Of a stretch of 64,000 bases of DNA, positions 1 to 64,000 are shown piece by piece (within the stretch, counting starts at the first letter, position 1; each line of letters starts with the position of its first letter). Under the pieces are notes generated by a model that saw only the letters and a program-made list of their open reading frames with translations, was not told the DNA's origin and did not search any database. The DNA comes from an uncultured bacterium. GTDB lineage: Bacteria > Armatimonadota > UBA5829. The stretch is taken from the NCBI GenBank assembly GCA_938074205.1, contig CALJES010000004.1:124001-188000 (forward strand). The letters are read 5' to 3'. Both the position numbers and the translations under genes were made by a program.

Positions 1-1463
1 GTGACGACTGTCGCACCGGCTATTGCGGTGTTGTCTGGTTTTAGTACGTAGCCTTCTAAGGCGCCTGTGCCGACTACAGGTCCGACAGACACACTGCAGT
101 CGTCAAACCAAGCCATGCCGCTAACTCCTCGCAAGTTACATTCTATTCGCATGCTTTCCGCGCCTGGCGGCGCAATCGCGCTGACCGTCAACTGCGTCCA
201 GTTTTGGGTGGAATCCAATGCTTTGGACCAAGCTCCAGACCCCACAAAGGTGCCGTTTGCGTCCAAGAACCTGATCCTTAGTCTGGCACCTTGGAGTTTT
301 CCTCGCACAACATCCTGCGTCTTAACCCAAGCGGCGAATGTGTAGGTTTGGTTGGGTTTCACGGAGCCTGTGACGGTATTCTGCGTTATAGATACTTCGT
401 TTACGCCGTCTGCGAGCGACAATCGCTGCGACCGCAGACCTGCTTTTCTGATACTTGCGTCGACACCATAACACGAAACCGGCGTTTCGGGTTTCATCTG
501 CCACCAAGAAGCTACTCCCTGGGACTGACCCGGATTAGCATACTCGAACCCACAGTTGGACACAGTCAACTGATCACCCGGGAACAGCAATAGGAGGTCA
601 TCCTTGGGATTTCCCCAGAAGTCTATGAGACCGCCGTTGTAAAAGTGCGAATAATCAAATCCCCAGTTGTCGCTTAAAGTGAAGAACAAAACCCCATATA
701 CCCACTCGGGGTTATAGTTCTCCCGCGGAGTGCAAATGTTTTTCCAGCCGTTTACGAGGAATTGGCGCATGAGCTCGATCTCGGCAACACTCGGTGGAAC
801 ATAAGGCGAGATGCGTGGTACAGTGCGTAGTTCCCTTTTCGGTCCCCATCCCTCTCCAAGAAAGATGGGCTTATCTGCGTCGCCATACTTTTTCATTATG
901 TCTCGCAGTGTGCCCACAGCCCATATGTTGATCCCGGTATCCGGCTCATCTGAATAACAGTGGAAACCCACCAGCTGACACGATTCCCTGAACCCACACT
1001 TCTGGTAGAGAGTTTCGTAAGGTCCGTGAGTAAAACAGTTACCGCCGATGAGTTTGGCCTCCGGCGTAGATGATTTAGCATAGTTGGCGATGCGCTGCAA
1101 GGTTCTGCCGTAAGGTTCTGGGTCGCCATCCGGTTCGTTGCCCACGACGAAAAGTCTAACTCCCTTACGATAGTAGTAATCGAGTTCCTTCTCCTCAGCG
1201 TGGACGTAACCCGCTATCTCGCGCCCGGAAGCGAGCAACACGTCTATCGCCGCTTCTCTGGGGACATTGCAGTAACCGAGTTGCGCTGCCGAGTGTTTCA
1301 GCGCCAACGCTTGAACCTGAGCTGGTGCGCCGTGGTCCGAATGGCCGAAGCCCGGCACCGCTCGGCCTATCACTGTTACAAAGCCGGGTTTAGGTGCTCC
1401 TATGGCTGTGCCCACTGTTATTACTCCTGAAATGAAGGTCAAACCAAGGATCCTCGCTTGCAA
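1..1463 (-). CDS. Secreted clan GH-A-type glycoside hydrolase with C-terminal carbohydrate-binding domain (partial, runs off left edge)
   Basis: The minus strand is open from a TTG codon at 1463 to the window edge, giving about 487 residues with no stop. The TTG follows a GGAGGGG ribosome site at 1472-1478 and an in-frame stop, and begins a signal-peptide-like segment (residues 1-23). A TIM-barrel glycosidase reading is supported by VVGNEP (Glu about 110, candidate acid/base) and FLGEGW (Glu about 204, candidate nucleophile). After about residue 290 comes a beta-rich region like CBM4/9 domains (ending in AWFDDCSVSV), then the start of a carboxypeptidase-regulatory-like repeat (GALEGYVLKPDN). 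Probably an extracellular polysaccharide-degrading enzyme; substrate unknown. It lies 50 bp after the ImmA/IrrE gene and could be cotranscribed with it. The family call is from motifs only. Confidence 0.75.
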   Translation of the reverse strand, partial: MQARILGLTFISGVITVGTAIGAPKPGFVTVIGRAVPGFGHSDHGAPAQVQALALKHSAAQLGYCNVPREAAIDVLLASGREIAGYVHAEEKELDYYYRKGVRLFVVGNEPDGDPEPYGRTLQRIANYAKSSTPEAKLIGGNCFTHGPYETLYQKCGFRESCQLVGFHCYSDEPDTGINIWAVGTLRDIMKKYGDADKPIFLGEGWGPKRELRTVPRISPYVPPSVAEIELMRQFLVNGWKNICTPRENYNPEWVYGVLFFTLSDNWGFDYSHFYNGGLIDFWGNPKDDLLLLFPGDQLTVSNCGFEYANPGQSQGVASWWQMKPETPVSCYGVDASIRKAGLRSQRLSLADGVNEVSITQNTVTGSVKPNQTYTFAAWVKTQDVVRGKLQGARLRIRFLDANGTFVGSGAWSKALDSTQNWTQLTVSAIAPPGAESMRIECNLRGVSGMAWFDDCSVSVGPVVGTGALEGYVLKPDNTAIAGATVV

Positions 1464-1513
1464 GGTGCGTCATCCCCCTCCTCAAGAAAGCTTTCCCCTG
1501 TGTCGTGCAGAGT

Positions 1514-2044
1514 CTACAGCACACGCCGCCGCCATGTAACCAACCCCAATTCCCTGAGACGGCGCCGCATTGCCCAACGGGATACTCCGAACCGCCCCGC
1601 CATTATTGCAACGCGCTTTCCGGGGTTGGACTCCAACTCGTTAAAATAAGACCTAACAATTTCCTCAGGCATCAGAAGTACAGCGGCAAACCGATCACAG
1701 GCGCGCTCCAACAAGGTACGCCGCCTGCTTTCCGTGTCCAGAAAGAACAAGCGCTCAGTGCTAGATATTCTGCCGGCAAGCAGGTGATGTCCGATCTCGT
1801 GAGCGAGGGTGAACCTACGGCGTTCCAATGGTTTTAGATAGCTTGAGTTTATCGCGATTACCGGCGGAGCACCCGGCAGGCGAAGGTATAATCCATCTAT
1901 CTGGGGAACAAACTCGCGGTATTCAACGATCAAGTTGAGCTTGGCTGCTACCCTATCCAAATCTACAGGTGGTTCGAGCGCAAGAGTGCGCCAGGCCTTA
2001 TAAGCAAGAAGCTCAGATTCGCTTTCGAAGTGGAGTTTGCTCAA
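1514..2044 (-). CDS. ImmA/IrrE-family zinc metallopeptidase
   Basis: 176 residues with a zincin motif HEIGHH at residues 82-87 preceded by RRRFTLA, the signature of ImmA/IrrE peptidases (PF06114). Family members cleave a partner XRE-type repressor (ImmA-ImmR of ICEBs1, IrrE-DdrO of Deinococcus). The upstream neighbour, ending 6 bp before this TTG start, is exactly such a regulator, so the pair is probably a two-gene derepression switch. The N-terminal part (YKAWRTLALEPPVDLDRVAAKLNL) is typical of the family. Basic C-terminus (RRRLRELGLVTWRRRVL). Cytoplasmic; the inducing signal is unknown. Confidence 0.85.
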   Translation of the reverse strand: MSKLHFESESELLAYKAWRTLALEPPVDLDRVAAKLNLIVEYREFVPQIDGLYLRLPGAPPVIAINSSYLKPLERRRFTLAHEIGHHLLAGRISSTERLFFLDTESRRRTLLERACDRFAAVLLMPEEIVRSYFNELESNPGKRVAIMAGRFGVSRWAMRRRLRELGLVTWRRRVL

Positions 2045-2050
2045 CTGTGA

Positions 2051-2410
2051 CTAGCCCTTCTTTCGCGCGTATCGATTCTGCACTTCCTTGACGAAGTCAA
2101 GAATCTGACGCTTTCCTTCCTCGGGGATATCGCTCTGGCCTCTGAGGGCGAATTCTACGGCTTTCACGACGTCCATGTCCTGCATTTTAGGCGCGTAACC
2201 AGCGCTGAGTCGGAGTTCGTTCTCGTCCAGTTCCGGAAACGCAGCGCAGATTCGAGCAATGATGTCCTCAGATGGCACACGTCCGTCGGACATGTCCTTC
2301 CAATACGCTGCGCTGACGCCAGTTTCCAATGCGGCACTTCGATACGTCAGCTGCTTCCGCTGCATAAACTCCTTGATTATGCGTCCGAATTCGGATGAAA
2401 CTCTGCTCAT
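2051..2410 (-). CDS. XRE-family transcriptional regulator paired with ImmA/IrrE peptidase
   Basis: 119 residues; residues about 8-60 form a Cro/CI-like helix-turn-helix (KQLTYRSAALETGVSAAYW with a following recognition segment). ATG start at 2410 is preceded by AGGGA at 2416-2420. A consensus-like promoter (TTGACC, 17 bp, TACGAT) lies just upstream, and an inverted repeat GCTAC-N8-GTAGC covers its -10 box, which suggests autorepression. The C-terminal half (residues 70-119) has no recognisable domain and could be the segment cleaved by the peptidase. Known for the family: repressor inactivated by the partner peptidase. Target genes beyond its own operon are not visible. Confidence 0.8.
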   Translation of the reverse strand: MSRVSSEFGRIIKEFMQRKQLTYRSAALETGVSAAYWKDMSDGRVPSEDIIARICAAFPELDENELRLSAGYAPKMQDMDVVKAVEFALRGQSDIPEEGKRQILDFVKEVQNRYARKKG

Positions 2411-2426
2411 AGTAGTCCCTCCGTTC

Positions 2427-2465
2427 GCTACAAGTTATCGTAGCACCGGACTTAACGTCGGTCAA
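2427..2465 (-). promoter_or_regulatory. Promoter and probable autoregulatory operator of the XRE-ImmA operon
   Basis: On the minus strand TTGACC (2465-2460) and TACGAT (2442-2437) are separated by exactly 17 bp. The inverted repeat GCTAC-N8-GTAGC at 2427-2444 overlaps the -10 hexamer, the usual position for a repressor site. The bases match an ordinary sigma-70 promoter; the operator role is inferred from position. Confidence 0.55.
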
Positions 2466-2551
2466 TAGCGGTTGCTGACCTGATGCCGGATGTCTAGCGA
2501 CCCGCGGAGAAGCATAATTTAGATGTCACACAACAAGACCAGTGAGCATCC

Positions 2552-3634
2552 TCATTCGATGTATTCTACTGTCGCACGTCCCACGAAGTCTTGCGCCAGT
2601 CTTTCTGCTAAAGCTACTACCGCCGGTTTTTCCGTTTCAAAATGACCTGCGTCAATTATTGAAAGACCCATCACCAGTGAGTTTTGGACGTCGTGATATC
2701 TCCAATCTCCCGTTACATACACATCCGCTCCGGCTGATAATGCCTCTTTGTAAAGCGAGGAACCATTGCCTCCGCATACCGCCACTCTTTTGACGAGTTT
2801 CTCTGGGTCACCGAAAAGCCTAGGGAATCCGACCTCCAGCTCGCGCTGTACAAATTCGGCATATTCTCTCAACGTCATTTCGCAATCGAGATCTCCCACT
2901 CTACCCAGACCCACCCTCGGCGCCTCATTGGCCAATGGGTAGATATCATACGCGACTTCCTCGTACGGGTGATTCTCGCGCATAGCACTCAGCACTTCTG
3001 CAAGCACCGAGCGCGTGCACAGCATTTCCAACCGCCATTCCTCAACTTCTTCAAGCCTGCCCGCAGAGCCGACATAAGGCCGCGCCCCTTCTTCCGGCAC
3101 AAATGAGCCTACGCCCTTAGTTCGAAAACTGCAACATGAGTACTCGCCGATGCGACCAGCGCCTGCTTGCGCCATTGCATTTCTTACCGTGACCAACGCT
3201 TCATCTGGTACAAACACAACAACCTTGTAGTACTCGTCGCTGCGAGCTTTACAAAGCGGCTGGACGTTCGTCAGCTTCAGCTTACTAGCGAGAATGTCAC
3301 TCACGCCACCAGGAACACAATCATAGTTCGTATGCATCACGTAGAGAGCAGTGTGCGATTGAGCAATTTTAATCGCCCTTTCGGCGATTGGATCTCCCTT
3401 AGTAAGAGACTTAAGCGGATTCCTGATAAGAGGATGGTGAGTCACGATCAACTCCGCCCCGCGAGATATGCTCTTGTCGACCACACTCTCCGACGGGTCT
3501 ACTGCCACACAGATGCGCTCGACGGATGTCGAGGGATCCCCTATCTGCAGACCTATGGCGTCATTGGGTTCGGCCATCCAACTGGGCGCTATTCGCTCCA
3601 AGTGTCTGATAACATCGCTGACAGTAACCATCAT
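2552..3634 (-). CDS. Nif3-like dinuclear metal-centre protein with PII-like insert (YqfO type)
   Basis: About 360 residues, the length of the long form (Bacillus YqfO, about 370) rather than the short E. coli YbgI form. Metal-binding histidines lie in VTHHPLIRNP near the N-terminus and in DAGHFETEKP near the C-terminus, as in the Nif3 family (PF01784). The middle (YYKVVVFVPDEALVTVRNAM through NHPYEEVAYDIYPL) matches the cystatin/PII-like insertion domain. The ATGATG pair at 3634-3629 with GGGGG just upstream is preferred to an upstream TTG. Often annotated GTP cyclohydrolase I type 2 homologue; the biochemical role of the family is unsettled. A TTGCAA-17-TTAGAT promoter candidate lies upstream. 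Confidence 0.9.
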   Translation of the reverse strand: MMVTVSDVIRHLERIAPSWMAEPNDAIGLQIGDPSTSVERICVAVDPSESVVDKSISRGAELIVTHHPLIRNPLKSLTKGDPIAERAIKIAQSHTALYVMHTNYDCVPGGVSDILASKLKLTNVQPLCKARSDEYYKVVVFVPDEALVTVRNAMAQAGAGRIGEYSCCSFRTKGVGSFVPEEGARPYVGSAGRLEEVEEWRLEMLCTRSVLAEVLSAMRENHPYEEVAYDIYPLANEAPRVGLGRVGDLDCEMTLREYAEFVQRELEVGFPRLFGDPEKLVKRVAVCGGNGSSLYKEALSAGADVYVTGDWRYHDVQNSLVMGLSIIDAGHFETEKPAVVALAERLAQDFVGRATVEYIE

Positions 3635-3671
3635 TGCCCCCGATATACTCAACTCGAATGATGAGTACTCT

Positions 3672-3700
3672 ATCTAACGCGAACCGAAAAGTTATTGCAA
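3672..3700 (-). promoter_or_regulatory. Candidate promoter for the Nif3-like gene
   Basis: TTGCAA (3700-3695) and TTAGAT (3677-3672) are 17 bp apart on the minus strand, about 40 bp ahead of the start codon. Moderate match to sigma-70 consensus only. Confidence 0.4.
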
Positions 3701-3729
3701 GTTATTCTACAACAAAGGCCCCAAGATGC

Positions 3730-3762
3730 GAAAAAAGAACCTTCGGTCATGATAACCGAAGG
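3730..3762 (-). terminator. Rho-independent terminator (minus strand)
   Basis: An 8-bp perfect stem (CCTTCGGT at 3740-3747 with ACCGAAGG at 3755-3762) is followed on the minus strand by TTCTTTTTTC. It lies about 120 bp beyond a first terminator of the PEP-CTERM gene, so it may back that one up or may be left over from a lost gene between them. Confidence 0.65.
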
Positions 3763-3880
3763 CAACTAGCTTTCTGAAATGAAATTGCCGGTGTGCTACT
3801 TCTTCCCTCGAGCGAGGCTGAGCAAGCCGATCAGCTAGCACAGCGCTGGGTACACAGGGTGATCGATTAGTAGCCGCGTG
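3763..3880 (-). other. Possible decayed PEP-CTERM tail between two terminators
   Basis: This 118-bp stretch holds no gene. On the minus strand a short frame reads LIGLLSLARGKK then stop (about 3799-3837), resembling the transmembrane-basic end of a PEP-CTERM signal, but an in-frame TAG lies directly before it and no Pro-Glu-Pro precedes it. Its own downstream terminator (3730-3762) would fit a remnant gene. Weak evidence. Confidence 0.2.
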
Positions 3881-3914
3881 AGAAAAAGCCGCCGATCTCG
3901 CCGACCGGCGGCTT
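3881..3914 (-). terminator. Terminator of the PEP-CTERM gene at 3947-4675
   Basis: A 9-bp stem, AAGCCGCCG (3886-3894) with CGGCGGCTT (3906-3914), ends on the minus strand in a TTTTTCT run. It lies 33 bp past the stop codon of the gene. Confidence 0.75.
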
Positions 3915-3946
3915 CATTCAGATTACCTGTTGTCTAAGCGCATTCT

Positions 3947-4675
3947 CTACGCGCGTCTGCGCCGCATTCCTACAAGAGCGATCAGGCCTGTGCCAAGTGC
4001 TACCAAGCTTGTCGGCTCGGGAACGATTTCTACCTTGATGTCATCGTACCAAGCACCGGCATTGTTGTTCGTCAGGCCCGAACCCACTCTGATTCGGGTA
4101 ATGCCGTACACTGCCGTAGTGGTCGCAGTCGCTCCCAGTTGGTCGTCAATCCAGAATTTGATAGTCCCGTCTAGGAACTGCTCAACCTTCATGGAGTGCC
4201 ACACGTTGGCGACGCGGGCAATGGTGGTATTACCCCAGTTAACACTTCCAATTGCAACTCGGAAGTTGTACTTGGTGGTGTCGGCTGGAGGTGCATTGTA
4301 CACTCCCAGGCTTATTAACTGCTGGAGCGATCCGCTGCCGCCACCGCCGCTGTAGCTGTGGATCTGCAGATATTCGCGTGTGGTCGCTGACTTGTGCATA
4401 AAGTTCCAGCTCACCACCCACAGCTTCGGGCTCTCAGTCGCCCAGTTGTAGTCCTTGGCGTTTGTGTAGTTTGTGGTTGCGTTGTCCGCAGTCTTGAGCG
4501 ACCACTGACCGCCGGGAGTGGTATTCTGGGTGTTGTCCAGAGTCGCGAACGGACCCGAACCGTAGTCCACCCAGCCGTCGGTTCCGGTCTCCCAGTCCTC
4601 AAAAAGAATAACCTGGGCACCGGCAGGGGCTAATGCTACGGCCATTACGGCGAGCAAAGCCAAAATCATTCTCAT
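3947..4675 (-). CDS. PEP-CTERM sorting-domain protein, secreted
   Basis: 242 residues. An N-terminal signal peptide (cleavage likely after APAGA, residue about 20) and a C-terminal VPEP motif followed by a hydrophobic helix and RRRRA define a PEP-CTERM protein, a class handled by an exosortase (none is in this window). The middle part (FEDWETGTDGW ... WHSMKVEQFLDGTIKFWIDD ... AWYDDIKVEIVPEP) resembles a concanavalin/LamG-like jelly roll seen in surface proteins of this kind. Strong ribosome site AAAGGAGGG at 4682-4690. It has its own promoter with a shared upstream element and a structured leader, and its own terminator. Specific ligand unknown. Confidence 0.85.
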   Translation of the reverse strand: MRMILALLAVMAVALAPAGAQVILFEDWETGTDGWVDYGSGPFATLDNTQNTTPGGQWSLKTADNATTNYTNAKDYNWATESPKLWVVSWNFMHKSATTREYLQIHSYSGGGGSGSLQQLISLGVYNAPPADTTKYNFRVAIGSVNWGNTTIARVANVWHSMKVEQFLDGTIKFWIDDQLGATATTTAVYGITRIRVGSGLTNNNAGAWYDDIKVEIVPEPTSLVALGTGLIALVGMRRRRA

Positions 4676-4808
4676 CTTTCTTCCCTCCTTTCAAAATGAT
4701 TAAAAAGAACTTCCTCCCCCCGCCTCGATGTTTCGGTGCACGGGATAGAGCTATCGGTTAGCGCCTTGCGTCTGGGTTGTCAGACGCGAAACGCGCTCTC
4801 CTACCGGT

Positions 4809-4861
4809 ATATTATCCTCAAGGGACGGCTTAGTCAAGTGAGTGGCGGAAAATCAGGTATT
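4809..4861 (-). promoter_or_regulatory. PEP-CTERM gene promoter with shared upstream element (copy 1)
   Basis: On the minus strand: AATACCTGATTTT (4861-4849), 11 bp gap, TTGACT (4837-4832), 17 bp spacer, TAATAT (4814-4809). The same element, gap and spacer recur before the PEP-CTERM gene at 58671-60032. This looks like a sigma-70 promoter with an activator or UP-type site centred near -60; the bound protein is unknown. Confidence 0.6.
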
Positions 4862-4904
4862 TTTACCAGCGCTGTACAGCTTCCTCACGTATGAGCCACG
4901 CATC

Positions 4905-4917
4905 AATACCTGTTTTC
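4905..4917 (+). promoter_or_regulatory. Third copy of the AATACCTGWTTT element
   Basis: AATACCTGTTTTC on the plus strand, 99 bp before the phosphodiester glycosidase start codon. Unlike the other two copies, no TTGAC-type -35 box lies 11 bp downstream, so its role is uncertain; it could act on either divergent gene. Confidence 0.35.
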
Positions 4918-5015
4918 GATTCAAACCGGCAATTATACCGGCGAACAAAAGCCCGGAAGGCATCACTTATGCAGATATCATCAGTGTAGTGTGTAGTCGG
5001 AGGAGGGGCGCCACT

Positions 5016-5813
5016 ATGATAAGGGCAGCTGTTCTGGCTATGTCTGTTCTCTTCGGATGCAGCGGTGCATATTCCTCGCAGACGTCCAGCATAGCATACC
5101 AGCGAATCCGACACGAGCATCTTGTTGCGCACGTCGTAACCGTCAATCTGCAGGATCCGGATGTCAAAGTGTCCGTGGCGTTGGCCTCTGGCGGAACTGG
5201 AAATGCTGAGACCTTCAAGTCTATAGTGAGCCGCACACGTCCCTATCTGGCGATCACCGGCACATTCTTTGACACAAAGAGCTTGAAACCCACGGGCGAT
5301 ATCGCACTGTTCGGCACGCTTGTTTATTCAGGTGTCATTGGCTCAGCGCTTACAGTAGACCAAAACAACAACGCGCGTATAATACCTCTCGAAACCGGTC
5401 GTCAGAACGGGTGGCAAGGCTGCGAAACAGTCCTGTGTGCCGGTCCAACTTTGGTTGCAAATGGCAAGGTCGCGATCGCGCTTAAACACGAGGGCTTTCG
5501 GTCAACGCTGCTGTCCTCGACGAGGCGCACCGGCGTGGGCATAACCGAAAACGGCAAGCTACTGCTAGTTTGCGTCAACCGCCGAGCCTCGCTTTATGAT
5601 CTGGCAAAGCTCTTCATTCACCTCAAAGCCAGGGATGCCGTGCTTTTAGATGGGGGGTCATCAACGGCTCTGTATTACAATGGACGATATCTTGCGATGC
5701 CGGGTCGGACACTTACTAACTGTTTGGTTGTGTATTCGAGCCTCAGCGATTACAATGCCGCGAAGAACCTTCTTGCTCCCCCGGATATGTTGGCAAAAGC
5801 GCAGACACGCTGA
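5016..5813 (+). CDS. Secreted phosphodiester glycosidase-domain (NAGPA) protein
   Basis: 265 residues from the ATG at 5016, chosen because CGGAGGAGGGG (4999-5009) precedes it and a signal peptide follows (residues 1-20, possibly a lipoprotein: LFGCSGAYS). The body matches the phosphodiester glycosidase domain (PF09992): AITGTFFDTKSLKPTGD, then TGVGITENGKLLLVCV and the conserved AVLLDGGSSTALYYNG near the end. Homologues include the human uncovering enzyme and bacterial exopolysaccharide or sporulation proteins; a role in trimming a surface glycan is plausible. Divergent from the PEP-CTERM gene and sharing its upstream region. Confidence 0.85.
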   Translation: MIRAAVLAMSVLFGCSGAYSSQTSSIAYQRIRHEHLVAHVVTVNLQDPDVKVSVALASGGTGNAETFKSIVSRTRPYLAITGTFFDTKSLKPTGDIALFGTLVYSGVIGSALTVDQNNNARIIPLETGRQNGWQGCETVLCAGPTLVANGKVAIALKHEGFRSTLLSSTRRTGVGITENGKLLLVCVNRRASLYDLAKLFIHLKARDAVLLDGGSSTALYYNGRYLAMPGRTLTNCLVVYSSLSDYNAAKNLLAPPDMLAKAQTR

Positions 5814-5845
5814 CCAGCTTTCCGTAAAAAATCTCCAAAAACCGA

Positions 5846-5874
5846 TTGACATCGTAGTTTCCTGCTGATACACT
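5846..5874 (+). promoter_or_regulatory. Promoter of the cobalamin-riboswitch operon
   Basis: TTGACA (5846-5851), 17 bp, TACACT (5869-5874). Transcription would begin near 5881, about 20 nt before the riboswitch P1 stem. Confidence 0.6.
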
Positions 5875-5898
5875 GTAACAAAACTGAATACTGTTCGC

Positions 5899-6048
5899 TT
5901 GTAGGGCTCTAGGGAAGACGGTGAAAGTCCGTCACGGGCCCGCCGCTGTAACCGGGGACGAACCGGCCGTATCCACTGTCCGTAGGTAGCAACGGATGGG
6001 AAGGGGTCGGGGTAGGATGATCCGGAAGTCAGAAGACCTGCCCTACGA
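5899..6048 (+). promoter_or_regulatory. Cobalamin (B12) riboswitch
   Basis: The sequence carries the conserved B12-box and core elements: GGTGAAAGTCC (5920-5930), GGGCCCGCCGCTGTAACCGG (5936-5954) and GGAAGTCAGAAGACCTGCC (6023-6042). GTAGGG (5901-5906) pairs with CCCTAC (6041-6046) to close P1. This matches the adenosyl/hydroxocobalamin class (Rfam Cobalamin family). It ends about 30 nt before the pseudopilin start codon at 6080, so control of ribosome access at GGAGG (6070-6074) is likely. Such switches normally repress B12 uptake or synthesis genes when the cofactor is plentiful; none of the usual btu or cob genes follows here. Confidence 0.93.
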
Positions 6049-6079
6049 GCTTTCGAACGGTTCATCTTCGGAGGCAAAG

Positions 6080-6835
6080 ATGACGGTCGAGCAGCGCAGT
6101 GCAAGTCGGGCTCTTGGCCAAAGTTGTATCCGGGATGGGCTAAGAGCCCGTTTCGGTTTTAGTCTAGTCGAGCTCCTCGTGGTTGTTGCCATCATCGCCG
6201 CAATCGTCGCGGTGATGGTTCCTATTGTAACGGCAGCGAAGGAAGGTGCTCGCCAAACCAAGTGCGCTTCTAATCTGAAGCAGCTTATCTCAGCGTGGGC
6301 CCTTTACGCCGATGACAACTCAGGCCGCGCCTGCCCATCCTACTACTTTGACTGGAACACGAATACTGAGTACGCCTGGGATTTCGTGCTGCGCTGGTCG
6401 TCGTTTCCGCCGGATTACAAGTTTGGGCTCCTCGCGCGCTACACAAAAAACCATCAGATAAATAACTGCCCCTCTTTTGTCGGTAACGGGTGGGGAAGAC
6501 CGTATACGGGATATGCCTACAACGCGACGTACATTGGAGGCGATCCAGCAATGGGCATAAGCCCGTGCGCCGTTGGGCAAATAGCCCAACCCTCGCGAAA
6601 GGTTGTGTTCGCAGACGGAGGGTTCGGTAACCCTGTGAACGCTCAGAACTTCCTGCGTGCACCCAGCGATCCACTGTTTTCGGCAGGAAAGATTCACTTC
6701 AGACACAACGGCTTCGCCAACGCCGCTTATGCAGACGGTCATGTGGCACGGTCAAACAAGAAATTCAAATACGACCCCAAAGAACCTGAGTGTGGTGCTC
6801 TATCTGAGGACGACTCTGCCTATTGCCTGAGGTGA
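6080..6835 (+). CDS. H-X9-DG-type pseudopilin under cobalamin riboswitch control
   Basis: 251 residues from the ATG at 6080; GGAGG ends 5 bp upstream. An upstream ATG at 5996 lies inside the riboswitch and is rejected. Residues about 23-48 form a type IV prepilin signal (RARFG then [19 protein letters not shown], with Glu at position 5 after the cleaved Gly), so it is processed by a prepilin peptidase. The C-terminal region has [15 protein letters not shown], the H-X9-DG signature of the large pseudopilin family common in Planctomycetes and Armatimonadota (DUF1559-like). First gene of a three-gene operon, with the next start 5 bp past its stop. Riboswitch control suggests a part in corrinoid capture or uptake; that is inference. 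Confidence 0.88.
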
Positions 6836-6840
6836 TTCAC

Positions 6841-7902
6841 GTGATATTGGAAACGCAAACGAGCAGAAAGCGAAGGATTACCGCAGTCATAGTCATGTGC
6901 GCGCTGTCTGTTATAGTTTCATCATCTGGGGCAGCTGACTTTGCGGTGAGGGTGATCAGCTACTCCAATCTAGGCCAGGGCATATATGGCGTTCCTGAAT
7001 CGGTGCTCGGCGCGCCGACCAAATGGATTAAAGAACCCGGCGGGCCTGGCGTACCGAGCGGAACCTACGCTTGCTCTATGGTTTACGGCGCCTGGAATAC
7101 TGATCCTGAGGGTTCCCCGTTGATAGTCACCGTCGGAAACTTGAGCACTCCCGGGCAAATAACTGTGGAGTTCGACCCGCCAATATATGACGATCCCGCC
7201 AATTGGTACGGTCTCGATTTCATCGTCTTTGGGAATTCTGCCTTTATTGGTACGGGTTACGTCAGATACGACACGGATATGACTACCTATCGCATCAACA
7301 ATAACGCTTCCATCACCGGTGAGAGCGTAATTGTCGCTGTCAGCCCGGACGGTACGAACTGGTACGAATATCCAACTCCGATCGCCGACAATTATTGGCC
7401 TACAAACGCTTTTGCTTGGGACAGCCAGGCACGCACTTGGGATGGACAGCTTGATCCCACCAAGCCCGTCGATCCAGCGCTCAACCCGAGTGATTTTGCC
7501 GGCATATATGTGGCGGATGCGATAGGGCTTTATAAGGGTTCCGCAGGTGGCACTGCGTATGACCTGGCACAGTCCGGGTTTTCGTTGGTGCGATACATAC
7601 GACTTTCAAGCAAGGGAGGTGAAGTCGATGCATTGGCACGGGTGAGAAAACCATTTACAATCGGTGAAGCAAAGTGTCTGCCCGATGGTGCCGTGGTGTC
7701 TCTTGGACCCAACTATGTTACTGCGGGAGCTGCCGAATTTGCCGATTGCTGTTACATCCAGTCAACCGACCGAACGTCGGCGATCAAGGTAACCGGCAGA
7801 ACTGCCGAGGCTGGGTCCGTCGTGCTTGTCACAGGCACCATCGATACAGAAGCAGGTGAACGCGTGATTCGAGCATCTTGGCTTGGAGTTCAGCAGAGGT
7901 AG
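6841..7902 (+). CDS. Secreted surface protein with OB-like C-terminal domain, B12-riboswitch operon
   Basis: 353 residues. Start chosen at GTG 6841, with TGAGG 8 bp upstream and 5 bp after the previous stop. Signal peptide about residues 11-30. The main domain (residues 35-260) contains ITVEFDPPIYDDPANWYGLDFIVFGNSAF and VIVAVSPDGTNWYEY and ends FSLVRYIRLSSKGGEVDAL. From memory this layout resembles Bacteroidetes surface proteins encoded in cobalamin-uptake loci; a profile search is needed to confirm. Residues about 268-353 (KCLPDGAVVSLGPNYVTAG ... SVVLVTGTIDTEAGERVI) look like an OB-fold domain appended to many secreted proteins of this lineage. Probably cell-surface or periplasmic, possibly corrinoid-binding. 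Confidence 0.75.
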   Translation: MILETQTSRKRRITAVIVMCALSVIVSSSGAADFAVRVISYSNLGQGIYGVPESVLGAPTKWIKEPGGPGVPSGTYACSMVYGAWNTDPEGSPLIVTVGNLSTPGQITVEFDPPIYDDPANWYGLDFIVFGNSAFIGTGYVRYDTDMTTYRINNNASITGESVIVAVSPDGTNWYEYPTPIADNYWPTNAFAWDSQARTWDGQLDPTKPVDPALNPSDFAGIYVADAIGLYKGSAGGTAYDLAQSGFSLVRYIRLSSKGGEVDALARVRKPFTIGEAKCLPDGAVVSLGPNYVTAGAAEFADCCYIQSTDRTSAIKVTGRTAEAGSVVLVTGTIDTEAGERVIRASWLGVQQR

Positions 7903-7926
7903 AAAAATAGAGAGGAGGCAAGTACA

Positions 7927-8496
7927 TTGAAACTGCTTACGATTAAAATTCTGACACCCATTGTCTTGTTACTCTTCGCTCCGATTGCCCAGGCTCTGAC
8001 TTTCGATCAGGTTCTGGTCGAGAACTGGGTTGGACTCGGCAACAGCACTGCGATGCTAGTGGTCGATTTTGGGCCCAAGTCGTTTGCTTTCGGCTATCGT
8101 TTCGACATCGACAACCAGCCAACCGGCTGGGACATGTTAAGTGCAGTTGCTGATGCGACCGATCTGGACATCACGGTAGATATGAGCTGGGGTAGTCCTT
8201 TCATCACAGGTATCAGTTACCAGGGCTACTCCGGTTACTACGACTCGCAAAACTGGCAGACAAGCTCTTGGTGGGAGTACTGGACGAGCACCGACGGTGA
8301 AACTTGGGAGTCATCTTTGTTAGGTGCTGGATATCGTACTCTCGGTGATGGTGCTTGGGACGGTTGGACTTTCTCTCCTCCTTGGCCGGCACAAGGAACG
8401 CCGCCAGTGGTACCGCTCGTGCCCGAACCTTCAACCATTGGCGGCGTGTTCCCCATAATCGGCCTTGCGGTCATTCGGCTCCTCCGCCGCAAGTAA
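7927..8496 (+). CDS. PEP-CTERM protein, third gene of the B12-riboswitch operon
   Basis: 189 residues from a TTG start with GAGGAGG 8 bp upstream. Signal peptide at residues 1-23 (IVLLLFAPIAQA). The central part is rich in Trp, Tyr and Gly (DSQNWQTSSWWEYWTSTDGE) and ends VPEPSTIGG, a hydrophobic helix and RLLRRK, a PEP-CTERM sorting signal. The N-terminal stretch (QVLVENWVGLGNSTAMLVVDFG ... FGYRFD) occurs in other PEP-CTERM proteins, to my recollection. It lies 24 bp after the surface protein and is followed by a strong terminator, so the riboswitch very likely governs it too. Function unknown. Confidence 0.85.
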   Translation: MKLLTIKILTPIVLLLFAPIAQALTFDQVLVENWVGLGNSTAMLVVDFGPKSFAFGYRFDIDNQPTGWDMLSAVADATDLDITVDMSWGSPFITGISYQGYSGYYDSQNWQTSSWWEYWTSTDGETWESSLLGAGYRTLGDGAWDGWTFSPPWPAQGTPPVVPLVPEPSTIGGVFPIIGLAVIRLLRRK

Positions 8497-8505
8497 CCGA
8501 CCACC

Positions 8506-8550
8506 GCGGGGCTCGTTTATTACCCGCTCGCGAGCCCCGCAACTCTTATT
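8506..8550 (+). terminator. Terminator of the cobalamin-riboswitch operon
   Basis: A 10-bp GC-rich stem, GCGGGGCTCG (8506-8515) with CGAGCCCCGC (8531-8540), is followed by AACTCTTATT. It lies 10 bp past the last stop codon. The T-tract is imperfect. Confidence 0.6.
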
Positions 8551-8595
8551 GTCCTATTTATTATACCTCAACGCAATAAGCAGACTACCGAATTC

Positions 8596-9477
8596 CTATA
8601 TAAGCCACCCTTCATTCCAGCCGAGTTTCCTGATACGTATCTTGCTGAGATCGCTGTTGCCCAATTTGTATTCTTTGTCGGCTGCCGCAACGCATATAGG
8701 AGGCGGAGACAAAGGCCAAGGCTCACCCTTTATTTCGTCCCGCTTTGCCTGAATTATTCTAAGGCCTATGGTTTCAGCAGCCACAGGGTCAGTTGAGGCG
8801 ATAATCCCCCCATAGACCCATTGATAGCGCGGGTCTACCTGTGGGCCCTTGTCGCATGTCGGCCGCAAAGCGTCGATAAGGACTAGCCTCGTTTTGCCCT
8901 TTATGAAATCAAGATGCCAGATCTCGCCTAGCTTGCTGCTGTTTTCGTTGTGGTAGTCCGAAGGCTTCCCGCTGAACATAATGTAGAGCTTGAGCACTGT
9001 TCCTATACCAGTCAGCCAGTGCGCCTTCAGCGCTGGTAGCGCGATTAGTGCCGAGCACTGCCTAACTAGGTCCGTTTCTCGCTGGATAAACTTGACGTTG
9101 TGCTCGGGTATCCCAATGGACATCAGCTCTTCCTTTACCAGATTAGCAAGCTCCATATGGGTTGGATTTACGGCTTTACTGGTTACGATGCCGACAACAT
9201 CTGCAGGCTTAAAGAGTTTTCTCCAAGCCTTGCTGGCGTTGGCAGTCTCTGTAGCCTGTGTCACCGCGCGTCGAATTAAATCTCGGCAAACCGTGAGATT
9301 AACCCGCATATCTTGTGTAAGTGCTTCTGAAGAACGCACCACTGCCACAACGCTCTGCGATCCCTTGGCTGAGCTTTCGGCGCCGGCTACTGACAAACCC
9401 TCGCCCAACGCCAACCCGGCAACGCCAGTAACAGTACCTTTCAGAAAGTCGCGCCTCGTAATTCCATCGCCTTTCAT
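8596..9477 (-). CDS. DUF362 domain protein with twin-arginine signal
   Basis: 293 residues. Residues 8-13 read TRRDFLKG, followed by a weakly hydrophobic stretch and GAES, a Tat export signal; tatA genes lie at 28.5 kb. The body (VKEELMSIGIPEHNVKFIQRETDLV, ALPALKAHWLTGIGTVLKLYIMF and ASTDPVAAETIGLRIIQ) matches DUF362 proteins, some of which carry Fe-S ferredoxin domains; no CxxCxxC motif is present here. The start overlaps the DUF6599 stop by 4 bp, so the two are translationally coupled. Role unknown; likely periplasmic. Confidence 0.8.
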   Translation of the reverse strand: MKGDGITRRDFLKGTVTGVAGLALGEGLSVAGAESSAKGSQSVVAVVRSSEALTQDMRVNLTVCRDLIRRAVTQATETANASKAWRKLFKPADVVGIVTSKAVNPTHMELANLVKEELMSIGIPEHNVKFIQRETDLVRQCSALIALPALKAHWLTGIGTVLKLYIMFSGKPSDYHNENSSKLGEIWHLDFIKGKTRLVLIDALRPTCDKGPQVDPRYQWVYGGIIASTDPVAAETIGLRIIQAKRDEIKGEPWPLSPPPICVAAADKEYKLGNSDLSKIRIRKLGWNEGWLI

Positions 9478-10361
9478 CTCCGGTTTCCTCCTTTTGCACC
9501 GTTACAGACGAGTATACGCTCGATTAGTTTCAGGCAATCCTCGCGAGTTGGGGATTCCAGGACGAGAAAAATTTTCTTACCCTCCTGTGCACCCGCTGTC
9601 CACCTCCCGTTTTCGAGCTTCGCTAATGAATACGGTGCGGAAAGTTTAAGACCTGCTAGGTATAACTTGCGAAACTGTTCCCAGGCGCGGCGAGCATCGT
9701 CGGCTGTCGGATATCCAACCACTAATGCAACCGACTTGCCTTGCTTGTCGACATATGTTCCCAGCACCGCTTCGGTTTTGCCGGAGAGATTTAGAATGTT
9801 TTTAGTTGCCACGAAGTGAAAGTAGTTCAGACAGGCGTGGGTGTGGAAGTAGCGGACTGTGTGCACTTCCAGGTTCTCTTTGGGAAGCCACTGCAGCGCT
9901 GCTGGAAGCTTACCAGGCGCGCCGCAAAGCTTGAGCACTTGTTTTGCAAGCTCGACTGCGCATCGCTTCGATTCCGGCGTTTCACGCTCTGCCAGAATGC
10001 GCAAAAAGTACCTTCCTTGCCAAGCAAGCAGCAGGCCTGAGGCATAGACCGCACCTTGGCCTATGTTGAGTGGTTCGCCAGTTCGGTCGTAAGAAAAGAG
10101 CCCGAATGCGTCTGCTGAACTGGGTAACTCGTACAGCTCACAGGTGATAACCGGCTCACCTGCCCTTCGGTATTCCCGAACGTAGAGCTTTTTGAAGCCG
10201 TAGCCGAGGTAAAGCTCACCCGCTCCGTCCATGTAGTCGAAAATGCCTGACGGCAAAATAACCCTTTGTGCTCCGGCCTTCCAACCCGCGCACGGAGTAG
10301 TAGGAAGTTCAATCCTGGCAGGGACACTCAGTATCAGCAATGCGCCGATCACACAATACAT
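9474..10361 (-). CDS. DUF6599-family secreted protein
   Basis: About 295 residues from the ATG at 10361 (GTGAGG 6 bp upstream); a GTG at 10373 is an alternative. Signal-like N-terminus (YCVIGALLILSVPARI). The region IFDYMDGAGELYLGYGFKKLYVREY is typical of the DUF6599 family, which in my recollection is often encoded beside DUF362 genes, as here. C-terminal part contains YPTADDARRAWEQFRKLYL, possibly a ligand-binding alpha/beta fold. Function unknown. First gene of a two-gene minus-strand operon. Confidence 0.65.
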   Translation of the reverse strand: MYCVIGALLILSVPARIELPTTPCAGWKAGAQRVILPSGIFDYMDGAGELYLGYGFKKLYVREYRRAGEPVITCELYELPSSADAFGLFSYDRTGEPLNIGQGAVYASGLLLAWQGRYFLRILAERETPESKRCAVELAKQVLKLCGAPGKLPAALQWLPKENLEVHTVRYFHTHACLNYFHFVATKNILNLSGKTEAVLGTYVDKQGKSVALVVGYPTADDARRAWEQFRKLYLAGLKLSAPYSLAKLENGRWTAGAQEGKKIFLVLESPTREDCLKLIERILVCNGAKGGNRR

Positions 10362-10598
10362 TTCTAACCTCACCTTCTCCCTTCTCCGCTTGCTTCCTTA
10401 AACCTCCACAAAACGCGACTTGAGCTGCCTTGGCTGTAATAGTGCCGCACGTGGTTGTTAGTTTCGAACATGCCCTTGTTTTGCGTGCAGGACAATCTTC
10501 TTGGCACAGGGAAATAATCGCTTGTACGGCATTGTGCACAGGGTATCCCACGGCCACTTCCAAAGCCGAATGTGAGCGAAGGGATAAGGGAGGGCACC

Positions 10599-12626
10599 AT
10601 GATGTTCGGTAGACTCATAATAACTACCGCTTTAATAATCCAACTGGTAGCATTCGCGGGCGCCGCTTACGCGGCCGAAGCCGGGGTCAAATTACAAATG
10701 ACGGCTGCCGTTGAAGCCGTCCGCCCGGCTTTGATAAGAATACACGTAGTTTCTGCTGACTACCAACAGGGTCGGCAGGTAAAAACGGAATCTTTCGGCA
10801 GCGGCGTCATCATTTCTCCGGAAGGCTATGCCGTAACAAACCACCATGTGGCTATGGATGCGGAGCGCATTCGGTGTACCCTAGCGGATAAGCGCGAGGT
10901 GGAAGCAAAGTTGGTGGGCACCGATCCACTAGCCGATATCGCCGTTATCAAGCTTTCCTCTCCTGATGGCAAGCCATTTCCTTTTGCTGAGTTTGGTGAC
11001 TCTAGCAAGCTCGAAGTTGGTGACAGGGTTTTTGCTATGGGATGCCCTTACGCGCTCTCGCAGTCTGTAACTATGGGAATGATCAGTAATACGGAGATGA
11101 TCCTTCCCAAGGAGATGTTTACTGATGAGTTTACCCTTGAAGGCGAACCGGTGGGTTCTATGGTACGCTGGATAGGTCACGATGCGCTGATACGTGCGGG
11201 CAATTCCGGAGGACCCCTAGTCGACGCCGACGGAAAAATCGTAGGCATAAACGAAATCAGCTTCGGGCTTTCCGGGGCGATACCCAGCAACTTGGCAAAG
11301 GAAGTTGCAGAGCAGCTCATAAAGAACGGTCGTGTTATTAGGGGTTGGTTGGGGATCGAGGTTCAGCCCGTGCTTGAGTCGTCTAATTTGGATAGGGGTA
11401 TCTTGGTAAGCAACGTGTTGGAAGGCACACCCGCGCACAGTGCCGGGCTCAAACCAGGAGACGTTATACTAGCTCTTGCCGGACAAGAAGTTACAGCGCG
11501 GTTCCGCGAAGACATACCCATTTTCAACCAGTTCGTGGCAGATTTGGAGCCGAATAAGCCTGTTGAGGCAAAGATACTGCGAGACGGGAAGGAATTAACC
11601 TTGACGATAACCCCAGCCGAAAGACCCAAGGCGAGCGAGAAACAGCACGAGATCAAAGCGTGGGGAATATGTGCATCCAATATCACGTATCTAATGCAGA
11701 AAGAGATGCGGCTCGACTCGCAGGATGGAGTTCTGGTGCAAAGTGTGCTGCCCAGTGGTCCTGCTGGCACGGCGAAACCGCCTTTGCAAGAAGAAGATGT
11801 TATTATCAAGGTGGGTGACGAGCCGATAAGGGACATAACCAGCCTGCGCGAGGTGACCAAGAAGTTGACCGAGGGCAAGGATGAGCCCACACCTGTGCTC
11901 GTTGAATTCCTGAGGAACCAGAAAAGGTTGGCAACGGTAGTTAAAGTGGGCAAGCAAGAACCTCCGCAGCCCGGCGCAGAAATAAGCAAGGCCTGGATCG
12001 CGGTAGATACGCAGGTGCTGACTCGCGATCTGGCGCGCGAACTTGGAGTTTCGAAGCTCACTGGCGTTCGGATAACGCGGGTGCACGAGGGCACTGAAGC
12101 AGAGAAAGCGGGCTTGAAGGTTGGCGACCTGATTGTGAAACTGGATGGCGAAGATATCCCTGCTGAGCACGAGTCCGACGAAGACGTGTTTCCTGAAATG
12201 ATTCGGCAATACGACATCGGCACAAAGGTAAAACTCGGTGTCATCCGCGACGGGAAAGAGTTAACAGTGGAGGTTGCCCTCGAAGAGTCGCCGAAGCCCG
12301 CTGAGGACTACGAAAAATACAAGGATGACCATTTCGAGTTTGTCGCGCGCGACATTGCATTCTCAGACCGAGCCGAAGGCGGCGTCGGAAAGGACGTGAT
12401 GGGGGCCTATGTTGAGAGCGTGTCCGAGGGGAGCTGGGCTTCGCTTGGCGGTTTGCGAGAGGGTGACGTCATCACGGCAATCGACGGCACACCAATTCTA
12501 GGACTCGACGGTCTCAAACAGGCATTGGCAAAAATAGAAAAGGATAAGCCAAAGACCGTTGTCTTCCAGGTTCGAAGAGGCATTCACGCTCTCTTTGTGG
12601 AAATCCAGCCTGTATGGTTTGAATAG
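10599..12626 (+). CDS. HtrA/DegP-type serine protease with four PDZ domains
   Basis: 675 residues from ATG 10599 (or the adjacent ATG 10602), with AAGGGAGGG at 10586-10594. Signal peptide ends around AGAAYA. The trypsin-like domain has all three catalytic residues: His about 83 in TNHHV, Asp about 113 in ADIAVIKL, Ser about 203 in AGNSGGPL. Four PDZ-like repeats follow, marked by GLKPGDVILAL, PPLQEEDVIIKVGDE, GLKVGDLIVKLDGEDI and GLREGDVITAIDGTPI. DegP/DegQ have two PDZ domains, so this is longer than usual. Likely periplasmic protein quality control or processing of surface proteins. A catalytically degenerate paralogue follows in the same operon. Confidence 0.92.
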   Translation: MMFGRLIITTALIIQLVAFAGAAYAAEAGVKLQMTAAVEAVRPALIRIHVVSADYQQGRQVKTESFGSGVIISPEGYAVTNHHVAMDAERIRCTLADKREVEAKLVGTDPLADIAVIKLSSPDGKPFPFAEFGDSSKLEVGDRVFAMGCPYALSQSVTMGMISNTEMILPKEMFTDEFTLEGEPVGSMVRWIGHDALIRAGNSGGPLVDADGKIVGINEISFGLSGAIPSNLAKEVAEQLIKNGRVIRGWLGIEVQPVLESSNLDRGILVSNVLEGTPAHSAGLKPGDVILALAGQEVTARFREDIPIFNQFVADLEPNKPVEAKILRDGKELTLTITPAERPKASEKQHEIKAWGICASNITYLMQKEMRLDSQDGVLVQSVLPSGPAGTAKPPLQEEDVIIKVGDEPIRDITSLREVTKKLTEGKDEPTPVLVEFLRNQKRLATVVKVGKQEPPQPGAEISKAWIAVDTQVLTRDLARELGVSKLTGVRITRVHEGTEAEKAGLKVGDLIVKLDGEDIPAEHESDEDVFPEMIRQYDIGTKVKLGVIRDGKELTVEVALEESPKPAEDYEKYKDDHFEFVARDIAFSDRAEGGVGKDVMGAYVESVSEGSWASLGGLREGDVITAIDGTPILGLDGLKQALAKIEKDKPKTVVFQVRRGIHALFVEIQPVWFE

Positions 12627-12691
12627 AGCTTGGCGTTTCCTAAAAGTCTCGCTCCGGATTGGAATTGGCCACCACAGAAAGGAGAAAAACT

Positions 12692-13549
12692 ATGAAAACA
12701 AGAGTGTGGGTGTGGGCGGTAGTTTTGCTAGCTGTGCCAGGTTTGCACCCAGCGTGCCGCTGTGCTGCGCTGGAAGACGCCAGAAAAATCATCGAAGCGA
12801 ACAAACAGGCCGTCGTGACCGTGCAGTTCGTAGTGGAGACAAGCTTCCCGGGCGAGAGCGAAAAAGAGGAGAGCAAGGGTTCGGCGACCGGCACCGTAAT
12901 CGATCCTTCCGGACTCGTCGTGGCCTCGCTTTCGGAGTTGGATCCAGCTCGAGGTTATGCAGATTTCATGTTCGTGTTCGAAGGCTCCGGGCGAAAGCCT
13001 CAAAGCAATATAACCGACGCAAAGATCAGAACCGATGACGGCACGGAGATACCTGTTGATGTGGTACTCCGCGATCAAGACTTAGACCTCGTATTCCTGC
13101 GCCCCAAGAATCCGGTGGCAAAGGCTCTTCCGTTTATAGACCTTTCGCAGGAGTCGGCTCCCCAGGTGCTTGACGAGGTAGTTGTACTGTGGCGGCTAGG
13201 TCAGGTAGCCAACAGAGCGTTAGCTGCAGACATTGCTCGCATCCAGGCGGTGGTAACGCGGCCACGGTTGAGTTACGCGATCGACGTGCAGGCGCTGGGC
13301 TGTCCTGCCTTTACATTGGACGGCAAGGTTGTGGGTATCAGCGTGTTGCGGCGGTCGCCGCAGGGAGCAAGCAGAGACGAGATGTTCTCATTCTCCAACA
13401 ATTGGCTCACAATGATACTACCGTGCTCCACAGTGGCCAAGGCTGCCCAGCAGGCCAAGCAAGCTAAGCCTGAGAAGGCACCTCAGACAGCCCCTGCTAA
13501 ACCGAGTGCTCAGCCGTCGTCGGCAAAACCTCCCGCGAAGGCTAAGTAA
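12692..13549 (+). CDS. Catalytically inactive trypsin-like paralogue of the HtrA protease
   Basis: 285 residues from ATG 12692, with AAAGGAG at 12678-12684; a longer frame lacks a ribosome site. Signal peptide about residues 1-24. The fold follows the upstream protease: GSATGTVIDPSGLVVASLSELD replaces the GSGVIISPEGYAVTNHHVA segment (catalytic His lost), DLDLVFLRPK keeps the Asp, and ALGCPAFTLDGKVVGI replaces AGNSGGPLVDADGKIVGI (Ser lost). No PDZ domain; the last 40 residues are an Ala/Pro/Lys/Ser-rich low-complexity tail. Probably a pseudoprotease that partners or regulates the active enzyme; this is inference from pairing. Confidence 0.8.
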   Translation: MKTRVWVWAVVLLAVPGLHPACRCAALEDARKIIEANKQAVVTVQFVVETSFPGESEKEESKGSATGTVIDPSGLVVASLSELDPARGYADFMFVFEGSGRKPQSNITDAKIRTDDGTEIPVDVVLRDQDLDLVFLRPKNPVAKALPFIDLSQESAPQVLDEVVVLWRLGQVANRALAADIARIQAVVTRPRLSYAIDVQALGCPAFTLDGKVVGISVLRRSPQGASRDEMFSFSNNWLTMILPCSTVAKAAQQAKQAKPEKAPQTAPAKPSAQPSSAKPPAKAK

Positions 13550-13607
13550 GCTTTGTAGTAACGGTCGATAGACCGAGCGGGCTACTTCTCTGTGTGAGTC
13601 TTGGCGT

Positions 13608-14300
13608 TCACGAGCGCGAACGCACGCTCTGTAGCAATTCGCGAATCTTTGGCGCCGCGTTCTTGACAAGCACGTTCACGCCGTCGCGTCCCTTCTTTGC
13701 GGACGCATTGGTTCGCGGGTCCAGGCCATGGACGCCCTCGACCTTATTATCCAATTCGCCCTCCTGCGGCAAGCAGCTTAGATCGACTAGTTCCGGTCTG
13801 AACCACATCATATATGAAGTTTCAAAGCATGCCCCGTGCTCACCAGGGAACCCCTCATCCGCGGTGGGTTCATAGTCGGGAAACGCCCAGGCGACACACT
13901 CGGAATGCCTGGCGTTGAAATCTGCAACGACTTCTTTTATCGCTTCCTGGTGCAGATGTCCGTAGTGTCCCATCAGAATGATGATTACCTTGAAACCTTC
14001 GTCGGCGAGCTGTTCCAAGTATTCCTTTGCCAGAAGCTGGACGCACTCTTTACTGAATTCGAGCGTGCAGTCGAAACCGGCATGCGGTTTCATCGTTTGA
14101 AAGCCGCAGTATACGTGCGGGAATACGACCCCTCCCGTCTCTGCACACAAAGCCAGGCATTGGCCATGCGCCTTCAGCGTGTCTAACCCCAGAGGATTGT
14201 GCTTGCCGTGCCATTCGTGAGCACCCCAAGGAATATAGGCAATCGGAGCTGCTTGCTTGGCTCGCCTGTAATCTTCTGGTTTCATCTCTTCGTATCGCAT
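13608..14300 (-). CDS. Creatininase-family amidohydrolase
   Basis: 230 residues; ATG 14300 is preceded by GGAGG at 14306-14310. Metal-binding motifs of the creatininase family (PF02633) are clear: YIPWGAHEWHGKHNPLGLDT (His, Glu, Asp), MGHYGHLHQ and FPGEHGACFETS (Glu). Members hydrolyse creatinine or cyclic amides such as in riboflavin/F420 (ArfB) or mycofactocin (MftE) pathways; the substrate here cannot be told, and no such pathway genes are adjacent. Convergent with the pseudoprotease, divergent from the MttB-like gene. Confidence 0.88.
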   Translation of the reverse strand: MRYEEMKPEDYRRAKQAAPIAYIPWGAHEWHGKHNPLGLDTLKAHGQCLALCAETGGVVFPHVYCGFQTMKPHAGFDCTLEFSKECVQLLAKEYLEQLADEGFKVIIILMGHYGHLHQEAIKEVVADFNARHSECVAWAFPDYEPTADEGFPGEHGACFETSYMMWFRPELVDLSCLPQEGELDNKVEGVHGLDPRTNASAKKGRDGVNVLVKNAAPKIRELLQSVRSRS

Positions 14301-14360
14301 TTAGAACCTCCGTAGTTGGATAGAGACTGCCTACGTGAGATTAATTCTTCCGAGACCTGT

Positions 14361-14366
14361 TATAAT
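14361..14366 (+). promoter_or_regulatory. Candidate -10 box for the MttB-like gene
   Basis: A perfect TATAAT lies 91 bp before the ATG at 14457, but no good -35 is found 16-18 bp upstream. Either an activator-dependent promoter or chance. Confidence 0.25.
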
Positions 14367-14456
14367 CCTCAAGGAATTTGGCTTCACCCAATAGAAGTAT
14401 CTGAATCGGTCACGTTATATGGAGAGTAAATTTGCCTGAAAGGTGCGGTTCAAACA

Positions 14457-15881
14457 ATGAAGCTGAGCAAATTCGAAGTCCTTTCTAGGGAAGATATATC
14501 CTTAATACATGAGGCGACTCTTGACATACTTTCCGACTGCGGTGTCAAGGTTCTCAGCAGGCGAATGCTGGAATTTCTGGCATCCAGAGGGTTAAATGTC
14601 GACTCAGAGCGCCAGATTGTGCGATTCAGCAGGTCGTGTATCGAAGATGCCCTTTCGAAGGTTCCGAGGAGTTTCGATGTTTACGATCGCGAGGGCAGGT
14701 TTGCATTTACTTTGGGAGATGGAACCCCCAGAATAGCAGCGGGGCACAATGCAGTTTTCTGGGTAGATTCTGAAACAGGCGAGACTAGGCCTTCTAAGGT
14801 GTCAGATGTAGAAGCGTTCGCGCGCATATGCGACAAGCTGGCAAACATCGATGTTCTAGGAATACCCGTTATGCCGCAAGATGTGCCCAATCCGCGTGCC
14901 ACGCTGATTTATGCGGTGAAGGCTTGTATCGAGAACTCTACCAAGCCAATCTACTTCTCCACGGACAAGCCCGACGTCAACCGCACGTGTATAGATCTGC
15001 TGCGCGTTGCTTTCAAAGGGGATATGGAATCACAGGTCTACGGTATGAGCCAGCTTTCTCCCACTAGTCCCCTGTTCTGGGAAGAAAGCGTTTGCGAGGC
15101 GCTGGAAGATACGGTCAGAATGGGTGTGCCACTTGCGATTTTGCCAGAGCCGAACGCCGGGGTATCCGCACCCTATACACTTGCCGGGCTTCTCACAGTG
15201 AACAATGCTGAGTGTCTTTCAGGACTTGTGATCAGCCAGCTCATTCAGCCAGGTGCTAAGGTGCTTTACGCCAATTCCTGGACCACAACCGACATGCGCA
15301 CCGGCGCAGCGCTTGTAGGCTCGATCGAAACCAGTATTTGTAGAATAGCCGGTGCTCAGCTTGCAAAGTTCTATCAGGTTCCTTGTCACACAACTGCTCC
15401 CAATTCAGACAATCACGCTCACGATGAGCAAAATTCCTGGGAGAAGACTTTCAGCCAGTTGTGCTCGATTGCAGCCGGAAACGACCTGATCGTAAACTGC
15501 GGTATGTTCGCGACAGGTATGACCTGCAGCAACGAACAGCTTATTATGGACGACGAGATTACCGCTATGTGTCGGCGTTTGGTTGATGGCATTAGCGTCA
15601 CCCAGGACACCATCGCAGTCGACCTCATAAAACAAATCGGTCCCCAAGGGGAGGGATACCTTACAGCCGATCACACGTTTAATCATCTACGAAGCGGCGA
15701 GCATTTTGTGCCTAGGCTCGCGGTGAGGGGACCGTATGCCTCGTGGAAATCGGCCGGGGCAAAAGATACTTACGAGCTTGCGAAGGACTGGGCGCGCAAA
15801 CTAAGCGCCGACGTGACCACTCCTTTGGATTCAGACCGTAAGGCAAAACTCGAAGAAATACTCCAATCATTCGGCGGCTAA
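14457..15881 (+). CDS. Trimethylamine methyltransferase (MttB)-family corrinoid methyltransferase, non-pyrrolysine
   Basis: 474 residues, near the MttB length of about 490. Conserved MttB-family segments are visible: MSQLSPTSPLFW, LPEPNAGVSAPYT, LYANSWTTTDMRTGAALVGSIETS and near the end QIGPQGEGYLTADHTFNHLRSGEHF. The frame is continuous with no in-frame amber, so it lacks pyrrolysine and belongs with the MtgB/MtpB/MtcB-like group that demethylates quaternary amines (glycine betaine, proline betaine, carnitine) onto a corrinoid protein. The partner corrinoid protein and its reactivase are not in this window. Substrate not determinable. Confidence 0.9.
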   Translation: MKLSKFEVLSREDISLIHEATLDILSDCGVKVLSRRMLEFLASRGLNVDSERQIVRFSRSCIEDALSKVPRSFDVYDREGRFAFTLGDGTPRIAAGHNAVFWVDSETGETRPSKVSDVEAFARICDKLANIDVLGIPVMPQDVPNPRATLIYAVKACIENSTKPIYFSTDKPDVNRTCIDLLRVAFKGDMESQVYGMSQLSPTSPLFWEESVCEALEDTVRMGVPLAILPEPNAGVSAPYTLAGLLTVNNAECLSGLVISQLIQPGAKVLYANSWTTTDMRTGAALVGSIETSICRIAGAQLAKFYQVPCHTTAPNSDNHAHDEQNSWEKTFSQLCSIAAGNDLIVNCGMFATGMTCSNEQLIMDDEITAMCRRLVDGISVTQDTIAVDLIKQIGPQGEGYLTADHTFNHLRSGEHFVPRLAVRGPYASWKSAGAKDTYELAKDWARKLSADVTTPLDSDRKAKLEEILQSFGG

Positions 15882-15911
15882 AGCCGCAGTTGTGCTTCGC
15901 ACATAATCCCC

Positions 15912-17552
15912 TTACGGTTCAGGTTCTCCGCGAAGTCGGGAGTATATAACGTTTCGGTCGTAAGTTCTGCCTATCCCGTCGTAGGGACAGTGCAGGTAGC
16001 CTGCTGACAGCCAATATGTAGGTGGCCTGCTCGGGAGGTCAAGAATTGCAGCGTGCAGGTGTAGCAGCGCCAGCGACAGAGGGTCGTTGAAGCTCGCGTT
16101 AATGTGGTTTTTGCTCTGCACAAAGAAACCATTTGTGACTCGCGATTCAAGGGCGTTATCCGCAATTTTCTGGGCAAGGTCCAAATAAACCTGCGACTTC
16201 GTGCCTTCCCAAAGCTCAAGCAATCCAAATATGAGAAGCGGATCGTTAGCACCGGTGGACATGTTCACGGCGGCGTTTTTGCCGGCTTCTTCCCCTAGAT
16301 CTCCCAAGCCCAAACCCCTGCCGATCTTTCGGACCATATCCCACATAAGCTTATCTTTGCTGAGTTTGTATGCGAGCGCGTATGGGAAGAAATACTGACT
16401 GCCCGCTGGCCTCTTTTCGAGCCACTTGGCTTCGACGTAACCGTCGTGCTTTCTATCTTCGGGTGTAAGTTTCGTGCCGTCGATGAGCATGGCCCAGAAG
16501 CTGTTAGTTTCCTCGTCGTAGCCGTACTTCGCGCGGGCGGTGAGTTCTTCCAATCCCCATTGCAGAAACTTTCGGCCTTTAGAACCCAGTGTTTCCCCCA
16601 GCCGAAGCAGGCAGGCAGCGCAGTATGTATAGCGTGCACCGTAGAGGTCTACCACCGTTGCTTCCGTAAAGCGCCCGCCGAATTCAGGGAACTGCTTCTC
16701 AACTCGTCGGCTTTCGGGATCGGAGAAGTTTTCAGCTCCGAGCTTCGTTACGGGATGCCTTGCGTCCATGTATCTCTGGGCTAGGCGCTCAGCCCACACA
16801 AGAGGCTTCGGATCGCCGGAGAAATGGCTCAGCATTGCAGCAGCATACACGAGATCTGTCCCGGAGATCATAAACGTTAAACCCTTGCCTATAAAAGGCA
16901 CCTTACCTCCCTTGTAGGTGTGGTCCCAGACGCCCGTCGGGTCGACGCCATAGTTGCCGTGACGATTGAAGTCCAAGTTCTCCCAATTCAGCACGTGAGC
17001 CGCCCAAGCAGCCTCGATGAGTTTACGGGTGGCGTCTGGGTCGATTCTCCACATAAATTCATAGTACGGGTAGTGACGCTTGAATTCGTGTACCTTGTTC
17101 TCGCCGACGGTCCTATCGCCCAATGCATCGTAACACCAATGGCCGCCCCAATACAGCAGACCGCTCGGATCGCGCAAGTTTTCAAAGGCGTACTTGGTGG
17201 CAGCTATCGCGGCGTTTCGATACTTCGGATCACCAGTGGCGGATGACAAACCGTCGAGCACGCGTATGAGAATCTGCTGACTTGCGAGGTTGCTGAGTAT
17301 CCACTTCTCGCCGTTCTTTTTCCAGACAGGCGGCTCAAGAGTATCTACATTTATCCCATCCACGAAAAGAGGTGTCTGTTTGGGGCCGTATACATCGCGT
17401 CCATGTGCCAGCACGTTGTCCGCGAAAGTTTTGACTGCATTCAAGTATTGTTCCGCTTTCATCTCCCTCTGCCTATCATTGGATGCACGGCAGGTCGACA
17501 ATGCTACCAGTCCTAACAGTACCAACAGCCACCGAAAAACCATTCCTCGCAT
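15912..17552 (-). CDS. Secreted alpha/alpha-barrel protein, pectate-lyase-like
   Basis: 546 residues from ATG 17552 (or 17543). Signal peptide MVFRWLLVLLGLVALSTCRA, possibly a lipoprotein. The segment PLFVDGINVDTLEPPVW, then SNLASQQILIRVLDGLSSATGDPKYRNAAI and LLYWGGHWCYDA resemble pectate lyase/(alpha/alpha)n-barrel proteins of soil and freshwater bacteria; helical repeats recur to the C-terminus (SLALLHLHAAILDLPSRP). Likely acts on plant or algal polysaccharide outside the cytoplasm. Distal gene of the minus-strand sugar cluster, 46 bp after the isomerase. Family assignment moderate; no active-site residues can be named with certainty. Confidence 0.6.
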   Translation of the reverse strand: MRGMVFRWLLVLLGLVALSTCRASNDRQREMKAEQYLNAVKTFADNVLAHGRDVYGPKQTPLFVDGINVDTLEPPVWKKNGEKWILSNLASQQILIRVLDGLSSATGDPKYRNAAIAATKYAFENLRDPSGLLYWGGHWCYDALGDRTVGENKVHEFKRHYPYYEFMWRIDPDATRKLIEAAWAAHVLNWENLDFNRHGNYGVDPTGVWDHTYKGGKVPFIGKGLTFMISGTDLVYAAAMLSHFSGDPKPLVWAERLAQRYMDARHPVTKLGAENFSDPESRRVEKQFPEFGGRFTEATVVDLYGARYTYCAACLLRLGETLGSKGRKFLQWGLEELTARAKYGYDEETNSFWAMLIDGTKLTPEDRKHDGYVEAKWLEKRPAGSQYFFPYALAYKLSKDKLMWDMVRKIGRGLGLGDLGEEAGKNAAVNMSTGANDPLLIFGLLELWEGTKSQVYLDLAQKIADNALESRVTNGFFVQSKNHINASFNDPLSLALLHLHAAILDLPSRPPTYWLSAGYLHCPYDGIGRTYDRNVIYSRLRGEPEP

Positions 17553-17598
17553 ATCCTCTTCTCTCAGCCGATTGAACTTACGACTCTCATATCTTGAA

Positions 17599-18414
17599 TC
17601 AACAACATGAACATCCCGACTGCGCCGACATTGTGAGTTGCCGCATTCGCTTGAGAGATTCCATTTGATCCCCGGCAGGCCAGTACTCCAGACCGAAAAG
17701 CCCTTTGTAACCGGTTTCGTCGATGGCCTTGATAATGTTGATGTAGTTGAGTTCTCCGATATCCAGATCGTGCCTTCCGGGAACACCCGCGGAGTGGAAG
17801 TGACCGATAACGTCGATAAGTTCGCGGATTCGCTCTATTATGTTACCGCCCATTATCTGCATATGGTAGATATCAAAAAGAAGTTTCACTTTGGGACTTC
17901 CGACCTGGCGAACGATATCTGCACCCTCCTCAGCCGACCACAAGAAGTATCCGTGGTGATCAACACGCGTATTCAGAGCTTCCAAGAAAAGCTGGAAATT
18001 CTCCGCCTCAGCCACTTCAGCAGCTGCCTTGAGGGTGTCTATCACGCTCCTTTTTTGCGCATACAGCGAAACGCCCGGTAAGCAGTTGCCGGTGCAAGTG
18101 ATTGCTGCGTGGCAGTTGATGTCTTTGCAGATTTTGATCGTTTCCTTGAGGCGTGCGAGGTACTTTGGGCGATCTTCTGGGTCTACCAGTGAACCGCCGA
18201 TGCTTGCGTCGGGGGCATTTACCACTGCGTTGTTGATGAGTATCCCGTTGTCGGCACAGAACTTTCCAAGGGCAGGAATGCCGCGGTCTGTGCCACCCAT
18301 GTCATAAAACCAAAACTCGATAGCGTCGAAACCGGCATCGTGTACGCGCTTCGCTCGCTCTACTAAGGGCAGATCTTCGAATACAGCCTCGATACACACA
18401 TCAACTCTCGGCAT
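17599..18414 (-). CDS. Hydroxypyruvate isomerase-like TIM-barrel protein
   Basis: 271 residues of the xylose isomerase-like TIM-barrel superfamily (PF01261). Segments LFLEALNTRVDHHGYFL (Glu and His), KLLFDIYHMQIMGGN, GHFHSAGVPGRHDLDIGELNY and GLFGLEYWP correspond to the Hyi-type metal- and substrate-binding residues of hydroxypyruvate isomerase, which converts hydroxypyruvate to tartronate semialdehyde. Specificity in this lineage is often unclear. The C-terminus SGCSCC is Cys-rich and unusual. Encoded with a second TIM-barrel isomerase. Confidence 0.8.
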   Translation of the reverse strand: MPRVDVCIEAVFEDLPLVERAKRVHDAGFDAIEFWFYDMGGTDRGIPALGKFCADNGILINNAVVNAPDASIGGSLVDPEDRPKYLARLKETIKICKDINCHAAITCTGNCLPGVSLYAQKRSVIDTLKAAAEVAEAENFQLFLEALNTRVDHHGYFLWSAEEGADIVRQVGSPKVKLLFDIYHMQIMGGNIIERIRELIDVIGHFHSAGVPGRHDLDIGELNYINIIKAIDETGYKGLFGLEYWPAGDQMESLKRMRQLTMSAQSGCSCC

Positions 18415-18473
18415 TATTAACCTCCTAATGCTGACCGTATTGGCTTTTTCTTGTATAATTGCTTTACTTGGCG

Positions 18474-19247
18474 CTATGAAATCTCAGCATCAATGCCCCG
18501 CAGGAATTCCAACGCCTTCCGGCACTCGCTTTCGAAGTCGTTCCAGCGGCACTCCACGGACATCCTATCGTTGTAACCTACGGCGCGCAGGTTTCGGAAG
18601 AACTCACGATGAGGATAAGAACCGCTGCCAGGATAAAAGCGTCCCGTATCGGCCGTGTGCGTGTGCACGATGTAATCACCCGATTCCAGAATGTGCTCCA
18701 GCGGCTCCTTTTCCTCATCTATGTGGTAAAGGTCCGCAAGTACTCTGACGAACGGATGATCCGCAGCTTTGGCGAGTTCGACTGCCTCCGCAACTGAGTT
18801 TATGATGTTGCTTTCCTTCGAATTCAACGGCTCGATCGCGATAGTTATTCCGTGTGTTCCCGCAACCTGCCCTGCCAGGCTTACAAATTCTACGAGCTGC
18901 TGCCAAGCTTCTTCCCGAGGGAAGCCTTCAGGCACAGTCCTTGCTCCGCCACTGCCAAATACTACGATCTCCCCGCCGAGTTCTTCAATGCGCTCGAAGG
19001 CGGTGCGCAGATATCGTTCCACCCGATACTTGTCCACCTCAGGTCCCGTTACTTTCATATCGCCGGGCAGTAGGCAGTTCCAAGCTTCCGGAACGATCTC
19101 GAGCAAGTGAACTTGTTCCAGAATAGGCTCAAACTCTGAATCCGGGGACTCCGCCTTCACCGTCGAAACGGGAAGTTCTATGTAGTCGTAACCCGCTTCC
19201 TGAACGATCTCGGCCTTGTCCAGGCCAACACAGCAACCGAATCTCAT
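18474..19247 (-). CDS. Sugar phosphate isomerase/epimerase-family TIM barrel
   Basis: 257 residues; AP-endonuclease-2-like fold (PF01261) with IAIEPLNSKESNIIN (metal Glu), RVLADLYHIDEEKEP (Asp/His), IVHTHTADTGRFYPGSG and RMSVECRWNDF (Glu near the C-terminus). These are the usual metal ligands of xylose isomerase-like epimerases. Cytoplasmic. The start lies 5 bp after the FAD oxidoreductase stop, so they are in one operon. Likely processes a keto sugar or an oxidised derivative; substrate unknown. Confidence 0.85.
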   Translation of the reverse strand: MRFGCCVGLDKAEIVQEAGYDYIELPVSTVKAESPDSEFEPILEQVHLLEIVPEAWNCLLPGDMKVTGPEVDKYRVERYLRTAFERIEELGGEIVVFGSGGARTVPEGFPREEAWQQLVEFVSLAGQVAGTHGITIAIEPLNSKESNIINSVAEAVELAKAADHPFVRVLADLYHIDEEKEPLEHILESGDYIVHTHTADTGRFYPGSGSYPHREFFRNLRAVGYNDRMSVECRWNDFESECRKALEFLRGIDAEIS

Positions 19248-19251
19248 TACC

Positions 19252-20547
19252 TCAACTTTGACCTCCCTTAGACTGTTTCCCGGCAGCGACCTTGCTCAGA
19301 CTTGCGCCCTGGTCAAGAAGCTCGCGTTGGAGCCGTTTGACGTCTAGGTCACGCGGAGAAACCTTCCACCTGGCGCATAGAGCCGCTGCCGTACCGGCAG
19401 CCTGGCCGACCGCAAAAGCTATAGGCATCACTCGGAGCGAGGAATGTGCTTCGTGTGTTGCCGAGATGGGTCTGCCGGCAACCAGTAGATTAGAAATGTT
19501 CAAAGGTACAAGGCAACGGTAGGGGATATCGTAGCTTTCTCCGGGCGGCAAATGCTTGATAACAGTGCCGCCGCCGGCCGGATCGTGTATGTCAATCGAG
19601 TAAGAACCGCGTGCTATGCCGTCATGAAACTTTGCGGCGGAAAGAACATCTTCCGCTGTGAGCACGTATTGTCCCACAATCCGCCGCGTTTCGCGTACGC
19701 CTATCTGCGTTCCGGTAGTCATAAGATATGAGTTTTCAAAACCCGGAACATCGGCTCGCAAGAAGTCGCAAATCTGTTTTGCCTGCCGCCGCCCTTCGAT
19801 TTCTGCAGCGGTAAGCTCGCGTGCAGATGTGCCATCTAGTTTTATAACCCTTGTGGTGTTGAAGTGAACCTCGCCCCTGCGGGTTGTGAAGAAAAACAGA
19901 ACGTTATCTCGTGGGCAGTTTATCCGACCTTCGCTGCGTGCTACCAAGTAGAGCCTGTTAATCTCATCTCGAGAAGGCATGCGGTCTATGTCTACGCCTG
20001 CCACACGAAAGTTAAGCGTCATTGGTTGCGTCAGACCATCACCCGAGCGGCCCTTTTCGCAGGGGACCCACGCTGTATAAGCAAGGTCGGCGTCGCCTGT
20101 TGCATCCACGAAGACCTTCGCCTTAATCTTTCGCTCTGCTGGCTTGGCAAAAACTCTTATTGATGCTATCCGCGATCTTTGAACGTCCGCACCGCACACA
20201 AACGCGTGCAACAGCATCTTGACCCCGGATTCGAGGCATATTTCGTCGGCTACCACCTTGAGAAGTTCAGGGTCAAAAGCCCATTTCTCTTGCGGACCTC
20301 CCCAACCGCCCTTTGCGGACAACCTGTCGATAATCTCTTGGAAGATGCCCTTTATGATCTGCTCGGAGCCGGCATAAAAGGTCATGAAAGGGTTTACGAG
20401 ACCTGCGGTTGCCATCCCGCCCAGGAAGCCGTAACGCTCGATCAGAAGAACTTCAGCTCCAGTCCGCGCGGCCGCAACGCTCGCCGCAATACCTGCCGGT
20501 CCTCCGCCGCAAACCACGACGTCGTATGTACGATCACCTTCTGACAT
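19252..20547 (-). CDS. FAD-dependent oxidoreductase
   Basis: About 431 residues from ATG 20547 (an upstream TTG at 20553 is possible; neither has a strong ribosome site). Dinucleotide-binding motif DVVVCGGGPAGIAASVAAARTGAEVLLIERYGFLGG in two parts at the N-terminus, with GGMATAGLVNPF, and a second FAD contact KVFVDATGDADLAY. This is the FAD-dependent oxidoreductase family PF12831, common in sugar operons of Planctomycetes and Armatimonadota and thought to oxidise sugars or their derivatives. C-terminal LLVAGRPISATHEAHSSLRVMPIAFAVGQAAGTAAAL is typical. Confidence 0.9.
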   Translation of the reverse strand: MSEGDRTYDVVVCGGGPAGIAASVAAARTGAEVLLIERYGFLGGMATAGLVNPFMTFYAGSEQIIKGIFQEIIDRLSAKGGWGGPQEKWAFDPELLKVVADEICLESGVKMLLHAFVCGADVQRSRIASIRVFAKPAERKIKAKVFVDATGDADLAYTAWVPCEKGRSGDGLTQPMTLNFRVAGVDIDRMPSRDEINRLYLVARSEGRINCPRDNVLFFFTTRRGEVHFNTTRVIKLDGTSARELTAAEIEGRRQAKQICDFLRADVPGFENSYLMTTGTQIGVRETRRIVGQYVLTAEDVLSAAKFHDGIARGSYSIDIHDPAGGGTVIKHLPPGESYDIPYRCLVPLNISNLLVAGRPISATHEAHSSLRVMPIAFAVGQAAGTAAALCARWKVSPRDLDVKRLQRELLDQGASLSKVAAGKQSKGGQS

Positions 20548-20639
20548 ACTCAATCACAAACAACAGTCTTGACTACAAATGTCAGCAAAACAGCCCAATT
20601 GCCAGCAAGACGGAATTAACCAGCTTCCTGTATACCATT

Positions 20640-22133
20640 TCACTGTCTAGAGAAAGGATTCTCACTCGGATAAGCGGCTCCTGCTGGCAGCGGCACGCCG
20701 ATGTCTTCGATCCCCAGCAGCCGTAATGCATCAAAAAGAACCTTTCCAGCGCGTTCGAACGCAACTGCCCCGTGGTGCGGGAAGCGTTTTTCAAGCAACA
20801 CGTGCCTATAAAAACGGGCGAAGCCCGGAATAGCAAAGATGCCTATTCCGCCGTGACTTCTTGGATCTATATCCAGAATCTCCCCTTCTGCAATGTAGCT
20901 CATCAGCTCGTTGTCGACGTTGGCCTGCAATCGGAACCACGTGGCAGGTCCTGGCCGCAATTGACCGTCCAGCGTTCCGCGGGTTATGCTTGGTGGCGAG
21001 CCGGGTTCCTCCATAAGGCGCTTCATTATGAGCTGATACTTAAGCGACAGGGTTTTCATGCAGCAGGCAGGCGTATTGCCACAATGGAATCCCATAAACA
21101 GGTCCCGCGGCTCAGCCCCCTTGAGATCTTGCCCGATGACCATGTCAGCCGGCACCGTGTTATTGATGTCGAGCAATGTTGCTGGAACACCGCTGGCCAG
21201 GTATGCTATGTATTCGCTAATGGCGCCATATATGTCGACCTCACAAGCCACCGGCATCCCTTTTGCGGAAAGTCTGCCATTCACGTAACAGGGGACAAAT
21301 CCGAAAGCCCTCTCAAATGCAGGCCAGCACTTGTTGGCAAAAACCGCATACTGCCGCGAACCCAAGTTTTCCCGTGCGAATCGGCTTAGCGCTACCTCGA
21401 ACCTCGCTAGAGAAGGCAAGAGCTCAGGGTATGTATTGCCCTCTCCGAGTTCCCGAGACATATCGTCGACAACCTCCGCCACCTCCGGATCCTTCTCGTC
21501 AACTGCATTGAAGATGGTCAACAGGTCGAGCTCGCTGTTTTCCATGAGTTCGATCCCAAGATGGTAGATCGGCTTCATCGGGGCGTTGCATGCGTAGAAG
21601 TCTTGTGGACGGGGGCCGAATGTTATGACTTTCAAGCCCATAAGCCCCAGAATCGCTCGCGCCACCGACTCAAAGTGCTTAATTTCGGGAGCAACTTCCT
21701 CAGGCAGCCCCACGGGCACCTCTGGTATATATATCTGCACGTCGCGGAGTGCGAAGTTGTAGCACGCGCTGAGCATGCCGCAAAATGCGTCGCCTCGGCC
21801 ATCGATTAAGTCCGAGCTGTCTTCCTCAGCCGCTCCGCATACCATCACAGGGCCCGCAAACTTCTCAGCGAATATCGAAAGAGGACCCTCCGGACCGAAG
21901 TTGCCCAGATATATAACTGCGGCGTTCGCGCCAACACGGTTGCATTCGTCCAGAGCAGCAAGAACCGATTTCTCGTTCTCGATAATAGTCTCGCATGGGT
22001 GGAAGTTTACGCCGATTCGGCTGCACTCTTGCGCAAGTCTGTTAAGTCTTCGTCGACTGAGTTCTATTGGGAAGCAGTCTCTGCTGACTGCGACGATCCC
22101 GATCTTTACTTCCGGTGCATTAGGCAGTGACAT
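20640..22133 (-). CDS. L-fucose/L-arabinose isomerase-family protein
   Basis: 497 residues from ATG 22133, preceded by AGGAGAG. An alpha/beta N-terminal part (VKIGIVAVSRDCFP ... ERVGANAAVIYLGNFGPEG) and a C-terminal domain with CEVDIYGAISEYIAYLASG (metal Glu/Asp), LFMGFHCGNTPACCM (His) and SHGGIGIF match the fucose isomerase-like fold. These proteins bind Mn2+ and interconvert aldoses and ketoses; many in this group are uncharacterised. With the class II aldolase upstream it suggests an isomerase-aldolase route for a deoxy- or pentose sugar; the needed kinase is not adjacent. Confidence 0.8.
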   Translation of the reverse strand: MSLPNAPEVKIGIVAVSRDCFPIELSRRRLNRLAQECSRIGVNFHPCETIIENEKSVLAALDECNRVGANAAVIYLGNFGPEGPLSIFAEKFAGPVMVCGAAEEDSSDLIDGRGDAFCGMLSACYNFALRDVQIYIPEVPVGLPEEVAPEIKHFESVARAILGLMGLKVITFGPRPQDFYACNAPMKPIYHLGIELMENSELDLLTIFNAVDEKDPEVAEVVDDMSRELGEGNTYPELLPSLARFEVALSRFARENLGSRQYAVFANKCWPAFERAFGFVPCYVNGRLSAKGMPVACEVDIYGAISEYIAYLASGVPATLLDINNTVPADMVIGQDLKGAEPRDLFMGFHCGNTPACCMKTLSLKYQLIMKRLMEEPGSPPSITRGTLDGQLRPGPATWFRLQANVDNELMSYIAEGEILDIDPRSHGGIGIFAIPGFARFYRHVLLEKRFPHHGAVAFERAGKVLFDALRLLGIEDIGVPLPAGAAYPSENPFSRQ

Positions 22134-22199
22134 CTTGATCTCTCCTCTTATGCTGCGAGGTATGTGGCCTCCGCCTGGCACATTGCGTTATCAACTTGA

Positions 22200-22631
22200 C
22201 TAATAATCCACAAGCGCACAGGTTAGTTCCCCTTCGCAGACAATCTCATCATCAACCTTCGACTCGCAGCGTATTCTCCAAATACCTCTTCGGTTAAAGA
22301 CAAGCTCGACCGTCGTAACAATCTTGTCTCCGGGAACGACCGCGCGGCGAAAGCGCACGCCGTCTATCGCGGCAAAATACGCCAACTTCCCTTTTGACTC
22401 CGGGTGAAGCATAAGCAAGTAGCAGCCAACTTGTGCCATGTGCTCCACGAGAAGCACACCCGGGAAAATCGCTCGGTCTGGAAAATGCCCTTGGAAGACC
22501 TTTTCGTTGGCCGAGACGTTCTTAATGCCCACGCAGCGTGTGCATTCGCTGTTTACCTCTATTATTCGGTCGACTAGCAGGAACGGATACCTGTGTGGGA
22601 TGATCTTTCTTATCTGTTCGATATCGATCAC
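22200..22631 (-). CDS. fabZ: 3-hydroxyacyl-ACP dehydratase FabZ
   Basis: 143 residues, the usual FabZ length. Hot-dog fold with PHRYPFLLVDR, catalytic His about 49 in QGHFPDR and catalytic Glu about 63 in VLLVEHMAQ. It dehydrates 3-hydroxyacyl-ACP in fatty-acid elongation in the cytoplasm. The start is GTG in a GTGA overlap with the ThuA stop, so translation is coupled. Its position among sugar genes, away from other fab or lpx genes, is unusual; it could be the main housekeeping copy or serve a special acyl chain. Confidence 0.92.
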   Translation of the reverse strand: MIDIEQIRKIIPHRYPFLLVDRIIEVNSECTRCVGIKNVSANEKVFQGHFPDRAIFPGVLLVEHMAQVGCYLLMLHPESKGKLAYFAAIDGVRFRRAVVPGDKIVTTVELVFNRRGIWRIRCESKVDDEIVCEGELTCALVDY

Positions 22632-23314
22632 GTCACATCACCGGTTGCAGCCCATTCGCATCCCCTCACGAGCGCTTTTTGAAAGCCTTCATTTTCCAAA
22701 GCTCGCATGTCGCCGCCTTCCCAAACGTGTCCCAGCACGTGATGATACACCCGACCTTCGCCGTATTGGGTTACTACCATCACCGGCTCGTCTCTGCCGG
22801 TTCCGCCTTTTTCGGGGTTAGACCAGGCTGTAGCCAAAACTCGATACGGCACACCGTGCATGTGCACAAGCCTGTGGTAAAGCTCGTCCCAAGTGCGAAA
22901 GTCCGCAAGTCCACAAGTTATGGGATGCTCCGAGTCAACAATTTTGACTTCGATCTCCTGAAACTGCCCGTGACCCGTTCCCTCGCGCCAAAGCAAACCA
23001 ACCATCTTTTCGTACTCTATCCACCCCGGAAAGGCGTTGTCAGCTGCGTGCATTACTACGAGTCCGGTGCCGCTTGCGATCGCCGATTCGAAGTTGTGTT
23101 TGGCAAGATCGCTCCACGCGGGACCGTTATAGTCGGAGAATATCAGATCAAAATCAGCCAGGGCTTTGGCGTCTTCCAGGGCGGCTGAGGGGTTCTCCGT
23201 TATCGTCACGCTGAATTTGCCTGAGTCCTCCAGCAGGCGTTTCAAAAAAGGCGATGAGCGCTTCCAATCGTGGTTGTTAGCCCCCGAAAGCAAGAGGCAC
23301 TTTATGAGCGGCAT
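22628..23314 (-). CDS. ThuA domain protein (trehalose-utilisation type)
   Basis: 228 residues with a glutamine-amidotransferase-like fold of the ThuA family (PF06283): NNHDWKRSSPFLKRLL, FDLIFSDYNGPAW, GTGLVVMHAADNAFPGW, ELYHRLVHMHGVPYRVLATAW and EGRVYHHVLGHVWE. ThuA in rhizobia is involved in trehalose/3-keto-disaccharide use, and many homologues occur in Planctomycetes sugar clusters with oxidoreductases, consistent with the FAD oxidoreductase here. No signal peptide. Start is 8 bp after the class II aldolase stop. Confidence 0.88.
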   Translation of the reverse strand: MPLIKCLLLSGANNHDWKRSSPFLKRLLEDSGKFSVTITENPSAALEDAKALADFDLIFSDYNGPAWSDLAKHNFESAIASGTGLVVMHAADNAFPGWIEYEKMVGLLWREGTGHGQFQEIEVKIVDSEHPITCGLADFRTWDELYHRLVHMHGVPYRVLATAWSNPEKGGTGRDEPVMVVTQYGEGRVYHHVLGHVWEGGDMRALENEGFQKALVRGCEWAATGDVT

Positions 23315-23322
23315 CAGCTACC

Positions 23323-23970
23323 TCACTTCTGGCCGTATTTCTCCTGGTAACGCTTATACGCGCGTTTGATTTCTTCCTCCGGAATCGGAATCGGGGTGCC
23401 TTTCAGCATAGCCAAATGCACCGTTTTAGCAACATCTTCGCACATCACTGCTGCTTTCAGAGCTTCCTTCGGGTCGGGTCCTACTGCGAATACGCCGTGA
23501 TTCTGGAGCAGTATCGCGCGGCACGTCCCAATATACTTCACCACCGCTTCGCCGATCTGTTCCTCGCCTATCTGGGCGTACGGCGCGCAAGGTATTTGCT
23601 GACCGAATTCGTCGGCTATTGCGGTAAGAACCACCGGTATGGGCTTGCCGAGCGCGGCGAAACTGGTTGCGTAGTTCGAGTGAGTGTGTATGATGCCGTT
23701 GATATCGGGCCTGTGGCGGTAGATATATACGTGAGTGCGCGCATCGACAGAGGGCTTCAGGTCGCCTTCAATAACGTTGCATTGGAGATCGACAACTACC
23801 ATCTTCTCCGGTGTAAGCTCTTCAAATGGAACGCCGCTGGGCTTGATGACTACGTAATTCGTCTCCGGATCACGGCCGCTGGCGTTTCCGCTAGTCATGG
23901 TAACAAGTCGTTCCCGCGGAAGTGCTTGGTTTATTTCGCAAATCAGCTTTCGCAGTTCGGGCAAAAGCAT
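23323..23970 (-). CDS. Class II aldolase / L-ribulose-5-phosphate 4-epimerase-like
   Basis: 215 residues; class II aldolase/adducin fold (PF00596) with TSGNASGRDPETNYVVIKPSG, zinc histidines in IHTHSNYATSFA and LLQNHGVFAVG, and a spacing like AraD/FucA/UlaF. The AIADEFGQQIPCAPY segment is closer to AraD-type epimerases than to fuculose aldolase in my judgement. ATG 23970 has GGAGG 11 bp upstream. Heads the sugar cluster, 80 bp after gatB. Would either epimerise L-ribulose-5-P or cleave a ketose phosphate. Confidence 0.82.
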   Translation of the reverse strand: MLLPELRKLICEINQALPRERLVTMTSGNASGRDPETNYVVIKPSGVPFEELTPEKMVVVDLQCNVIEGDLKPSVDARTHVYIYRHRPDINGIIHTHSNYATSFAALGKPIPVVLTAIADEFGQQIPCAPYAQIGEEQIGEAVVKYIGTCRAILLQNHGVFAVGPDPKEALKAAVMCEDVAKTVHLAMLKGTPIPIPEEEIKRAYKRYQEKYGQK

Positions 23971-24050
23971 GCTATTTGTTACCTCCGGAAGTTGTAAGAT
24001 AGGCTATTCCTCGTTTGCAGACTCTATTTTTCGACACTGTTGGCGGCGTG

Positions 24051-25502
24051 CTATGATTCCAGTTTTTCGCGGAGGAGCTTATTGACTGTCGCAGGGTTTG
24101 CCTTGCCCTTCGTTTCTCTCATCACCTGGCCCACAAACCAGCTCAGCAGTTTGATCTCTCCTGCGCGGTAGCGCTTTACCTCGTTCGGATTTGCATCCAG
24201 CACACGGTTGACAACAGACTCGATGGCGGCTTCATCACTCACCTGTTCAAGGCCTTTTTGCCGCACAATTTCCGGCGCGGTCTTTCCAGTGGTGAACATC
24301 TCCTCGAATACAGCCTTTGCCGTGTTTCGGTTTATCGTGCCCCCGTCCACAAGTTCCAGCAATCCGCACAAATGTGTGGGCGTCAGCTTAGTCTCATTCA
24401 GCTTTTTTCCAGTGGCGTTAAGCAGCCTCAGAAGCTCAGTAGTAATCCAGTTGGCAACGGCTTTGGGATCCTTGTATCCAACAGCGCATGCGTCGTAAAA
24501 CTCCGCAAGGTCTGGCGAGTCAATAAGCACCTCTGCATCCGCTTGCGCCAACCCATAGTCCGACATAAACCTTTTAAGCTTTGCCAACGGCAGTTCCGGA
24601 AGCTCCGATCGAAGCTTTTCAATCCATTCCTCTGTGAAACGCAAAGGCACAAGATCCGGATCGGGAAAGTAGCGATATTCTTGCTCAAATTCCTTGGAGC
24701 GCATCGGCACGGTGACGCCGCGTTCATCATCCCACCGCCGCGTTTCCTGAACGACCTTGCCACCCTGCTCTAGCACTCTTATCTGTCGTTTGATCTCATA
24801 GTCTACACCCAGGTACACTGCCCGGAATGAGTTAAGGTTCTTTATTTCGGTCTTGACTCCGAACTCACTCTGGCCCTTCGGCCGCACCGAAACATTCGGT
24901 TCGCAGCGCATACTGCCCTCTTCCATCTTTACGTCGGACACGCCCAAGTAGAGCAGTATTTGTCTGAGCCTCTGCAGGTATTCGCGCGCCTCCTCGGCAG
25001 ATTCGATTTGGTCCAGCCCTTCCGGAGGCGGATTTTGGGTGACAATCTCCATCAGCGGCACTCCGCTGCGGTTATAATCGACGTAGCTGCGGTTTCCGGA
25101 AACGTGCAGGAGCTTGCCGGTGTCTTCCTCCATGTGCACGCGCCTGATTGCAATTTTCTTGCTTCTGCCGCCGGCCAGAATCTCTACCCAGCCGTTAACC
25201 CCCAGCGGATAATCGTATTGTGAGATCTGATAGTTCTTGGGCAAATCGGGGTAGTAGTAGTTCTTGCGGTGAAAGATGCACTGGGGGAGTATGGTGCAAT
25301 TGAGAGCAAGGGCGGCGCGAGCCATATACTCCACTGCCTTCTCGTTAATTACTGGCAGACTACCCGGCAGCCCCAGACATACCGGACAGCAACGAGTGTT
25401 CGGCTCCCCTCCGAACGCTACTTCGCAGCTGCAGAACATCTTTGAACGAGTCTGCAGCTCAACGTGTACTTCCATCCCTATGATTGGTTCGTACTCAGCC
25501 AT
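24051..25502 (-). CDS. gatB: Asp/Glu-tRNA amidotransferase subunit B
   Basis: 483 residues, the normal GatB length. Signature EPIIGMEVHVELQTRSKMFC at the N-terminus, zinc-type cysteines (CSCE ... CCPVCLGLPG), DYNRSGVPLMEIVT and MRCEPNVSVR are diagnostic; the C-terminal YqeY-like tail ends WFVGQVMRETKGKANPATVNKLLREKL. Transfers ammonia made by GatA to Glu or Asp on mischarged tRNA. Third gene of gatC-gatA-gatB, 48 bp after gatA. Confidence 0.97.
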   Translation of the reverse strand: MAEYEPIIGMEVHVELQTRSKMFCSCEVAFGGEPNTRCCPVCLGLPGSLPVINEKAVEYMARAALALNCTILPQCIFHRKNYYYPDLPKNYQISQYDYPLGVNGWVEILAGGRSKKIAIRRVHMEEDTGKLLHVSGNRSYVDYNRSGVPLMEIVTQNPPPEGLDQIESAEEAREYLQRLRQILLYLGVSDVKMEEGSMRCEPNVSVRPKGQSEFGVKTEIKNLNSFRAVYLGVDYEIKRQIRVLEQGGKVVQETRRWDDERGVTVPMRSKEFEQEYRYFPDPDLVPLRFTEEWIEKLRSELPELPLAKLKRFMSDYGLAQADAEVLIDSPDLAEFYDACAVGYKDPKAVANWITTELLRLLNATGKKLNETKLTPTHLCGLLELVDGGTINRNTAKAVFEEMFTTGKTAPEIVRQKGLEQVSDEAAIESVVNRVLDANPNEVKRYRAGEIKLLSWFVGQVMRETKGKANPATVNKLLREKLES

Positions 25503-25550
25503 AATACGCGTCTCTTAGATCGTCAGCGGAGTCCGTTTGCCGCAGTCGGC

Positions 25551-27053
25551 CTAGAGTGGCGGCCTCTTGCGGTGGTGTTCAGTGTGCTGTTCGTAGGTAA
25601 AAGCTACCCGTATCAATGTCTCCTCGTCGAGCCCTCTCGCCATTATTTGCAGACCTATCGGCAGCTCTTCTTTGAAACCGCACGGAACGGATATGCCCGG
25701 TATACCAGCGAGATTAGCCGGGATTGTGCATATGTCGGCAAGCTTCATAGCGTACGGATCGTCTGCTCTCTCACCTATTCCGAACGCCACTGTGGGTGAT
25801 GTCGGTGTGATGAGGACGTCGAACTTCTCGAAAGCCTTGTCGAAATCGCGCCTCAGCAGAGTTCTCACCTTCTGCGCTTTTAAGTAGTACGCATCGTAGT
25901 AACCGGCGGACAGCGCATACGTGCCAATCATGATGCGCTGCTTGACTTCAGCCCCGAACCCTTGCTCCCGCGTTTTCTCGAACATCGAGACGATACTGCT
26001 CTTTGCTTCGCGTGTTTGTCGGGTCACTGTGCCGCTGTCGGGAGCCACTCGCAATCCGTAGCGAACCCCGTCGTAGCGTGCCAGATTGGAGCTGCACTCT
26101 GCCGGCGCGATTATGTAGTATACTGCCAGCCCGTATTCCACACTTGGCATCGATGTCTCCTCAGCGTGCGCCCCAAGCTCCACGAGAAGGTCTACGGCGC
26201 TGCGCACCGCATCCTCAACTTCCGGATCTGTCCCGAAACCGAAAAACTCCTTTGGAACCCCAATCTTGAGCCCCTTGACATCAGCCCTGAGCGACTGCGT
26301 GAAATCCGGGACAGGCACGTCAAGCGACGTGGAGTCGCGTGGGTCTTTGCCGCATATGGCGTTAAGTACTATGGCACAGTCGGTGACGTCTTTGGTGATC
26401 GGGCCGATCTGGTCTAATGAGCTTGCGAAGGCTACCAGTCCGTAGCGGGAGACTCGGCCGTAGGTCGGCTTCATCCCTACAACTCCGCAGAACGATGCCG
26501 GCTGTCTGATAGATCCTCCAGTGTCTGATCCCAGCGCAAAGGCGCACTCGTTCGCCGCAACTGCAGCAGCCGAACCGCCGCTGGAGCCGCCTGGAACGGT
26601 ATCCAGGTTCCAGGGGTTGCGCGTGACAAAGAAGCCTGAGTTTTCAGTCGATGAGCCCATGGCGAACTCATCTAGGTTTGTTTTTCCAACGAGTATCGCT
26701 CGCGACTCATTCAGCCTTTCGACCACAGTCGCGTCATATATGGGCTTATAGTTATAGAGGATTTTAGACGCGCACGTGGTCAATATGCCGCGCGTGCACA
26801 TGTTGTCTTTGATCGCCACGGGTATTCCGACCAGGGGGTTAGCCAGCAGATCTCCCCGAGAAAGCACCTCATCGACAGCTTCAGCCTGCTTGAGCGCATG
26901 TTCTGGTGTAGTAGTTATGAATGCCCGCACGCGCGAATCAACTTCTTCTATACGTCTTATGAAACTTTCGGCAACCTCCCGCGCGCTGACTTGCTTGCTG
27001 CGAAGTAAGTCGTGAATCTCGTGTATAGTTAGCTCATACAGCGCGTCTGTCAT
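25551..27053 (-). CDS. gatA: Asp/Glu-tRNA amidotransferase subunit A
   Basis: 500 residues of the amidase signature family. The catalytic Ser-cisSer-Lys triad is visible: Lys in [12 protein letters not shown], and the Gly/Ser-rich [14 protein letters not shown] with [16 protein letters not shown]-terminal [14 protein letters not shown] and [15 protein letters not shown] are typical of GatA. Hydrolyses glutamine to supply ammonia to GatB. Between gatC (50 bp gap) and gatB. Confidence 0.97.
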
Positions 27054-27103
27054 ACTGTGTTCGGTCCTCTGCGTTACCCTCCGAAAAACTTCGGTCTTAG
27101 CGC

Positions 27104-27394
27104 TTACGTTTCTACCACCCTGGGAACGACAAAGCAGTCGTCAGCAACGTCGGGAGCGTTGGCAAGAACATCGTTCACCGGAAGCGATTCCCCCGGCTCA
27201 TCCTTACGAAAGACGTTGAACACGGGGATCACATGGGACGTAGGCTCCACAGCTTCTGTATCCAACTGCTGCAGCTTTTCGAAGTGTTCAAGGAGGCGGT
27301 TTATGTGGCCGGCTAGGGTTTCCTTTTCTTCTTCTGTCAGCTCCAAACGGGACAAGCGAGCTACGTCTGCAATGTCCTGGGCAGTTAGTTTCAT
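27104..27394 (-). CDS. gatC: Asp/Glu-tRNA amidotransferase subunit C
   Basis: 96 residues from ATG 27394, chosen because AAGGTGGG lies 4-11 bp upstream and family proteins begin near [20 protein letters not shown], as here. A longer frame adds 33 unrelated residues. GatC stabilises the GatAB complex. A 9-bp hairpin sits just before the ribosome site. Confidence 0.95.
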
Positions 27395-27408
27395 ACACCC
27401 ACCTTGCG

Positions 27409-27430
27409 GATACGCTCCAACGAGCGTATC
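27409..27430 (-). promoter_or_regulatory. Leader hairpin directly upstream of the gatC ribosome site
   Basis: GATACGCTC (27409-27417) and GAGCGTATC (27422-27430) form a perfect 9-bp stem with a 4-nt loop, ending 3-4 nt before AAGGTGGG. It could modulate translation initiation, but it could also be a neutral stem. Confidence 0.4.
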
Positions 27431-27463
27431 AAATGCGGTTCGTTGGTTTTCGGAAGCTGCCCA

Positions 27464-27493
27464 ATTATAACACTGAGCATGTTCGATCATCAA
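27464..27493 (-). promoter_or_regulatory. gatCAB promoter
   Basis: TTGATG (27493-27488), 18 bp, TATAAT (27469-27464) on the minus strand; transcription would start near 27457, giving a 63-nt leader. It lies back to back with the fruK promoter. Confidence 0.6.
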
Positions 27494-27536
27494 GGCTCCG
27501 AATTGCCCGTGATTGCCTGTTGCCGAGACAGCTCAT

Positions 27537-27565
27537 TTGACACTAAGCTTGGGCAAGCCTAGAAT
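27537..27565 (+). promoter_or_regulatory. Promoter of the 1-phosphofructokinase-tatA genes
   Basis: TTGACA (27537-27542), 17 bp, TAGAAT (27560-27565). Near-consensus; leader about 20 nt before AAGGAG and the GTG start at 27592. Confidence 0.7.
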
Positions 27566-27591
27566 TACTGTGCACCCATAAGGAGTAGGTC

Positions 27592-28524
27592 GTGATACTA
27601 ACGGTTACACTAAACGCTTCCATAGACAAAACATACACCATCGAGTCGTTCACGGTGGACCGGATCAACCGGCCGAGCCAGTGTCGAACCGTGCCGGGCG
27701 GCAAAGGTATAAATGTAGCGCGCGTTTTAAAAGAGCTCGGACGCGATGCGCTAACCACCGGGTTCCTGGGCGGTTCGATAGGCAACGCAATCGCGCAAGG
27801 CCTCGACAGGGAAGGGATAAAGCACGATTTTGTAAGGGTGGAAGACGAGTCGAGGCTGTGCATAAAGATCGTCGATCCCCAAAACGGCACGCAAACCGAG
27901 ATAAACGAACCCGGACCAACGGTTACCGACCTCGAATTGGAGGCGTTGATCTCAAAGGTGGACAACCTGGTTCGCGGCTGTGATTTTCTAGTTCTCTCCG
28001 GTAACTGCCCTCCAGGAGTGCCTGCCAACTTCTACGCGGAACTTATAGGTCTGGCGAGTCAACTAGATGTCAAAACGGTCCTCGATGCCAGCGGCGCGCA
28101 CATGGCAGAGGGTGTGAAAGCAGCTCCCTATATGATAAAGCCGAACGTCTCAGAACTGTCTGAGCTGACCGGCCAAGAGCTGTGCACGCTTGAAGAGATA
28201 TTGGCTGCTGCGAATAGTCTAAGGGATAGCGGTATTGAAATAGTTGCGGTAACTATGGGTCGTAGCGGCGCAGTTGTAACCGACGGCAGTCAGGCTTGGC
28301 AAGCAATCCCGCCTGAGATTAAGTTTGCAAGTTCTGTGGGCTCGGGGGATTCTTTTGTGGCGGCGTTTTTGGACAGTCTGCTCAGGGGCGATTCGCTTAG
28401 CGAAGCGCTTGCTTGGGGAACTGCAGCCGGAGCTGCAAATGCCACGACATATGGTGCCGGTTTTTGTTCCAAAAGTAGTATAATAGATATCAGACAGGGC
28501 GTGACCCTGAACCGCATAGCCTGA
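27592..28524 (+). CDS. fruK: 1-phosphofructokinase family hexose kinase
   Basis: 310 residues; GTG start with AAGGAG at 27580-27585. PfkB/ribokinase fold with N-terminal TVTLNASIDKTY, PGGKGINVARVLKELG and the C-terminal anion-hole/catalytic motif VGSGDSFVAAFL (Asp as base). KPNVSELSELTG is typical of 1-phosphofructokinase and tagatose-6-phosphate kinase (FruK/LacC). Phosphorylates fructose-1-phosphate or a related hexose phosphate with ATP. No PTS gene is nearby, so the physiological substrate is uncertain. Followed 15 bp later by two tatA genes. Confidence 0.85.
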   Translation: MILTVTLNASIDKTYTIESFTVDRINRPSQCRTVPGGKGINVARVLKELGRDALTTGFLGGSIGNAIAQGLDREGIKHDFVRVEDESRLCIKIVDPQNGTQTEINEPGPTVTDLELEALISKVDNLVRGCDFLVLSGNCPPGVPANFYAELIGLASQLDVKTVLDASGAHMAEGVKAAPYMIKPNVSELSELTGQELCTLEEILAAANSLRDSGIEIVAVTMGRSGAVVTDGSQAWQAIPPEIKFASSVGSGDSFVAAFLDSLLRGDSLSEALAWGTAAGAANATTYGAGFCSKSSIIDIRQGVTLNRIA

Positions 28525-28539
28525 AAGAAGGGTTGTCCT

Positions 28540-28782
28540 ATGTTCCATATGGGAACTCAGGAAATTATAATCATTCTCGTGCTGGCGCTAATCATTTTCG
28601 GTCCGAAGAAGCTCCCCGAAATCGGTCGTTCAATAGGCCAGGGGCTTCGCGAACTCAGGCGCGCCTCACGCGAGGTCATGGAAACCATAGAACAAGTAGA
28701 TGAACCGGAGCCCACACCCAGCTGGGCGTCGGAGAGTTCAAAGGAGAGCATAGTCAATGCTGCCGATAGCGATCGGGACTAA
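28540..28782 (+). CDS. tatA: Twin-arginine translocase TatA/E-family protein (first copy)
   Basis: 80 residues. One N-terminal transmembrane helix (TQEIIIILVLALIIFGP), the conserved FGPKKLPEIGRSIGQGLRELR hinge and amphipathic helix in two parts, then an acidic tail. This is the TatA architecture; forms the protein-conducting part of the Tat pathway in the inner membrane. Its reading frame overlaps the second tatA by 26 bp. tatC is not in this window. Confidence 0.9.
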   Translation: MFHMGTQEIIIILVLALIIFGPKKLPEIGRSIGQGLRELRRASREVMETIEQVDEPEPTPSWASESSKESIVNAADSDRD

Positions 28783-28960
28783 TGAAGCCATCATAATTGT
28801 TGGCATTATCGTACTCCTCTTCGGGGTCAAGAAGCTGCCGGAGCTAGGAAGGTCGCTTGCGGAAGGGATCCACGAGTTTAAGAAGGCCTCCAGGAAAGCT
28901 CAAGAGGAGTCAGGATCCGAAGACGCTGAGCGAACGAAGACGACGGAATCGCAAGGCTAA
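28757..28960 (+). CDS. tatA: Twin-arginine translocase TatA/E-family protein (second copy)
   Basis: 67 residues; AAGGAG at 28741-28746 lies 10 bp before the ATG, inside the first copy. Helix AIIIVGIIVLLFG, then VKKLPELGRSLAEGIHEF and a charged tail. FG-V-KK in place of FGPKK distinguishes it from the first copy. Two different TatA-type proteins in tandem may play TatA- and TatB-like roles. The DUF362 protein at 8.6-9.5 kb is a likely Tat substrate. Confidence 0.88.
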   Translation: MLPIAIGTNEAIIIVGIIVLLFGVKKLPELGRSLAEGIHEFKKASRKAQEESGSEDAERTKTTESQG

Positions 28961-29033
28961 CGTCTGAAGCTCCGATTTTCCTCTACCTTATCCCTAGGCC
29001 GCGACAGACGCATTGCCAGAGCATTCTGTCGCG

Positions 29034-29639
29034 CTACATTTCATGGGGGTTGAACACAGCTAACTCATCCATCCAAGCAGCGGCGCAAATGGGATTCTCA
29101 AATTCTTTGAATACCCCGCCCTCGACTGTGAACTTTGCCGCTTCTAGCGCGCAGGACGCGTTAAACGGATAGCTCTTGTTATCCAGTCGGTTTAGTTCGT
29201 AAGTGCAAATAATTCGGCAAGAGTTTTCGGTCAGGCCGAAAGCCTCTATTTCGAGAGCATCTTCCCTGACAATTCCTATGAACCCGCAATCCTCGCTGAT
29301 CACGCCTGCGATGCGCGGCGTATTGTACTCGTCCCTCTCGTATCCCATCTCACTGAGCACTCTTTGGACGGCGAGATCGGGAGACATACCCTTTTGGATC
29401 TGATCAAAGATGGCGTCGGTATGGGAACCGTTGGATACCACCACTGCATCTTCGCCCACACGAATGCAGTTGTATGCGATATATGGGTTCCTTTTCATAT
29501 CCTCCGGATCAAGCGGTTGTATAGCCACGGCATTGTCGACAATTCTTGCCACTCGGTTCGGGAATGATCTCGACGAGACCCGATAAGCCACAAATGGCCG
29601 GTTTGTCTTGCCAACTACAACTATGCGTCCTACGTACAC
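29034..29639 (-). CDS. IMP cyclohydrolase, archaeal PurO type
   Basis: 201 residues from GTG 29639, chosen because GGAGGGG (29645-29651) precedes it and the PurO family starts near YVGRIVVVG; a longer frame adds 26 unrelated residues. Conserved segments: FVAYRVSSRSFPNR, DPEDMKRNPYIAYNCIRV, VVSNGSHTDAIFDQI and YNTPRIAGVI. PurO closes the ring of FAICAR to IMP in purine synthesis, replacing the C-terminal activity of PurH. It stands alone here. Occurs mainly in archaea and scattered bacteria. Confidence 0.85.
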   Translation of the reverse strand: MYVGRIVVVGKTNRPFVAYRVSSRSFPNRVARIVDNAVAIQPLDPEDMKRNPYIAYNCIRVGEDAVVVSNGSHTDAIFDQIQKGMSPDLAVQRVLSEMGYERDEYNTPRIAGVISEDCGFIGIVREDALEIEAFGLTENSCRIICTYELNRLDNKSYPFNASCALEAAKFTVEGGVFKEFENPICAAAWMDELAVFNPHEM

Positions 29640-30138
29640 CTCGTCCCCTCCTGGCATTTCTGAGAACGGACAGAGTTTACAACCGGGCTTTTGGATTGTC
29701 AATAATAAGTCTTTCAATTAGATGGCCAGTTAGCATTGTCATGGGGACCACTTAACACGGTTTACTCGTGAGCCAGGAGTAGCTCGGAAGACTATGTTTA
29801 TGTGTATACGCAAGCTGTTCATCATTATGCGGTAAACTTTGAACATAATTGTCCGTATTGAACAAACTGAGGTTTCAGTTAGAATCTATTATACTGCGAA
29901 CAAATGTGAGTTGTGTGTGAATCAACACGATAATTCAACCACAAATACTATACTAAAACGGTCGCACAATGTTATGTTATTAATCTTTAACTTGTCTATA
30001 GTGGACATTAGATTCTTGAAAACAAGGGCGTATGTGAATTGTGGGTCTTAGTTATGGAATGGATTATTAGGTCGACATTAGTGACCTTCATCGGGTAAGT
30101 GGACTAAAATTTTAACGAAATTGGAGGTCATTAACCGT
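29640..30138. other. AT-rich intergenic region before the HD-GYP gene
   Basis: About 500 bp with no supported gene and clearly richer in A/T (roughly 29760-30120) than its surroundings. Features: a candidate plus-strand promoter TTGAAC (29858-29863), 16 bp, TAGAAT (29880-29885), which would give a leader of about 245 nt; and a possible hairpin around 29911-29944 (TTGTG-TG-TGAAT pairing with ATTCA-AC-CACAA). No known riboswitch pattern was recognised. Short frames here lack ribosome sites. Confidence 0.4.
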
Positions 30139-31341
30139 ATGAAAAGGTCGGGCCGGTCTTCAAAAAGGTGTCGTAGAAGGTCGTTGCGGCTGGGATCACG
30201 ACTCCTTGAGAGCGCCTATACACAGGACGGCACTCTTCTACTCCGCGCCGGTGCCAGGATTGATACCCTTTCTGAACTAGAAAGACTAAATCAACCCGAC
30301 GTCAGATTCGGTGATAAACGCACTGCCGAAATTCCGCTTGACATAGATAACGAAAAGTCGCTCGATGCAGCTGCGTTAGAGCCCGACCATCAGGTTACCG
30401 AATTCTTGCAGAAGTTAGAGCGAGCTCGAGAAATTAAGCTCGGAGCCGTTGCTGAAGTAGAGGCTATATTTGGCAGCGTCTACGGTGGAGAAGCCATAAA
30501 TCTCGAAGCCGCCCGACGCACAGTTGCCCAACTGCTAGAGCAGCTTTTAGATGATCCTAGGGCTTTAGTTTCGCTCACCCAACTCAAGGACGTGGATTCA
30601 TACACTTACACGCACTCGGTTCACGTGAGCATTTTGGCTATGCATCTAGCTTTGCATACCGACTTCCGTGATCAAGTTGAGGCGATCGGACTGGGTGCGC
30701 TGTTGCATGACATAGGTAAGGTACAAATCCCGGTGAGTATCCTAAATAAGCAAGGTCCGCTAGATGCTGATGAGATGAATCAAGTAAAGCGACATCCTGT
30801 TCTGGGGGTAGAGCAGTTAAAAAAGTCCGGCGAAAAGCGCGCCGCGGTTCTTGATTGCGTTTTATATCATCACGAGAGAATCAGCGGACGCGGATACCCA
30901 GAGGGCAAACGAGGACATCACATTTCCCCTTATGCCATGATAACTGCCATAGCGGACGTCTATGACGCACTTACTACCGATCGACCCTACAGACCGGCAA
31001 TGAATCCCAAAGAAGCAATATTGCTGATGGCTCGACAAATGTCCGAGGATCTACACGAGAGGCTACTAGAATGCTTTGTTTCTCTGATAGGCTATTATCC
31101 CACTGGAAGCGAGGTGCAGCTCAGCAACGGGTTCAAAGCGCGTGTACTCAGGCATTATGCCTCTCGGCCCAACCAGCCGACATTAATCTTGACTGCTGAT
31201 GCTGAAGGGCAACCCATACCCGATATGCCGATAATCGATATGTCCAGGGAGCACAGCGTATCAATAGTGGGATTCGTGCGAGGTGAGGGAGGCTTTAAAG
31301 TTGCGCGGGACTTCGTGGACGACTTAAGAAAGGCTGCCTGA
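30139..31341 (+). CDS. HD-GYP domain protein, probable c-di-GMP phosphodiesterase
   Basis: 400 residues from ATG 30139 (GGAGG at 30123-30127). Basic N-terminus (MKRSGRSSKRCRRRSLRLG), then a segment resembling the DUF3391-like N-terminal part of HD-GYP proteins. The HD-GYP domain covers about residues 135-320: THSVHVSILAM, HD in LLHDIGKVQIP (about 190), HHERISGRGYPEG (GYP about 252-254) and ADVYDALTTDRPYRP. All metal ligands and the GYP motif are intact, so hydrolysis of c-di-GMP is expected. No membrane segment or receiver domain. A terminator follows. Confidence 0.9.
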   Translation: MKRSGRSSKRCRRRSLRLGSRLLESAYTQDGTLLLRAGARIDTLSELERLNQPDVRFGDKRTAEIPLDIDNEKSLDAAALEPDHQVTEFLQKLERAREIKLGAVAEVEAIFGSVYGGEAINLEAARRTVAQLLEQLLDDPRALVSLTQLKDVDSYTYTHSVHVSILAMHLALHTDFRDQVEAIGLGALLHDIGKVQIPVSILNKQGPLDADEMNQVKRHPVLGVEQLKKSGEKRAAVLDCVLYHHERISGRGYPEGKRGHHISPYAMITAIADVYDALTTDRPYRPAMNPKEAILLMARQMSEDLHERLLECFVSLIGYYPTGSEVQLSNGFKARVLRHYASRPNQPTLILTADAEGQPIPDMPIIDMSREHSVSIVGFVRGEGGFKVARDFVDDLRKAA

Positions 31342-31480
31342 GGTGGTATTGGTCTGAGGCCAAAAAACCTCGCCATCGCTTCAGAGGATGGAACCTGCGT
31401 CAGCTCGCTGGCGTAATAAAAAGTGGGATAAAGTAAAGGACGCCGCCAGCAGAAAGCCTCTTGACAGCCTCCTCTGGAAG

Positions 31481-31510
31481 CCCCGCGGAAAGGATGCCGC
31501 GGGGTTTCCT
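31481..31510 (+). terminator. Terminator of the HD-GYP gene
   Basis: CCCCGCGG (31481-31488) and CCGCGGGG (31497-31504) form an 8-bp stem followed by TTTCCT, 140 bp past the stop codon. Confidence 0.6.
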
Positions 31511-31582
31511 GCGTACTTCCAACACTTTCAGTCGTCACTATCAAACTGCTCGAAAGAACCTGCCCAGTGATTTCACGGTGAC

Positions 31583-32854
31583 TTAGGCAGCGTACAACCT
31601 GAAGGCGCAGCTTATCACTGCCGCATTAGCCGCTATCAGCACAATGCAGCCGGCAAGCAATCCGTATAACTTCGCTTTCTTGCTCCGCAGAATTCCGTCA
31701 AGCCCTATTACCCAAACGACTCCTGCAACTGTTGCAGTCGAGAGGAACAGCCTGCCTTGCAGGTTAGCCATTTGGTCGACGGTGAGTATGTACTGCAGCC
31801 ATAGGATGTACATAACCACAGGTGCCAACAGGAGAAATACTAAAGATGGCAGGTCGAACGAATTGCCGCGCCGGAAACGCAATACAGCTCCTGCGAGGAC
31901 AGCGATATTTGCCAAGGCGATTGGGTATACAACTTGTCTCAAGCTGCCAACAAAGGGCCACACGAGCCAGAACGGCATCCAGAAGTAGCCATATAGGGCC
32001 ATCGTTAGCCTGTATAGCAATTCGGCACCGAGCGCAGGGGCAGCTGCTAAAGCTAAAATTCCGCCAGGAATAACGGGGTTGTAGAGAGAATGCGGTGTCG
32101 GAGTTCCGTATGTTGCGATGTTGCGCGCAAACCACCAGCCGCTTACCAATAACACTATACCAAGGCTTGCAGCCGTTCTTAAAATGACTTTACTTGTGCC
32201 CAAACTACCGCGCACTATTGCTGCAGCGGCCGCAACAAGTAACAGAAAGACAAGCACAAAAGACTGCGCCTTCGTAAGTAACCCCAAACCTATCAATAAT
32301 CCAGTCACGAGCGAATCCCGCATCGACATCACGCCAGTCTTGAAATAGCGCAGCAAAGGGATCATAGCCCACGTGAAGAGAAGTGTTATGAGGTTTTCGT
32401 TGTTAATTACACCGGCCATGTAACTTGCTGTCGGGATGCCTGCTACGAATCCCGCGCAAGCGAGCGCGTAGGCTTCCTTTTTGAAATACTCCCTGGCAAG
32501 CAAATACGCAGCCCAGATTCCTGCAGCACCGATGGGTATGTTTGCCAATCGCAAAATCCGCCACAGTGTGTCATCCTCAACCCCCACAAGCCGTGCTATG
32601 GCAAACGGGATTGCCATAAGCAGGTAATACAGGGGAGGCTGGTGACCTTCGTGGGTGGCTTTCGAGTGCTCGTTTGGCGTTTCTTTGTGTGCTATAGTGG
32701 GCAACGCGAGTTCTGTTGCAATCGAGCGGATGTATATGAAGTGGGCAGGTTCGTCAGGACCATACTTGAGCTTCGTTGCGAATGAGTAACAAAGCGCCAA
32801 CGCGCAGTACACCGCGATTATACCGGCGAGGATCTTGTTGGCGGGCGTTTTCAC
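31583..32854 (-). CDS. Multi-pass membrane glycosyltransferase (ArnT/PMT-like, GT-C fold)
   Basis: 423 residues with about ten hydrophobic helices. The first periplasmic loop has KYGPDEPAHFIYIRS, the acidic motif typical of polyprenol-phosphate-sugar-dependent GT-C enzymes, followed by THEGHQPPLYYLLMA. Such enzymes move a sugar from a lipid carrier to lipid or protein at the outer face of the inner membrane. DUF2142-type proteins are an alternative. Monocistronic on the minus strand, convergent with the HD-GYP gene. Confidence 0.75.
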   Translation of the reverse strand: MKTPANKILAGIIAVYCALALCYSFATKLKYGPDEPAHFIYIRSIATELALPTIAHKETPNEHSKATHEGHQPPLYYLLMAIPFAIARLVGVEDDTLWRILRLANIPIGAAGIWAAYLLAREYFKKEAYALACAGFVAGIPTASYMAGVINNENLITLLFTWAMIPLLRYFKTGVMSMRDSLVTGLLIGLGLLTKAQSFVLVFLLLVAAAAAIVRGSLGTSKVILRTAASLGIVLLVSGWWFARNIATYGTPTPHSLYNPVIPGGILALAAAPALGAELLYRLTMALYGYFWMPFWLVWPFVGSLRQVVYPIALANIAVLAGAVLRFRRGNSFDLPSLVFLLLAPVVMYILWLQYILTVDQMANLQGRLFLSTATVAGVVWVIGLDGILRSKKAKLYGLLAGCIVLIAANAAVISCAFRLYAA

Positions 32855-32870
32855 ACCGCGGAGTATAGCA

Positions 32871-32907
32871 CATGACGCGGGGAAAAGCTATCTCTCCCCG
32901 CGTCATG
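32871..32907 (-). terminator. Strong hairpin terminator downstream of the pseudopilin remnant
   Basis: A perfect 12-bp stem, CATGACGCGGGG (32871-32882) with CCCCGCGTCATG (32896-32907). On the minus strand it follows the truncated pseudopilin; the downstream sequence lacks a good T-run, so its strength is uncertain. It also lies 17 bp upstream of the membrane glycosyltransferase start. Confidence 0.5.
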
Positions 32908-32953
32908 TTATATCAAGAGATCGGCTGGCCTGCGAATACTCAGCAGCCTAACC

Positions 32954-33283
32954 CTAATAACGAACACCCCGATGGGATCTGTCTATGTTTGCATCCGTGT
33001 AGCCTACTGGTGCCCAGCCGCAGCCTGTAATAGCGTGCTTGGCGTGACCGTCGAGATAGATATAGATCGTGCCGTCTTTATGCGGATATAACGGCGGCTC
33101 CATGATGCCGCTTCCCGCGCGAGTTTCGGTTCTGCAAGCCACGTCCGGACCCAAGGCATAGTCGAATGCGAAAATCTTCTTCGAAGGCGGCTTGTAGCGG
33201 CGCCACACCTTCATATCCAGAGCTTGCACTTCCGCGATAGTGCGGCCAATGCCGCTAATACTAACATCCGCATGATTGCACAT
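32954..33283 (-). pseudogene. C-terminal remnant of an H-X9-DG pseudopilin
   Basis: 109 residues. The segment YPHKDGTIYIYLDGHAKHAI fits the H-X9-DG motif found at the C-terminus of pseudopilins such as the one at 6080-6835, but the prepilin signal and long helix are missing. The frame opens directly after an in-frame TAG, 3 bp past the peroxiredoxin stop, with no ribosome site. Most simply a 5'-truncated gene; translation as a small protein coupled to the peroxiredoxin gene cannot be excluded. Confidence 0.6.
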
Positions 33284-33286
33284 ATG

Positions 33287-34012
33287 CTACTTTAAAGGCG
33301 GGGACTGCTCTTTCGGCAGCTTCTTGAAGCACATGAACCAGTCCAGGCAATAGTAATCGTCGCCTGCCTGCTCCACTCGCTCTTTGGCGGCACCGCAGGA
33401 TCCTGGCGGCGGAATAATTACGTCATCCCCTGGCTGCCAGTCGGCAGGAGTCGCGCAGTTGTGGGCGTCAGATGTCTGCATAGCCTTCAGCAGACGCAGG
33501 ATTTCGTCGAAGTTTCTACCATTCGACAGAGGATAGTATATAATCGCCCTGATCTTGGAGTGCGGATCGATGAAGAACACAGCCCTTACGGCTTTGGTAT
33601 CGTCCGCGGATGGCTGAATCATGCCGTACTTGCGGGCAACTTCCATCTTGATGTCGCTGATCACGGGGTAGGTGATCTCGACATTTTCCATATCCTTGTA
33701 TTTGATCTTTTCCTTGATCGTCCTCAGCCAGGCGATGTGGCTGTAGGTGCTGTCTATGGAAAGGCCGATGAGCTCGCAGTTGAGCTTCTTGAGCTCCGGC
33801 TCGATCTTGGCAAATGTCATAAACTCGGTGGTACACACAGGTGTGAAGTCCGCTGGGTGGCTGAATAGGATAACCCACTTGCCCTTGTAATCGTCCGGAA
33901 ACTTGATTCTGCCTTGTGTTGTCTCAGCTTCGAATTCCGGCGCATCCTCGCCGATCAACGGCACGCGCGATGTTTCCGGGGCACATTCGTACACTTCCTC
34001 GTATACTTCCAT
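33287..34012 (-). CDS. Peroxiredoxin, archaeal-type (Prx6/AhpC family)
   Basis: 241 residues from ATG 34012 with a near-perfect AAAGGAGG ribosome site. Peroxidatic Cys60 lies in HPADFTPVCTTEF. A long C-terminal arm carries extra cysteines (about 222 and 228, YYCLDWFMCFKK), as in Aeropyrum-type thioredoxin peroxidases, as well as GSCGA near residue 207. Reduces hydrogen peroxide and alkyl hydroperoxides in the cytoplasm. The truncated pseudopilin follows at once. Confidence 0.93.
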   Translation of the reverse strand: MEVYEEVYECAPETSRVPLIGEDAPEFEAETTQGRIKFPDDYKGKWVILFSHPADFTPVCTTEFMTFAKIEPELKKLNCELIGLSIDSTYSHIAWLRTIKEKIKYKDMENVEITYPVISDIKMEVARKYGMIQPSADDTKAVRAVFFIDPHSKIRAIIYYPLSNGRNFDEILRLLKAMQTSDAHNCATPADWQPGDDVIIPPPGSCGAAKERVEQAGDDYYCLDWFMCFKKLPKEQSPPLK

Positions 34013-34214
34013 AGTCTTTTTCCTCCTTTGATGTTTTTGTTCAGCTTCCCATCCTTTTGTCCGCCGCAAACTGGCACTACGGATTGGGGGATGCTGGTTC
34101 ATTTTGAATTACCCATTAACCATAACCTGTAAACTCCGGCGCGGTTGCTGGGGTTGTTTTGAGTAGGCCTCTGATCACATCAAACTGGTACGCCATTGTA
34201 GTGTTTAGACCCTA

Positions 34215-34242
34215 TTGATTGGCTCTGGTCTGACAATAATGT
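34215..34242 (+). promoter_or_regulatory. Candidate promoter of the type IV pilus operon
   Basis: TTGATT (34215-34220), 16 bp, TAATGT (34237-34242), 51 bp before the pilM start. Moderate match only. Confidence 0.4.
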
Positions 34243-34292
34243 TAGTGGATATGGACTCTTGAGAGGACTTCTCATCGGGGGGACTTTGGCAC

Positions 34293-35414
34293 GTGTTGGG
34301 TCTTTTTTTTGCTAAGGAGTCGGTTGTCGGAGTCGATATAGGTTCATCAACTCTGAAGGTTGTCGAGGCGGTCTCCACCAACACCGGATGGGAACTGCTG
34401 GCGGCTGCCGTCGACCGGTGTCCGCCGGACGCAATCAAAGACGGGGTCGTGCGCGACGTCCAGGAGGTAGGCGCAGCGATCCGCAGAATGTTGCGCGAGG
34501 CCGGAATAAAGGCCACCGGCGCTGTGTGTGGTATTTCTGGGTCGCAGGTCATAGTGCGCCAAGTGCAGTTCCCGAAGATGTCAGAAGCCCTACTGCGAAA
34601 GTCGATCAAATACGAAGCGGGCAAGTTCATATCCAGCTCAATTGAAGACAGTGTTGTGGAGTTTGAAATCATCGGCGACGCTGAGGAGCCGGGGCAAATG
34701 AACGTGTGGTTGGTTGCCGCGCCCAGGGAGATGGTGGATAGCAGAGTTGCAGTCCTGGAAGCGGCAGGGCTTGAACCCCTTGCCGTGGATGTTGAGGCGT
34801 TCGCTCTAATACGTTCTATCGTAGAGTTGAGCTCCACCGATAGATTCCTGAATGAGACCGTCGCTCTTGTAGACATGGGTGCCAGCCATACGGATGTGAA
34901 CATCGTCAGCCGCGGAGAGTTTGCCCTCACTCGAAATATCCCAATTGCCGGGGACAGCTTCACGAACGCAATAAAGAACCTTACGGGATGCTCTTTTGAG
35001 GAAGCCGAACAGGCTAAGCTAGAAATGGCGCGGGCGTGCCCGTGGGATGATCAGGATGTGGCGCAGCGCGAAAACCGCAACTGGCGAGCCGTTCAGCCCT
35101 TGATCGACGAGCTCATTCGCGAGATTAAGCGTTCCATCAATTTTTATCACTCCCAGTTTCCCGAAGGCGACACAGGCTCTTTCGTTAATCGCGTCCTGCT
35201 CACTGGCGGCAGTTCGCAGATGGTCGGTATAGACAAGTATGTGGCGGACAAGCTTGGCACTCAAACTGAGATGGCCCGACTTTTTTCTGATACTGCCGTC
35301 TCCGCCAAGGACTTGTCGGCGGAATTAAAGGCGCAACACGAATCTGTGTTAGCTGTAGGTACCGGACTCGCGTTGAAAGAGCTTATTGCTGATTCAAAGC
35401 AGAAGGCGGCTTAG
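34293..35414 (+). CDS. pilM: Type IV pilus assembly ATPase-like protein PilM
   Basis: 373 residues; GTG start with GGGGGG 10 bp upstream. Actin-like fold (PF11104): phosphate-1 motif VVGVDIGSSTLKVVE, VALVDMGASHTDVNI and the adenosine motif RVLLTGGSSQMVGID. PilM forms a cytoplasmic ring bound to the PilN N-terminus. First gene of a pilMNOPQ-pilB-pilT-pilC-sigma operon. Confidence 0.95.
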   Translation: MLGLFFAKESVVGVDIGSSTLKVVEAVSTNTGWELLAAAVDRCPPDAIKDGVVRDVQEVGAAIRRMLREAGIKATGAVCGISGSQVIVRQVQFPKMSEALLRKSIKYEAGKFISSSIEDSVVEFEIIGDAEEPGQMNVWLVAAPREMVDSRVAVLEAAGLEPLAVDVEAFALIRSIVELSSTDRFLNETVALVDMGASHTDVNIVSRGEFALTRNIPIAGDSFTNAIKNLTGCSFEEAEQAKLEMARACPWDDQDVAQRENRNWRAVQPLIDELIREIKRSINFYHSQFPEGDTGSFVNRVLLTGGSSQMVGIDKYVADKLGTQTEMARLFSDTAVSAKDLSAELKAQHESVLAVGTGLALKELIADSKQKAA

Positions 35415-35500
35415 CGGCATAGTCGTGCTGACGACACGCTCAACCGGTTGGGAAAGCGCTTGGGTGAATTAAGCAGTGTCTGTAGGAAAGGAGTGCTCCG

Positions 35501-36106
35501 ATGCCTTCCATTAATATGATTGCCCCGCGCAGAGCCGAGAAGCAAAAGCTTGAGCGCGATATGCGCAGGGTCGTGGCGGTGATACTGGTTGAATTTATAT
35601 GTGCTATCGCGCTTGGAGGTTGGCTGACTGCGCGTCTGGTGGCGACAAGGGGGCGGATTGCCGATTTGGATGTCCAGCTTGCCAGGATGAGACCCACAGT
35701 GAAACAGATCGAAGACTACGAACGTGCCACAAGACGGCTCCAGCCCAAGATCGATCTGCTAAACGAGGCCAAACAGCGAACTATGCGCTGGCACAGAATA
35801 CTCGACGCACTGACATTAAGCCTTCCGAAGCCCAGCTATCTGACGCGAATCGCAACAAACCAATCAGCCGGGCGCCAAGAGTCTTCACCCACTGTGGCCC
35901 TTACAGGCATTACCATATCGCAAGCCATCATCGGTGAAACGATGCTCCGGCTTTCGTCGGTGCCCGACTTGGCTCAAGTGGATCTGAACTACAGCCAGCC
36001 GACCTCCGTCAATGGTGCACCTGCAATCGAGTTCGAGCTTGGTGCGAAGATGAAAGACGACAAAGATCGGAAAGGAGCGCAAGCTAATGGCCGCGTTCAA
36101 TCTTAA
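35501..36106 (+). CDS. pilN: Type IV pilus inner-membrane protein PilN
   Basis: 201 residues; AAAGGAG precedes the ATG. The cytoplasmic N-terminus PSINMIAPRRAEKQK corresponds to the PilM-binding INLLP-type motif, followed by one membrane helix (VVAVILVEFICAIALGGWL), a coiled coil and a ferredoxin-like periplasmic domain. Partner of PilO. The pilO start overlaps its end by 20 bp. Confidence 0.92.
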   Translation: MPSINMIAPRRAEKQKLERDMRRVVAVILVEFICAIALGGWLTARLVATRGRIADLDVQLARMRPTVKQIEDYERATRRLQPKIDLLNEAKQRTMRWHRILDALTLSLPKPSYLTRIATNQSAGRQESSPTVALTGITISQAIIGETMLRLSSVPDLAQVDLNYSQPTSVNGAPAIEFELGAKMKDDKDRKGAQANGRVQS

Positions 36107-36854
36107 AGCCAGCGCAAGGGCGGTGACAGTGCTCATCGTTATAGCTGTGCTGGTTTTTTTTGCGACGGTGCTCATGTATTTGGGGATGGCTGGCAAGCTC
36201 AAAAGCGCGGTTTCCGAGATGCAAGCCAAGACGAAGCAGGTAGCCGAAAGCCGCAGTGTGGTTGAGAAACTGGAGGCCACCAAACTTGCATACCTCGATG
36301 CCCGCAGCCAAGTGCGCTACCTAGAGACCTCTGTTTCTACCCAGGAGTTCATACCCACGCTGCTCAAGCAGATTGAACACCTTGGCAAATCCGTCAACCT
36401 AAAAGTGTTAGGCGTTCGCCCGTCGCTTGAGGTTCAAAAGAGAGTTGCCAAGAGAAGCATCTCCAGCAGCAAGGAGGCGTCCGAGGGCAATTTGGAAGAA
36501 GCCTCAAAAACCGCAAACGGCAACGAACAAGGTTCGGCTCGCAAATCGCAACCTTACGACGAGCTGCAGATCAGCTTACAGGTAGAGGGCTACTACATGG
36601 ACCTTCTAGACTTCCTGTATCGGTTGACAAGTTTTCCGAAAATAGTGGCGGTGGACGCCGTTGAGATAACGCCGCTTGTCAATCGATTTCAGGCTGCAGG
36701 TTCGCCTAGGCTAAATATGAAGCTGACACTAACGGCTTTCATACTGAAAGACGAAAATAAGTCTGAAAGCAGCGAATCACGCACCGGCTCTAGCACTAGA
36801 TTCGAAACTCCTGAAAAAGCTTCGCTCAGGCAGGCAACGGGGGTGGCTGGATAA
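36087..36854 (+). CDS. pilO: Type IV pilus inner-membrane protein PilO
   Basis: 255 residues. One helix (AVTVLIVIAVLVFFATVLMYLG), a coiled coil (about residues 37-85), then a periplasmic domain with DELQISLQVEGYYMDLLDFLYRLTSFPKIVAVDAV, characteristic of PilO. A low-complexity Ser/Glu linker (residues about 128-155) is inserted. Aligns the inner-membrane complex with the secretin. Last base overlaps pilP. Confidence 0.9.
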   Translation: MAAFNLKASARAVTVLIVIAVLVFFATVLMYLGMAGKLKSAVSEMQAKTKQVAESRSVVEKLEATKLAYLDARSQVRYLETSVSTQEFIPTLLKQIEHLGKSVNLKVLGVRPSLEVQKRVAKRSISSSKEASEGNLEEASKTANGNEQGSARKSQPYDELQISLQVEGYYMDLLDFLYRLTSFPKIVAVDAVEITPLVNRFQAAGSPRLNMKLTLTAFILKDENKSESSESRTGSSTRFETPEKASLRQATGVAG

Positions 36855-37495
36855 TGACGCTTGAACAAAAAAGGGCTATCGGGCTGGCTGTTTTGGGTGT
36901 TGTGGTGGTCGCTAGTGTTGCCTATATTTCGTTTTCTGTTGCATTGCCCAAAACGACAGCCGCGAAAACGGCCAACCAAACCAGCAAGGACCAAGCCCAA
37001 TCTGATAAGCCAACAGAAGATACAGCGGTTGCTTCGGCGGCAGAACTTTCCACAGAGCATCCGCCGCTTCCGCGACGGGATCCCTTCGCGTTCCAACCGC
37101 TTCCTGGTGCACAGTTAGAAACCGCTGAAGCAAGCCAGCCGCGGCGTGTGACCAAGCGCCTTAAATTGGACTTTTCAAATATGTCAAGCCGATTGCCGGC
37201 TATTAATGTTAAGCCTATAAACCCGTTCGTTGCCAATAACCAGAGTTCGCCTTCGGATACGCAGGCTCTGAATCCTGAACCGGAAGAGGAACTTGTGGTC
37301 ACGGGAGTTGTGAGGGGCGAAAGCAACGTGGCCATAGTCAGAATCGGCGCGACAGGGCGGCATGTTGTTCGCGAAGGTCAGGTAATCGACGGACGCTACA
37401 GGGTTGCATCCATAAACACCGATCACGTGGTGTTCATATATAACAACCGGCCCATAGCCATAAAAGTGGGAGGAAATAGGAATGCTGCTAGGTAG
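36854..37495 (+). CDS. pilP: PilP/GspC-like pilus alignment protein
   Basis: 213 residues. N-terminal membrane helix (IGLAVLGVVVVASVAYISFSV), a Thr/Ala/Lys-rich linker, PRRDPFAF and a C-terminal beta domain (ELVVTGVVRGESNVAIVRIGATGRHVVREGQVIDGRYRVASI) like PilP/GspC HR domains, which contact the secretin. Unlike proteobacterial PilP it has a transmembrane anchor rather than a lipobox, closer to GspC. Identified by both domain and position between pilO and pilQ. Confidence 0.82.
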   Translation: MTLEQKRAIGLAVLGVVVVASVAYISFSVALPKTTAAKTANQTSKDQAQSDKPTEDTAVASAAELSTEHPPLPRRDPFAFQPLPGAQLETAEASQPRRVTKRLKLDFSNMSSRLPAINVKPINPFVANNQSSPSDTQALNPEPEEELVVTGVVRGESNVAIVRIGATGRHVVREGQVIDGRYRVASINTDHVVFIYNNRPIAIKVGGNRNAAR

Positions 37496-39956
37496 AACTC
37501 GGGGCAAGTCCTCATTTATTATGTGGTGGGTGCTATGCACGGCTTGTGCATTAATTGTTGCGCCGACGCTCTCATGGTCAGATGCCAACGTCATAACGAG
37601 CGTTAAGGTCGTTAATACACCGGATAAAGTCGTAATCACCGTGCGAGGCGAATCACCGCTCAGGTTCACGCCTCTCATTTCTGCCGCGGGCAAATACTTA
37701 GGTTTTCAGTTTCCCTGCGCGCTTGCAGCAAAAGGCGGCGCAGTTCCCATTAGAAGCGGTGGGATCTACAGCGTAAGGTATTCGAACTTCCAGGCGCGCC
37801 CGCCCATTTCGCGCGTGGTAGTGAATACAACCAAGCATCTAAAATACTCCGCTCGGCGTTCAGATGACGGCAAGGAGATAGAAATCGAGGTTTACAAGTC
37901 CACCTCAGGCACAACATCCTTGCGCTCGGCGGCTGCGGCGGGGCCCTCGTCGGCTAGTAATGTCAATACTCAACCTGCAGTTGCGACGCAGAGGCCGGCT
38001 ACTTCGACAAGCTCAGATTCCGAGCCAATAGAGGCTCAGCCGACTGATGCCACGCAGTCGCCCGCAGATCGGCTCTGGGCTTACAAAGCTATAGCTGAGC
38101 GATCGAGAATGGCGGCACGAACCGCAAACGCAGCCGGCACAACGATTCAGGTCGCCTCTGCCAGTCTAAGCTTGCCTTCATCTTCGGAAATCGCAGCTCA
38201 GCCGCAAACAAGGGTGTTGGGAACTGTTCAATCCACCGGCGATCCAAAACCGATTGAGCCGTCGCAGCAGACGGACTCCGCGGCGCCTACAGATAGGCAA
38301 GCTCCCAAGAGGTTTGCTTTTGCGAATTCCGGCAGCTTGCGAGCCGGCGCGTCGGAGCGGAAGGTTTCTGTCAACTTCCTTGGAGCCGATATAAACGACG
38401 TTCTCAAAGCACTATCGGTGCAAAGCGGCAAGAACATCGTATCCAGCAAGGACGTCACCGGCAACGTCACGGTCAGCCTGTCGAATGTGAGCCTTGAGGA
38501 GGCCCTGGACTACGTAACCAAACTGAGCGGATATACCTACACCAAGGACGGTGACACATACCTGGTCTCTACAAAGGAATCACTTCGGTCTCTCGCGGGG
38601 GAATCGAGCCCGGATGCAAAGACCGAACTGGTTAAGCTCAGTTACGCTAAGGCAGACGACGTCGTCTCGCTGCTCAAATCGCGTTTTCCCGATATAGTGG
38701 TAAGCAAAATCGGAGTGGAGCCGGCGCCCAAGGGTGCTGCTGAACAACCCGGTGCCCAGGGTCCCATAGGACAGAAGCATAACTTGCTAGTCTTATCGGG
38801 TCCGACGGACTCCGTCACGGAAGCCAAAAAGCTCGCTGAGCAGTTCGAGCAGACGCTTAGAGTTCAAGCGATACAGTCGACGCGAGCAACCTACCGCGTT
38901 AAGTTTGCGAGCCCTTCGCAGCTTGCCCAAGCGCTTATGGCGCTAGTTCCCGGCGTCGAGGTCGTCTTTGCGCCGACCAGCGATTTCGAGCTGGTTAAGT
39001 TTAAATCGGCAAAGACATCTCCCGGACAGGCTCCGCAGGTTGAGCGCGAATTCGACACCGCCGGTGGCAAGGGCTCTGGCGATCAAGCTCGAGGAACGAT
39101 CCCCGGGGGCGGTGCGGACCCAACAGGGAAGGGCAGCGGACCGGCCGGACCTGTGACCAATGCTCGCACGATCGTCATAGTAGGCGACGAGCAGTCCGTG
39201 GCGAAGGCACTTGAAATTGCCCAGCAGTTGGACGTCAAAGCGCCGCAGATAAAGATAGACGCCAAGATAAGCAGCATAAATAAGTCCGGGGAGAAAAAGC
39301 TTGGTTTGGAATGGCAGTGGGGAGACTTGGTAGTTCTAGAAGGGTTCACGGACTACGACAAGACCACCGACATGCTCCCAGACGGAACCAACAAACAGAA
39401 CGTCCGGATCTCCCACAAGAAGATGTATCGGCAGCCTTGGGACTTTGCTGCGACGCTTGACGCGCTTGTTACCAGCGGGGACGCTCAGGTATTGGCCTCT
39501 CCGAGCATTGTTTGTCTGGAACGAAACCCCGGCGTATTCTTCGTGGGCGACGAGGTTACCTACGTGCAGAGGGTGGAGACGACACCGACCGGCCAAAACA
39601 TCCTCACGGACACAAAGCGCGTTGGCGTGCAGATGGTTGTCGCAGGCGAGATAAATGACGACGGTTACATCACGCTCTATCTGCATCCGGAGGTAAGCAC
39701 GCTCAAGCTCTCCGTCGAGCAGGGTGTTGCGCTGCCGATAGTGTCGAGCCGATTTACCGACCACGTAGTGCGCGTCAAGAGCGGCCAAACCATTGTTATA
39801 GGCGGCTTAATCCGAAGCGACGAAGTAGAGGAAATGCGCAAGGTGCCGTTCCTAGGCGATCTGCCCCTCTTTGGTCAGTTGTTTAGGCACACGCAGAAGA
39901 CTAAGGACGAGACCGAGGTAGTGATGTTCATAACGGCCACGATCCTTCAGGACTAG
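37482..39956 (+). CDS. pilQ: Type IV pilus secretin PilQ
   Basis: 824 residues. Signal peptide about 1-31; AMIN domain (VVITVRGESPLRFTPLISAAGKY, residues about 40-130); low-complexity Ala/Thr/Ser region; STN/N0 domain (KVSVNFLGADINDVLKALSVQSGKNIV); N1 domains (LVKLSYAKADDVVSLLKSRF); Gly-rich insertion near residues 525-550; secretin core from about 590, ending VRVKSGQTIVIGGLIRSDEVE and VPFLGDLPLFGQLFRHTQKT, diagnostic of secretins. Forms the outer-membrane pore for the pilus, evidence for a diderm envelope. Start overlaps pilP by 14 bp. Confidence 0.96.
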   Translation: MLLGRTRGKSSFIMWWVLCTACALIVAPTLSWSDANVITSVKVVNTPDKVVITVRGESPLRFTPLISAAGKYLGFQFPCALAAKGGAVPIRSGGIYSVRYSNFQARPPISRVVVNTTKHLKYSARRSDDGKEIEIEVYKSTSGTTSLRSAAAAGPSSASNVNTQPAVATQRPATSTSSDSEPIEAQPTDATQSPADRLWAYKAIAERSRMAARTANAAGTTIQVASASLSLPSSSEIAAQPQTRVLGTVQSTGDPKPIEPSQQTDSAAPTDRQAPKRFAFANSGSLRAGASERKVSVNFLGADINDVLKALSVQSGKNIVSSKDVTGNVTVSLSNVSLEEALDYVTKLSGYTYTKDGDTYLVSTKESLRSLAGESSPDAKTELVKLSYAKADDVVSLLKSRFPDIVVSKIGVEPAPKGAAEQPGAQGPIGQKHNLLVLSGPTDSVTEAKKLAEQFEQTLRVQAIQSTRATYRVKFASPSQLAQALMALVPGVEVVFAPTSDFELVKFKSAKTSPGQAPQVEREFDTAGGKGSGDQARGTIPGGGADPTGKGSGPAGPVTNARTIVIVGDEQSVAKALEIAQQLDVKAPQIKIDAKISSINKSGEKKLGLEWQWGDLVVLEGFTDYDKTTDMLPDGTNKQNVRISHKKMYRQPWDFAATLDALVTSGDAQVLASPSIVCLERNPGVFFVGDEVTYVQRVETTPTGQNILTDTKRVGVQMVVAGEINDDGYITLYLHPEVSTLKLSVEQGVALPIVSSRFTDHVVRVKSGQTIVIGGLIRSDEVEEMRKVPFLGDLPLFGQLFRHTQKTKDETEVVMFITATILQD

Positions 39957-40036
39957 GACGAACCGGTCTAGCTTCCTGGTTCTCCTGGGACTGAAGGGCT
40001 GCGGTCCCGAGCGAGCGTTAAAAGCTTACGCTCGGT

Positions 40037-40066
40037 GTTGCCCCGCCGCGAAAGCGGCGGGGCAAC
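40037..40066 (+). other. Long GNRA-loop hairpin between pilQ and pilB
   Basis: GTTGCCCCGCCGC and GCGGCGGGGCAAC form a perfect 13-bp stem closed by GAAA. A smaller stem CGAGCG/CGCTCG lies just upstream. No T-run follows, so a classical terminator is unlikely; RNA processing, transcript stabilisation of the pilM-Q part, or a Rho-independent-like attenuator are possibilities. The 170-bp gap is the largest inside the pilus operon. Confidence 0.55.
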
Positions 40067-40130
40067 TGGAAGGTTAGCCTGAGAAGCTCAGAGCCATGCC
40101 GAATGAACGAACCGGCCTTCGAGGGAAGTG

Positions 40131-41864
40131 ATGCAACAAACCGAACCGATCGGTGAGATATTCGTAAGAAAAGGACTCATAACGCGGGACCAACTCAGAC
40201 AAGCTCTTGAAAGGCAGAAGCTGCTCAAGAGACAGGAGAGTCTGGGGGATGTTTTGGTGAGCATGGGATTAATTACCGAGAGAGACCGCGTTATGTGCCT
40301 GGGAGAACAGTGGGGAGTGCCATTTGTCGAGCTCGGAGACATCGAGGTCGATAGCTCTGTTGTGAAGCTCGTTCCTCAGAGCACTGCCAGAAAGCTCAAA
40401 GTTGTCCCCATCGGCAGGAAGAACGGCAAGCTTACGCTTGCCATGAAAAATCCCCTCGATATATTTGCCATCGATGAAGTCAGGATGGTCTCAGGCTCTG
40501 ACATCGAGCCAACAATCGCACTAGAGGAAGACATACTCAATGCTATCAGCCGAATCTATCGTGCAGAAGCCAACGTCTCCGAACAAGTCTCCGAGGTCAT
40601 CAAGGAGTTTGATACCGAACAGATCGATATCACCAGCGTCGAGGGCTACGCTGAGGACGAAGACAATATCTCGATCGAGCACCTGCGCGAGCTCTCCGAG
40701 GAAGCGCCTGTTATCAAGCTGGCAAACCTGATTATCGGACGAGCCGTGTCTGATGGGGCAAGCGACATACACATCGAACCTGCTCGGGATTGTGTGCGCG
40801 TTCGGCTCAGAATCGACGGAATCATGCACGAGGTTATGCAAATACCCAAGAAGGTGCAACCCTCCCTCATCTCCCGATTCAAAATCATGGCCGAAATGGA
40901 CATCGCCACCAAGCGCTCGCCCCAGGACGGTCGAATAAGCGCTGTGATAGACGGAAAGCCTTACGACTTCCGCGTTTCCACTCTGCCTTCGGTATTTGGA
41001 GAAAAGGTGGTTCTGAGAATCCTGGATAAAAGCGCAATATGCATCGGGCTTAACAAACTGGGGCTTCTGCCTGAAACCCTGGAGAAGTTCGAAAGCCTTA
41101 TAGCTCGCACCTACGGAATAATACTTGTCACCGGACCGACCGGCAGTGGCAAGTCCACAACTCTTTATTCGGTTCTTTCGAAGCTCAACTCCGGCGAGAA
41201 GAACATACTCACGATAGAGGACCCTGTCGAGTATGAGCTTCCCGGACTAACGCAAGTTCAGATCAACCCGCGAGCAGGGCTCACCTTTGCCACTGGGCTT
41301 AGGACTATGCTTCGTCAGGACCCGGACATCATAATGGTTGGCGAGATTCGCGATGCAGAGACGGCTACGATCGCTACCGAGGCTGCGCTAACGGGCCACC
41401 TAGTGCTCTCGACACTGCATACCAACGATGCTCCCGGTGCGCTCACCAGAATGATCGACATGGGCATCGAGCCGTTCCTGATCGCCTCCAGCGTGATAGG
41501 CGTCATGGCTCAGAGACTTGTAAGAGTGGTCTGTCCCAAGTGCAGAGAACAGTATCAACCTCCGCGCGATGCTGTTAAGCGACTCGGGATTGAAATTGAT
41601 AGCGATAGTAGGGTCACCTTTTTCCGTGGTCGGGGTTGCGACCATTGTCGCGGCACCGGCTACAAGGGCCGCGTCGGAGTATACGAACTTATGATAATGA
41701 ACGATCAAATACGCGACCTGGTGCTTCGCAAGGCGTCGGCGCACGTGATAAAGGAAGCCGCGGTGGAGTCGGGAATGAAAACGCTTCGTGACGACGCTAT
41801 TGCGAAAATACTTCTCGGTCAGACAACCCTTGAAGAATGCTTGCGAGTGATCTACGCGGGTTAA
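40131..41864 (+). CDS. pilB: Type IV pilus extension ATPase PilB (GspE family)
   Basis: 577 residues from ATG 40131 (GTG 40128 possible), GAGGG just upstream. N-terminal MshEN-type domain (GEIFVRKGLITRDQLRQAL ... LGDVLVSMGLITERDRV), which in MshE/PilB homologues binds c-di-GMP. ATPase core has Walker A GPTGSGKSTT, Asp box TIEDPVEY, Walker B QDPDIIMVGEIRD, His box STLHTND and a tetracysteine zinc site (CPKCREQY ... CDHCRGTGY). Powers pilus polymerisation. Confidence 0.97.
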   Translation: MQQTEPIGEIFVRKGLITRDQLRQALERQKLLKRQESLGDVLVSMGLITERDRVMCLGEQWGVPFVELGDIEVDSSVVKLVPQSTARKLKVVPIGRKNGKLTLAMKNPLDIFAIDEVRMVSGSDIEPTIALEEDILNAISRIYRAEANVSEQVSEVIKEFDTEQIDITSVEGYAEDEDNISIEHLRELSEEAPVIKLANLIIGRAVSDGASDIHIEPARDCVRVRLRIDGIMHEVMQIPKKVQPSLISRFKIMAEMDIATKRSPQDGRISAVIDGKPYDFRVSTLPSVFGEKVVLRILDKSAICIGLNKLGLLPETLEKFESLIARTYGIILVTGPTGSGKSTTLYSVLSKLNSGEKNILTIEDPVEYELPGLTQVQINPRAGLTFATGLRTMLRQDPDIIMVGEIRDAETATIATEAALTGHLVLSTLHTNDAPGALTRMIDMGIEPFLIASSVIGVMAQRLVRVVCPKCREQYQPPRDAVKRLGIEIDSDSRVTFFRGRGCDHCRGTGYKGRVGVYELMIMNDQIRDLVLRKASAHVIKEAAVESGMKTLRDDAIAKILLGQTTLEECLRVIYAG

Positions 41865-41873
41865 GGAGGGAAT

Positions 41874-43001
41874 ATGCGAGGCGAACTGGCAGTTGATGAT
41901 TTCAGCGATTTCTTGGCGGAATCGAACGCGCCCTCAGTGGAGGAAGTGCACTTGGACGATCTACTGCGCGAGGCTACGGAGCGTGGAGCCTCGGACCTTC
42001 ATCTTACCGTCGGCCTGCCGCCTGTAATCCGCGTCGATGGTTCCCTAACCCATCTGAGATATCAGCCGCTTTCTCCCAGTGATACTCAGAGGTTGGTCTA
42101 CGACATACTCACCACCGATCAAGTCCAGCACTTCGAAACCGTTCACGAACTGGACTTCTCATACGGAGTGCGCGGAGTAGGCAGGTTTAGGGTGAACGTC
42201 TACAAGCAGCGTGGAAGCGTCGGAGCAGCGCTTCGGAGCATACCGGACCGCATTCCAACTTTCGAACAACTCAATCTGCCGCCTGTTCTGCGCGAGTTGA
42301 GCCGCAGGACCAGCGGCCTGATACTCGTAACAGGACCCACCGGTAGCGGCAAGTCTACCACAATCGCCTGCATGATAGATACGATCAATTCCGAAAGACC
42401 CGTGCACATAATGACGATGGAAGACCCCATAGAATATCTCCACCGGCACAAGAGGGGCATGGTGAATCAGCGCGAATTGGGCACGGACACCGATTCCTTC
42501 GCCAACGCGTTGAGGGCTGTCTTAAGGGAAGACCCGGACGTCATACTCATTGGCGAGATGCGCGACCTTGAGACCATCCAGGCAGCATTGACTCTCGCCG
42601 AAACGGGGCACTTGGTGTTTGGCACACTCCACACCCGCAATGCTCCCCAGACTATAGACCGAGTAATCGACGTATTTCCTCCGCATCAGCAGGAGCAGAT
42701 CAGGGTACAGCTTTCTAACACGCTCGAGGCAGTGATAGCCCAGCAGCTTATGCCACGAATAGGTGGCGGACGAATAGCGGCTTTAGAGATATTGGTTGCC
42801 ACCTCTGCCGTGCGCAACTTGATCCGAGAAGGCAAATCTCACCAAATCTATAGCGCTATCGAGACCGGCGCCCAGTACGGCATGCAGACGATGGATAAGT
42901 CTCTTGCAGACCTTTATCGAAACGGCATCATCACGCTAGAAGAAGCGGAAGCTCGCTCGATAGATAGGGAAAATCTCAAACGCTTCCTACAGGGAGGCTG
43001 A
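41874..43001 (+). CDS. pilT: Type IV pilus retraction ATPase PilT
   Basis: 375 residues; AAGGAGGG before ATG 41874. PAS-like N-terminal domain (LLREATERGASDLHLTVGLPPVIRVDG), Walker A GPTGSGKSTT, TMEDPIEYLH, Walker B EDPDVILIGEMRD, GTLHTRNAPQTIDR with the His box, and the conserved AIRNLIREGK-type motif (SAVRNLIREGKSHQI). Drives pilus retraction. Directly follows pilB (9 bp). Confidence 0.97.
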   Translation: MRGELAVDDFSDFLAESNAPSVEEVHLDDLLREATERGASDLHLTVGLPPVIRVDGSLTHLRYQPLSPSDTQRLVYDILTTDQVQHFETVHELDFSYGVRGVGRFRVNVYKQRGSVGAALRSIPDRIPTFEQLNLPPVLRELSRRTSGLILVTGPTGSGKSTTIACMIDTINSERPVHIMTMEDPIEYLHRHKRGMVNQRELGTDTDSFANALRAVLREDPDVILIGEMRDLETIQAALTLAETGHLVFGTLHTRNAPQTIDRVIDVFPPHQQEQIRVQLSNTLEAVIAQQLMPRIGGGRIAALEILVATSAVRNLIREGKSHQIYSAIETGAQYGMQTMDKSLADLYRNGIITLEEAEARSIDRENLKRFLQGG

Positions 43002-43052
43002 TATTTTGTCTACCAGTTGCTAACTCGAAATGCCGAAGGGAGGTAGCAAGAC

Positions 43053-44270
43053 GTGCCAACGTTTGCCTATACAGCAATAGATACCAACGGTAAGACTGTA
43101 AAAGGTCGCACGGATGCGGAAAGCGAAAATATCCTGATTTCCAAGCTTCACGCACAGAACCTTCACGTGCTTTCGATCAATGAAGAGAAAAGCGAAGTCG
43201 CGAAAGCCGGAGGCAGAGTGACTGCGCCGGGAAGGAAGGTCAAGCTTAAGAACCTGGTTATCTTCAGTCGGCAGTTCGCAACAATGATAGATGCCGGCGT
43301 CGCAATCGTCCGATGTCTGGACATACTCGAAAACCAGACCAAGGACCCGGTGCTCAAGAACGTCATCGCACAGTGCAAGAAGGACGTCAAGGGCGGAATG
43401 AGCCTTACAGATGCATTCGCCAAACACCCCAACGTGTTCTCGCGCCTCTATGTGAACATGGTAAAGGCGGCGGAGACGGGCGGAATTCTCGATAAGATAA
43501 TGGATCGTCTGGCCACATTCCTCGAAACCGAACAGGAAGTTCGCTCCAAGATCAAGTCGGCAATGATATACCCGGTACTTGTTTTGATCTTTGCGTTGTG
43601 TATGGTGGTTGCGCTTTTCATGTTCGTATTGCCGAAGTTTAAGGAGCTCTTCGATTCGTTGGATGTGGAGCTACCTGCAGCTACGCGTGCACTGTTCGGC
43701 ATGAGCGAGATGATGCGCTCCTATTGGTATGTGGGACTTGTCGGGATTGTAGCGGGTGCGATCGGCTACAAGTGGTATAGGAACACCGAGCAGGGCGCTT
43801 GGCAAATCGACATGCTCAAGCTCAAGTTTCCTGTTATAGGGGAGCTGGTGCAGAAGATGGCGATCTCGCGCTTTGCTAGGACATTCGCCACACTGATACA
43901 TAGCGGCGTGCCCATGATGAGATCGCTGGAAATTGTCGGCGAGACGGCAGGCAACCGAGTGATAGCGCACGCTGTCGAGAACGCTCGCAACGCTATAAGG
44001 GAGGGGCAGAAAATCAGCGCTCCGCTGGCTCAGAGCGGACTGTTTCCCGGCATGGTCACGCACATGATCGACGTGGGCGAGGAAACGGGTAGGCTTTCTG
44101 ATATGCTTGCAAAGGTCTCGGATTTCTACGATCAGGAAGTCGAGAATGCCGTAAAGGCGCTAACGTCGCTGATAGAGCCGTGTTTGATAGTCGTAATGGG
44201 CGGCATTGTCGGGTTTATAGCTGTTTCGATTATGGCGCCGATATTCAAGCTCATCAGCGCAGTAGGCTAG
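43053..44270 (+). CDS. pilC: Type IV pilus platform protein PilC (GspF family)
   Basis: 405 residues; GTG start with GGGAGG upstream. Two GspF domains (about residues 70-192 and 275-396) with LVIFSRQFATMIDAGVAIVRCLDI and FARTFATLIHSGVPMMRSLEIV, three main membrane helices (YPVLVLIFALCMVVALFMFVLP; YVGLVGIVAGAIGY; CLIVVMGGIVGFIAVSIMAP). Inner-membrane platform on which PilB and PilT act. Confidence 0.96.
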   Translation: MPTFAYTAIDTNGKTVKGRTDAESENILISKLHAQNLHVLSINEEKSEVAKAGGRVTAPGRKVKLKNLVIFSRQFATMIDAGVAIVRCLDILENQTKDPVLKNVIAQCKKDVKGGMSLTDAFAKHPNVFSRLYVNMVKAAETGGILDKIMDRLATFLETEQEVRSKIKSAMIYPVLVLIFALCMVVALFMFVLPKFKELFDSLDVELPAATRALFGMSEMMRSYWYVGLVGIVAGAIGYKWYRNTEQGAWQIDMLKLKFPVIGELVQKMAISRFARTFATLIHSGVPMMRSLEIVGETAGNRVIAHAVENARNAIREGQKISAPLAQSGLFPGMVTHMIDVGEETGRLSDMLAKVSDFYDQEVENAVKALTSLIEPCLIVVMGGIVGFIAVSIMAPIFKLISAVG

Positions 44271-44356
44271 CCTCTTGTAAGGTAGATGCAAGGCTGAGGG
44301 CTTTCGAAGTCGGTTCACCGATAGATTGTGTAGTATCTAAGACGGAGAGGCGAGTG

Positions 44357-45700
44357 ATGCGACTTATAAAGGGCAGAAAACTGACAGAAGAAGAAATCCA
44401 AAACCTCATCTCTGAGTACGCGGCCACGAAGGATCCTGCGATTCGTGACCAAATCGTTATGCAATACACTAACCTTGTAGAAAGCGTTGCGCGCCGATTT
44501 ATGGGGGCTTGCGAATCTGCTGAGGACCTAGTGCAAGAAGGATTCGTCGGTCTGATTAGGTCTGTGGATAAGTACGATCCCGATATGGGCGTCAAGTTCT
44601 CCACGTATGCAACGCACTTCATAATCGGGGAAATCAAGCACTACTTGCGCGACAAGGGCAAGATGATAAAGGAGCCGGCTTGGCTCCAAGAGCTCAACCA
44701 GAGGATGACCCGGGTTATGGAGGCGCTGAGCCAGGCTCTTGGACGCGCCCCTACCGAAAAAGAAATCGCTCAAGTTATGCAAATGTCGGAACGCAGCGTC
44801 AGGGAAATTCTGATGACCAGGGAAGTCTTCAAGGTTGCATCCCTTGACGGAGAACGCGAGGACGCTTCCGGCCCTAAGGAATCAGAGAAAATAAAAGATG
44901 AAAAGCTGATCGCCTTCCAATTGCCTGTTGAGGACAAGATCGTGTTGGAAACAGCATTGCAGAGGCTTAAGGATATAGAACAGCGGGTTATACACATGCA
45001 CTTTTATAAAGGCCTCAACCAAACTGAGATCGCCAAGCGACTGAGCATAAGCTGCAACTACGTCTCCCATATAATTCGCAACGGAACGAAGAAGCTGAGA
45101 AAGATACTGATCACCGATGAGGTGCGGGACGTGCAAATACAGCGAGCCCTTGTATCCAAACGTGCAAGGGGTCGCCTGACAGCTGAGCCTGAGAGTGTTT
45201 TGGATCCTACTACGCGCGTTTACAGCCGTGAGTACTTCCTTCAACGACTGGACGAGGAGCTTAGCCGGGCTTTTCGTGAACGATATCTGGTTGCATTGCT
45301 GCTGATAGACGTGCACCTGCCGGAGAATATGGATCGATATCTGCGTTTGATGCGCAAGGACGACGTGCTGGCTGAAGTTGGGCAGACGATCCGCAGAAAT
45401 GTAAGGAAAATGGATTTACTTGGCCGAGTTGGGGATCACTGCTTCGCGCTGATGTTGCCTCATACGTTCGAACACGCATCTAGGGTTGCTGCGCGAGTTG
45501 GCAACCTAGTGGGCTCCGTTGCGGTCGATCCGGGCAGGGGAGCCTCGCAGTTAACTTGCTCCGCGCGGATCGGGATAGCAAGGTACCCTGAAGATGCAAT
45601 GGACAGACGAGGACTCTTGGAAAAAGCTGCATCGCAGATCGAGATAGAGCTGGATGCGCTGATGGCAGAGCCGCTGCAGCAGTTCGGCCAGGCTGCGTAG
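44357..45700 (+). CDS. Sigma-70 family factor fused to a degenerate GGDEF domain
   Basis: 447 residues from ATG 44357 (GGAGAGG upstream); the frame upstream overlaps pilC and is rejected. Residues about 30-100 are sigma region 2 (AEDLVQEGFVGLIRSVDKYD, FSTYATHFIIGEIKHYLRD), 115-160 region 3, 195-252 region 4 with helix-turn-helix NQTEIAKRLSISCNYVSHII; closest in style to the SigB/SigF/SigG type. Residues 283-428 look like a GGDEF domain (DPTTRVYSREYFLQRLDEEL, VALLLIDVHL, LGRVGDHCFALMLPHT, SARIGIARYPEDA). The active-site GGDEF reads GDHCF, so cyclase activity is not expected; it may bind a nucleotide or a protein. Last gene of the pilus operon, 86 bp after pilC. Confidence 0.85.
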   Translation: MRLIKGRKLTEEEIQNLISEYAATKDPAIRDQIVMQYTNLVESVARRFMGACESAEDLVQEGFVGLIRSVDKYDPDMGVKFSTYATHFIIGEIKHYLRDKGKMIKEPAWLQELNQRMTRVMEALSQALGRAPTEKEIAQVMQMSERSVREILMTREVFKVASLDGEREDASGPKESEKIKDEKLIAFQLPVEDKIVLETALQRLKDIEQRVIHMHFYKGLNQTEIAKRLSISCNYVSHIIRNGTKKLRKILITDEVRDVQIQRALVSKRARGRLTAEPESVLDPTTRVYSREYFLQRLDEELSRAFRERYLVALLLIDVHLPENMDRYLRLMRKDDVLAEVGQTIRRNVRKMDLLGRVGDHCFALMLPHTFEHASRVAARVGNLVGSVAVDPGRGASQLTCSARIGIARYPEDAMDRRGLLEKAASQIEIELDALMAEPLQQFGQAA

Positions 45701-45773
45701 CGCACGCGGGCTTGACTTGGAAGTCCGAAAAGTCGTAGTTGTCCAACAGGGGCAATCCTGAAACGCCATTTCC

Positions 45774-45907
45774 GTGCCTGGCAGTATTATCTGAGAGGCA
45801 GATTTGGGCATAGCGCCCAACTTTCGGCAAAGCGGATAGTCTCCCGCGCGATACATTTGGTTGACATCCGCATTGCGCGTCAATATGCTATAGTTACTGC
45901 CAGGCAC
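45774..45907. repeat. Pair of perfect 13-bp inverted repeats around the glycan operon promoter
   Basis: GTGCCTGGCAGTA (45774-45786) recurs inverted as TACTGCCAGGCAC (45895-45907). Each contains the palindrome TGCCWGGCA. The right copy covers the expected transcription start of the flippase promoter; the left is 120 bp upstream. This suits a repressor that binds both sites and loops DNA. A mobile element is less likely because no target duplication is seen. Confidence 0.5.
45861..45889 (+). promoter_or_regulatory. Promoter of the surface-glycan operon
   Basis: TTGACA (45861-45866), 17 bp, TATGCT (45884-45889). Start expected near 45896, inside the right copy of the 13-bp inverted repeat. Confidence 0.6.
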
Positions 45908-45971
45908 AAGACACCGTGCAAGATTTAGTATTCCCCGCGACGACTTGCTGCCTGCGCCAATTTGTATTCGG

Positions 45972-47333
45972 ATGGGAAGTGAAATCATAACAGACAACTG
46001 CACAGGCGGGAATTTCACGGCCAAGTCGGCGGCAATAAGCGCTGAGGTTTCACCTATTTGCCTCGGCGATACTTCAATTTCCACGCCTTCTCTACGTGCC
46101 AACCTGTCGTGGACCTTGTTGGGAAACTTGGTATATGCCGGCTGTCAGTGGTCTATGCTGATGGTAATTGCAAAGCTGGGCACTCCCCAAATGGTTGGGC
46201 GTTTTTCGCTCGGTCTAGCTATCACAGCGCCCGTGATAACTTTGGCTTCCTGTCAGCTCAGAATTGTACAAGCGACCGATGCAAGGCGCGATTACAGCTT
46301 CTCAGACTACTTCACGGCTCGCCTGCTTTGCCTTGCCGCTGCGATTTTTGTGATACTGGCGGTGACTCTGTTAACTCAGCGCGATCCCGCGGTTATTGCT
46401 GTAGTGATGGCCGTGGCAGCTGCTAAGGCTTTCGAATCCGTCAGCGACATTTACTATGGTTCAATGCAACAATATGAGCGCATGGATCTCATATCCAAGT
46501 CGAAGATAATCAAGGGCTTGTTTTCTTTAGGTGCGTTGGCAGCTGCTGTTTATCTTACCCGTGATATATTTTTGGGGTCGCTGTTACTTGCCGCAACATG
46601 GGCCGCGGTATTGATCGGCTATGACGCTCTGAATAGAACGCGGATTGTGAAGCAGTTCGCGCAAGAAGAGTCTCACCTGATGCTGTTTCGAAACTTACGG
46701 GCGGCGGTGGCGCTGATATGGCTCGCTTTGCCGCTAGGAATATCGGGCTTACTTAATTCGCTGCGCACTAACATTCCTAGGTACTACGTGGTCGCCAGCC
46801 AGGGGGAAGCTCAGCTTGGGATATTTTCTGCCGTTACCTACGTTATGGTAGCTATTTTAACGGTAATATACGGGATCGGAGAATGCAGTGCGCCCCGGCT
46901 TGGAAAATACTACGTGCAGAACAAGCACAGGGCTTTTCTATGGCTGCTCGTCAAGCTTGCTGCGTTGGCTGTAGCTGTAGGATTGATTGGAATACTGGTA
47001 AGTTTGCTTTGGGGAGGTCGACTACTCTCGATCTTGTTTACGCCGGAGTATGCGAAAGCTGCCGACGTGTTGGTGTTGGTGATGATCGCCTCAGCAGCTA
47101 CTAGTGTAGCAGCAATCACGAACTATGCGATGACGGCTACTCGAGAGATTGCCGTCCAACTACCGATACTCGCTTCGGTATGTGCAGCAACGGCGTTAGT
47201 TTGTAGCATTGCAGTGCCTCGCCTGGGATTAAGCGGCGCGGCGGTGGGGCTAGTCGCCGGTGCAGTCGTGCACATGGTGTTGGGGTCGGCAGTAGTGGCT
47301 AGAGGACTATGGCGGTCAATGCGAAGCCGCTAG
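45972..47333 (+). CDS. Polysaccharide flippase (Wzx/MATE-like, PST family)
   Basis: About 453 residues; the start is uncertain because none of ATG 45972 or upstream TTG 45945 has a good ribosome site. Twelve or so hydrophobic helices, beginning SLRANLSWTLLGNLVYAGCQWSMLMVIAKLG, typical of polysaccharide biosynthesis export proteins (PF01943). It should flip lipid-linked repeat units across the inner membrane for the downstream Wzy-like polymerase. First gene of the glycan operon. Confidence 0.85.
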   Translation: MGSEIITDNCTGGNFTAKSAAISAEVSPICLGDTSISTPSLRANLSWTLLGNLVYAGCQWSMLMVIAKLGTPQMVGRFSLGLAITAPVITLASCQLRIVQATDARRDYSFSDYFTARLLCLAAAIFVILAVTLLTQRDPAVIAVVMAVAAAKAFESVSDIYYGSMQQYERMDLISKSKIIKGLFSLGALAAAVYLTRDIFLGSLLLAATWAAVLIGYDALNRTRIVKQFAQEESHLMLFRNLRAAVALIWLALPLGISGLLNSLRTNIPRYYVVASQGEAQLGIFSAVTYVMVAILTVIYGIGECSAPRLGKYYVQNKHRAFLWLLVKLAALAVAVGLIGILVSLLWGGRLLSILFTPEYAKAADVLVLVMIASAATSVAAITNYAMTATREIAVQLPILASVCAATALVCSIAVPRLGLSGAAVGLVAGAVVHMVLGSAVVARGLWRSMRSR

Positions 47334-47367
47334 ATTCAGGCAAGAAGGTGTGGGAAGGGAATCTGAT

Positions 47368-48141
47368 TTGGCAGACCAACTGACCGAATCGCAGACCTGG
47401 GACGATGTATGGCGAACGTTCCGGGGGGTGGATTCCCGCCGGTTGGCTGTGCGCGAGCTGGACAGGTATCTTGCTCGCGTATTGGCCCTGGTACCGCCGT
47501 CCGGTAGTGTGATAGAGTTAGGAGGCGCGCCGGGACGCATAATACAGCGTATGCACAGATTGCGGCCAGATCTAAAATACGACTGCCTAGATTTCAGCCC
47601 CGAAGGATTGAGTAAGGCTAGCCAGCTCTTCGCCGCATACGGAATAGAGGGCGAATTGATCGATGGTGACGTGATGACCTGCGACCGCAAGCTGGGGTGT
47701 TACGATCTGGCCTGTTCGCATGGACTTGTTGAGCATTTTCAGGATATAGGCGCCGTCGTCGCCCGACATTTTGAATTCGTTAGGCCAGGTGGGTTAGTTT
47801 CTATATTGTTGCCGAACTATGCCGTGTTTCCGGTGGCAGGGTTAGTGAGACTATTTTGTAAGCGCACAATGCAAACACACAACCTTGAGTGCATGAATCC
47901 GCGGGTAATCGAAAGCGCTGTTTCGTCCTGCGGCGGTATTGTTCTGTCAGCCGGGTTTACAGGGGCTGCAATACTGCCCTGCTCAGGGACTAACAAAAGC
48001 TTGGGCGGACGAGTTTATGGCTTGGCGGCAAGGTCGTGGAACCTGCTTAATTCACTCGTAGGGCTCGTGAGCAAGGACAGGCTGGTTGCGCGTTTCTGGC
48101 GCCACCAAATCTACGTAATTGCCCGAAAACAAGGTGACTGA
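47368..48141 (+). CDS. SAM-dependent class I methyltransferase
   Basis: 257 residues from TTG 47368, with GGAAGGGA 7 bp upstream (GTG 47350 possible). SAM motif I GSVIELGGAPGRIIQRM, then DCLDFSPEGLSKA, GELIDGDVMTCD, YDLACSHGLVEHFQD and RPGGLVSILLPNYAVFP. The GLVEHF motif resembles sugar- or lipid-modifying methyltransferases in glycan clusters. Probably methylates a sugar of the repeat unit. Its stop is one base before the polymerase ATG. Confidence 0.82.
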   Translation: MADQLTESQTWDDVWRTFRGVDSRRLAVRELDRYLARVLALVPPSGSVIELGGAPGRIIQRMHRLRPDLKYDCLDFSPEGLSKASQLFAAYGIEGELIDGDVMTCDRKLGCYDLACSHGLVEHFQDIGAVVARHFEFVRPGGLVSILLPNYAVFPVAGLVRLFCKRTMQTHNLECMNPRVIESAVSSCGGIVLSAGFTGAAILPCSGTNKSLGGRVYGLAARSWNLLNSLVGLVSKDRLVARFWRHQIYVIARKQGD

Positions 48142-48142
48142 A

Positions 48143-49630
48143 ATGGGCTCCACTGCCATATTCACTTTGCACCCACGGGCCAAAGCTTACCAGGTTTTTC
48201 TGTTTGGGCAGGGTGTAATTCTTATCGTCCTGCTTGCGCTAGAATTCGCTTTTCAGGTGGACGCCCTCGATTATGAGGGGCTAGTCCGACCAATGTGCTT
48301 GGTGTTCTCAGTCATTAGCCTATGGTGCATGTGGGCTTGGTACTGTGTAAGGGGCTCGTTTTTCGACGTATACAGTCTGTTTTTCCTGTCAGCAGTCGCG
48401 TTCAACGGTGGCCAGCTTTTCTTGGAAGTGCTCGGAATAAATGAAGGTGGCTTGCTGAACAATCGCTTTCCTGCGCAGGTGTTGGTGTCCACGATCCACC
48501 TGGTTTTGACTTGCCTCGCAGCCATGCACCTGGGCGCGCTGTTAGGCGCAAAACCGGCCGCGCAGTCTAGATCGACTGAGCTCAGTCCAGACCAGGCTCT
48601 GTTGAACGCCAAAGCCGTGCGGTGGGTAGGGTGGGCCCTTATGGCTATATCTGCACTGCCTACTGTTATTTATTTGCGGCAGAACTTGTCGACAGTGCTA
48701 GCCAAGGGCTATGCCGCCCTTTACTTCCAGGGTATACCGGTTGGGATTGAGTCGGTGTGGCGCGTGCTGTCGGTATTCTTCGTGCCGGGAGTGCTCTTTC
48801 TGCTTGCAGGCAGCAAGGGGATACGCCTGAATACAGCTATTGCTGCTGCAGCCATGATTTTATATGCTCTAGCAAACCTTCTTATTGGCGACCGCGGAGG
48901 TGCAGGATACGCGCTCGTCGCATTTGTATGGTTGTGGCACAGGCATATAAAACGTTTTTCGCCGGTCGGAATAATCGCTGTCTTCCTTGCGATAGCTGTT
49001 ATCCTGCCCATAGTGGGAATAACGCGGTCGCTGAGCGGCGACCAGCGGTTGTCGTCAGACGTTGTGAGCATGCTTTTCTCTGTGGAAAACCCTATCATTG
49101 CCCTGGTAAGAGAACTTGGCACCACAATGCGCACAGTCGCCTATACACTTACCTTTGTTCCCAGTGAGCGAGGCTTCGATTATGGCCTAGGCTACCTTAG
49201 GGCAACGATGACTATGGTGCCCTCGCTCTACTGGCTGACCAGCGAAACCTATTCGAGCTGGCTTGTCTGGACGGTGGCGCCGGGATTCGCGAGAATGGGT
49301 GGCGGATTGGGGTTTTCGTTTATTGCGGAAGCTTACGCCAATTTCGACTGGCTCGGAAGTGTGGTTTTTACGTTGCTTTTGGGATACGCGCTGTCGCGCC
49401 TTGTCGCTTGGGTAGATTATTGCAAAGACCCAGCACGCTTGGCCCTTGCGGCGACATTCGTGGCTTTCACATTGCAATATGCTAGGGGCGAATCTGCCGG
49501 GGAGATAGGAAGGCTTTTCTGGGCAGTCCTCGTACCGTATTTGGTAGCGAAGCGCATAGTAATCTTGGCGCGGTGTTCTGTAAATGACAGTCGTGTGTGT
49601 GACGGAAAAACGATACTACCGAACGCCTGA
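48143..49630 (+). CDS. O-antigen polymerase-like membrane protein (Wzy type)
   Basis: 495 residues from ATG 48143 with AAGGTG 6 bp upstream. About twelve hydrophobic segments and a long extracytoplasmic loop (ERGFDYGLGYLRATMTMVPSLYW ... TYSSW), as in oligosaccharide repeat-unit polymerases. GDRGGAGYALVAFVW and ITRSLSGDQRL are common in this family. Joins flipped repeat units in the periplasm. Position between flippase and glycosyltransferases supports the call. Overlaps the next gene by 47 bp. Confidence 0.8.
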   Translation: MGSTAIFTLHPRAKAYQVFLFGQGVILIVLLALEFAFQVDALDYEGLVRPMCLVFSVISLWCMWAWYCVRGSFFDVYSLFFLSAVAFNGGQLFLEVLGINEGGLLNNRFPAQVLVSTIHLVLTCLAAMHLGALLGAKPAAQSRSTELSPDQALLNAKAVRWVGWALMAISALPTVIYLRQNLSTVLAKGYAALYFQGIPVGIESVWRVLSVFFVPGVLFLLAGSKGIRLNTAIAAAAMILYALANLLIGDRGGAGYALVAFVWLWHRHIKRFSPVGIIAVFLAIAVILPIVGITRSLSGDQRLSSDVVSMLFSVENPIIALVRELGTTMRTVAYTLTFVPSERGFDYGLGYLRATMTMVPSLYWLTSETYSSWLVWTVAPGFARMGGGLGFSFIAEAYANFDWLGSVVFTLLLGYALSRLVAWVDYCKDPARLALAATFVAFTLQYARGESAGEIGRLFWAVLVPYLVAKRIVILARCSVNDSRVCDGKTILPNA

Positions 49631-50777
49631 CGGCTGCATCTGGACTTCAACAGGCAGAGGTTATACCTACTGGTGCATATACCTTGGTGCTTTCGAGCAC
49701 GTAAAGGTAGTGGCCCGTGTGCTGGATGTGGAAACATGTGATGGAAACTGGCTGCGAGCTGACGGAGAATCAGTGTCTTTTTGTCCGGTGCCTTATTATC
49801 TGGGGCCTCAGCAGCTCGTATCGAGTCTAGGAAGGATCAAATGGGCATTGGCTAACGCAATACAGCCGGGAGATGCGGTGGTCTTGTATGCGGGCGGACC
49901 CATGTCTTCTCTTGCGGCGCCGCTGTTGTGGCGTTTGAACTACCCCTATGGCGTGTACGTGGGCGGAGATCCGTATGATACGTTCGCACCCCGCGCGTTC
50001 AAACATCCGCTTAGGCCTTTCTTACGGTGGCATTTCACCCTTCAGCTTAAGAAGCAGTGCCGCAGGGCTTGTGCTGCGCAGTATGTGACGGAGTACACCT
50101 TGCAACGCAGATATCCTTGCCCAGGCTTAAGCGTTTCCGCAAGCGGGGTGGAACTCCCCGATGATGCGCTGGCTGAAAAACCAAGGCAATACAGCGCCGT
50201 CCAGGGACCGACGAAGATAGTTACCGTGGGCACTTTCGATGTTATGTATAAGGCTCCGGACATTCTGATAGGTGCCGTCGCAGCTTGCGTAAAGAACGGG
50301 TTAGATCTGGAGCTGACATTCATAGGAGACGGTGTGCACCGGCCCGCTATGGAGGCGCTTGCCGACGAGCAGGGAATCGCAGATCGAACCAGGTTTCTAG
50401 GAAGGCTGCCTTCTGGGCAGGCTGTATTCGCTGAGCTGGATAAAGCAGACCTGTTTGTGTTGCCTTCCTACTGCGAGGGACTGCCGCGGGCGATGATCGA
50501 GGCGATGGCACGGGCTCTGCCTTGCATCGGCACGGGCGTGGGTGGCATTCCAGAGCTCCTGCCACCGGAAGATATTGTTCCGCCGGGGAACCTGCAGGCC
50601 CTGGCTGACAAAATCGCAGAGGTCGCGGGCTCCGAGCAGCGTATGAATGCAATGTCCGCAAGAAACCTGGAGAAGGCGAGAAATTACACCGACAGCGTCA
50701 TCAGCAAGCGGCGGCTGCAGTTCTACACCTACCTCAAGGATAAAACCCAGGAATGGATTGCCAGCGCCCACGGCTAA
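49584..50777 (+). CDS. GT4-family glycosyltransferase
   Basis: 397 residues. Rossmann C-terminal domain with KIVTVGTFDVMYKAPDILIGA, RTRFLGRLPSGQAVFAELDKADLFVLPSYCEGLPRAMIEAMARALPCIGTGVGGIPELL in successive motifs, the EX7E-type nucleotide-sugar site of GT-B enzymes. Adds a sugar to the lipid-linked repeat unit at the cytoplasmic face. The start lies within the polymerase gene; no strong ribosome site, so translational coupling is likely. Confidence 0.88.
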   Translation: MTVVCVTEKRYYRTPDGCIWTSTGRGYTYWCIYLGAFEHVKVVARVLDVETCDGNWLRADGESVSFCPVPYYLGPQQLVSSLGRIKWALANAIQPGDAVVLYAGGPMSSLAAPLLWRLNYPYGVYVGGDPYDTFAPRAFKHPLRPFLRWHFTLQLKKQCRRACAAQYVTEYTLQRRYPCPGLSVSASGVELPDDALAEKPRQYSAVQGPTKIVTVGTFDVMYKAPDILIGAVAACVKNGLDLELTFIGDGVHRPAMEALADEQGIADRTRFLGRLPSGQAVFAELDKADLFVLPSYCEGLPRAMIEAMARALPCIGTGVGGIPELLPPEDIVPPGNLQALADKIAEVAGSEQRMNAMSARNLEKARNYTDSVISKRRLQFYTYLKDKTQEWIASAHG

Positions 50778-50786
50778 GCATAATCT

Positions 50787-51863
50787 ATGGAGAGAGGAGT
50801 CTTGGAGCATTATTTCGTTGCGTCGCCGACAGTCTTAGGGATTAATACGAATATACCGGATTTCAAATGGTCGTTCGGCATACATATGCCGCCGTGTTCT
50901 GCGGAGGAATTCGGCGCGTGCGCTCTTCGGCTAAAGCTGGAAGTGGTCTCAAGCCGTGAGTTTACCCGAAATGGGTCCTTGCCAGACGCTGAATCAGTTG
51001 GCAAATATCATTACTTCCGGGCAGTCCCCGGCAAGGACAGCATCGCGTACGAGCGTCCTTTTTTATTTTCATCCCAATTACTTCTAGAGGTCAGCGGGCT
51101 TATCTCCGGCGAACCGCATATCCGAACCAACCGCAGCTATTATAAATACGTCTGCCATCGGTTTATGAACCTCCACTCTGTTTCCTACATAATGACCGAT
51201 ATAACCACACTTTCACTTCTGCGAAAAGGATACGTTGCTTTGCACTGCTCAGCGTTCAAGCTCGGCGAACGAACTGTGGCAGTCTTTGCGCCTCCGAATA
51301 CTGGCAAAACGCTTACCGCAATGATGTCGTGTATGAAGCACGGTGCGGATTTCTTGGCAGAAGATCTGGCGATAAGCGATGGGTCAGTGCTTTATCCTGT
51401 GCCTTGGACCAGCACTTTTCGCTACTACTCAACGGTTGAGAGAGGGACGGCTGCGCGGATCAGCAACGCGCTGACCAAATTGCTCCCTATAATAGAGCTT
51501 CTGCCTGCGGGCAAACGCAATCCAGTGACTAATTACATAGACGCATCGAAAATAGCTCCGCCATCAAGAATAACCGATGTGGTCATCCTGGAGCGAGGTG
51601 AAGAAGAAATTGTCCGTTTTTCACCTCAAGATGCACTGGGCAAACTTATCAATCTGAACCGTTTCGAGTTTTGGTATCAAAAGTCCCCGCTTATAACGGC
51701 CTACGAGTATTTCAACCCTGGTTTGGACGTAGCGGGTGCGGTGGAGATTGAAAGGAGGCTTTTGCTGAGTTTGGCAGAGAATGCGCAGCAAGTGGTCATT
51801 GTTCGTGCGCCAGATGCCAACCGTTTCGCTCCGCTTGCGTTGAGGGCGTTAGAGTTCGACTAA
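50787..51863 (+). CDS. HPr kinase/PEP-carboxykinase-like P-loop protein in glycan operon
   Basis: 358 residues; start uncertain (ATG 50787 lacks a ribosome site). The central part YVALHCSAFKLGERTVAVFAPPNTGKTLTAM aligns with the HprK-like kinase core: HCSAF strand and P-loop PPNTGKT (first Gly replaced by Ala), then DFLAEDLAISDG (Asp as in HprK D-site) and YPVPWTSTFR. Similar HprK-related proteins occur in exopolysaccharide and peptide-modification clusters and are poorly understood. It may phosphorylate a protein or sugar of the pathway. N-terminal 110 residues have no recognisable domain. Confidence 0.65.
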   Translation: MERGVLEHYFVASPTVLGINTNIPDFKWSFGIHMPPCSAEEFGACALRLKLEVVSSREFTRNGSLPDAESVGKYHYFRAVPGKDSIAYERPFLFSSQLLLEVSGLISGEPHIRTNRSYYKYVCHRFMNLHSVSYIMTDITTLSLLRKGYVALHCSAFKLGERTVAVFAPPNTGKTLTAMMSCMKHGADFLAEDLAISDGSVLYPVPWTSTFRYYSTVERGTAARISNALTKLLPIIELLPAGKRNPVTNYIDASKIAPPSRITDVVILERGEEEIVRFSPQDALGKLINLNRFEFWYQKSPLITAYEYFNPGLDVAGAVEIERRLLLSLAENAQQVVIVRAPDANRFAPLALRALEFD

Positions 51864-51898
51864 TCGCAGTGATATCGCTCAGAGATTGAGGATAACAA

Positions 51899-53101
51899 TT
51901 GGCGCAGATAGGGCGAGAAAAATCGGCGTTAGTCCTTCATGTGGTTACGGTTCCAGAAACGTTTACGTTTTTACTGCCCCTGATTGACTACACGAAGTCA
52001 ATGGGTTGGCAGGTGCACGCGGTTTCGTCTCCAGGAGATCAGTTAGCAGCATTTTCAGATAGATTGGGGGCTGACGTGCACACCGTCGAAATGAGCCGAC
52101 AAATATCGCCGGCAGCTGATCTGAGAGCACTTTGGCGATTAGTTCGTATTATGAAAAACCTGCGGCCGGACCTGGTTCACGCACACACACCAAAGGGCGG
52201 ACTGCTCGGAACCATGGCTGCCCGAATTGCGCGTGTGCCGGCGGTCGTCTATCACATTCACGGGCTTGCTTCTCTGACAGCAAACGGCTTCAAGCGTTTT
52301 GTGCTTCGGGCGAGTGAGAAGATCTCTTGTCGTTTGGCGGATGCGGTCATGTGTGTCAGCCAGTCATGCAGGGAGGCAGCCGCTGAAGCGGGCGTGTGCT
52401 CATCCGAAAAGATTCGCGTTCCCGCAAACGGAAGCATCTGCGGTGTGGATGCCCAGAATAGGTTCAACACTGAGAAGCTGCCCCGCGAAGTGCGCTCCGG
52501 CGTTAGAAGCAGGCTTAATATCCCCCAGGAAGCGCTGGTTGTGGGATACGTCGGGCGGATTGTTAGGGACAAGGGCATAGTAGAGCTGACGAGAGCGTGG
52601 GAAATACTTAGGGGGTATAACCCTCACCTTCACCTGATGCTCGTGGGACCGTTTGAGCCGCAGGATCCTGTGCCGCATGCAGTGGAAGAACAGCTTCGCA
52701 GCGATCCGCGGGTGCACCTTGTTGGTTTGGACTGGGACACACCCCAGTACTATGCAGCTATGGACATATTCGTCCTGCCAAGCCACCGAGAAGGATTTGG
52801 TTTAGCGGCGCTGGAGGCTGCGGCGATGGAACTACCTGTAGTAGCAACGGACATACCGGGCTGCAGGGATGCCGTCAAGGATGGGGTTACGGGAATACTC
52901 GTGGAACCTAGGAATGCTGATCAACTGGTTGAGGCACTGCGGGCGTATATAGAAGATCCCCAGCTGCGACATGCCCACGGTCAAGCCGGCAGAGCTAGGG
53001 CATTGAGCGACTTCCGTCCGGAGTCTATTTGCGAGGCAACATTCCAAGAATACGAAAAGCTTTTGGCACGTCGTTCCCTGGCTACGACAGGGTGCGTCTA
53101 G
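51899..53101 (+). CDS. GT4-family glycosyltransferase
   Basis: 400 residues; TTG start with TGAGGAT upstream. N-terminal acceptor domain KSMGWQVHAVSSPGDQLAAF, DLVHAHTPKGGLLGTMAARIARVPAVVYHIHG in two motifs, and C-terminal VVGYVGRIVRDKGIVELTRAW, VHLVGLDWDTPQYYAAMDIFVLPSHREGFGLAALEAAAMELPVVATDIPGCRDAV in motifs typical of WcaI/PglA-like GT4 enzymes. Second transferase of the repeat-unit pathway, just before the initiating transferase. Confidence 0.92.
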   Translation: MAQIGREKSALVLHVVTVPETFTFLLPLIDYTKSMGWQVHAVSSPGDQLAAFSDRLGADVHTVEMSRQISPAADLRALWRLVRIMKNLRPDLVHAHTPKGGLLGTMAARIARVPAVVYHIHGLASLTANGFKRFVLRASEKISCRLADAVMCVSQSCREAAAEAGVCSSEKIRVPANGSICGVDAQNRFNTEKLPREVRSGVRSRLNIPQEALVVGYVGRIVRDKGIVELTRAWEILRGYNPHLHLMLVGPFEPQDPVPHAVEEQLRSDPRVHLVGLDWDTPQYYAAMDIFVLPSHREGFGLAALEAAAMELPVVATDIPGCRDAVKDGVTGILVEPRNADQLVEALRAYIEDPQLRHAHGQAGRARALSDFRPESICEATFQEYEKLLARRSLATTGCV

Positions 53102-53110
53102 AATACACCA

Positions 53111-53737
53111 ATGGCTAAGCGGATTCTGGATTTTTTAGGTTCGGCAATTCTTATCCTTGTGTTGTCCCCACTGCTTTTGATGGTGGCGGCAGCAGTGTGG
53201 CTGACGATGGGCAGGCCTGTGTTGTTTCGTCAGCTGCGAACCGGCCTTGGGGGCAGAACCTTCACACTGTACAAGTTCCGAACCATGACCGACGCCGTAG
53301 ACGAAAACGGCAAACCCCTGCCGGACGAGAAGCGGCTAACTCGCCTAGGAAAGCTCTTGCGCGCGACAAGCATAGACGAACTGCCGGAGCTCATTAACGT
53401 GTTGAAAGGCGATATGAGCCTGGTGGGGCCGAGGCCACTCCTGCCAGAGTACTTACCGCGGTATAACGCCTTTCAAGCCCGCAGGCACGAGGTCAAGCCC
53501 GGAATAACGGGCTGGGCGCAAGTTAATGGCAGGAATTTGCTTTCCTGGGAAAAGAAGTTTGAATACGATGTGTGGTATGTGGATCACCGATCGTTTTGGC
53601 TCGATGTGTGGATACTGCTTCTGACGGTGGCAAAGGTGATCAAGCGAGAAGGAATATCCCAGAACGGCCAGGCAACTGCCACACCTTTTCTGGGCAGCGA
53701 TTCGCTTAGTGAACAGGCTGCCGGCCGCAAGGAGTGA
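53111..53737 (+). CDS. Initiating undecaprenyl-phosphate sugar phosphotransferase (PglC/WcaJ family)
   Basis: 208 residues, the short PglC-like form. N-terminal re-entrant helix (DFLGSAILILVLSPLLLMVAAAVWL), then GRPVLFRQLRTG, FTLYKFRTM, RATSIDELPELINVLKGDMSLVGPRPLLPEYL (catalytic Asp-Glu) and VKPGITGWAQVNGRN. Transfers a phosphosugar to undecaprenyl phosphate, starting repeat-unit assembly. With the following PglD- and PglE-like genes it suggests a diamino-sugar as the first residue. Confidence 0.95.
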   Translation: MAKRILDFLGSAILILVLSPLLLMVAAAVWLTMGRPVLFRQLRTGLGGRTFTLYKFRTMTDAVDENGKPLPDEKRLTRLGKLLRATSIDELPELINVLKGDMSLVGPRPLLPEYLPRYNAFQARRHEVKPGITGWAQVNGRNLLSWEKKFEYDVWYVDHRSFWLDVWILLLTVAKVIKREGISQNGQATATPFLGSDSLSEQAAGRKE

Positions 53738-53742
53738 AACCC

Positions 53743-54354
53743 TTGAAGGGCATTTATATATACGGAGCTGGAGGCCACGGATCCGTTGTTGCGGAAATTG
53801 CGGAAGCTTTGGGATACGATATCCTGGGGTTCGTGGATGACAATCCTGGCCTATCTGGTACTGAACTTCTTAGGTGGAAAGTTCTCGGCGCTTCGGATCT
53901 AATACCTGAGGGTGCCACGGTCGCGTTGGGGATAGGCGACAACGCTGTTCGCGCCGGTTTACTGCAGCGCGCTAGAGAACGTGGATGGTCTCTGCCGGTG
54001 CTTGTGCATCCGAGTGCAGTTATATCGCCGAGCGCGGTTCTGGGCGAAGGGACGGTGGTGATGGCGCAGGTTGCTGTGAATGCCCTCGCTCGAATCGGGG
54101 AAGCCTGTATCCTGAACACTTCTTGTTCTGTTGACCACCACTGCTCAATAGGCACTGCGGTGCACATAGCGCCCGGCGTTCATCTGGCGGGGTCGGTGAG
54201 CGTGGGCGATCGAACGCTGGTCGGTATTGGCAGTTGTGCTCGGCCTGGGGTTCGCATCGGTTGTGACTGTGTAGTCGGCGCCGGCTCTGTGGTCATATCC
54301 GACATACCAGATAGCTGCGTCGCCTACGGCAATCCTGCAAGGCTTCGCGCTTAA
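53743..54354 (+). CDS. Sugar O/N-acetyltransferase, PglD/NeuD family
   Basis: 203 residues from TTG 53743, with AAGGAG 8 bp upstream and the usual family start KGIYIYGAGGHGSVVAEIA; GTG 53734 also fits. N-terminal Rossmann-like domain and a left-handed beta-helix of hexapeptide repeats (VLGEGTVVMAQVAVNALARIGEACILNTSCSVDHHCSIG in parts). The His of SVDHHCSIG corresponds to the PglD catalytic base. Probably acetylates an amino sugar made by the DegT enzyme next door. Confidence 0.9.
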   Translation: MKGIYIYGAGGHGSVVAEIAEALGYDILGFVDDNPGLSGTELLRWKVLGASDLIPEGATVALGIGDNAVRAGLLQRARERGWSLPVLVHPSAVISPSAVLGEGTVVMAQVAVNALARIGEACILNTSCSVDHHCSIGTAVHIAPGVHLAGSVSVGDRTLVGIGSCARPGVRIGCDCVVGAGSVVISDIPDSCVAYGNPARLRA

Positions 54355-54382
54355 CACACTCAAACGAAGGGAGAATAGCCCA

Positions 54383-55537
54383 GTGTCTTCGGGACAAACA
54401 TATATGCAAAGGCAAACAATGAAGTCTTATCCTCTAATCCGGCCTACCTTGCCGCAACCTGAAGAAATCCTAGATCAAGTCCGCGAGGCAATGGAAAGCG
54501 GGCGCGTAACTTGCGGTGGCAACGTTGAAGCCCTCGAAAAAGAGGTAAGCGAGCTTATCGGTGTGAAGCACGTGGTAGCCGTATCGTCGGCGACAAGTGG
54601 GCTTGTGTTGCTGTTTCGCGCACTTGGGTTGCCGGCGGGGTCAGAGGTTATTACCCCGTCATTTACCTTTGCCGCCACTGCGCACGCGCTGCTTTGGAAC
54701 GGCCTCAAGCCCGTCTTTTGCGACTGCGAGCCACACTCATTCACCATGGACGCATCCGCCATCGAAGGTCTGATAACCCCTCGCACTCGCGCGATCTACC
54801 CTGTATGCGTCTTCGGCGTTACCGGCGATCTCGAAAGTTACGCCGCCTTGGCCGAAAAACACGGCCTTTTGCTGATTTATGACAGTGCGCAGGGGCTCGG
54901 AAGCAAATACAAAGGGCAGTGGCTGGGCGGCTTCGGTATCGCTGAGGTATTCAGTATGAGCCCCACAAAGGTTGTGACGGCGATTGAGGGCGGGTTGGTG
55001 ACGACCAACGACGACATACTGGCGGAGCGCATACGTTCTATGCGGGACTACGGCAAAGGTCCTGACGGACAGGACATGATGCACCTGGGTTTGTCCGCTC
55101 GCATGTCCGAGATCAACGCCATTGTAGCCCGTTGGTCTTTGGCTCGAGTAGAACAATGGATCTCCTCTAGGGAGGCCCTAATAGAGCACTATCAGGAACG
55201 ACTCGCTGTTCTGCCGGGAATCAGGTTCCAATTTGTGCCTGAGTGGTGCAGGTCCTCGCGAAATTACTTCGTGATTCTCATCGATTCGGTGCACTCACCG
55301 GTTACCCGAGACGAACTTCACGACGCACTTGCCGAAGCCGGTATTCAAACCAAGAGATACTTCTATCCGCCGCTTCACCATCAGACTCTTTACAAGGAAA
55401 ACGGGCTGGCGGAGGGCGTCAAGCTTCCGGTCACCGAGCAGATATCTGCGTCGAGTCTAGCTCTGCCGCTTTATTCCCATATGAGAGTTGACGACGTGGA
55501 TTGGATATGCGATCGGATAGTCTCCATTTTTAGGTAG
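54383..55537 (+). CDS. DegT/DnrJ/EryC1/StrS-family aminotransferase
   Basis: 384 residues; GTG start preceded by AAGGGAGAA, although the family usually begins near YPLIRPTLP. PLP-binding Lys in VFSMSPTKVVTAIEGG, plus VVAVSSATSGLVLL, TPSFTFAATAHALLW and IYDSAQGLGSKY. Transaminates a nucleotide-linked 4-keto sugar (PglE-like). The dehydratase that makes the keto sugar is not in the window. Last gene of the glycan operon. Confidence 0.94.
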   Translation: MSSGQTYMQRQTMKSYPLIRPTLPQPEEILDQVREAMESGRVTCGGNVEALEKEVSELIGVKHVVAVSSATSGLVLLFRALGLPAGSEVITPSFTFAATAHALLWNGLKPVFCDCEPHSFTMDASAIEGLITPRTRAIYPVCVFGVTGDLESYAALAEKHGLLLIYDSAQGLGSKYKGQWLGGFGIAEVFSMSPTKVVTAIEGGLVTTNDDILAERIRSMRDYGKGPDGQDMMHLGLSARMSEINAIVARWSLARVEQWISSREALIEHYQERLAVLPGIRFQFVPEWCRSSRNYFVILIDSVHSPVTRDELHDALAEAGIQTKRYFYPPLHHQTLYKENGLAEGVKLPVTEQISASSLALPLYSHMRVDDVDWICDRIVSIFR

Positions 55538-55690
55538 CCATGAGGGCTTTCATTCTAGTTCGCCTCAGCGGCAAATAGCATCAGGCCAAAGTAGATTCCT
55601 CACAGCCATCATATACGGCGTGCCTAAAGTGCGGGGGCGAGAGGTGCGCGGACGGAAGGAAAGAGCCTTCAAACAGGCTAACATTGCCTC

Positions 55691-58603
55691 GTGATGACAT
55701 TGCCTGAGCACCTCAAAGACCTCAGCCTGCAGATCCACTCGCCGGTGCCTTTCTGGTTCATCAATGGGCATGTCGAACGCTGGCAGATCGGCCGCGAGTT
55801 CGAGCTCATGGAGCGCAAGGGCATACGGGAGGTCATCGTTCATCCCAGGTACGGCCTGGCCGTTGAATATCTCTCGGAGGAATGGTTTACTATCTTCTCG
55901 TGGTGCCTTGAAGAAGCCAAGCGCCGAGGGATGTTCATCTGGATTTACGATGAGTTCAACTGGCCCAGCGGTACCGCGGGCATGACAGTTCAGAAAATTA
56001 ACCCTGAATACCGAAGCAAATACCTGGCAGTCGAACATCAACCCCTGCGAGATATCGATCTGAACCGCTTCGAGCCAGGAGTGTGTATGGTGGCGGCAAA
56101 CATCGAGGCAGGAATAGTTACAAAGACCAAACTCCTCCAGACTATTAACGAACTCGTATCCCTAACGGGCAATTGGACGATATTCAACTGTAAGCTCAAG
56201 TATGACCCGTACTACGTGGATACGCTCTCGAAAGAAGCTGTCGACTGCTTTAAACGCTTGACATACGACGAATACTACAAACGCTTCGCCAGCGAATTCG
56301 GCAAAACTATACGCGCCGTGTTCACCGATGAGGCTTCCATATACTGGGTCTCGGTCGGATACGACGATTGGAACCTTCCCTACACAGACGACTACTTCGC
56401 CACATTTCGAGAACGCTTCGGCTATGACTGTAGGACTAAGATACCTTATCTTTTCTACCCTGGAAGGGAAAGCGCCTCTGTTCGCGCAGATTATTGGGAC
56501 CACGCAGGATACCTATTCAACGAGCGCTACCACCGCAGTCTCGCAGCATGGTGCCGCGAACACGGTGTCATATACACAGGTCACAACAACCACGAAGAGC
56601 CCCTGAGATACCAAATACGCTACCAGGGCGACATGTTCGGCACGATGCGAGCTATGGACGTCCCAGGCGTAGATCACCTGGGCAAACAAACGCTCGGCAA
56701 CCCTTGGATCTCTATAATAGGCCACAAAATTTGTTCTTCTGAGGCACACTTCGACGGCAAACCCCGAGCAATGAGCGAAAGCTTCGGCGTGATGGACTGG
56801 GATACCACCTTCACCCACCTCAAGCGCGTGACCGACTGGCAGTATGCTCAGGGAATAAACCTGCTGGTGCCCCACGCGTTCTTTCACACTGTCTCGGGTA
56901 TGACCAAGCGCGAATCCCCACCCAGTTTCTTTTATCAATCCCCGAATTGGGAAGACTTCGACTACTTTACGGACTATGTTCGGCGGCTTGAGGAGATGCT
57001 CTGCGGCGGAAGACACGTGTGCAAGGCCGCGGTGTTTTACCCTCTAAGCGGCTTGTGGTCTAGTTACCAGCCGGATCGAAAAACCAGCGAATTCGAGCAC
57101 ACGGATAACTCCCTCAACTCGCTCTGCCTGGAACTAATACGCAATCATATAGATTTCGATATCCTGGACTTCCACGCGCTTAATGAGGCTATCGTTGAAG
57201 GCGGCAAGATCAAACTAGGGGATGAGGAGTATGAGCTGCTTCTGGTGCCCTCCGAACCATACATGCGCCCGGCGGAAGTGGCGCGCTTGCAAGAACTAGC
57301 GTTGTTAGGTGTTCGAATGGCGCTGTTTCACAGAGCTATGGAGCCGATTAAGCACAACTTGCCGGACGGTCTCCGGGGTGCCACGTTTGTTCCCACTGAA
57401 CAGATGCCCTCGTTTATCGAACTACTGGGCAGACAGCTTGAACAAGACCTGCAAATAATCGGAGCGGGCGCTGAGGACATAATGGTTTATCGGCGCGAGA
57501 AGGACGATAGAAGGATCGCGTTTCTGGTAAACCGCTCCGAAAAGCATCGGAAGGTGGTTGTCCTCCTTCGGGATTATACTGATGCCGCGATATTCGATCC
57601 CGAGACTGGGAGTTATACGCGCCTGGAGGGTCGACTTATCGGAACACGCATTCAGGCGCAGCTGCGCTTCGAACCGAACCAGGCGTATTTCATAGTAAGC
57701 GGCATGCCCAATGCGCCTAGCCCGATTCGGCTTTCTCAACAGGGGACAAGCGTGGAGCTTGAGGACTTCAGTGTCGAGGTTCCCTTCAACGTGGCATCGC
57801 TATACCGCTTCCAATACACCCCTAGCGGCCGGTCCGACGAACCTACTGAGGTAGACGTTCGCACCAATCCGCGGTATATCTCCTGCAATTGGGATCCCAA
57901 CCCCCCAGATTTCACCCAATTTGCCGGCATCTATGAAACGCATGTGAACATAGAGTGCGATACGCAGGGTGTCGCGTTGGTTCTGGATAGGGACTTTGCC
58001 GAATGCGGTGTCTGGGTCAACGACGTGCAAATCGCTCTGCATCCCTGCGTGCCGAACGAAGATGCATCCAAACAAGAAAGACCGCTGTGGCTGATGGACT
58101 GGCAAGACGTGCGGGCGGACATCGGTCATCTGCTCAGGCGGGGTATTAACCATTTCCGAATCGAATCGCCAACTAAGCTGAGCGAACCGGTTCGTCTGGT
58201 CGGAGATTTCCACGTCAGGCTGGCCGACGCGTATATAACGCTCGTTTCGCCCGGCGAGTTCGATCCATTCAAGCTGGAAAGTGCCTATCCTGGCTACTCC
58301 GGCACCGTGAGGTATCGAGCCCGCTTCGAGCTCAATCACACCTACCGGTCGTTGATCCTCGACCTGGGTGACGTGCGCGATTCAGCCGCGGTCTATTTGA
58401 ACGGAACGCTGGTGGGCAAGAGGCTTTGGGCACCTTACAAGTTTGAGTTGGCAAGACATGCGCAACTGGGTCTCAATGAGCTCGTCATAGAGGTCCGAAA
58501 CAACTTGGCAAACCTGATCTCAGGACAACCCAGACCATACGGTTTGCGTCAGGCGCCCACACTCACGGCGTATGCCGAGAGCACTGTTGAGGACATCAAG
58601 TAA
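55691..58603 (+). CDS. Large glycoside hydrolase, GH106-like (alpha-L-rhamnosidase type)
   Basis: 970 residues; GTG 55691 or ATG 55694, no clear ribosome site and no signal peptide. N-terminal TIM barrel with PFWFINGHVERWQIGREFELM, GIREVIVHPRYGLAVEYLSEEWF, FIWIYDEFNWPSGTAG and AVFTDEASIYW (Glu candidate). These features match the large group around GH106. A lyase-like linker is followed by two beta-sandwich galactose-binding-like regions (GVALVLDRDFAECGVWVNDVQIAL; SLILDLGDVRDSAAVYLNGTLVGKRLWAPYKFEL). Probably cytoplasmic hydrolysis of plant or algal oligosaccharide; specificity unproven. Confidence 0.75.
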   Translation: MMTLPEHLKDLSLQIHSPVPFWFINGHVERWQIGREFELMERKGIREVIVHPRYGLAVEYLSEEWFTIFSWCLEEAKRRGMFIWIYDEFNWPSGTAGMTVQKINPEYRSKYLAVEHQPLRDIDLNRFEPGVCMVAANIEAGIVTKTKLLQTINELVSLTGNWTIFNCKLKYDPYYVDTLSKEAVDCFKRLTYDEYYKRFASEFGKTIRAVFTDEASIYWVSVGYDDWNLPYTDDYFATFRERFGYDCRTKIPYLFYPGRESASVRADYWDHAGYLFNERYHRSLAAWCREHGVIYTGHNNHEEPLRYQIRYQGDMFGTMRAMDVPGVDHLGKQTLGNPWISIIGHKICSSEAHFDGKPRAMSESFGVMDWDTTFTHLKRVTDWQYAQGINLLVPHAFFHTVSGMTKRESPPSFFYQSPNWEDFDYFTDYVRRLEEMLCGGRHVCKAAVFYPLSGLWSSYQPDRKTSEFEHTDNSLNSLCLELIRNHIDFDILDFHALNEAIVEGGKIKLGDEEYELLLVPSEPYMRPAEVARLQELALLGVRMALFHRAMEPIKHNLPDGLRGATFVPTEQMPSFIELLGRQLEQDLQIIGAGAEDIMVYRREKDDRRIAFLVNRSEKHRKVVVLLRDYTDAAIFDPETGSYTRLEGRLIGTRIQAQLRFEPNQAYFIVSGMPNAPSPIRLSQQGTSVELEDFSVEVPFNVASLYRFQYTPSGRSDEPTEVDVRTNPRYISCNWDPNPPDFTQFAGIYETHVNIECDTQGVALVLDRDFAECGVWVNDVQIALHPCVPNEDASKQERPLWLMDWQDVRADIGHLLRRGINHFRIESPTKLSEPVRLVGDFHVRLADAYITLVSPGEFDPFKLESAYPGYSGTVRYRARFELNHTYRSLILDLGDVRDSAAVYLNGTLVGKRLWAPYKFELARHAQLGLNELVIEVRNNLANLISGQPRPYGLRQAPTLTAYAESTVEDIK

Positions 58604-58611
58604 CTGAACGA

Positions 58612-58645
58612 AGAAAGGGGACCGCAGCACCGCTTCTCGGTCCCC
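58612..58645 (-). terminator. Terminator between the GH106-like gene and the PEP-CTERM gene
   Basis: GGGGACCG (58617-58624) pairs with CGGTCCCC (58638-58645). On the minus strand the stem is followed by TTTCTTCG, so it ends the PEP-CTERM transcript; it may also stop the convergent plus-strand gene. Confidence 0.65.
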
Positions 58646-58670
58646 CAAACTCAGTGATGGTTCGCCTTGT

Positions 58671-60032
58671 CTACTTTCTTCGGCGCAGCAAGACCAGCGG
58701 CAGCCCAACTATCAGCGCAGCCATCGAGCTCGGCTCGGGAATTGTGAACCAGGACTCGGTGGTGAAGCTGTTTGGACCTGCCGGCGACCATATTCGGACC
58801 CACTCGGTAATGTTGTCTATGGTGACGATGTTCCCTGCTGCATCGAACGCGATGTCGCGGAGTCGGCTGCCGGCGTCGAAACCGCCAACATAACTGCCGT
58901 CTGACATACTGAAGATGCGCACGAAGCCATCGTAGTAGTTACCGTATGCAACCCACCCATAAGGTTCGTATATATCGATTCCGTAGGCACCATTAAACGG
59001 CGCTTGCTTGGGTGTTTCCCATACTGCCGTGTTTATTGGCAGCTCGTAGGGCGGGACATCCGCAAACTTGGATATTGCAGGAGCCTGTGTTGGGTCGTAT
59101 CTGTATTGGCAGAGGTACCAATCGCCTGCGGAGTCTCGAGCGACGTCCATGGGATAGAACGTGAAATAGGTGGGGCCGATGTATTGGGTACCCTTGTCGC
59201 CGGGCGTAGCCGCCGCATTTGCGCCGAGGTCATACATGATCAGACCTTTCCTGGCTGTGTCATTATAGTTGGAGTTGACCAGGTAGATCTTGCGATTCCC
59301 GGCGGCTTGTGTGCCTTCGACGTGTATGCTCGCCGCATACTGATTCGTTGTCTTGTTGGAAGCGTCTATTAGTTGAGTTACCGCTGAAAGGTCGTCGTTG
59401 AATTCCCACGCCAGGTCGTTGCTATAGTCTATGACGTAGAGGTGTCCATCTGGGCCTATCGTGCTCTTGAACGGCGCACTGTTGCCTGCCGCCACCCAGT
59501 CCTTTCCGCCGGTAGCGAATCCCGCTTCCGAAGCATCGGCATTGAGAATGTATATGCCGTCTTGGCAGGCTCGACCGAATACCGTGGTTCCTGCTTGAGC
59601 GTTGGATATGTAGATCTTGCCGAAGTTGGGGCTGGACTGCATCTTGTTCACGGCGACGCCCAGCGGCAGGTAGAAAGATGTAGAGGTCTGATCTGTGCTG
59701 ATCTGCTTCCAATCGCTGTAGCCGGTGTGCGCTGCCGTTATGCGGATTTTGTATTGGTTACCCGGCACGTAGCCGGATCCGTTCCATGACCACGTGTGCT
59801 GCCCTTTGTTCTTTGCCCCTAGGCTTTCAGAGTAGACCATACCCCCGCCTACTTGCCATACCTCAACTATCACGCCCGCGTCGGCATTGTCGTTGAGGAT
59901 GTAGCTGATGGAGCTAGGTCCGGTGAGAGCCAAGCCGGAGGCATATACGTTCGCCCATGCTGCGGTGGTAGACAGGGCGAAAAGCAGTGTGACGGCCGCT
60001 GTTGATAGGCGGCCTATAGTTGGACTCATCAT
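58671..60032 (-). CDS. PEP-CTERM protein with beta-propeller-like (NHL/YVTN-type) body
   Basis: 453 residues; GGAGG 6 bp before ATGATG. Signal peptide to about AWANV. After an N-terminal FlgD-like Ig segment (ILNDNADAGVIVEVWQ ... GQHTWSWNGSGYVPGNQYKIRI) come repeats such as STIGPDGHLYVIDYSNDLAWEF, PMDVARDSAGDWYLCQYRYD and LRDIAFDAAGNIVTIDNITEWVRIW that suggest beta-propeller blades. Ends TIPEPSSMAAL, a hydrophobic helix and LLRRRK: a PEP-CTERM signal. Has its own promoter with the same upstream element as the gene at 3947-4675. Function unknown; exported to the cell surface. Confidence 0.85.
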   Translation of the reverse strand: MMSPTIGRLSTAAVTLLFALSTTAAWANVYASGLALTGPSSISYILNDNADAGVIVEVWQVGGGMVYSESLGAKNKGQHTWSWNGSGYVPGNQYKIRITAAHTGYSDWKQISTDQTSTSFYLPLGVAVNKMQSSPNFGKIYISNAQAGTTVFGRACQDGIYILNADASEAGFATGGKDWVAAGNSAPFKSTIGPDGHLYVIDYSNDLAWEFNDDLSAVTQLIDASNKTTNQYAASIHVEGTQAAGNRKIYLVNSNYNDTARKGLIMYDLGANAAATPGDKGTQYIGPTYFTFYPMDVARDSAGDWYLCQYRYDPTQAPAISKFADVPPYELPINTAVWETPKQAPFNGAYGIDIYEPYGWVAYGNYYDGFVRIFSMSDGSYVGGFDAGSRLRDIAFDAAGNIVTIDNITEWVRIWSPAGPNSFTTESWFTIPEPSSMAALIVGLPLVLLRRRK

Positions 60033-60125
60033 TCCTTTCCTCCTTTCCTCTCGCGGTTCCGTGGCCGCTTCTGTTTGGTGCTTTTGCGACGCAGATTTGC
60101 CGTTTGGTGGCAGCCCACCACCCGC

Positions 60126-60178
60126 AAATTATCCGCAGTTGGATACTTTGTCAAGGGGTGAACACAAAAACAGGTATT
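60126..60178 (-). promoter_or_regulatory. PEP-CTERM gene promoter with shared upstream element (copy 2)
   Basis: Minus strand: AATACCTGTTTTT (60178-60166), 11 bp gap, TTGACA (60154-60149), 17 bp, TAATTT (60131-60126). Layout identical to that before the PEP-CTERM gene at 3947-4675. The leader that follows has two hairpins (GGTGG/CCACC and GCGG/CCGC). Confidence 0.6.
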
Positions 60179-60192
60179 TTAGGGGCTAAACG

Positions 60193-61227
60193 CTAAACTA
60201 CGAGATCTTCGCTTGACTTGCGTATGCTAATTTCACCGGCTTCGTCGAGCTGTCTGGCGACGGCTACAATGCGGTTTTGTGCTGCCTCCACATCCTTCAA
60301 CTTGACAGGGCCCATCGCCTCTAGATCTTCTCTCAAGGTTTCGGCAGCACGCTGCGACATGTTGCGGAAGAAAACTTCTTTGACATTCTCAGGCGTGCCC
60401 TTGAGCGCAAGCCTTAGGTCTTCTTGGGGCACCTCTCGCAGGATTATCTGGATCGAGCGATCGTCCAGACTGAGGATGTCGTCGAAGACAAACATCTTGT
60501 TCCTGATCTGTTCTGCGATTTTCTCGTCGACTTTCCTGAGGTATTCCAGAATTCGATTTTCCGTGCTGCGTCCTACATTGCTAAGTATCCGAACTACAGA
60601 ATCTTCACCGCCAACCTCCGCAAGCCCCATGCTCTCCGATTCCGCCGCTTTGTCGGAGATTACTTGGGCGACAGTGTTAACTACGTCAGGATCAGTTGGT
60701 CGCATCGTCGTAAGACGGAGCGCCACTTCTCCCTGAAGCTGCTCAGGTAGGGCCGATAGCACTTGTGCCGCGTGATCCGAAGGCAGATGCGCAAGCACGA
60801 GGGCAATGACTTGGGGTCGTTCAATTTGTAGTAGCGCGGCCAACTGCCTTGGCGGGATCGTTTTCAGGCTTCTCCCAATACCCGATACGCTGACGCCAAC
60901 AGATACCCGGCTCAGCAGCTCTTTCGCCTTGTTCTCGCCGAATACCCCGGAGAGGACCTCTTGCGCATACTCCTGGCCCCCCTGAGCGCTGCGATCCGTT
61001 AACGCGAGTTTGCACTCCTCGAGAACCTTTTCCCGAAGTTCCGGGCGAATTTTCTTTTGCCGCACAATCTCGGCCGCGATGCGTTCAACCTCTTCGGGCG
61101 AAAGCTGTTGCAATACGCTGGACGAGAGTTTCGTCCCCAGCGCTATCAGCAGGATAGCGGCCTTCGCGGCTCCCGATAACGAGCCAGCATGGTCGGTTGG
61201 CACATTTCTTTCTTGAGCGGCAGACAT
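60193..61227 (-). CDS. fliG: Flagellar motor switch protein FliG
   Basis: 344 residues from ATG 61227 (GTG 61236 also possible), the normal FliG length. N-terminal domain LSGAAKAAILLIALG, middle domain EHPQ-like motif IERPQVIALVLAHLP and the C-terminal torque domain MFVFDDILSLDDRSIQIILREV with its charged residues, ending in GPVKLKDVEAAQNRIVAVARQL. Forms the rotor ring that interacts with MotA. No other flagellar gene is adjacent; the minus-strand neighbour downstream is the PEP-CTERM gene and the plus-strand neighbour is a symporter. Confidence 0.95.
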   Translation of the reverse strand: MSAAQERNVPTDHAGSLSGAAKAAILLIALGTKLSSSVLQQLSPEEVERIAAEIVRQKKIRPELREKVLEECKLALTDRSAQGGQEYAQEVLSGVFGENKAKELLSRVSVGVSVSGIGRSLKTIPPRQLAALLQIERPQVIALVLAHLPSDHAAQVLSALPEQLQGEVALRLTTMRPTDPDVVNTVAQVISDKAAESESMGLAEVGGEDSVVRILSNVGRSTENRILEYLRKVDEKIAEQIRNKMFVFDDILSLDDRSIQIILREVPQEDLRLALKGTPENVKEVFFRNMSQRAAETLREDLEAMGPVKLKDVEAAQNRIVAVARQLDEAGEISIRKSSEDLVV

Positions 61228-61415
61228 CGCTTCCACAATCGGAATGTTCGGATGAAATGCCCCAGAGTTTTAGGGTTGGTTTGGTGCCGGACTTTGCTTA
61301 GTTGCAGGCTCAGCGTCGCGATGGGCAGAAAAGCTCGCCGCACGCGCGAGGGATACGGCAGGAAGTGCGACCCATCGACGCTAAATAAAGACTTGTTACG
61401 TCTGCTTTATACAAG

Positions 61416-61453
61416 GACTCCGGGTCAGACCTATGTTTGCAAGGCCCGGAGTC
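61416..61453 (+). promoter_or_regulatory. Leader hairpin upstream of the symporter gene
   Basis: GACTCCGGG (61416-61424) and CCCGGAGTC (61445-61453) form a perfect 9-bp stem with a 20-nt loop, 30 bp before the start codon. No T-run follows. It may be part of a regulatory leader; no known riboswitch pattern was recognised. The rest of the 61228-61484 gap shows no clear promoter. Confidence 0.35.
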
Positions 61454-61484
61454 TGATTATTAACCGTATCTAGCGGAGGTTCCG

Positions 61485-63509
61485 ATGCATTTTCATTGGC
61501 TGGATGTCTTGGTGTTGTGCCTGTATTTCATCGCGATGCTCGCGGTTGGGCTATACCAGACGCGAAAGGTGAAAAGCACCGGCGATTTCTTCGCGGGCGG
61601 GCGCACTTTTAATAAGTTTCTGATGATGATGCATGCGCTCGGAACCGGCACACACGCTGACGATCCGGTTGTTGTGGTGGGTGCATCTTTCAAATACGGA
61701 TTAGCAGGTATTTGGTATACGTTCGTATACCTATTTGTCACCCCCTTTTATTGGCTGATCGCTCCATTTTTCAGGCGCTCCCGATATCTCACTACCGCAG
61801 ATTTCTTTGAGGCTCGATTTGGCACTGCACTGGGCACGCTCTATGCGGTATGGGGTACCCTTATATTCGCAGTCAACATGGGAACCCTGCTTATCGGGAC
61901 TGGCAAGATAGTCAGCGCGGCAAGCATGGGCAGCATTTCGCCAACTTGGGGCATCATCGGAATGACAATCGCTTTCCTTATATACGGCACCGCCGGCGGC
62001 TTATTTGCGACCGTCTTTACAGAGGCCATTCAGGGGCTGCTGATAGTTGTAATGTCGCTGATGCTGGTTCCGTTCGGTTTGGCGATGGTCGGGTGGTTTT
62101 CGGGGCTGCACGGGTCAGTTGACCCTTCAATGTTCCGCTTGACTGGCTTGGAGGAACTCTCAATTTGGTGGATACTTGCGGGTTCGATTATGAACCTCAT
62201 CAACATAGTTGCCCAGCCGCACACAATGGAAGTCTGTGCAAGTGGCAAAACGGAGTTCGAAGGCAGAATCGGATTTACATACGGCAACTTCGTCAAGCGT
62301 TTCTGCGCGCTCGGCTGGGCGATGACTGGCGTGATCGTGGCCGCGTTGGTGTCGAAGGGAATTGTCGGTCAGATAGCCAGGGAAGATGCGTTTGGAACCG
62401 CAATCCGGGTTCTGCTGCCTGCCGGATTCGGATTGATAGGGCTGATGTTTGCGGCAATTCTCGCTGCTCAGATGTCCTCGCTTTCGGCATTTATGGTGGC
62501 AGCCTCTGCTCTGATTTCGCGCAACGTCTACAAGAAACACATCAATCCGGCTGCCGATGACGCTCATATGCTGCGAGTGGCGCGGTTTGCCGGGCTTATC
62601 ATTGTCATATTGGGAGTGGTATTTGCTTTGGGGGTGGGGCATGTCGCCGACGCATTAATGTGGTTCTGGACGCTCGCCACATTTACCGGGCTGTTTATGT
62701 GGGCTGGCGTTCTGTGGCGGAGGACAAACTCAACCGGCGCGTGGGCTTCGTTTGCTGTGATGCTTGCCATATGGCTTTATGTGGGCGAACCTGGCCAAGC
62801 TTGGAGCCAGCATGCTGCCCGATGGATGGACGGCACTGCGCGGGCAATTGCATCCTATAACAATGCCCAGCCGAAGTTCTCTAGGCTGCTGCTGGATGTC
62901 GTGACTAACGCGCCAGCCAAGCCCGAACGAAAGCAAGTTCTGGTGCTTTTTTCCAAGGAAAACCCCAAGGGGCTGGGCATACAGGTGCGCGAGATAGCCA
63001 GATTTGAAAGTCTGCAACTAAGCCGAGCACTCGGGCGAGCTAGCCGAGGCGAGGGCTCAGTCCGTTCGAAGGCGATTTTGGGGGTGGTCGTAACTTCGGT
63101 GGACGATGGCGGATTTGCCAAGTCAGCAGGGATAAAGCCGGGGGACGTTATAATTCGCTTTGCACGGCTCGGCACGCCGGGCGTATTTGCCGACAAAAGG
63201 CTCCTGCATTACAGGCTCCTTGCGTTCCTGCCTGCCGGCATCTTGGCGCTTATCTTTGGGAGCTTGTTGGGCAGGCCACTTCCGAAGGAAAGGCTGGATA
63301 AGTTTTATGCCTTGATAACCACACCAGTCGGGCGAGAGAAAGAACTCATCGAGCAGGGCGTGGATATGGTATACGCCGGCGCCAGCGAAGGCCATCCGTG
63401 GGAGCTCGAACACCAAACCGCGGTCAACGTTGTCGGATTCCTGGTGGCGCTGGCGTTTTCGGGCTTCTTCTTCCTGCTTTTGTGGGTTCTCTCGTGGGTC
63501 GGAGCTTGA
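61485..63509 (+). CDS. Sodium:solute symporter family protein with PDZ-like insertion
   Basis: 674 residues, longer than the usual 500-550 of the SSS family (PF00474). CGGAGG precedes the ATG. N-terminal helices and FFAGGRTFNKFLMMMHALGTGTHADDP, then AGGLFATVFTEAIQGLLIV match SSS transporters. After the helix ending near residue 434 an extramembrane segment (about 435-575) contains ILGVVVTSVDDGGFAKSAGIKPGDVIIRFARLG in parts, a PDZ signature, before the last two helices. Likely Na+-coupled import of a sugar or organic acid; the PDZ-like part may link it to a protease or partner. Confidence 0.8.
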   Translation: MHFHWLDVLVLCLYFIAMLAVGLYQTRKVKSTGDFFAGGRTFNKFLMMMHALGTGTHADDPVVVVGASFKYGLAGIWYTFVYLFVTPFYWLIAPFFRRSRYLTTADFFEARFGTALGTLYAVWGTLIFAVNMGTLLIGTGKIVSAASMGSISPTWGIIGMTIAFLIYGTAGGLFATVFTEAIQGLLIVVMSLMLVPFGLAMVGWFSGLHGSVDPSMFRLTGLEELSIWWILAGSIMNLINIVAQPHTMEVCASGKTEFEGRIGFTYGNFVKRFCALGWAMTGVIVAALVSKGIVGQIAREDAFGTAIRVLLPAGFGLIGLMFAAILAAQMSSLSAFMVAASALISRNVYKKHINPAADDAHMLRVARFAGLIIVILGVVFALGVGHVADALMWFWTLATFTGLFMWAGVLWRRTNSTGAWASFAVMLAIWLYVGEPGQAWSQHAARWMDGTARAIASYNNAQPKFSRLLLDVVTNAPAKPERKQVLVLFSKENPKGLGIQVREIARFESLQLSRALGRASRGEGSVRSKAILGVVVTSVDDGGFAKSAGIKPGDVIIRFARLGTPGVFADKRLLHYRLLAFLPAGILALIFGSLLGRPLPKERLDKFYALITTPVGREKELIEQGVDMVYAGASEGHPWELEHQTAVNVVGFLVALAFSGFFFLLLWVLSWVGA

Positions 63510-63530
63510 GGGTCCGCAGGCTTGCAGGCG

Positions 63531-64000
63531 TTAGCGGCGGGCGATTATGTCCTCGAACCACTTGCCGTCCTTGAGCCAGATGCCGTCCCAGGCAGGTGGG
63601 TCGACCTCAGCCGGGTCCGGATTTGCGGCGTCCTCGATTTGCATCAGCTTTTCGCGCACGCGCGCCATCTGTTCTTCGAAGGGTGGTATCTCGCTCGGCG
63701 GATTCCAACCGTAATCTGCGGCACAGGCAAAGTCCGGCAGCCAGTCGTCGAGCATATTGCCCGACCACTGCACCGCTAAAAGACCGATGAAGTTGGGCTT
63801 ATCCTTGCCCCACATAGCCCACTCCGCCAAGTTGAGGAAAGCGTGCTCGTAGTCGGTCTTGGAATAGGGTGTGTGACCAGAACCGCTGCCGGCAGCCATA
63901 AAGACTTTTTCCGTGCAACCGGCCTCTGAAAGCTCGCGGAGCCCCTGTTTGATGAGATAAGGATTCTGATATCCCACGCGCATCTTGTCATCGCCGTAAG
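63531..64000 (-). CDS. C-terminal part of a glycosidase-like protein (partial, runs off right edge)
   Basis: The minus frame ends at 63531 and is open to the window edge, giving about 155 residues of a longer protein (the ATG at 63983 is internal, the frame continues as YGDDKMRVGYQ). Segments EKVFMAAGSGSGHTPYSKTDYEHAFLNLAEW, IGLLAVQWSGNMLDDWLPDFACAADYGWNPP resemble the ends of GH20-like or related TIM-barrel glycosidases, where Trp-rich strands line the sugar site. Family not certain. Convergent with the symporter (21 bp). Confidence 0.55.
   Translation of the reverse strand, partial: YGDDKMRVGYQNPYLIKQGLRELSEAGCTEKVFMAAGSGSGHTPYSKTDYEHAFLNLAEWAMWGKDKPNFIGLLAVQWSGNMLDDWLPDFACAADYGWNPPSEIPPFEEQMARVREKLMQIEDAANPDPAEVDPPAWDGIWLKDGKWFEDIIARR

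Follow-up and report, generated by a model that had tools for sequence, protein, structure and literature searches.

A cobalamin riboswitch-controlled cassette pairing a prepilin with a BtuH-type secreted protein: a candidate corrinoid-acquisition system with a pilin in the place of BtuB

Cobalamin (B12) is too large for ordinary porins, and the TonB-dependent receptor BtuB carries it over the outer membrane in Escherichia coli and Bacteroides. The cobamide-transport loci of Bacteroides also encode the surface lipoproteins BtuH, BtuG, and BtuJ (PMC8941943; PMC10404256; PMC12751083), among which BtuH2 has picomolar affinity for cyanocobalamin with Asn399 and Gln333 among its contact residues (PMC8941943). 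Further families associated with B12 include the DUF4465 proteins, which are secreted jelly-roll B12 binders encoded near riboswitches, and the PF16819 propellers reported next to B12 transport genes (PMC13398666). Capture proteins of the BtuH/BtuG kind, like cobalamin riboswitches, are already known; the literature searched contained neither a link between pilins and B12 nor a riboswitch-controlled prepilin in the place of BtuB, making the latter new to that literature. A precedent for fibers taking part in the entry of external molecules to the periplasm is found in Planctomycetes, where the available part of one report describes dextran-binding pili-like fibers and uptake into the periplasm, the role of the crateriform structures and fibers being the speculation of its authors (PMC5394234). 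Unlike the cassette described here, that part of the report concerns dextran, makes no link to B12, and names no pilin.

The cassette lies within the window, a 64,000-nucleotide stretch of DNA from the genome of an uncultured bacterium. It resembles the BtuH/BtuG/BtuJ loci in its riboswitch control, a BtuH-homologous N-terminal domain, and a predicted role in B12 capture, whereas it differs from them in having a prepilin instead of BtuB, PEP-CTERM sorting instead of a lipoprotein anchor, and an occurrence outside the Bacteroidota. The link of the cassette to B12 is strong, and it is probably a cobalamin-repressed corrinoid-acquisition cassette with a dedicated pilin doing the job of BtuB.

The earlier note, made from the sequence of this DNA, had proposed a B12 riboswitch heading an operon of three genes and both were borne out. 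The cobalamin riboswitch model RF00174 matched over its full length (model positions 1-189) at 5887-6059 on the plus strand with 102.9 bits (E 1.2e-24), far over the gathering score of 31.5 bits, and was the only match in the whole assembly (3.02-Mb genome). A promoter-like site identified by consensus scan (TTGACA-17-TACACT with TG ahead of the second hexamer; 5846-5874, plus strand) precedes the aptamer; such sites were not more numerous across the whole region than in shuffles. Directly 3' of the aptamer, the hairpin TCATCTT-CGGAGGCA-AAGATGA (6062-6083, plus strand) holds a Shine-Dalgarno sequence in its loop and the prepilin AUG (6080) in its stem. The fold energy of this hairpin by itself was not significant; the same element recurred at 20 loci within the class, in most cases 0-5 nt past the aptamer, with an outermost pair that was A-T, T-A, or C-G across loci and broken in some. 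The arrangement suggests that the operon is likely controlled by B12-dependent hiding of the prepilin start site. A terminator-like hairpin (12 bp followed by TTTTAG; 6130-6156, plus strand) was also present within the leader of the prepilin, where 6108-6115 might pair with 6142-6149 in competition with it. Roughly half of the pilin loci had terminator-like hairpins no more than 150 nt from the switch, and premature termination is a possible added control.

The riboswitch is followed on the plus strand by genes for the prepilin (6080-6835), a secreted two-domain protein (6841-7902), and a PEP-CTERM protein (7927-8496), after which a GC-rich inverted repeat read from the sequence (GCGGGGCTCG ... 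CGAGCCCCGC; 8506-8540, plus strand) closes the operon and convergent genes lie beyond. The earlier statement that no transporter is encoded here is correct for the window locus and does not extend to its relatives, in which BtuF, BtuC, BtuD, and CobA were identified behind the same riboswitch-prepilin pair. The window genome contains one strong BtuC-type permease match and a single PF00593 (TonB-dependent receptor) protein that is encoded next to a putative glycosidase on a different contig and without a riboswitch; no TonB-dependent receptor was consequently found within the riboswitch regulon of this genome. Since a matching riboswitch-prepilin locus (L188) belongs to an Armatimonadetes genome, the phylum of the window is probably Armatimonadota.

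The 353-residue secreted protein comprises an N-terminal domain (aligned at 6892-7644) and a C-terminal domain (approximately 7648-7899), the latter being a module that recurs across the class in numerous secreted proteins otherwise unrelated to one another and is without a B12 link of its own. The earlier note had likened the layout of the protein to surface proteins of Bacteroidetes B12-uptake loci, and comparison with BtuG/BtuH-type proteins by sequence profile and predicted structure confirmed this for the N-terminal domain, a homologue of the BtuH2/BtuG1 B12-binding domain. A profile built from the BtuH-type domains of propeller-type cassettes (A6) had two credible matches in the PDB, namely the H-domain of BtuG1 (8blw_B; 1.7e-12) and BtuH2 (7biz_A; 1.6e-8), with a third match at E 0.5. 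A wider profile that included the window sequence (A2) retrieved the same structures at 3e-5 and 2.2e-4, respectively, amid chance antibody matches. The link required a profile, as phmmer with the protein alone gave no match in the PDB, and a profile from which divergent members were left out (A5) lost the BtuH matches, leaving just antibody light chains, which were taken as chance matches; A6 and structure comparison were used for this reason. The template-free AlphaFold2 model of the domain (pLDDT 82.9) was aligned first with 8blw_B (Z 12.4, rmsd 3.2, 143 aligned residues) and second with 7biz_A (Z 12.2, rmsd 3.5, 137 aligned residues) at 20-23% identity in the structure alignment, and the next unrelated structures (PAPP-A and CBM32 modules) reached a Z of at most 10.4. 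Foldseek alone placed CBM32 and other F5/8-type modules first with weak E values and the BtuH structures not on top; the carbohydrate-binding reading that this offered was dropped in view of the VIA-align ranking of the BtuH domains at the top, the agreement of the sequence profile, and the B12 link of the locus.

Six B12-contacting residues of BtuH2 were compared (Gln333, Asn399, His476, Tyr510, Trp511, and Trp577). The phosphate-contacting Asn399 aligned in the profile with the FGN-motif Asn, a residue conserved without exception in the 19 sequences and corresponding to Asn132 of the window protein (7234-7236, plus strand). Gln333 was mostly kept in propeller-type loci and Trp577 was not, while His476, Tyr510, and Trp511 had no reliable alignment to the cassette domains. 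The domain would be predicted from its homology to bind B12. A tblastn search of the plasmid collection with this protein gave no match, and a Pfam search of the prepilin, BtuH-type, and GYR proteins (the last described below) gave no match to DUF4465, distinguishing the cassette proteins from the B12 binders of that family.

The prepilin (251 aa) carries an FGF-SLVELL cleavage motif, an H-X9-DG motif, and a C-terminal tail, and its N-terminus matched TIGR02532 at 20.7 bits (cut-off 16.3). Its designation as an H-X9-DG prepilin holds for the literal motif, which is conserved in relatives, and not for the TIGR04294 model, which scored 13.0 bits and under the cut-off of 19; 30 of 38 relatives matched that model at E up to 0.1. 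The predicted structure (pLDDT 92.9) had a type IV pilin fold with structural matches to type IV pilins only and no known B12-binding fold was seen in it. The prepilin N-terminus, H-X9-DG motif, and fold are shared with the H-X9-DG/DUF1559 prepilins of Planctomycetota, Verrucomicrobiota, and Armatimonadota, in contrast to which this subfamily is tied to cobalamin riboswitches and continues beyond the H-X9-DG motif in a conserved C-terminal tail. Linked and unlinked copies were separated only partly in the prepilin tree. A scan of genome contigs with the pilin was dominated by the conserved N-terminus, and absences from that scan mean little.

The third protein ends in VPEPST...LLRRK, comprising a VPEP motif that is invariant in 14 relatives, a hydrophobic stretch, and a basic end. 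Together with two exosortases in the window genome, this C-terminal signal agrees with an exosortase substrate; the proposed PEP-CTERM assignment stands on the motif and its conservation, while the curated model gave 14.4 bits and was under its cut-off of 16. The protein belongs to a family termed GYR from its motifs (G-x-G ... FGYRFD ... VPEP), for which the PDB and Pfam gave no structural or informative match. Across loci the third cassette gene encodes either a GYR-type PEP-CTERM protein, as in the window, or a PEP-CTERM beta-propeller that recalls the BtuG-type loci, with a weak PF16819 score in one of seven members. The GYR and BtuH domains were fused in one reading frame at nine Verrucomicrobiota loci, which ties GYR to the same function.

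A survey of the phylum covered 61 genomes from 27 families with 78 riboswitch sites, reading approximately 8-15 kb downstream where contigs allowed. A homologous prepilin followed the riboswitch within 2.6 kb at 51 of the 78 sites (47 of 61 genomes), so that the homologous operons of relatives, a survey of which had been proposed, keep the riboswitch. The remaining sites were followed by a BtuB-type receptor (8), BtuF or BtuC only (8), and other genes or contig ends (11). CbiC was absent from all 61 genomes and detected in seven of seven control genomes, which implies a need for B12 uptake. Copies of the prepilin subfamily without a detectable riboswitch or BtuH neighbor occurred in five genomes (G037, G039, G054, G055, and G060). 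The hypothesis of a pilus-like or surface-tethered scavenging device advanced in the earlier note now has much stronger comparative evidence behind it as regards the involvement of a pilin in acquiring B12.

BtuF follows the prepilin at eight pilin loci, accompanied in several by BtuC and/or BtuD; BtuD also follows in G040, G046, and G053, and G004 adds CobA. In seven genomes (G034, G036, G040, G045, G046, G053, and G058) the prepilin is followed directly by BtuF with no BtuH, GYR, or propeller gene. With the window protein as query, the phylum survey found homologues of the N-terminal domain in no genome beyond the class, and the pilin therefore stands beside BtuF without BtuH in those loci. 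This gene order argues that the pilin rather than BtuH may be the core part, like BtuB in Bacteroides. How the pilin would act is a separate matter, as it could operate through binding, retraction, or the export of partners. The main rival to a pilin that carries corrinoid is that the prepilin serves as an export or assembly helper. It would act as a pseudopilin in a type II-like secretion machine delivering the BtuH-type and PEP-CTERM proteins to the cell surface, and the corrinoid itself would cross by a different, unrecognized route such as a porin or another barrel. The prepilin does match the type II secretion GspG and other pseudopilin models, and its tail type tracks the partner type as expected for a cargo-adapted exporter: a ...DDSAY tail goes with GYR partners in every complete locus of that kind, and ...FGP.DN or alike goes with propellers in 8/9. 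Co-inheritance, which also counts toward the corrinoid-acquisition reading, was seen in a correlation of pilin and BtuH distances (r=0.90 over 20 loci), and since the two cassettes of G008 differ in step, it does not reflect species history alone. Against an export helper, the seven prepilin-BtuF loci have no adjoining cargo and the prepilin alternates with BtuB and not with BtuH; this explanation is accordingly rather unlikely.

The alternation was assessed with the prepilin subfamily defined as at least 210 bits to a profile (A1) that was built from riboswitch-linked prepilins, so that high scores of these are partly circular, a reservation that does not apply to the low scores of BtuB genomes. 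The subfamily was missing in 10 of 61 genomes. A riboswitch-driven BtuB filled the same riboswitch-linked slot in 8/61 genomes and seven of these eight lacked the prepilin subfamily (Fisher p=2e-6), G045 having both BtuB and pilin, G017 and G043 neither, and G025 being incomplete. Families f5, f6, f9, and f19 each contain both states, and the swap between pilin and BtuB therefore happened more than once. PF00593 was absent from twenty of the 61 genomes, 19 of which carry the prepilin subfamily. Unlike BtuB, the prepilin is no TonB-dependent barrel; a pilin does not form a channel, so that further machinery must be involved in the crossing. The same data bear on an alternative in which the operon governs a behavior at low B12, such as pilus attachment or aggregation to B12-producing neighbors, with the BtuH-type domain sensing or storing B12. 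Attachment is a common role of pilins and PilT was identified in 61/61 genomes; the BtuF, BtuC, BtuD, and CobA genes adjoining the pilin in relatives, its alternation with BtuB, and the 19 carriers with neither a TonB-dependent receptor nor CbiC all count against this alternative and render it improbable.

The cassette recurs in three phyla, namely that of the window, the Verrucomicrobiota, and one Phycisphaerae genome. Complete cassettes were identified in the Phycisphaerae genome (riboswitch, GYR, BtuH-type, and prepilin, in that order) and in a Chthoniobacteraceae genome (riboswitch, propeller, BtuH-type, and prepilin), and PF00593 was found in neither. The BtuH-type domain was present in 45 of 289 Verrucomicrobiota genomes; 21 of the 30 loci read had a same-strand prepilin and a riboswitch lay within 1.5 kb at 15 of them (15/30 loci read), while at three loci the prepilin was absent and a BtuB-type receptor was present instead. 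H-X9-DG prepilins abound, with about 43 scored for the window genome, and a riboswitch might lie beside such common surface genes by chance or misannotation, but a random neighbor would be an H-X9-DG prepilin approximately 1-4% of the time (estimated from prepilin counts) compared to the observed 51/78, which together with the recurrence in three phyla makes coincidence exceedingly improbable.

A more far-reaching version of the mechanism, held tentatively and at somewhat below even chances, is that the type IV pilin is the outer-membrane-crossing part of a TonB-independent import system in the window's phylum, Verrucomicrobiota, and Planctomycetota, binding corrinoid outside the cell, either alone or with BtuH/BtuG-like capture proteins, and retracting through a secretin to hand it over to BtuF. 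In the favored and probable reading of the cassette, the riboswitch would free the prepilin start codon for translation at low cellular B12 and the operon would be read. The BtuH-type protein would capture corrinoid outside the cell and its PEP-CTERM partner would be sorted at the surface by an exosortase. The dedicated type IV (pseudo)pilin would then pass the corrinoid over the outer-membrane barrier as BtuB does elsewhere; it would probably bind the corrinoid, or the proteins carrying it, and move these via the type IV pilus or a type II-like machine, with which the presence of PilT in all 61 genomes is in keeping. Finally, a BtuFCD-type ABC transporter, with genes at another place in the window genome, would perform the import across the inner membrane.

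These data suggest a route of bacterial B12 uptake that has not been described, and a pilin that moves corrinoid across the outer membrane would, if true, be categorically new. The surveyed genomes lack CbiC yet have cobalamin riboswitches that are intact, and five matches to PF02310 (B12-binding) occur in the window genome; for the B12 supply of diderm bacteria that have neither BtuB nor another TonB-dependent receptor, the cassette offers a specific and testable answer. It also extends BtuH/BtuG-type capture proteins beyond the Bacteroidota and ties the large H-X9-DG prepilin families to nutrient uptake. Should pilins be able to stand in for a TonB-dependent receptor in B12 uptake, further prepilins of these expanded families may act on different solutes.

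The B12 operon of the window is preceded by genes encoding an NAGPA-type phosphodiester glycosidase (4842-5813, forward strand) and another PEP-CTERM protein (3947-4675, reverse strand). In several genomes, a PdxA-like gene (ITLGDPAGxGPEIV) was identified downstream of the cassette (loci L065, L070, L075, and L079). The BtuC-like gene behind the cassette at L064 (G004:C4) appears broken, with one internal stop, whereas an intact permease is encoded on a different contig. The C-terminal domain (window 7648-7899) of protein 2, the two-domain secreted protein of the cassette, is shared by numerous secreted proteins across the class; a single genome can hold as many as about 20 matches to it, apparently with no relation to B12.

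Cobalamin riboswitches without a recognised same-strand gene close downstream were found at L067 and L076 (genomes G006 and G012), where they are overlapped or followed by opposite-strand genes. Among the sampled genomes, only G045 has a riboswitch-BtuB locus alongside one of the riboswitch-prepilin kind (L127 and L128). A third prepilin tail type, LGDIDxDGDxxTDELFD, was present in L117, L118, L128, L131, L134, L315, L316, L319, and L320, with the riboswitch present at some of these prepilins and absent at others. This tail resembles the calcium loop of EF-hand type (DxDxDGxxxxxE).

Follow-up and report, generated by a model that had tools for sequence, protein, structure and literature searches.

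The window, i.e. the whole stretch of 64,000 nucleotides that was analysed, belongs to an uncultured member of the Armatimonadota and contains a pilus operon in the order pilM-N-O-P-Q-B-T-C, with a gene for a sigma-70/GGDEF fusion as the last gene. An HD-GYP gene lies near the operon. The features are as follows:

30121..31341, + strand: HD-GYP gene, near the operon and not a member of it; the protein ends Ala-Ala
34293..35414, + strand: pilM (Pfam PilM_2, E = 3.3e-58); the protein C-terminus is Ala-Ala, codons 35406-35411
35501..36106, + strand: pilN
36087..36854, + strand: pilO
36854..37495, + strand: pilP-like gene (Pfam T2SSC)
37482..39956, + strand: pilQ, secretin
40128..41864, + strand: pilB, with an N-terminal MshEN domain; motif halves 40146-40217 and 40239-40310
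41874..43001, + strand: pilT
43053..44270, + strand: pilC, adjoining the fusion gene on its upstream side
44357..45700, + strand: sigma-70/GGDEF fusion, 447 amino acids, start predicted from sequence (Pfam sigma-70 regions 2, 3 and 4 and GGDEF)
44456..45103, + strand: sigma-70 regions 2, 3 and 4; SigB-/SigF-type sigma factors are the nearest solved sequences
45197..45634, + strand: GGDEF domain without the catalytic motif (Pfam E = 1.5e-20)
45404..45415, + strand: I-site RxxD, R350-D353 of the 447-residue protein
45431..45445, + strand: place of the GGDEF loop, degenerate (GDHCF)
45692..45697, + strand: Ala-Ala codons at the fusion C-terminus

The fusion probably starts at ATG 44357, which is preceded by GGAGAG; GTG 44180, which would overlap pilC, is disfavoured. 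An Rfam scan of the window gave a single match, a cobalamin riboswitch far from the locus.

The HD-GYP gene and PilB

An earlier note on this DNA had placed an intact HD-GYP enzyme, a PilB with an MshEN-like domain and a sigma-GGDEF fusion within 16 kb, and all three are present at the positions it gave. The HD-GYP frame runs from 30121, and the 30139 of that note is its first ATG. Read by eye, the motifs HDIGK, HHE and GRGYP are all complete, and Pfam HD_5 matches at E = 1.5e-27; the protein thus has the motifs of an HD-GYP phosphodiesterase, in line with the intact HD-GYP enzyme of the earlier note. Its proposed clustering with the operon fares differently. The gene lies 3 kb upstream, with opposite-strand genes between it and pilM, and gene order gives no support for treating it as part of the operon unit. 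The genome holds 11 HD_5 matches in total, from which we calculate that one would fall within a given 16 kb about 6% of the time. Among the 20 genomes searched, this one included, a clear orthologue is found only in genome G002 (72%), and G003 has a distant one (38%). The G002 orthologue is located on the pilM contig, about 7.6 kb from pilM. HD-GYP matches occur in 3 of 120 relatives' loci, a weak test since most of these loci do not extend past pilM. These data show little sign of a conserved link between the HD-GYP gene and the operon, and hint at none beyond one congener.

The N-terminus of PilB matches the Pfam MshEN domain (E = 1.4e-22) and passes NF053729, the NCBIfam model for the MshE-type c-di-GMP motif (51.2 bits, cut-off 38). 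According to an excerpt of PMC5013675, the MshEN motif consists of two 24-residue RLGxx...LxxxLxxQ halves separated by a 5-residue spacer. Measured against that excerpt, the leading Arg is replaced by Pro and Ser in the two halves of PilB, Arg also takes the place of a key Leu in the second half, and the spacer has 7 residues. With our own pattern, both halves were found in 11 of 26 PilBs (relatives and window), all 11 with a 7-residue spacer. PilB resembles MshE-type ATPases in its tandem motif layout and in passing the curated model, but departs from them, as described in excerpts of PMC5013675 and PMC11731258, in the leading Pro and Ser, the Leu-to-Arg change and the longer spacer. In the alignment check proposed in the earlier note, the model accepts PilB while these residues deviate, which makes PilB a weak candidate for the proposed c-di-GMP link.

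The sigma-70/GGDEF fusion and its conservation

The earlier identification of a sigma-GGDEF fusion is confirmed by Pfam, which finds sigma-70 regions 2 (E = 1.6e-20), 3 (E = 3.5e-10) and 4 (E = 7.6e-14) in addition to the GGDEF domain. The best NCBIfam model is TIGR02980 (SigB/SigF/SigG) at 183.7 bits, under its cut-off of 234.35. With its three regions the fusion belongs to the sigma-70 family as an alternative sigma factor, and by the model score it falls outside this subfamily. The solved sequences nearest to the sigma half are 8x6g and 1l0o; the GGDEF half matches the fold of a Thermotoga maritima GGDEF domain. The predicted structure leaves the mutual placement of the two halves unfixed.

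A strong match to the fusion was found in 180 of the 275 genomes searched, and pilM-type genes in 270, far above the number with a fusion. A scan of genome contigs with this single protein as query matched two loci. The alignment comprises 121 fusions, for 120 of which the upstream neighbour was judged: pilC lies directly upstream in 78, a contig edge in 7 more and other genes in 35. Comparison of gene order in relatives thus upholds the association of the fusion with the operon, while the HD-GYP link is little conserved.

The I-site RxxD is the c-di-GMP-binding site in other GGDEF proteins. In the aligned fusions, its Arg is present in 121/121 and its Asp in 120/121 (RxxD in 120/121), while a GG[DE]EF-type motif is present in none and the metal-place Asp in 18. 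The only columns of the GGDEF half that are at least 97% conserved are R297, E301, R304, R350, D353 and R380. This combination of a lost active-site motif and a retained I-site is the pattern sought for a degenerate GGDEF domain acting as an I-site receptor. Five other GGDEF proteins of the genome all have the GGDEF loop, and three have RxxD; RxxD is dispensable for the GGDEF fold, because two proteins lack it and keep the loop.

The C-terminal Ala-Ala

The fusion ends in Ala-Ala in 93 of the 121 aligned sequences, compared with 18 of 830 for the remaining ORFs at these loci. Each of the 16 possible pairs of Ala codons occurs, and the neighbouring tail places are near random; codon-pair use and the 18/830 background reject chance or base composition as the source of the tail. 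When the tail is mapped on the tree it changes 8 times (mean of shuffled labels, 25.3), and it is missing from 14 of the 30 fusion-bearing families. In the predicted model the tail has a pLDDT of about 35, as expected for a free end. The genome encodes ClpX, and its tmRNA tag has AA as its last two residues. A conserved Ala-Ala at a free end, matching the tmRNA tag, is what would be expected of a ClpXP substrate.

The same ending occurs on other proteins of the sampled loci, from which all tail counts are taken. Among the GGDEF and HD-GYP proteins sampled in families f1-f5, 51 of 66 carry it, as do 14 of 71 other ORFs; three of these 14 are HD-GYP proteins passed by the filter and most of the others lie beside c-di-GMP genes, the Ala-Ala-ended neighbours including a REC-Hpt protein and HEAT-repeat proteins. 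Outside f1-f5, none of four c-di-GMP enzymes found by chance ends AA, two of them being from families with AA-ended fusions. Of 18 c-di-GMP enzymes from a sister genus that lacks the fusion, none carries the ending; low GC was rejected as the cause, the loci having a GC of 0.568 and AA on 1 of 44 other ORFs. The PilM and fusion tails were compared in 40 genomes after six stretches whose longest frame was not PilM had been dropped: both end AA in 24, neither in 8, the fusion only in 6 and PilM only in 2 (Fisher p = 0.0012). A claim of covariation was set aside, as just one or two independent pairs lie on the tree.

Interpretation and comparison with known systems

What is observed directly is the domain make-up, the order of the genes, the disappearance of the active-site motif and the conservation of I-site and tail. 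We propose, with a probability of about one half, that the fusion is a one-chain alternative sigma factor with its own c-di-GMP receptor and, in its C-terminal Ala-Ala, a ClpXP/SsrA-type degron, often ending a pilus operon. To judge from conservation, the GGDEF half would have lost c-di-GMP synthesis and would bind the messenger at the retained RxxD, and binding would change the availability of the sigma half to RNA polymerase. The degron would also limit the amount of the fusion; the tail is shared by PilM and most sampled f1-f5 c-di-GMP enzymes. With the fusion often last in the operon, pilus production and c-di-GMP state would feed one transcriptional switch. A broader proposal, possible but held distinctly less firmly, is that in this section of the Armatimonadota Ala-Ala is a shared tag of the c-di-GMP network (diguanylate cyclases, HD-GYPs and some partners), PilM and the receptor sigma factor; one reader, most likely ClpXP, would clear or gather them as a unit, and the fusion would be its arm in transcription, uniting CtrA and PopA in a single chain.

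Retention of the I-site could instead serve folding or dimer contacts. On such grounds the GGDEF half might be solely a dimerization or partner-binding module with a structural RxxD, blind to c-di-GMP: degenerate GGDEF domains can act as contact surfaces, and the charged columns R297, E301 and R304 are conserved as strongly as the I-site. We consider this unlikely, since the I-site persists in all but one of the fusions while the active-site motif has gone from every one, and since a fold that dispenses with RxxD in two of five other proteins does not need it. A comparably doubtful alternative, in which the I-site still senses c-di-GMP, is that the tail is an address by which PilM, the fusion and c-di-GMP enzymes are gathered at the base of the pilus or at a cell pole, bound there by a hub or adaptor; its spread over these proteins and some of their neighbours would fit, but the same two residues end the tmRNA tag and therefore favour a protease as the reader.

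That the HD-GYP protein, PilB and the fusion form a single cluster, through which the same signal would reach both pilus extension and transcription, seems very improbable to us. Their proximity, the G002 gene on the pilM contig and the motif-model score of PilB speak for it; the near-absence of HD-GYP orthologues in the genomes searched, its rarity in relatives' loci (weak though that count is) and the motif deviations of PilB speak against it. What survives of this earlier proposal is the place of PilB and the fusion in the operon and, for the fusion, with its kept I-site, lost motif and upstream pilC, a supported link to c-di-GMP; for the HD-GYP part a link was seen in one congener only. 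Scarcely credible, finally, is an active diguanylate cyclase on a sigma factor: despite the Pfam GGDEF score, the missing motif and the rarity of the metal-place Asp led us to reject it. The preferred reading, a receptor sigma factor with a degron, draws most of its interest from the loss of the active site, the persistence of the I-site and the Ala-Ala tail, none of which the earlier note mentions. Should the tail be a degron, a large part of a second-messenger network would bear one destruction mark, and how c-di-GMP signalling is reset could be tested by changing two residues. It would also offer a first way into the regulation of Armatimonadota, a phylum for which we found little c-di-GMP literature.

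Searches of open-licence full text found nothing joining Armatimonadetes, GGDEF and a sigma factor, and nothing on a C-terminal alanine ClpXP degradation signal in a diguanylate cyclase; the papers brought up by a phrase search for GGDEF-sigma fusions deal, to judge by their abstracts, with other matters. In Caulobacter crescentus, the adaptor PopA, which has receiver domains, is a protein of its own, and CtrA is a response regulator. The fusion differs from this pair in having no known adaptor and in carrying its putative receptor, the sigma factor and the AA end on one chain. It resembles the PopA/CtrA/ClpXP system in combining an I-site-keeping degenerate GGDEF domain, a transcription regulator and an AA end: excerpts of PMC12564702, PMC7526171 and PMC8138137 describe PopA as a degenerate GGDEF protein that keeps the RxxD I-site and is tied to CtrA, and the degron printed there ends AA. 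SigB/SigF/SigG-type sigma factors are similar to the fusion in having the best-matching model and the nearest solved sequences, but the fusion scores below the model cut-off and has a GGDEF domain added at its C-terminus. In Streptomyces WhiG-RsiG, the ligand is carried by a separate anti-sigma factor, whereas in the fusion the putative receptor domain is joined to the sigma factor itself. As proposed for the fusion, WhiG is an alternative sigma factor under c-di-GMP control (PMC13232838, excerpt). If our reading is correct, a receptor fused to its sigma factor would provide a more direct c-di-GMP control than the separate anti-sigma route of Streptomyces.

Gene order at the pilus locus

The sigma-70/GGDEF fusion that the earlier note placed beside the pilus genes is present at the end of their operon, in a genome of 3.02 Mb that is 97.88% complete. 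The ATG at 44357 is its likely start, with the pilC stop codon 86 bases before it. The features of the window considered here are as follows:

5887–6059 (+), cobalamin riboswitch (102.9 bits)
30121–31341, HD-GYP gene, intact
31583–32854 (−), PMT_2-type membrane protein between HD-GYP and the pilus operon, ending in Ala-Ala
34293–45700, pilus operon pilM-N-O-P-Q-B-T-C, then the sigma-70/GGDEF fusion (gene order from domain matches)
35406–35411, C-terminal Ala-Ala codons of PilM
45945–53101 (+), directly 3′ of the fusion, polysaccharide cluster (flippase-like, methyltransferase, Wzy-like polymerase, glycosyltransferases)

A fusion match with a best E-value up to 2e-55 was found in 180 of 275 Armatimonadota genomes, counting that of the window; the family was drawn from these strong matches, the remaining 95 genomes giving weaker ones. 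Loci were fetched from 120 other genomes, comprising 118 among the 180 and two (G001 and G059) from a separate search, and were aligned with the window's fusion (121 sequences). A narrow search of genome contigs with the fusion returned two named relatives, both Armatimonadota, and this kinship places the window in the same phylum. The proposed linkage to the pilus operon holds in part: the fusion gene is preceded by a pilC of the same orientation, at most 700 bases away, at 78 of the 120 loci, but 35 show other neighbours, and seven are cut by a contig edge. The relatives' genomes are often fragmented. Families in which the two genes are unlinked include f8, f11, f17 and f27. A PilM_2 match is present in 270 of the 275 genomes, and pili therefore do not require the fusion.

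The HD-GYP enzyme assigned to the same cluster is intact and nearby, but opposite-strand genes stand between it and pilM, and only one of 20 genomes (G002, 72%, on a pilM-bearing contig) has a clear orthologue; that of G003 stands at 38%. Since the genome has 11 HD_5 matches, the proximity may be due to chance. PilB does have an MshEN domain, and a curated c-di-GMP-motif model accepts it, but its residues and spacer deviate from the motif in PMC5013675: Pro and Ser stand in place of the leading Arg of the motif halves, Arg replaces one hydrophobic-cluster Leu, and the spacer is 7. By our own pattern, both halves occur in 11 of 26 PilBs, all with a spacer of 7, and one half or none in the other 15. 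Judged from sequence, c-di-GMP binding by PilB is possible, if not predicted with confidence, because GSPII-B of T. thermophilus PilF, which lacks the Arg, is a tight binder according to PMC11731258.

The GGDEF half of the fusion

The RxxD I-site (R350–D353) retains its Arg in all 121 aligned fusions and its Asp in 120, the sole exception being Asn. R357, which we take to be the counterpart of R366 in PleD, and R380, likewise of the secondary I-site residue R390, are kept in 114 and 119, respectively. A GG[DE]EF-type loop is found in none of the 121, and Asp occupies the metal place in 18; five other GGDEF proteins of the window's genome all carry the loop, and three carry RxxD. The alignment indicates that selection has retained the I-site residues and released the active site, as would be expected if the domain served as a c-di-GMP receptor and not as a cyclase. 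Conservation alone is no proof of ligand binding, since R297, E301 and R304 match the I-site in conservation across the 121 fusions.

An AlphaFold model from a three-row alignment gave a mean pLDDT of 65.5 for the fusion, with 60 to 91 for blocks of the GGDEF half and 35 for the tail; the relative placement of the two halves is unreliable. In Foldseek, the GGDEF half matched a T. maritima GGDEF domain with a TM-score of 0.86 by target length.

The Ala-Ala tail

Ala-Ala, a candidate ClpXP/SsrA-type degron, ends 93 of the 121 fusions (Val-Ala, four), against 18 of 830 other closed, gene-like ORFs of at least 200 amino acids at the same loci; 14 of 30 fusion-bearing families are without it. In pairwise comparisons within family f16, the final two residues score identities of 1.0 and 0.94, against 0.06–0.20 for the ten positions before them. 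All 16 Ala codon pairs are used across the Ala-Ala-ending fusions, and the constraint therefore acts on the protein. On a FastTree phylogeny with the tail left out of the input, the label changes eight times versus a shuffled mean of 25.3. The genome encodes ClpX (622 bits) and a tmRNA tag, ATTQYAHAA.

Four of the 56 gene-like ORFs in the window end in Ala-Ala: HD-GYP, the membrane glycosyltransferase-like protein, PilM and the fusion. At loci of families f1–f5, 66 different GGDEF or HD-GYP proteins other than the fusions were examined, and 51 carry the tail; this mostly best-scoring, non-random sample includes six deliberately picked weak GGDEF rows (0/6). The tail is on none of 18 such proteins in sister genus g5 (same family code, without the fusion) and on none of four c-di-GMP enzymes found by chance beyond f1–f5, two of them from families with Ala-Ala-ending fusions. 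As controls in the window's genome, one of 16 response regulators (an HD-GYP) and two of 16 sigma factors (the fusion and one other; the frame of locus L180 is uncertain) carry it. Some ORFs beside DGC and HD-GYP genes also do (loci L284, L288, L289, L304, L306, L309; L192–L195): of six 361–362-residue frames the one tested (L284) is REC-Hpt, and of four 323–332-residue frames beside HD-GYP genes the two tested (L192, L193) are HEAT-repeat proteins. PilM bears the tail in most sampled families with an Ala-Ala-ending fusion (PilM loci L213–L272), but in f17 only the fusion has it and in f25 only PilM does; the independent pairs are too few to establish covariation of the two tails. Two f1 genomes, G007 and G010, lack matches both to GGDEF and to the HD-GYP of the window, and are also without the fusion; loss of c-di-GMP signalling is possible there.

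Comparison with Caulobacter

The degron of Caulobacter CtrA is C-terminal. It is printed in PMC8138137 as DPNEQVNAA, with the label N-terminus. PopA, a degenerate GGDEF protein, binds c-di-GMP through its I-site, and PopA is required to bring CtrA to ClpXP, according to PMC12564702 and PMC7526171. Whereas PopA serves a separate regulator, the fusion would unite receptor, regulator and Ala-Ala end in one chain, and on this ground we propose that c-di-GMP binding gates either the activity of the sigma factor or the access of a ClpXP-type protease to it.

Follow-up and report, generated by a model that had tools for sequence, protein, structure and literature searches.

A single open reading frame at the end of a type IV pilus operon encodes a sigma-70-family factor joined to a degenerate GGDEF domain. 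Fusions of this kind make up a single clade that is conserved throughout the phylum Armatimonadota. The fusion is probably a dedicated, autoregulated, c-di-GMP-sensing sigma-70-family factor of these bacteria for type IV pili and exopolysaccharide, as judged from the conserved residues and promoter-like sites described below. A wider reading has about an even chance of being correct: a new transcription switch in which the sigma factor is its own second-messenger receptor, c-di-GMP-paired GGDEF domains set its activity, an Ala-Ala degron of its own is present, and a small regulon (own gene, pilus machine and exopolysaccharide export) is served in many lineages of one phylum.

The fusion gene and its distribution

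The window, i.e. the whole stretch of 64,000 nucleotides that was analyzed, belongs to a genome of the Armatimonadota of 3.02 Mb in 19 contigs (G000). The fusion gene (44357-45700, + strand) is a single ORF of 447 amino acids without an internal stop. A profile search with the 447-aa protein returned four Pfam domains, all of which exceeded the curated cut-offs. These were sigma region 2 (PF04542 Sigma70_r2, E 1.5e-20; residues 34-101, 44456-44659, +), sigma region 3 (PF04539 Sigma70_r3, E 2.6e-10; residues 112-156, 44690-44824, +), sigma region 4 (PF04545 Sigma70_r4, E 6.1e-14; residues 200-249, 44954-45103, +) and the degenerate GGDEF domain (PF00990, E 1.1e-20, 74.5 bits against a cut-off of 23.8; residues 281-426, 45197-45634, +), which was also recovered in structure models. 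An earlier note on this DNA had described sigma regions 2-4 and a GGDEF-like domain with the signature GDHCF in one frame, placed at the end of the pil operon; all of this was confirmed, with the signature at residues 359-363 (45431-45445, +) and the gene following pilC. In the AlphaFold2 model, a long helix (residues 233-271, 45053-45169, +) connects sigma region 4 with the GGDEF domain.

The sigma part belongs to the sigma-70 family (TIGR02937, 103.1 bits against a cut-off of 42.9; regions 2, 3 and 4 present). Its best family match was the SigB/SigF/SigG subfamily TIGR02980, at 183.7 bits below the cut-off of 234.35, and the FliA/WhiG subfamily TIGR02479 was likewise not reached (117.7 bits, cut-off 189.6). 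A true SigB/F/G paralogue in the window's genome (L339) scored 297.8 bits with TIGR02980.

The distribution of the fusion was analyzed in 61 genomes, comprising the source genome and 60 relatives. The full-length fusion was found in 44 of the 61 Armatimonadota genomes and was absent from 17 (G006, G007, G010, G012, G023-G025, G028, G035, G040, G042, G046, G049, G050, G053, G055 and G056), two of which are incomplete (G023, 80%; G025, 69%). A scan of named genomes contributed 80 further loci, the best 80 of 550 relatives. By label, these best 80 are Armatimonadota or its subgroups, unassigned bacteria, one member of the Abditibacteriales (L220) and two Actinomycetota (L223 and L225); the last two are apparently identical to two genome records that were placed in the Armatimonadota. 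After removal of repeats, the 44 fusions and the best 80 of 550 relatives gave at least 105 distinct fusion proteins. One of these 105 is cut by a contig end (L219), leaving 104 complete members. In a tree of the sigma part, all 105 fusions (best 80 of 550 included) stood opposite eight SigB/F/G-like paralogues, with a branch support of 100/100.

The pil operon

The fusion gene is the last gene in the order pilMNOPQ-pilB-pilT-pilC. All of these genes are located on the + strand: pilM (34293-35414; PF11104, E 3.3e-58), pilN (35501-36106; PF05137), pilO (36087-36854; PF04350), a pilP-like gene assigned by PF11356 T2SSC and operon position (36854-37495), the secretin gene pilQ (37482-39956; PF00263), pilB for the extension ATPase (40128-41864; PF00437), pilT (41874-43001; PF00437) and pilC (43053-44270; PF00482). 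PilB carries an MshEN domain (PF05157, E 1.4e-22), a known c-di-GMP-binding domain (PMC11731258), and is predicted from this domain to be a second c-di-GMP receptor in the pil operon; the first residues of both motif copies differ from the published consensus when compared by eye.

Among the fusion genes of the combined set (44 plus best 80 of 550), 102 had sufficient upstream DNA for analysis, the DNA being too short in the other three. Directly behind pilC were 64 of these 102; the remaining 38, a few of them perhaps owing to contig-end cuts, were located elsewhere. Co-occurrence of the fusion with pili in general was unusable as a measure. Since PilT homologues were present in 61 of 61 genomes, the occurrence of the fusion does not follow that of pili; many PilM_2 matches looked FtsA-like (split matches, by eye). 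Directly behind the fusion gene of the window lies a surface polysaccharide cluster (45945-50777) with a flippase, a methyltransferase, a Wzy-type polymerase and a glycosyltransferase. A scan for promoters and terminators behind the fusion gene gave results at chance level.

Promoter-like sites and their reader

A sigma28-like promoter, CTATTGAT-N14-CAATAAT, is located 52 nt before pilM (34212-34240, +) and is proposed as a target of the fusion sigma. It was the best match in the window and is conserved in relatives, where the boxes read CTACAGTT or CTCAAGTT, 14 nt, and CGATAAT. The pair resembles the flagellar consensus TAAA / GCCGATAA given in PMC8325347. The promoter matrix was built from 15 pilM sites chosen by eye from 20 upstream regions; the regions of G016, G020, G022, G026 and G027 were not used. 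The window's pilM site, itself in the 15-site training set, scored highest in the 64-kb window (17.5; next 12.9). A relaxed exact pattern had three matches in the window's genome, at pilM, at wza and inside a long ORF, and 13 matches over six genomes against 2 for the reversed pattern.

Where the fusion gene stands away from pilC, the same type of site was often found in front of it. Within 250 nt upstream, a site above the 1% background level preceded 17 of the 38 fusion genes off pilC and 1 of the 64 behind it (102 genes from the 44 fusions and the best 80 of 550 relatives); 21 of the 38 standalone genes had no site above the threshold. In a cultured relative, labelled Chthonomonas calidirosea (L168), the motif starts 163 nt upstream of the fusion gene. 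The occurrence of the operon's promoter type before fusion genes away from the operon would be a mark of autoregulation.

The second recurrent target is a Poly_export/SLBB gene of the wza type, which was first encountered in a one-mismatch pattern search of five genomes. Its orthologues carried the site in 16 of 17 genomes with the fusion (14 above the 0.1% level and 2 above the 1% level, with G021 below; one of the 16, in G004, is the discovery site itself). The site was absent from both testable genomes without the fusion (G007, 8.7; G023, 1.2; threshold 11.95). In the window's genome, the wza-type gene is followed by a Wzc-like ATPase, as the CbiA/ParA matches were read, and an EpsH-type exosortase (L381:5548-7182).

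It is unlikely that another sigma factor, i.e. the SigB/F/G paralogue or an unseen FliA, reads the motif, with the fusion as a mere target or in another role. In favor of this are the resemblance of the motif to the flagellar consensus, the FliG gene in the window and the strict motif in five fusion-less genomes (G028, G035, G042, G046 and G055), which held 8 of its 24 matches, some of them before genes for secreted-looking or membrane-looking proteins. Because of these five genomes, a like promoter is presumably read there by another sigma factor. Against it, the site precedes the fusion gene where that gene is away from the pil operon, and the wza sites follow the fusion in the genomes just compared. 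Moreover, the paralogue has different fixed residues in regions 2.4 and 4.2 (fusion H87, H95, A108, N234 and Y235; M/H in the paralogue at the family-specific N234/Y235), and G023 has a GGDEF-less homologue yet neither the fusion nor the site.

Several further matches were recorded. CTNNAGTT-N14-CGATAAT occurs in the fusion-less genomes G042, G028 and G055 (L292, L309, L293, L310 and L294) before genes that by eye are outer-membrane-like and caspase-like. In the fusion-bearing G037 (L295), the strict motif lies 42 nt before a gene judged by eye to be CheA-like, a possible chemosensory target. The FliG gene of the window (60193-61236, - strand) exceeded the NCBIfam equivalog cut-off; no other flagellar genes were recognised by eye beside it, out to the contig end.

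A large regulon was rejected: matches with one mismatch were about as numerous as in the control in four of five genomes (motif/control 8/11, 8/9, 6/4 and 4/3; 14/5 in G011). Prepilin genes as the main regulon were rejected as well, only 2 of 30 upstream regions being above the 1% motif threshold. The 3-Mb genome G000 contained 48 scattered prepilin-type (N-methylation) matches, and many of the 30 upstream regions showed sigma70-type boxes by eye. The recurring predicted sites are confined to pilM, wza and standalone fusion genes.

The GGDEF-derived domain

None of the 105 fusions (44 plus best 80 of 550 relatives) retained the GG(D/E)EF signature of active diguanylate cyclases, and the assumption of an active cyclase was rejected. 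The metal-binding Asp was retained in 10 of the 44 fusions, and the active-site letters varied freely (GDHCF, GETSF, QDDVF, NDHQI, ESHQF and others); the GDHCF of the window is a dead active-site signature by sequence comparison.

The I-site was conserved. By alignment and structure match, RKMD (residues 350-353, 45404-45415, +) corresponds to the primary RxxD with R359 and D362 of PleD, and R304 (45266-45268, +) and R380 (45494-45496, +) correspond to PleD R313 and R390, which we take to be the secondary I-site arginines. All four residues, R304, R350, D353 and R380, were present in 100 of the 105 fusions (best 80 of 550 included), so that primary RxxD and accessory arginines expected of an I-site receptor occur together in nearly the whole family; the exceptions were L045, L049, L218, L230 and the contig-cut L219. 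In an alignment of 57 domains, whose other members are 20-70% identical to that of the window, R304, R350, D353, P368 and R380 were the sole invariant residues; E300/E301 and R297, near the I-site, were also almost fixed.

Control GGDEF domains were taken from the loci returned by searches and from 40 places hand-picked from one search list; 74 were extracted, and the 68 with their signature letters inside the aligned columns were kept. The four-residue I-site was found in 42 of the 44 fusions and in 23 of these 68 intact-motif domains of relatives. The control value is close to the product of published frequencies, according to which 57% of cyclases have RxxD and 64% of these also have the secondary arginine (PMC4215984). 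A second arginine, named as necessary beyond RxxD in PMC3838380, is present in the fusion. Selection has kept what aligns as the full PleD-type I-site, i.e. the primary RxxD and both extra arginines.

A fold search with the whole model returned mainly sigma factors, and the GGDEF domain was for this reason predicted alone. The isolated C-terminal domain adopted a GGDEF fold (pLDDT 90.6, pTM 0.85) and was matched to tDGC (4urs; VIA Z 19.7, rmsd 2.3 over 149 residues) and PleD (2v0n; Z 18.8, rmsd 2.2 over 148 residues), residues 10-161 of the model corresponding to PleD 288-440. The structural offset maps R304, R350, D353 and R380 onto PleD 313, 359, 362 and about 390. A C-terminal fold unrelated to GGDEF, which the earlier note had named as a possible refutation, was hence not obtained. 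The full-length model reached a pTM of 0.42, so the arrangement of the domains is not predicted by it, and its confidence fell to about 57-66 over residues 261-280.

Since the active site is dead and the I-site is kept, the domain is most likely a c-di-GMP receptor rather than a cyclase. The simplest reading would be a PopA-like receptor for c-di-GMP. The built-in GGDEF-derived sensor tied to type IV pili, as proposed in the earlier note, was strengthened for c-di-GMP: the enzymatic site is gone, the I-site is conserved, and the sigma28-like promoter would connect the fusion with the pil operon in which it is encoded.

It is distinctly improbable that the GGDEF remnant is a scaffold only, serving dimerisation or protein docking (e.g. 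of a sigma factor held at the pilus base) and binding no c-di-GMP. Many degenerate GGDEF domains act through protein contacts, and the nearly fixed E300/E301 and R297 near the I-site could form an interface. The invariant residues are, however, exactly the c-di-GMP contacts of PleD, and neither the ordinary GGDEF domains of the relatives nor published cyclases keep this set at a comparable frequency (see the control and PMC4215984 above).

It is very unlikely that the domain senses GTP or (p)ppGpp in the former active site rather than c-di-GMP in the I-site. According to their entry titles, solved structures of PleD (9g85/9g86) contain c-di-GMP along with ppGpp or pppGpp, but in the fusion family none of the active-site positions is conserved and the metal-binding Asp is mostly lost, and the part of the original proposal that allowed for another nucleotide at this site was dropped. 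An artefact of sequencing, assembly or gene calling that joined two genes, including the frameshift or missed stop raised in the earlier note, has a negligible probability, as the same full-length fusion recurs as one clade in 44 of 61 genomes and in at least 105 distinct proteins from independently assembled genomes (best 80 of 550 relatives included).

The Ala-Ala C-terminus

The fusion of the window ends with Ala-Ala (45692-45697, +), a candidate ClpXP degron by sequence comparison. In the ssrA degron, the decisive element is an Ala-Ala at the C-terminus, and similar ends direct other proteins to ClpXP (PMC7652416). This feature of ClpXP substrates was found in 76 of the 104 complete fusions, including that of the window, and was absent from 28 (44 plus best 80 of 550 relatives). 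Within the same neighbourhoods, Ala-Ala ends occurred in 31 of 43 fusions, 4 of 5 PilM proteins and 6 of 532 other ORFs, at least two of the six looking like cut-off PilM. The model confidence of the fusion tail was low (about 55). The Ala-Ala end suggests regulated proteolysis of the fusion.

PilM often ended in Ala-Ala as well (8 of 12 complete PilM proteins of the relatives and, in addition, that of the window with -KQKAA), and may also be a ClpXP substrate. Such ends were never found in PilN, PilO, PilP, PilQ, PilB, PilT or PilC of the relatives' neighbourhoods.

Genomic context of c-di-GMP signalling

Among the 31 genomes searched, G007, G010 and G024 had no GGDEF match at all, and all three are without the fusion. 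In G031-G060, the median number of strong GGDEF matches was 8 in genomes with the fusion (n=21) versus 2 in those without (n=9; Mann-Whitney p 1e-4).

The earlier note had also cited an HD-GYP gene 4 kb upstream as support for a link to c-di-GMP. An HD-GYP-type gene, encoding a candidate c-di-GMP phosphodiesterase that ends with -RKAA, does exist (30121-31341, +; PF13487), about 13 kb before the fusion gene and 3 kb before pilM. By BLAST, a homologue was near the fusion in only 2 of 43 relatives' neighbourhoods, most of which reach at most 9 kb to each side. With this distance and occurrence, the gene lends the c-di-GMP link little weight.

Proposed mechanism

In the mechanism proposed for the c-di-GMP-sensing sigma factor, c-di-GMP would bind to the I-site as an intercalated dimer, as in PleD and tDGC, and would either pair two GGDEF domains or clamp one. 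The long helix of residues 233-271 may relay the state of the GGDEF domain to sigma region 4, which would change the amount of free sigma reaching RNA polymerase, through activity or stability. Active sigma would direct transcription of its own gene, giving positive feedback, as well as of the genes for the pilus machine and of the export operon, and ClpXP-type turnover via the Ala-Ala tail would limit the sigma factor. The fusion would be a counterpart of WhiG-RsiG in which the partner that senses c-di-GMP is part of the sigma chain. Because the putative targets form a surface and matrix programme, we lean slightly towards c-di-GMP favoring sigma activity.

Comparison with known systems

According to a 2021 paper (PMC8325347), no sigma/anti-sigma complex other than WhiG-RsiG was known to be a target of c-di-GMP. 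In the literature searched, mostly outside subscription journals, neither a description of a sigma-GGDEF fusion nor a paper on GGDEF and sigma in Armatimonadetes was found. The parts are known, namely I-site receptors and the RsiG-mediated control of a sigma factor by c-di-GMP; to our knowledge, their union in one chain is new. If correct, a second, independent route would place RNA polymerase under c-di-GMP, via another fold and in another phylum, and would again act on promoters of the flagellar type and on genes for type IV pili. The Armatimonadota would gain a concrete, testable regulatory circuit with predicted promoters and residues.

The sigma part of the fusion is closest to SigB/SigF/SigG (TIGR02980) by family match but remains below the cut-off and has other fixed DNA-contact residues. 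With PleD and tDGC (2v0n, 4urs), the GGDEF-derived domain shares the fold and the I-site residues; in these enzymes, c-di-GMP bridges two GGDEF domains (PMC4215984). PleD and tDGC are active cyclases with product inhibition, whereas the catalytic residues of the fusion are lost. PopA of Caulobacter has in common with the fusion a dead active site and an RxxD I-site that serves as c-di-GMP receptor, a role that is predicted for the fusion (PMC12564702). PopA is, as described there, a response regulator and PleD paralogue that acts on another protein as the ClpXP adaptor for CtrA; the domain of the fusion is joined to the sigma factor, and its possible link to ClpXP is the Ala-Ala end of the same chain.

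In WhiG-RsiG, as in the proposed system, a sigma-70-family factor is under the control of c-di-GMP and type IV pilus genes are among the targets, the latter in Rubrobacter (PMC8325347). The promoters are of the flagellar type in both, with TAAA / GCCGATAA for WhiG-RsiG (PMC8325347) and CTAAAG / C(G/A)ATAAT for the fusion. In WhiG-RsiG, c-di-GMP silences the sigma factor. It is bound there by a separate helical anti-sigma factor, RsiG, which is marked by the helix E(X)3S(X)2R(X)3(Q/H)(X)3D and described as limited to Actinobacteria (PMC8325347), whereas the fusion, from a different phylum, carries its predicted receptor, a GGDEF domain, within the sigma polypeptide itself.
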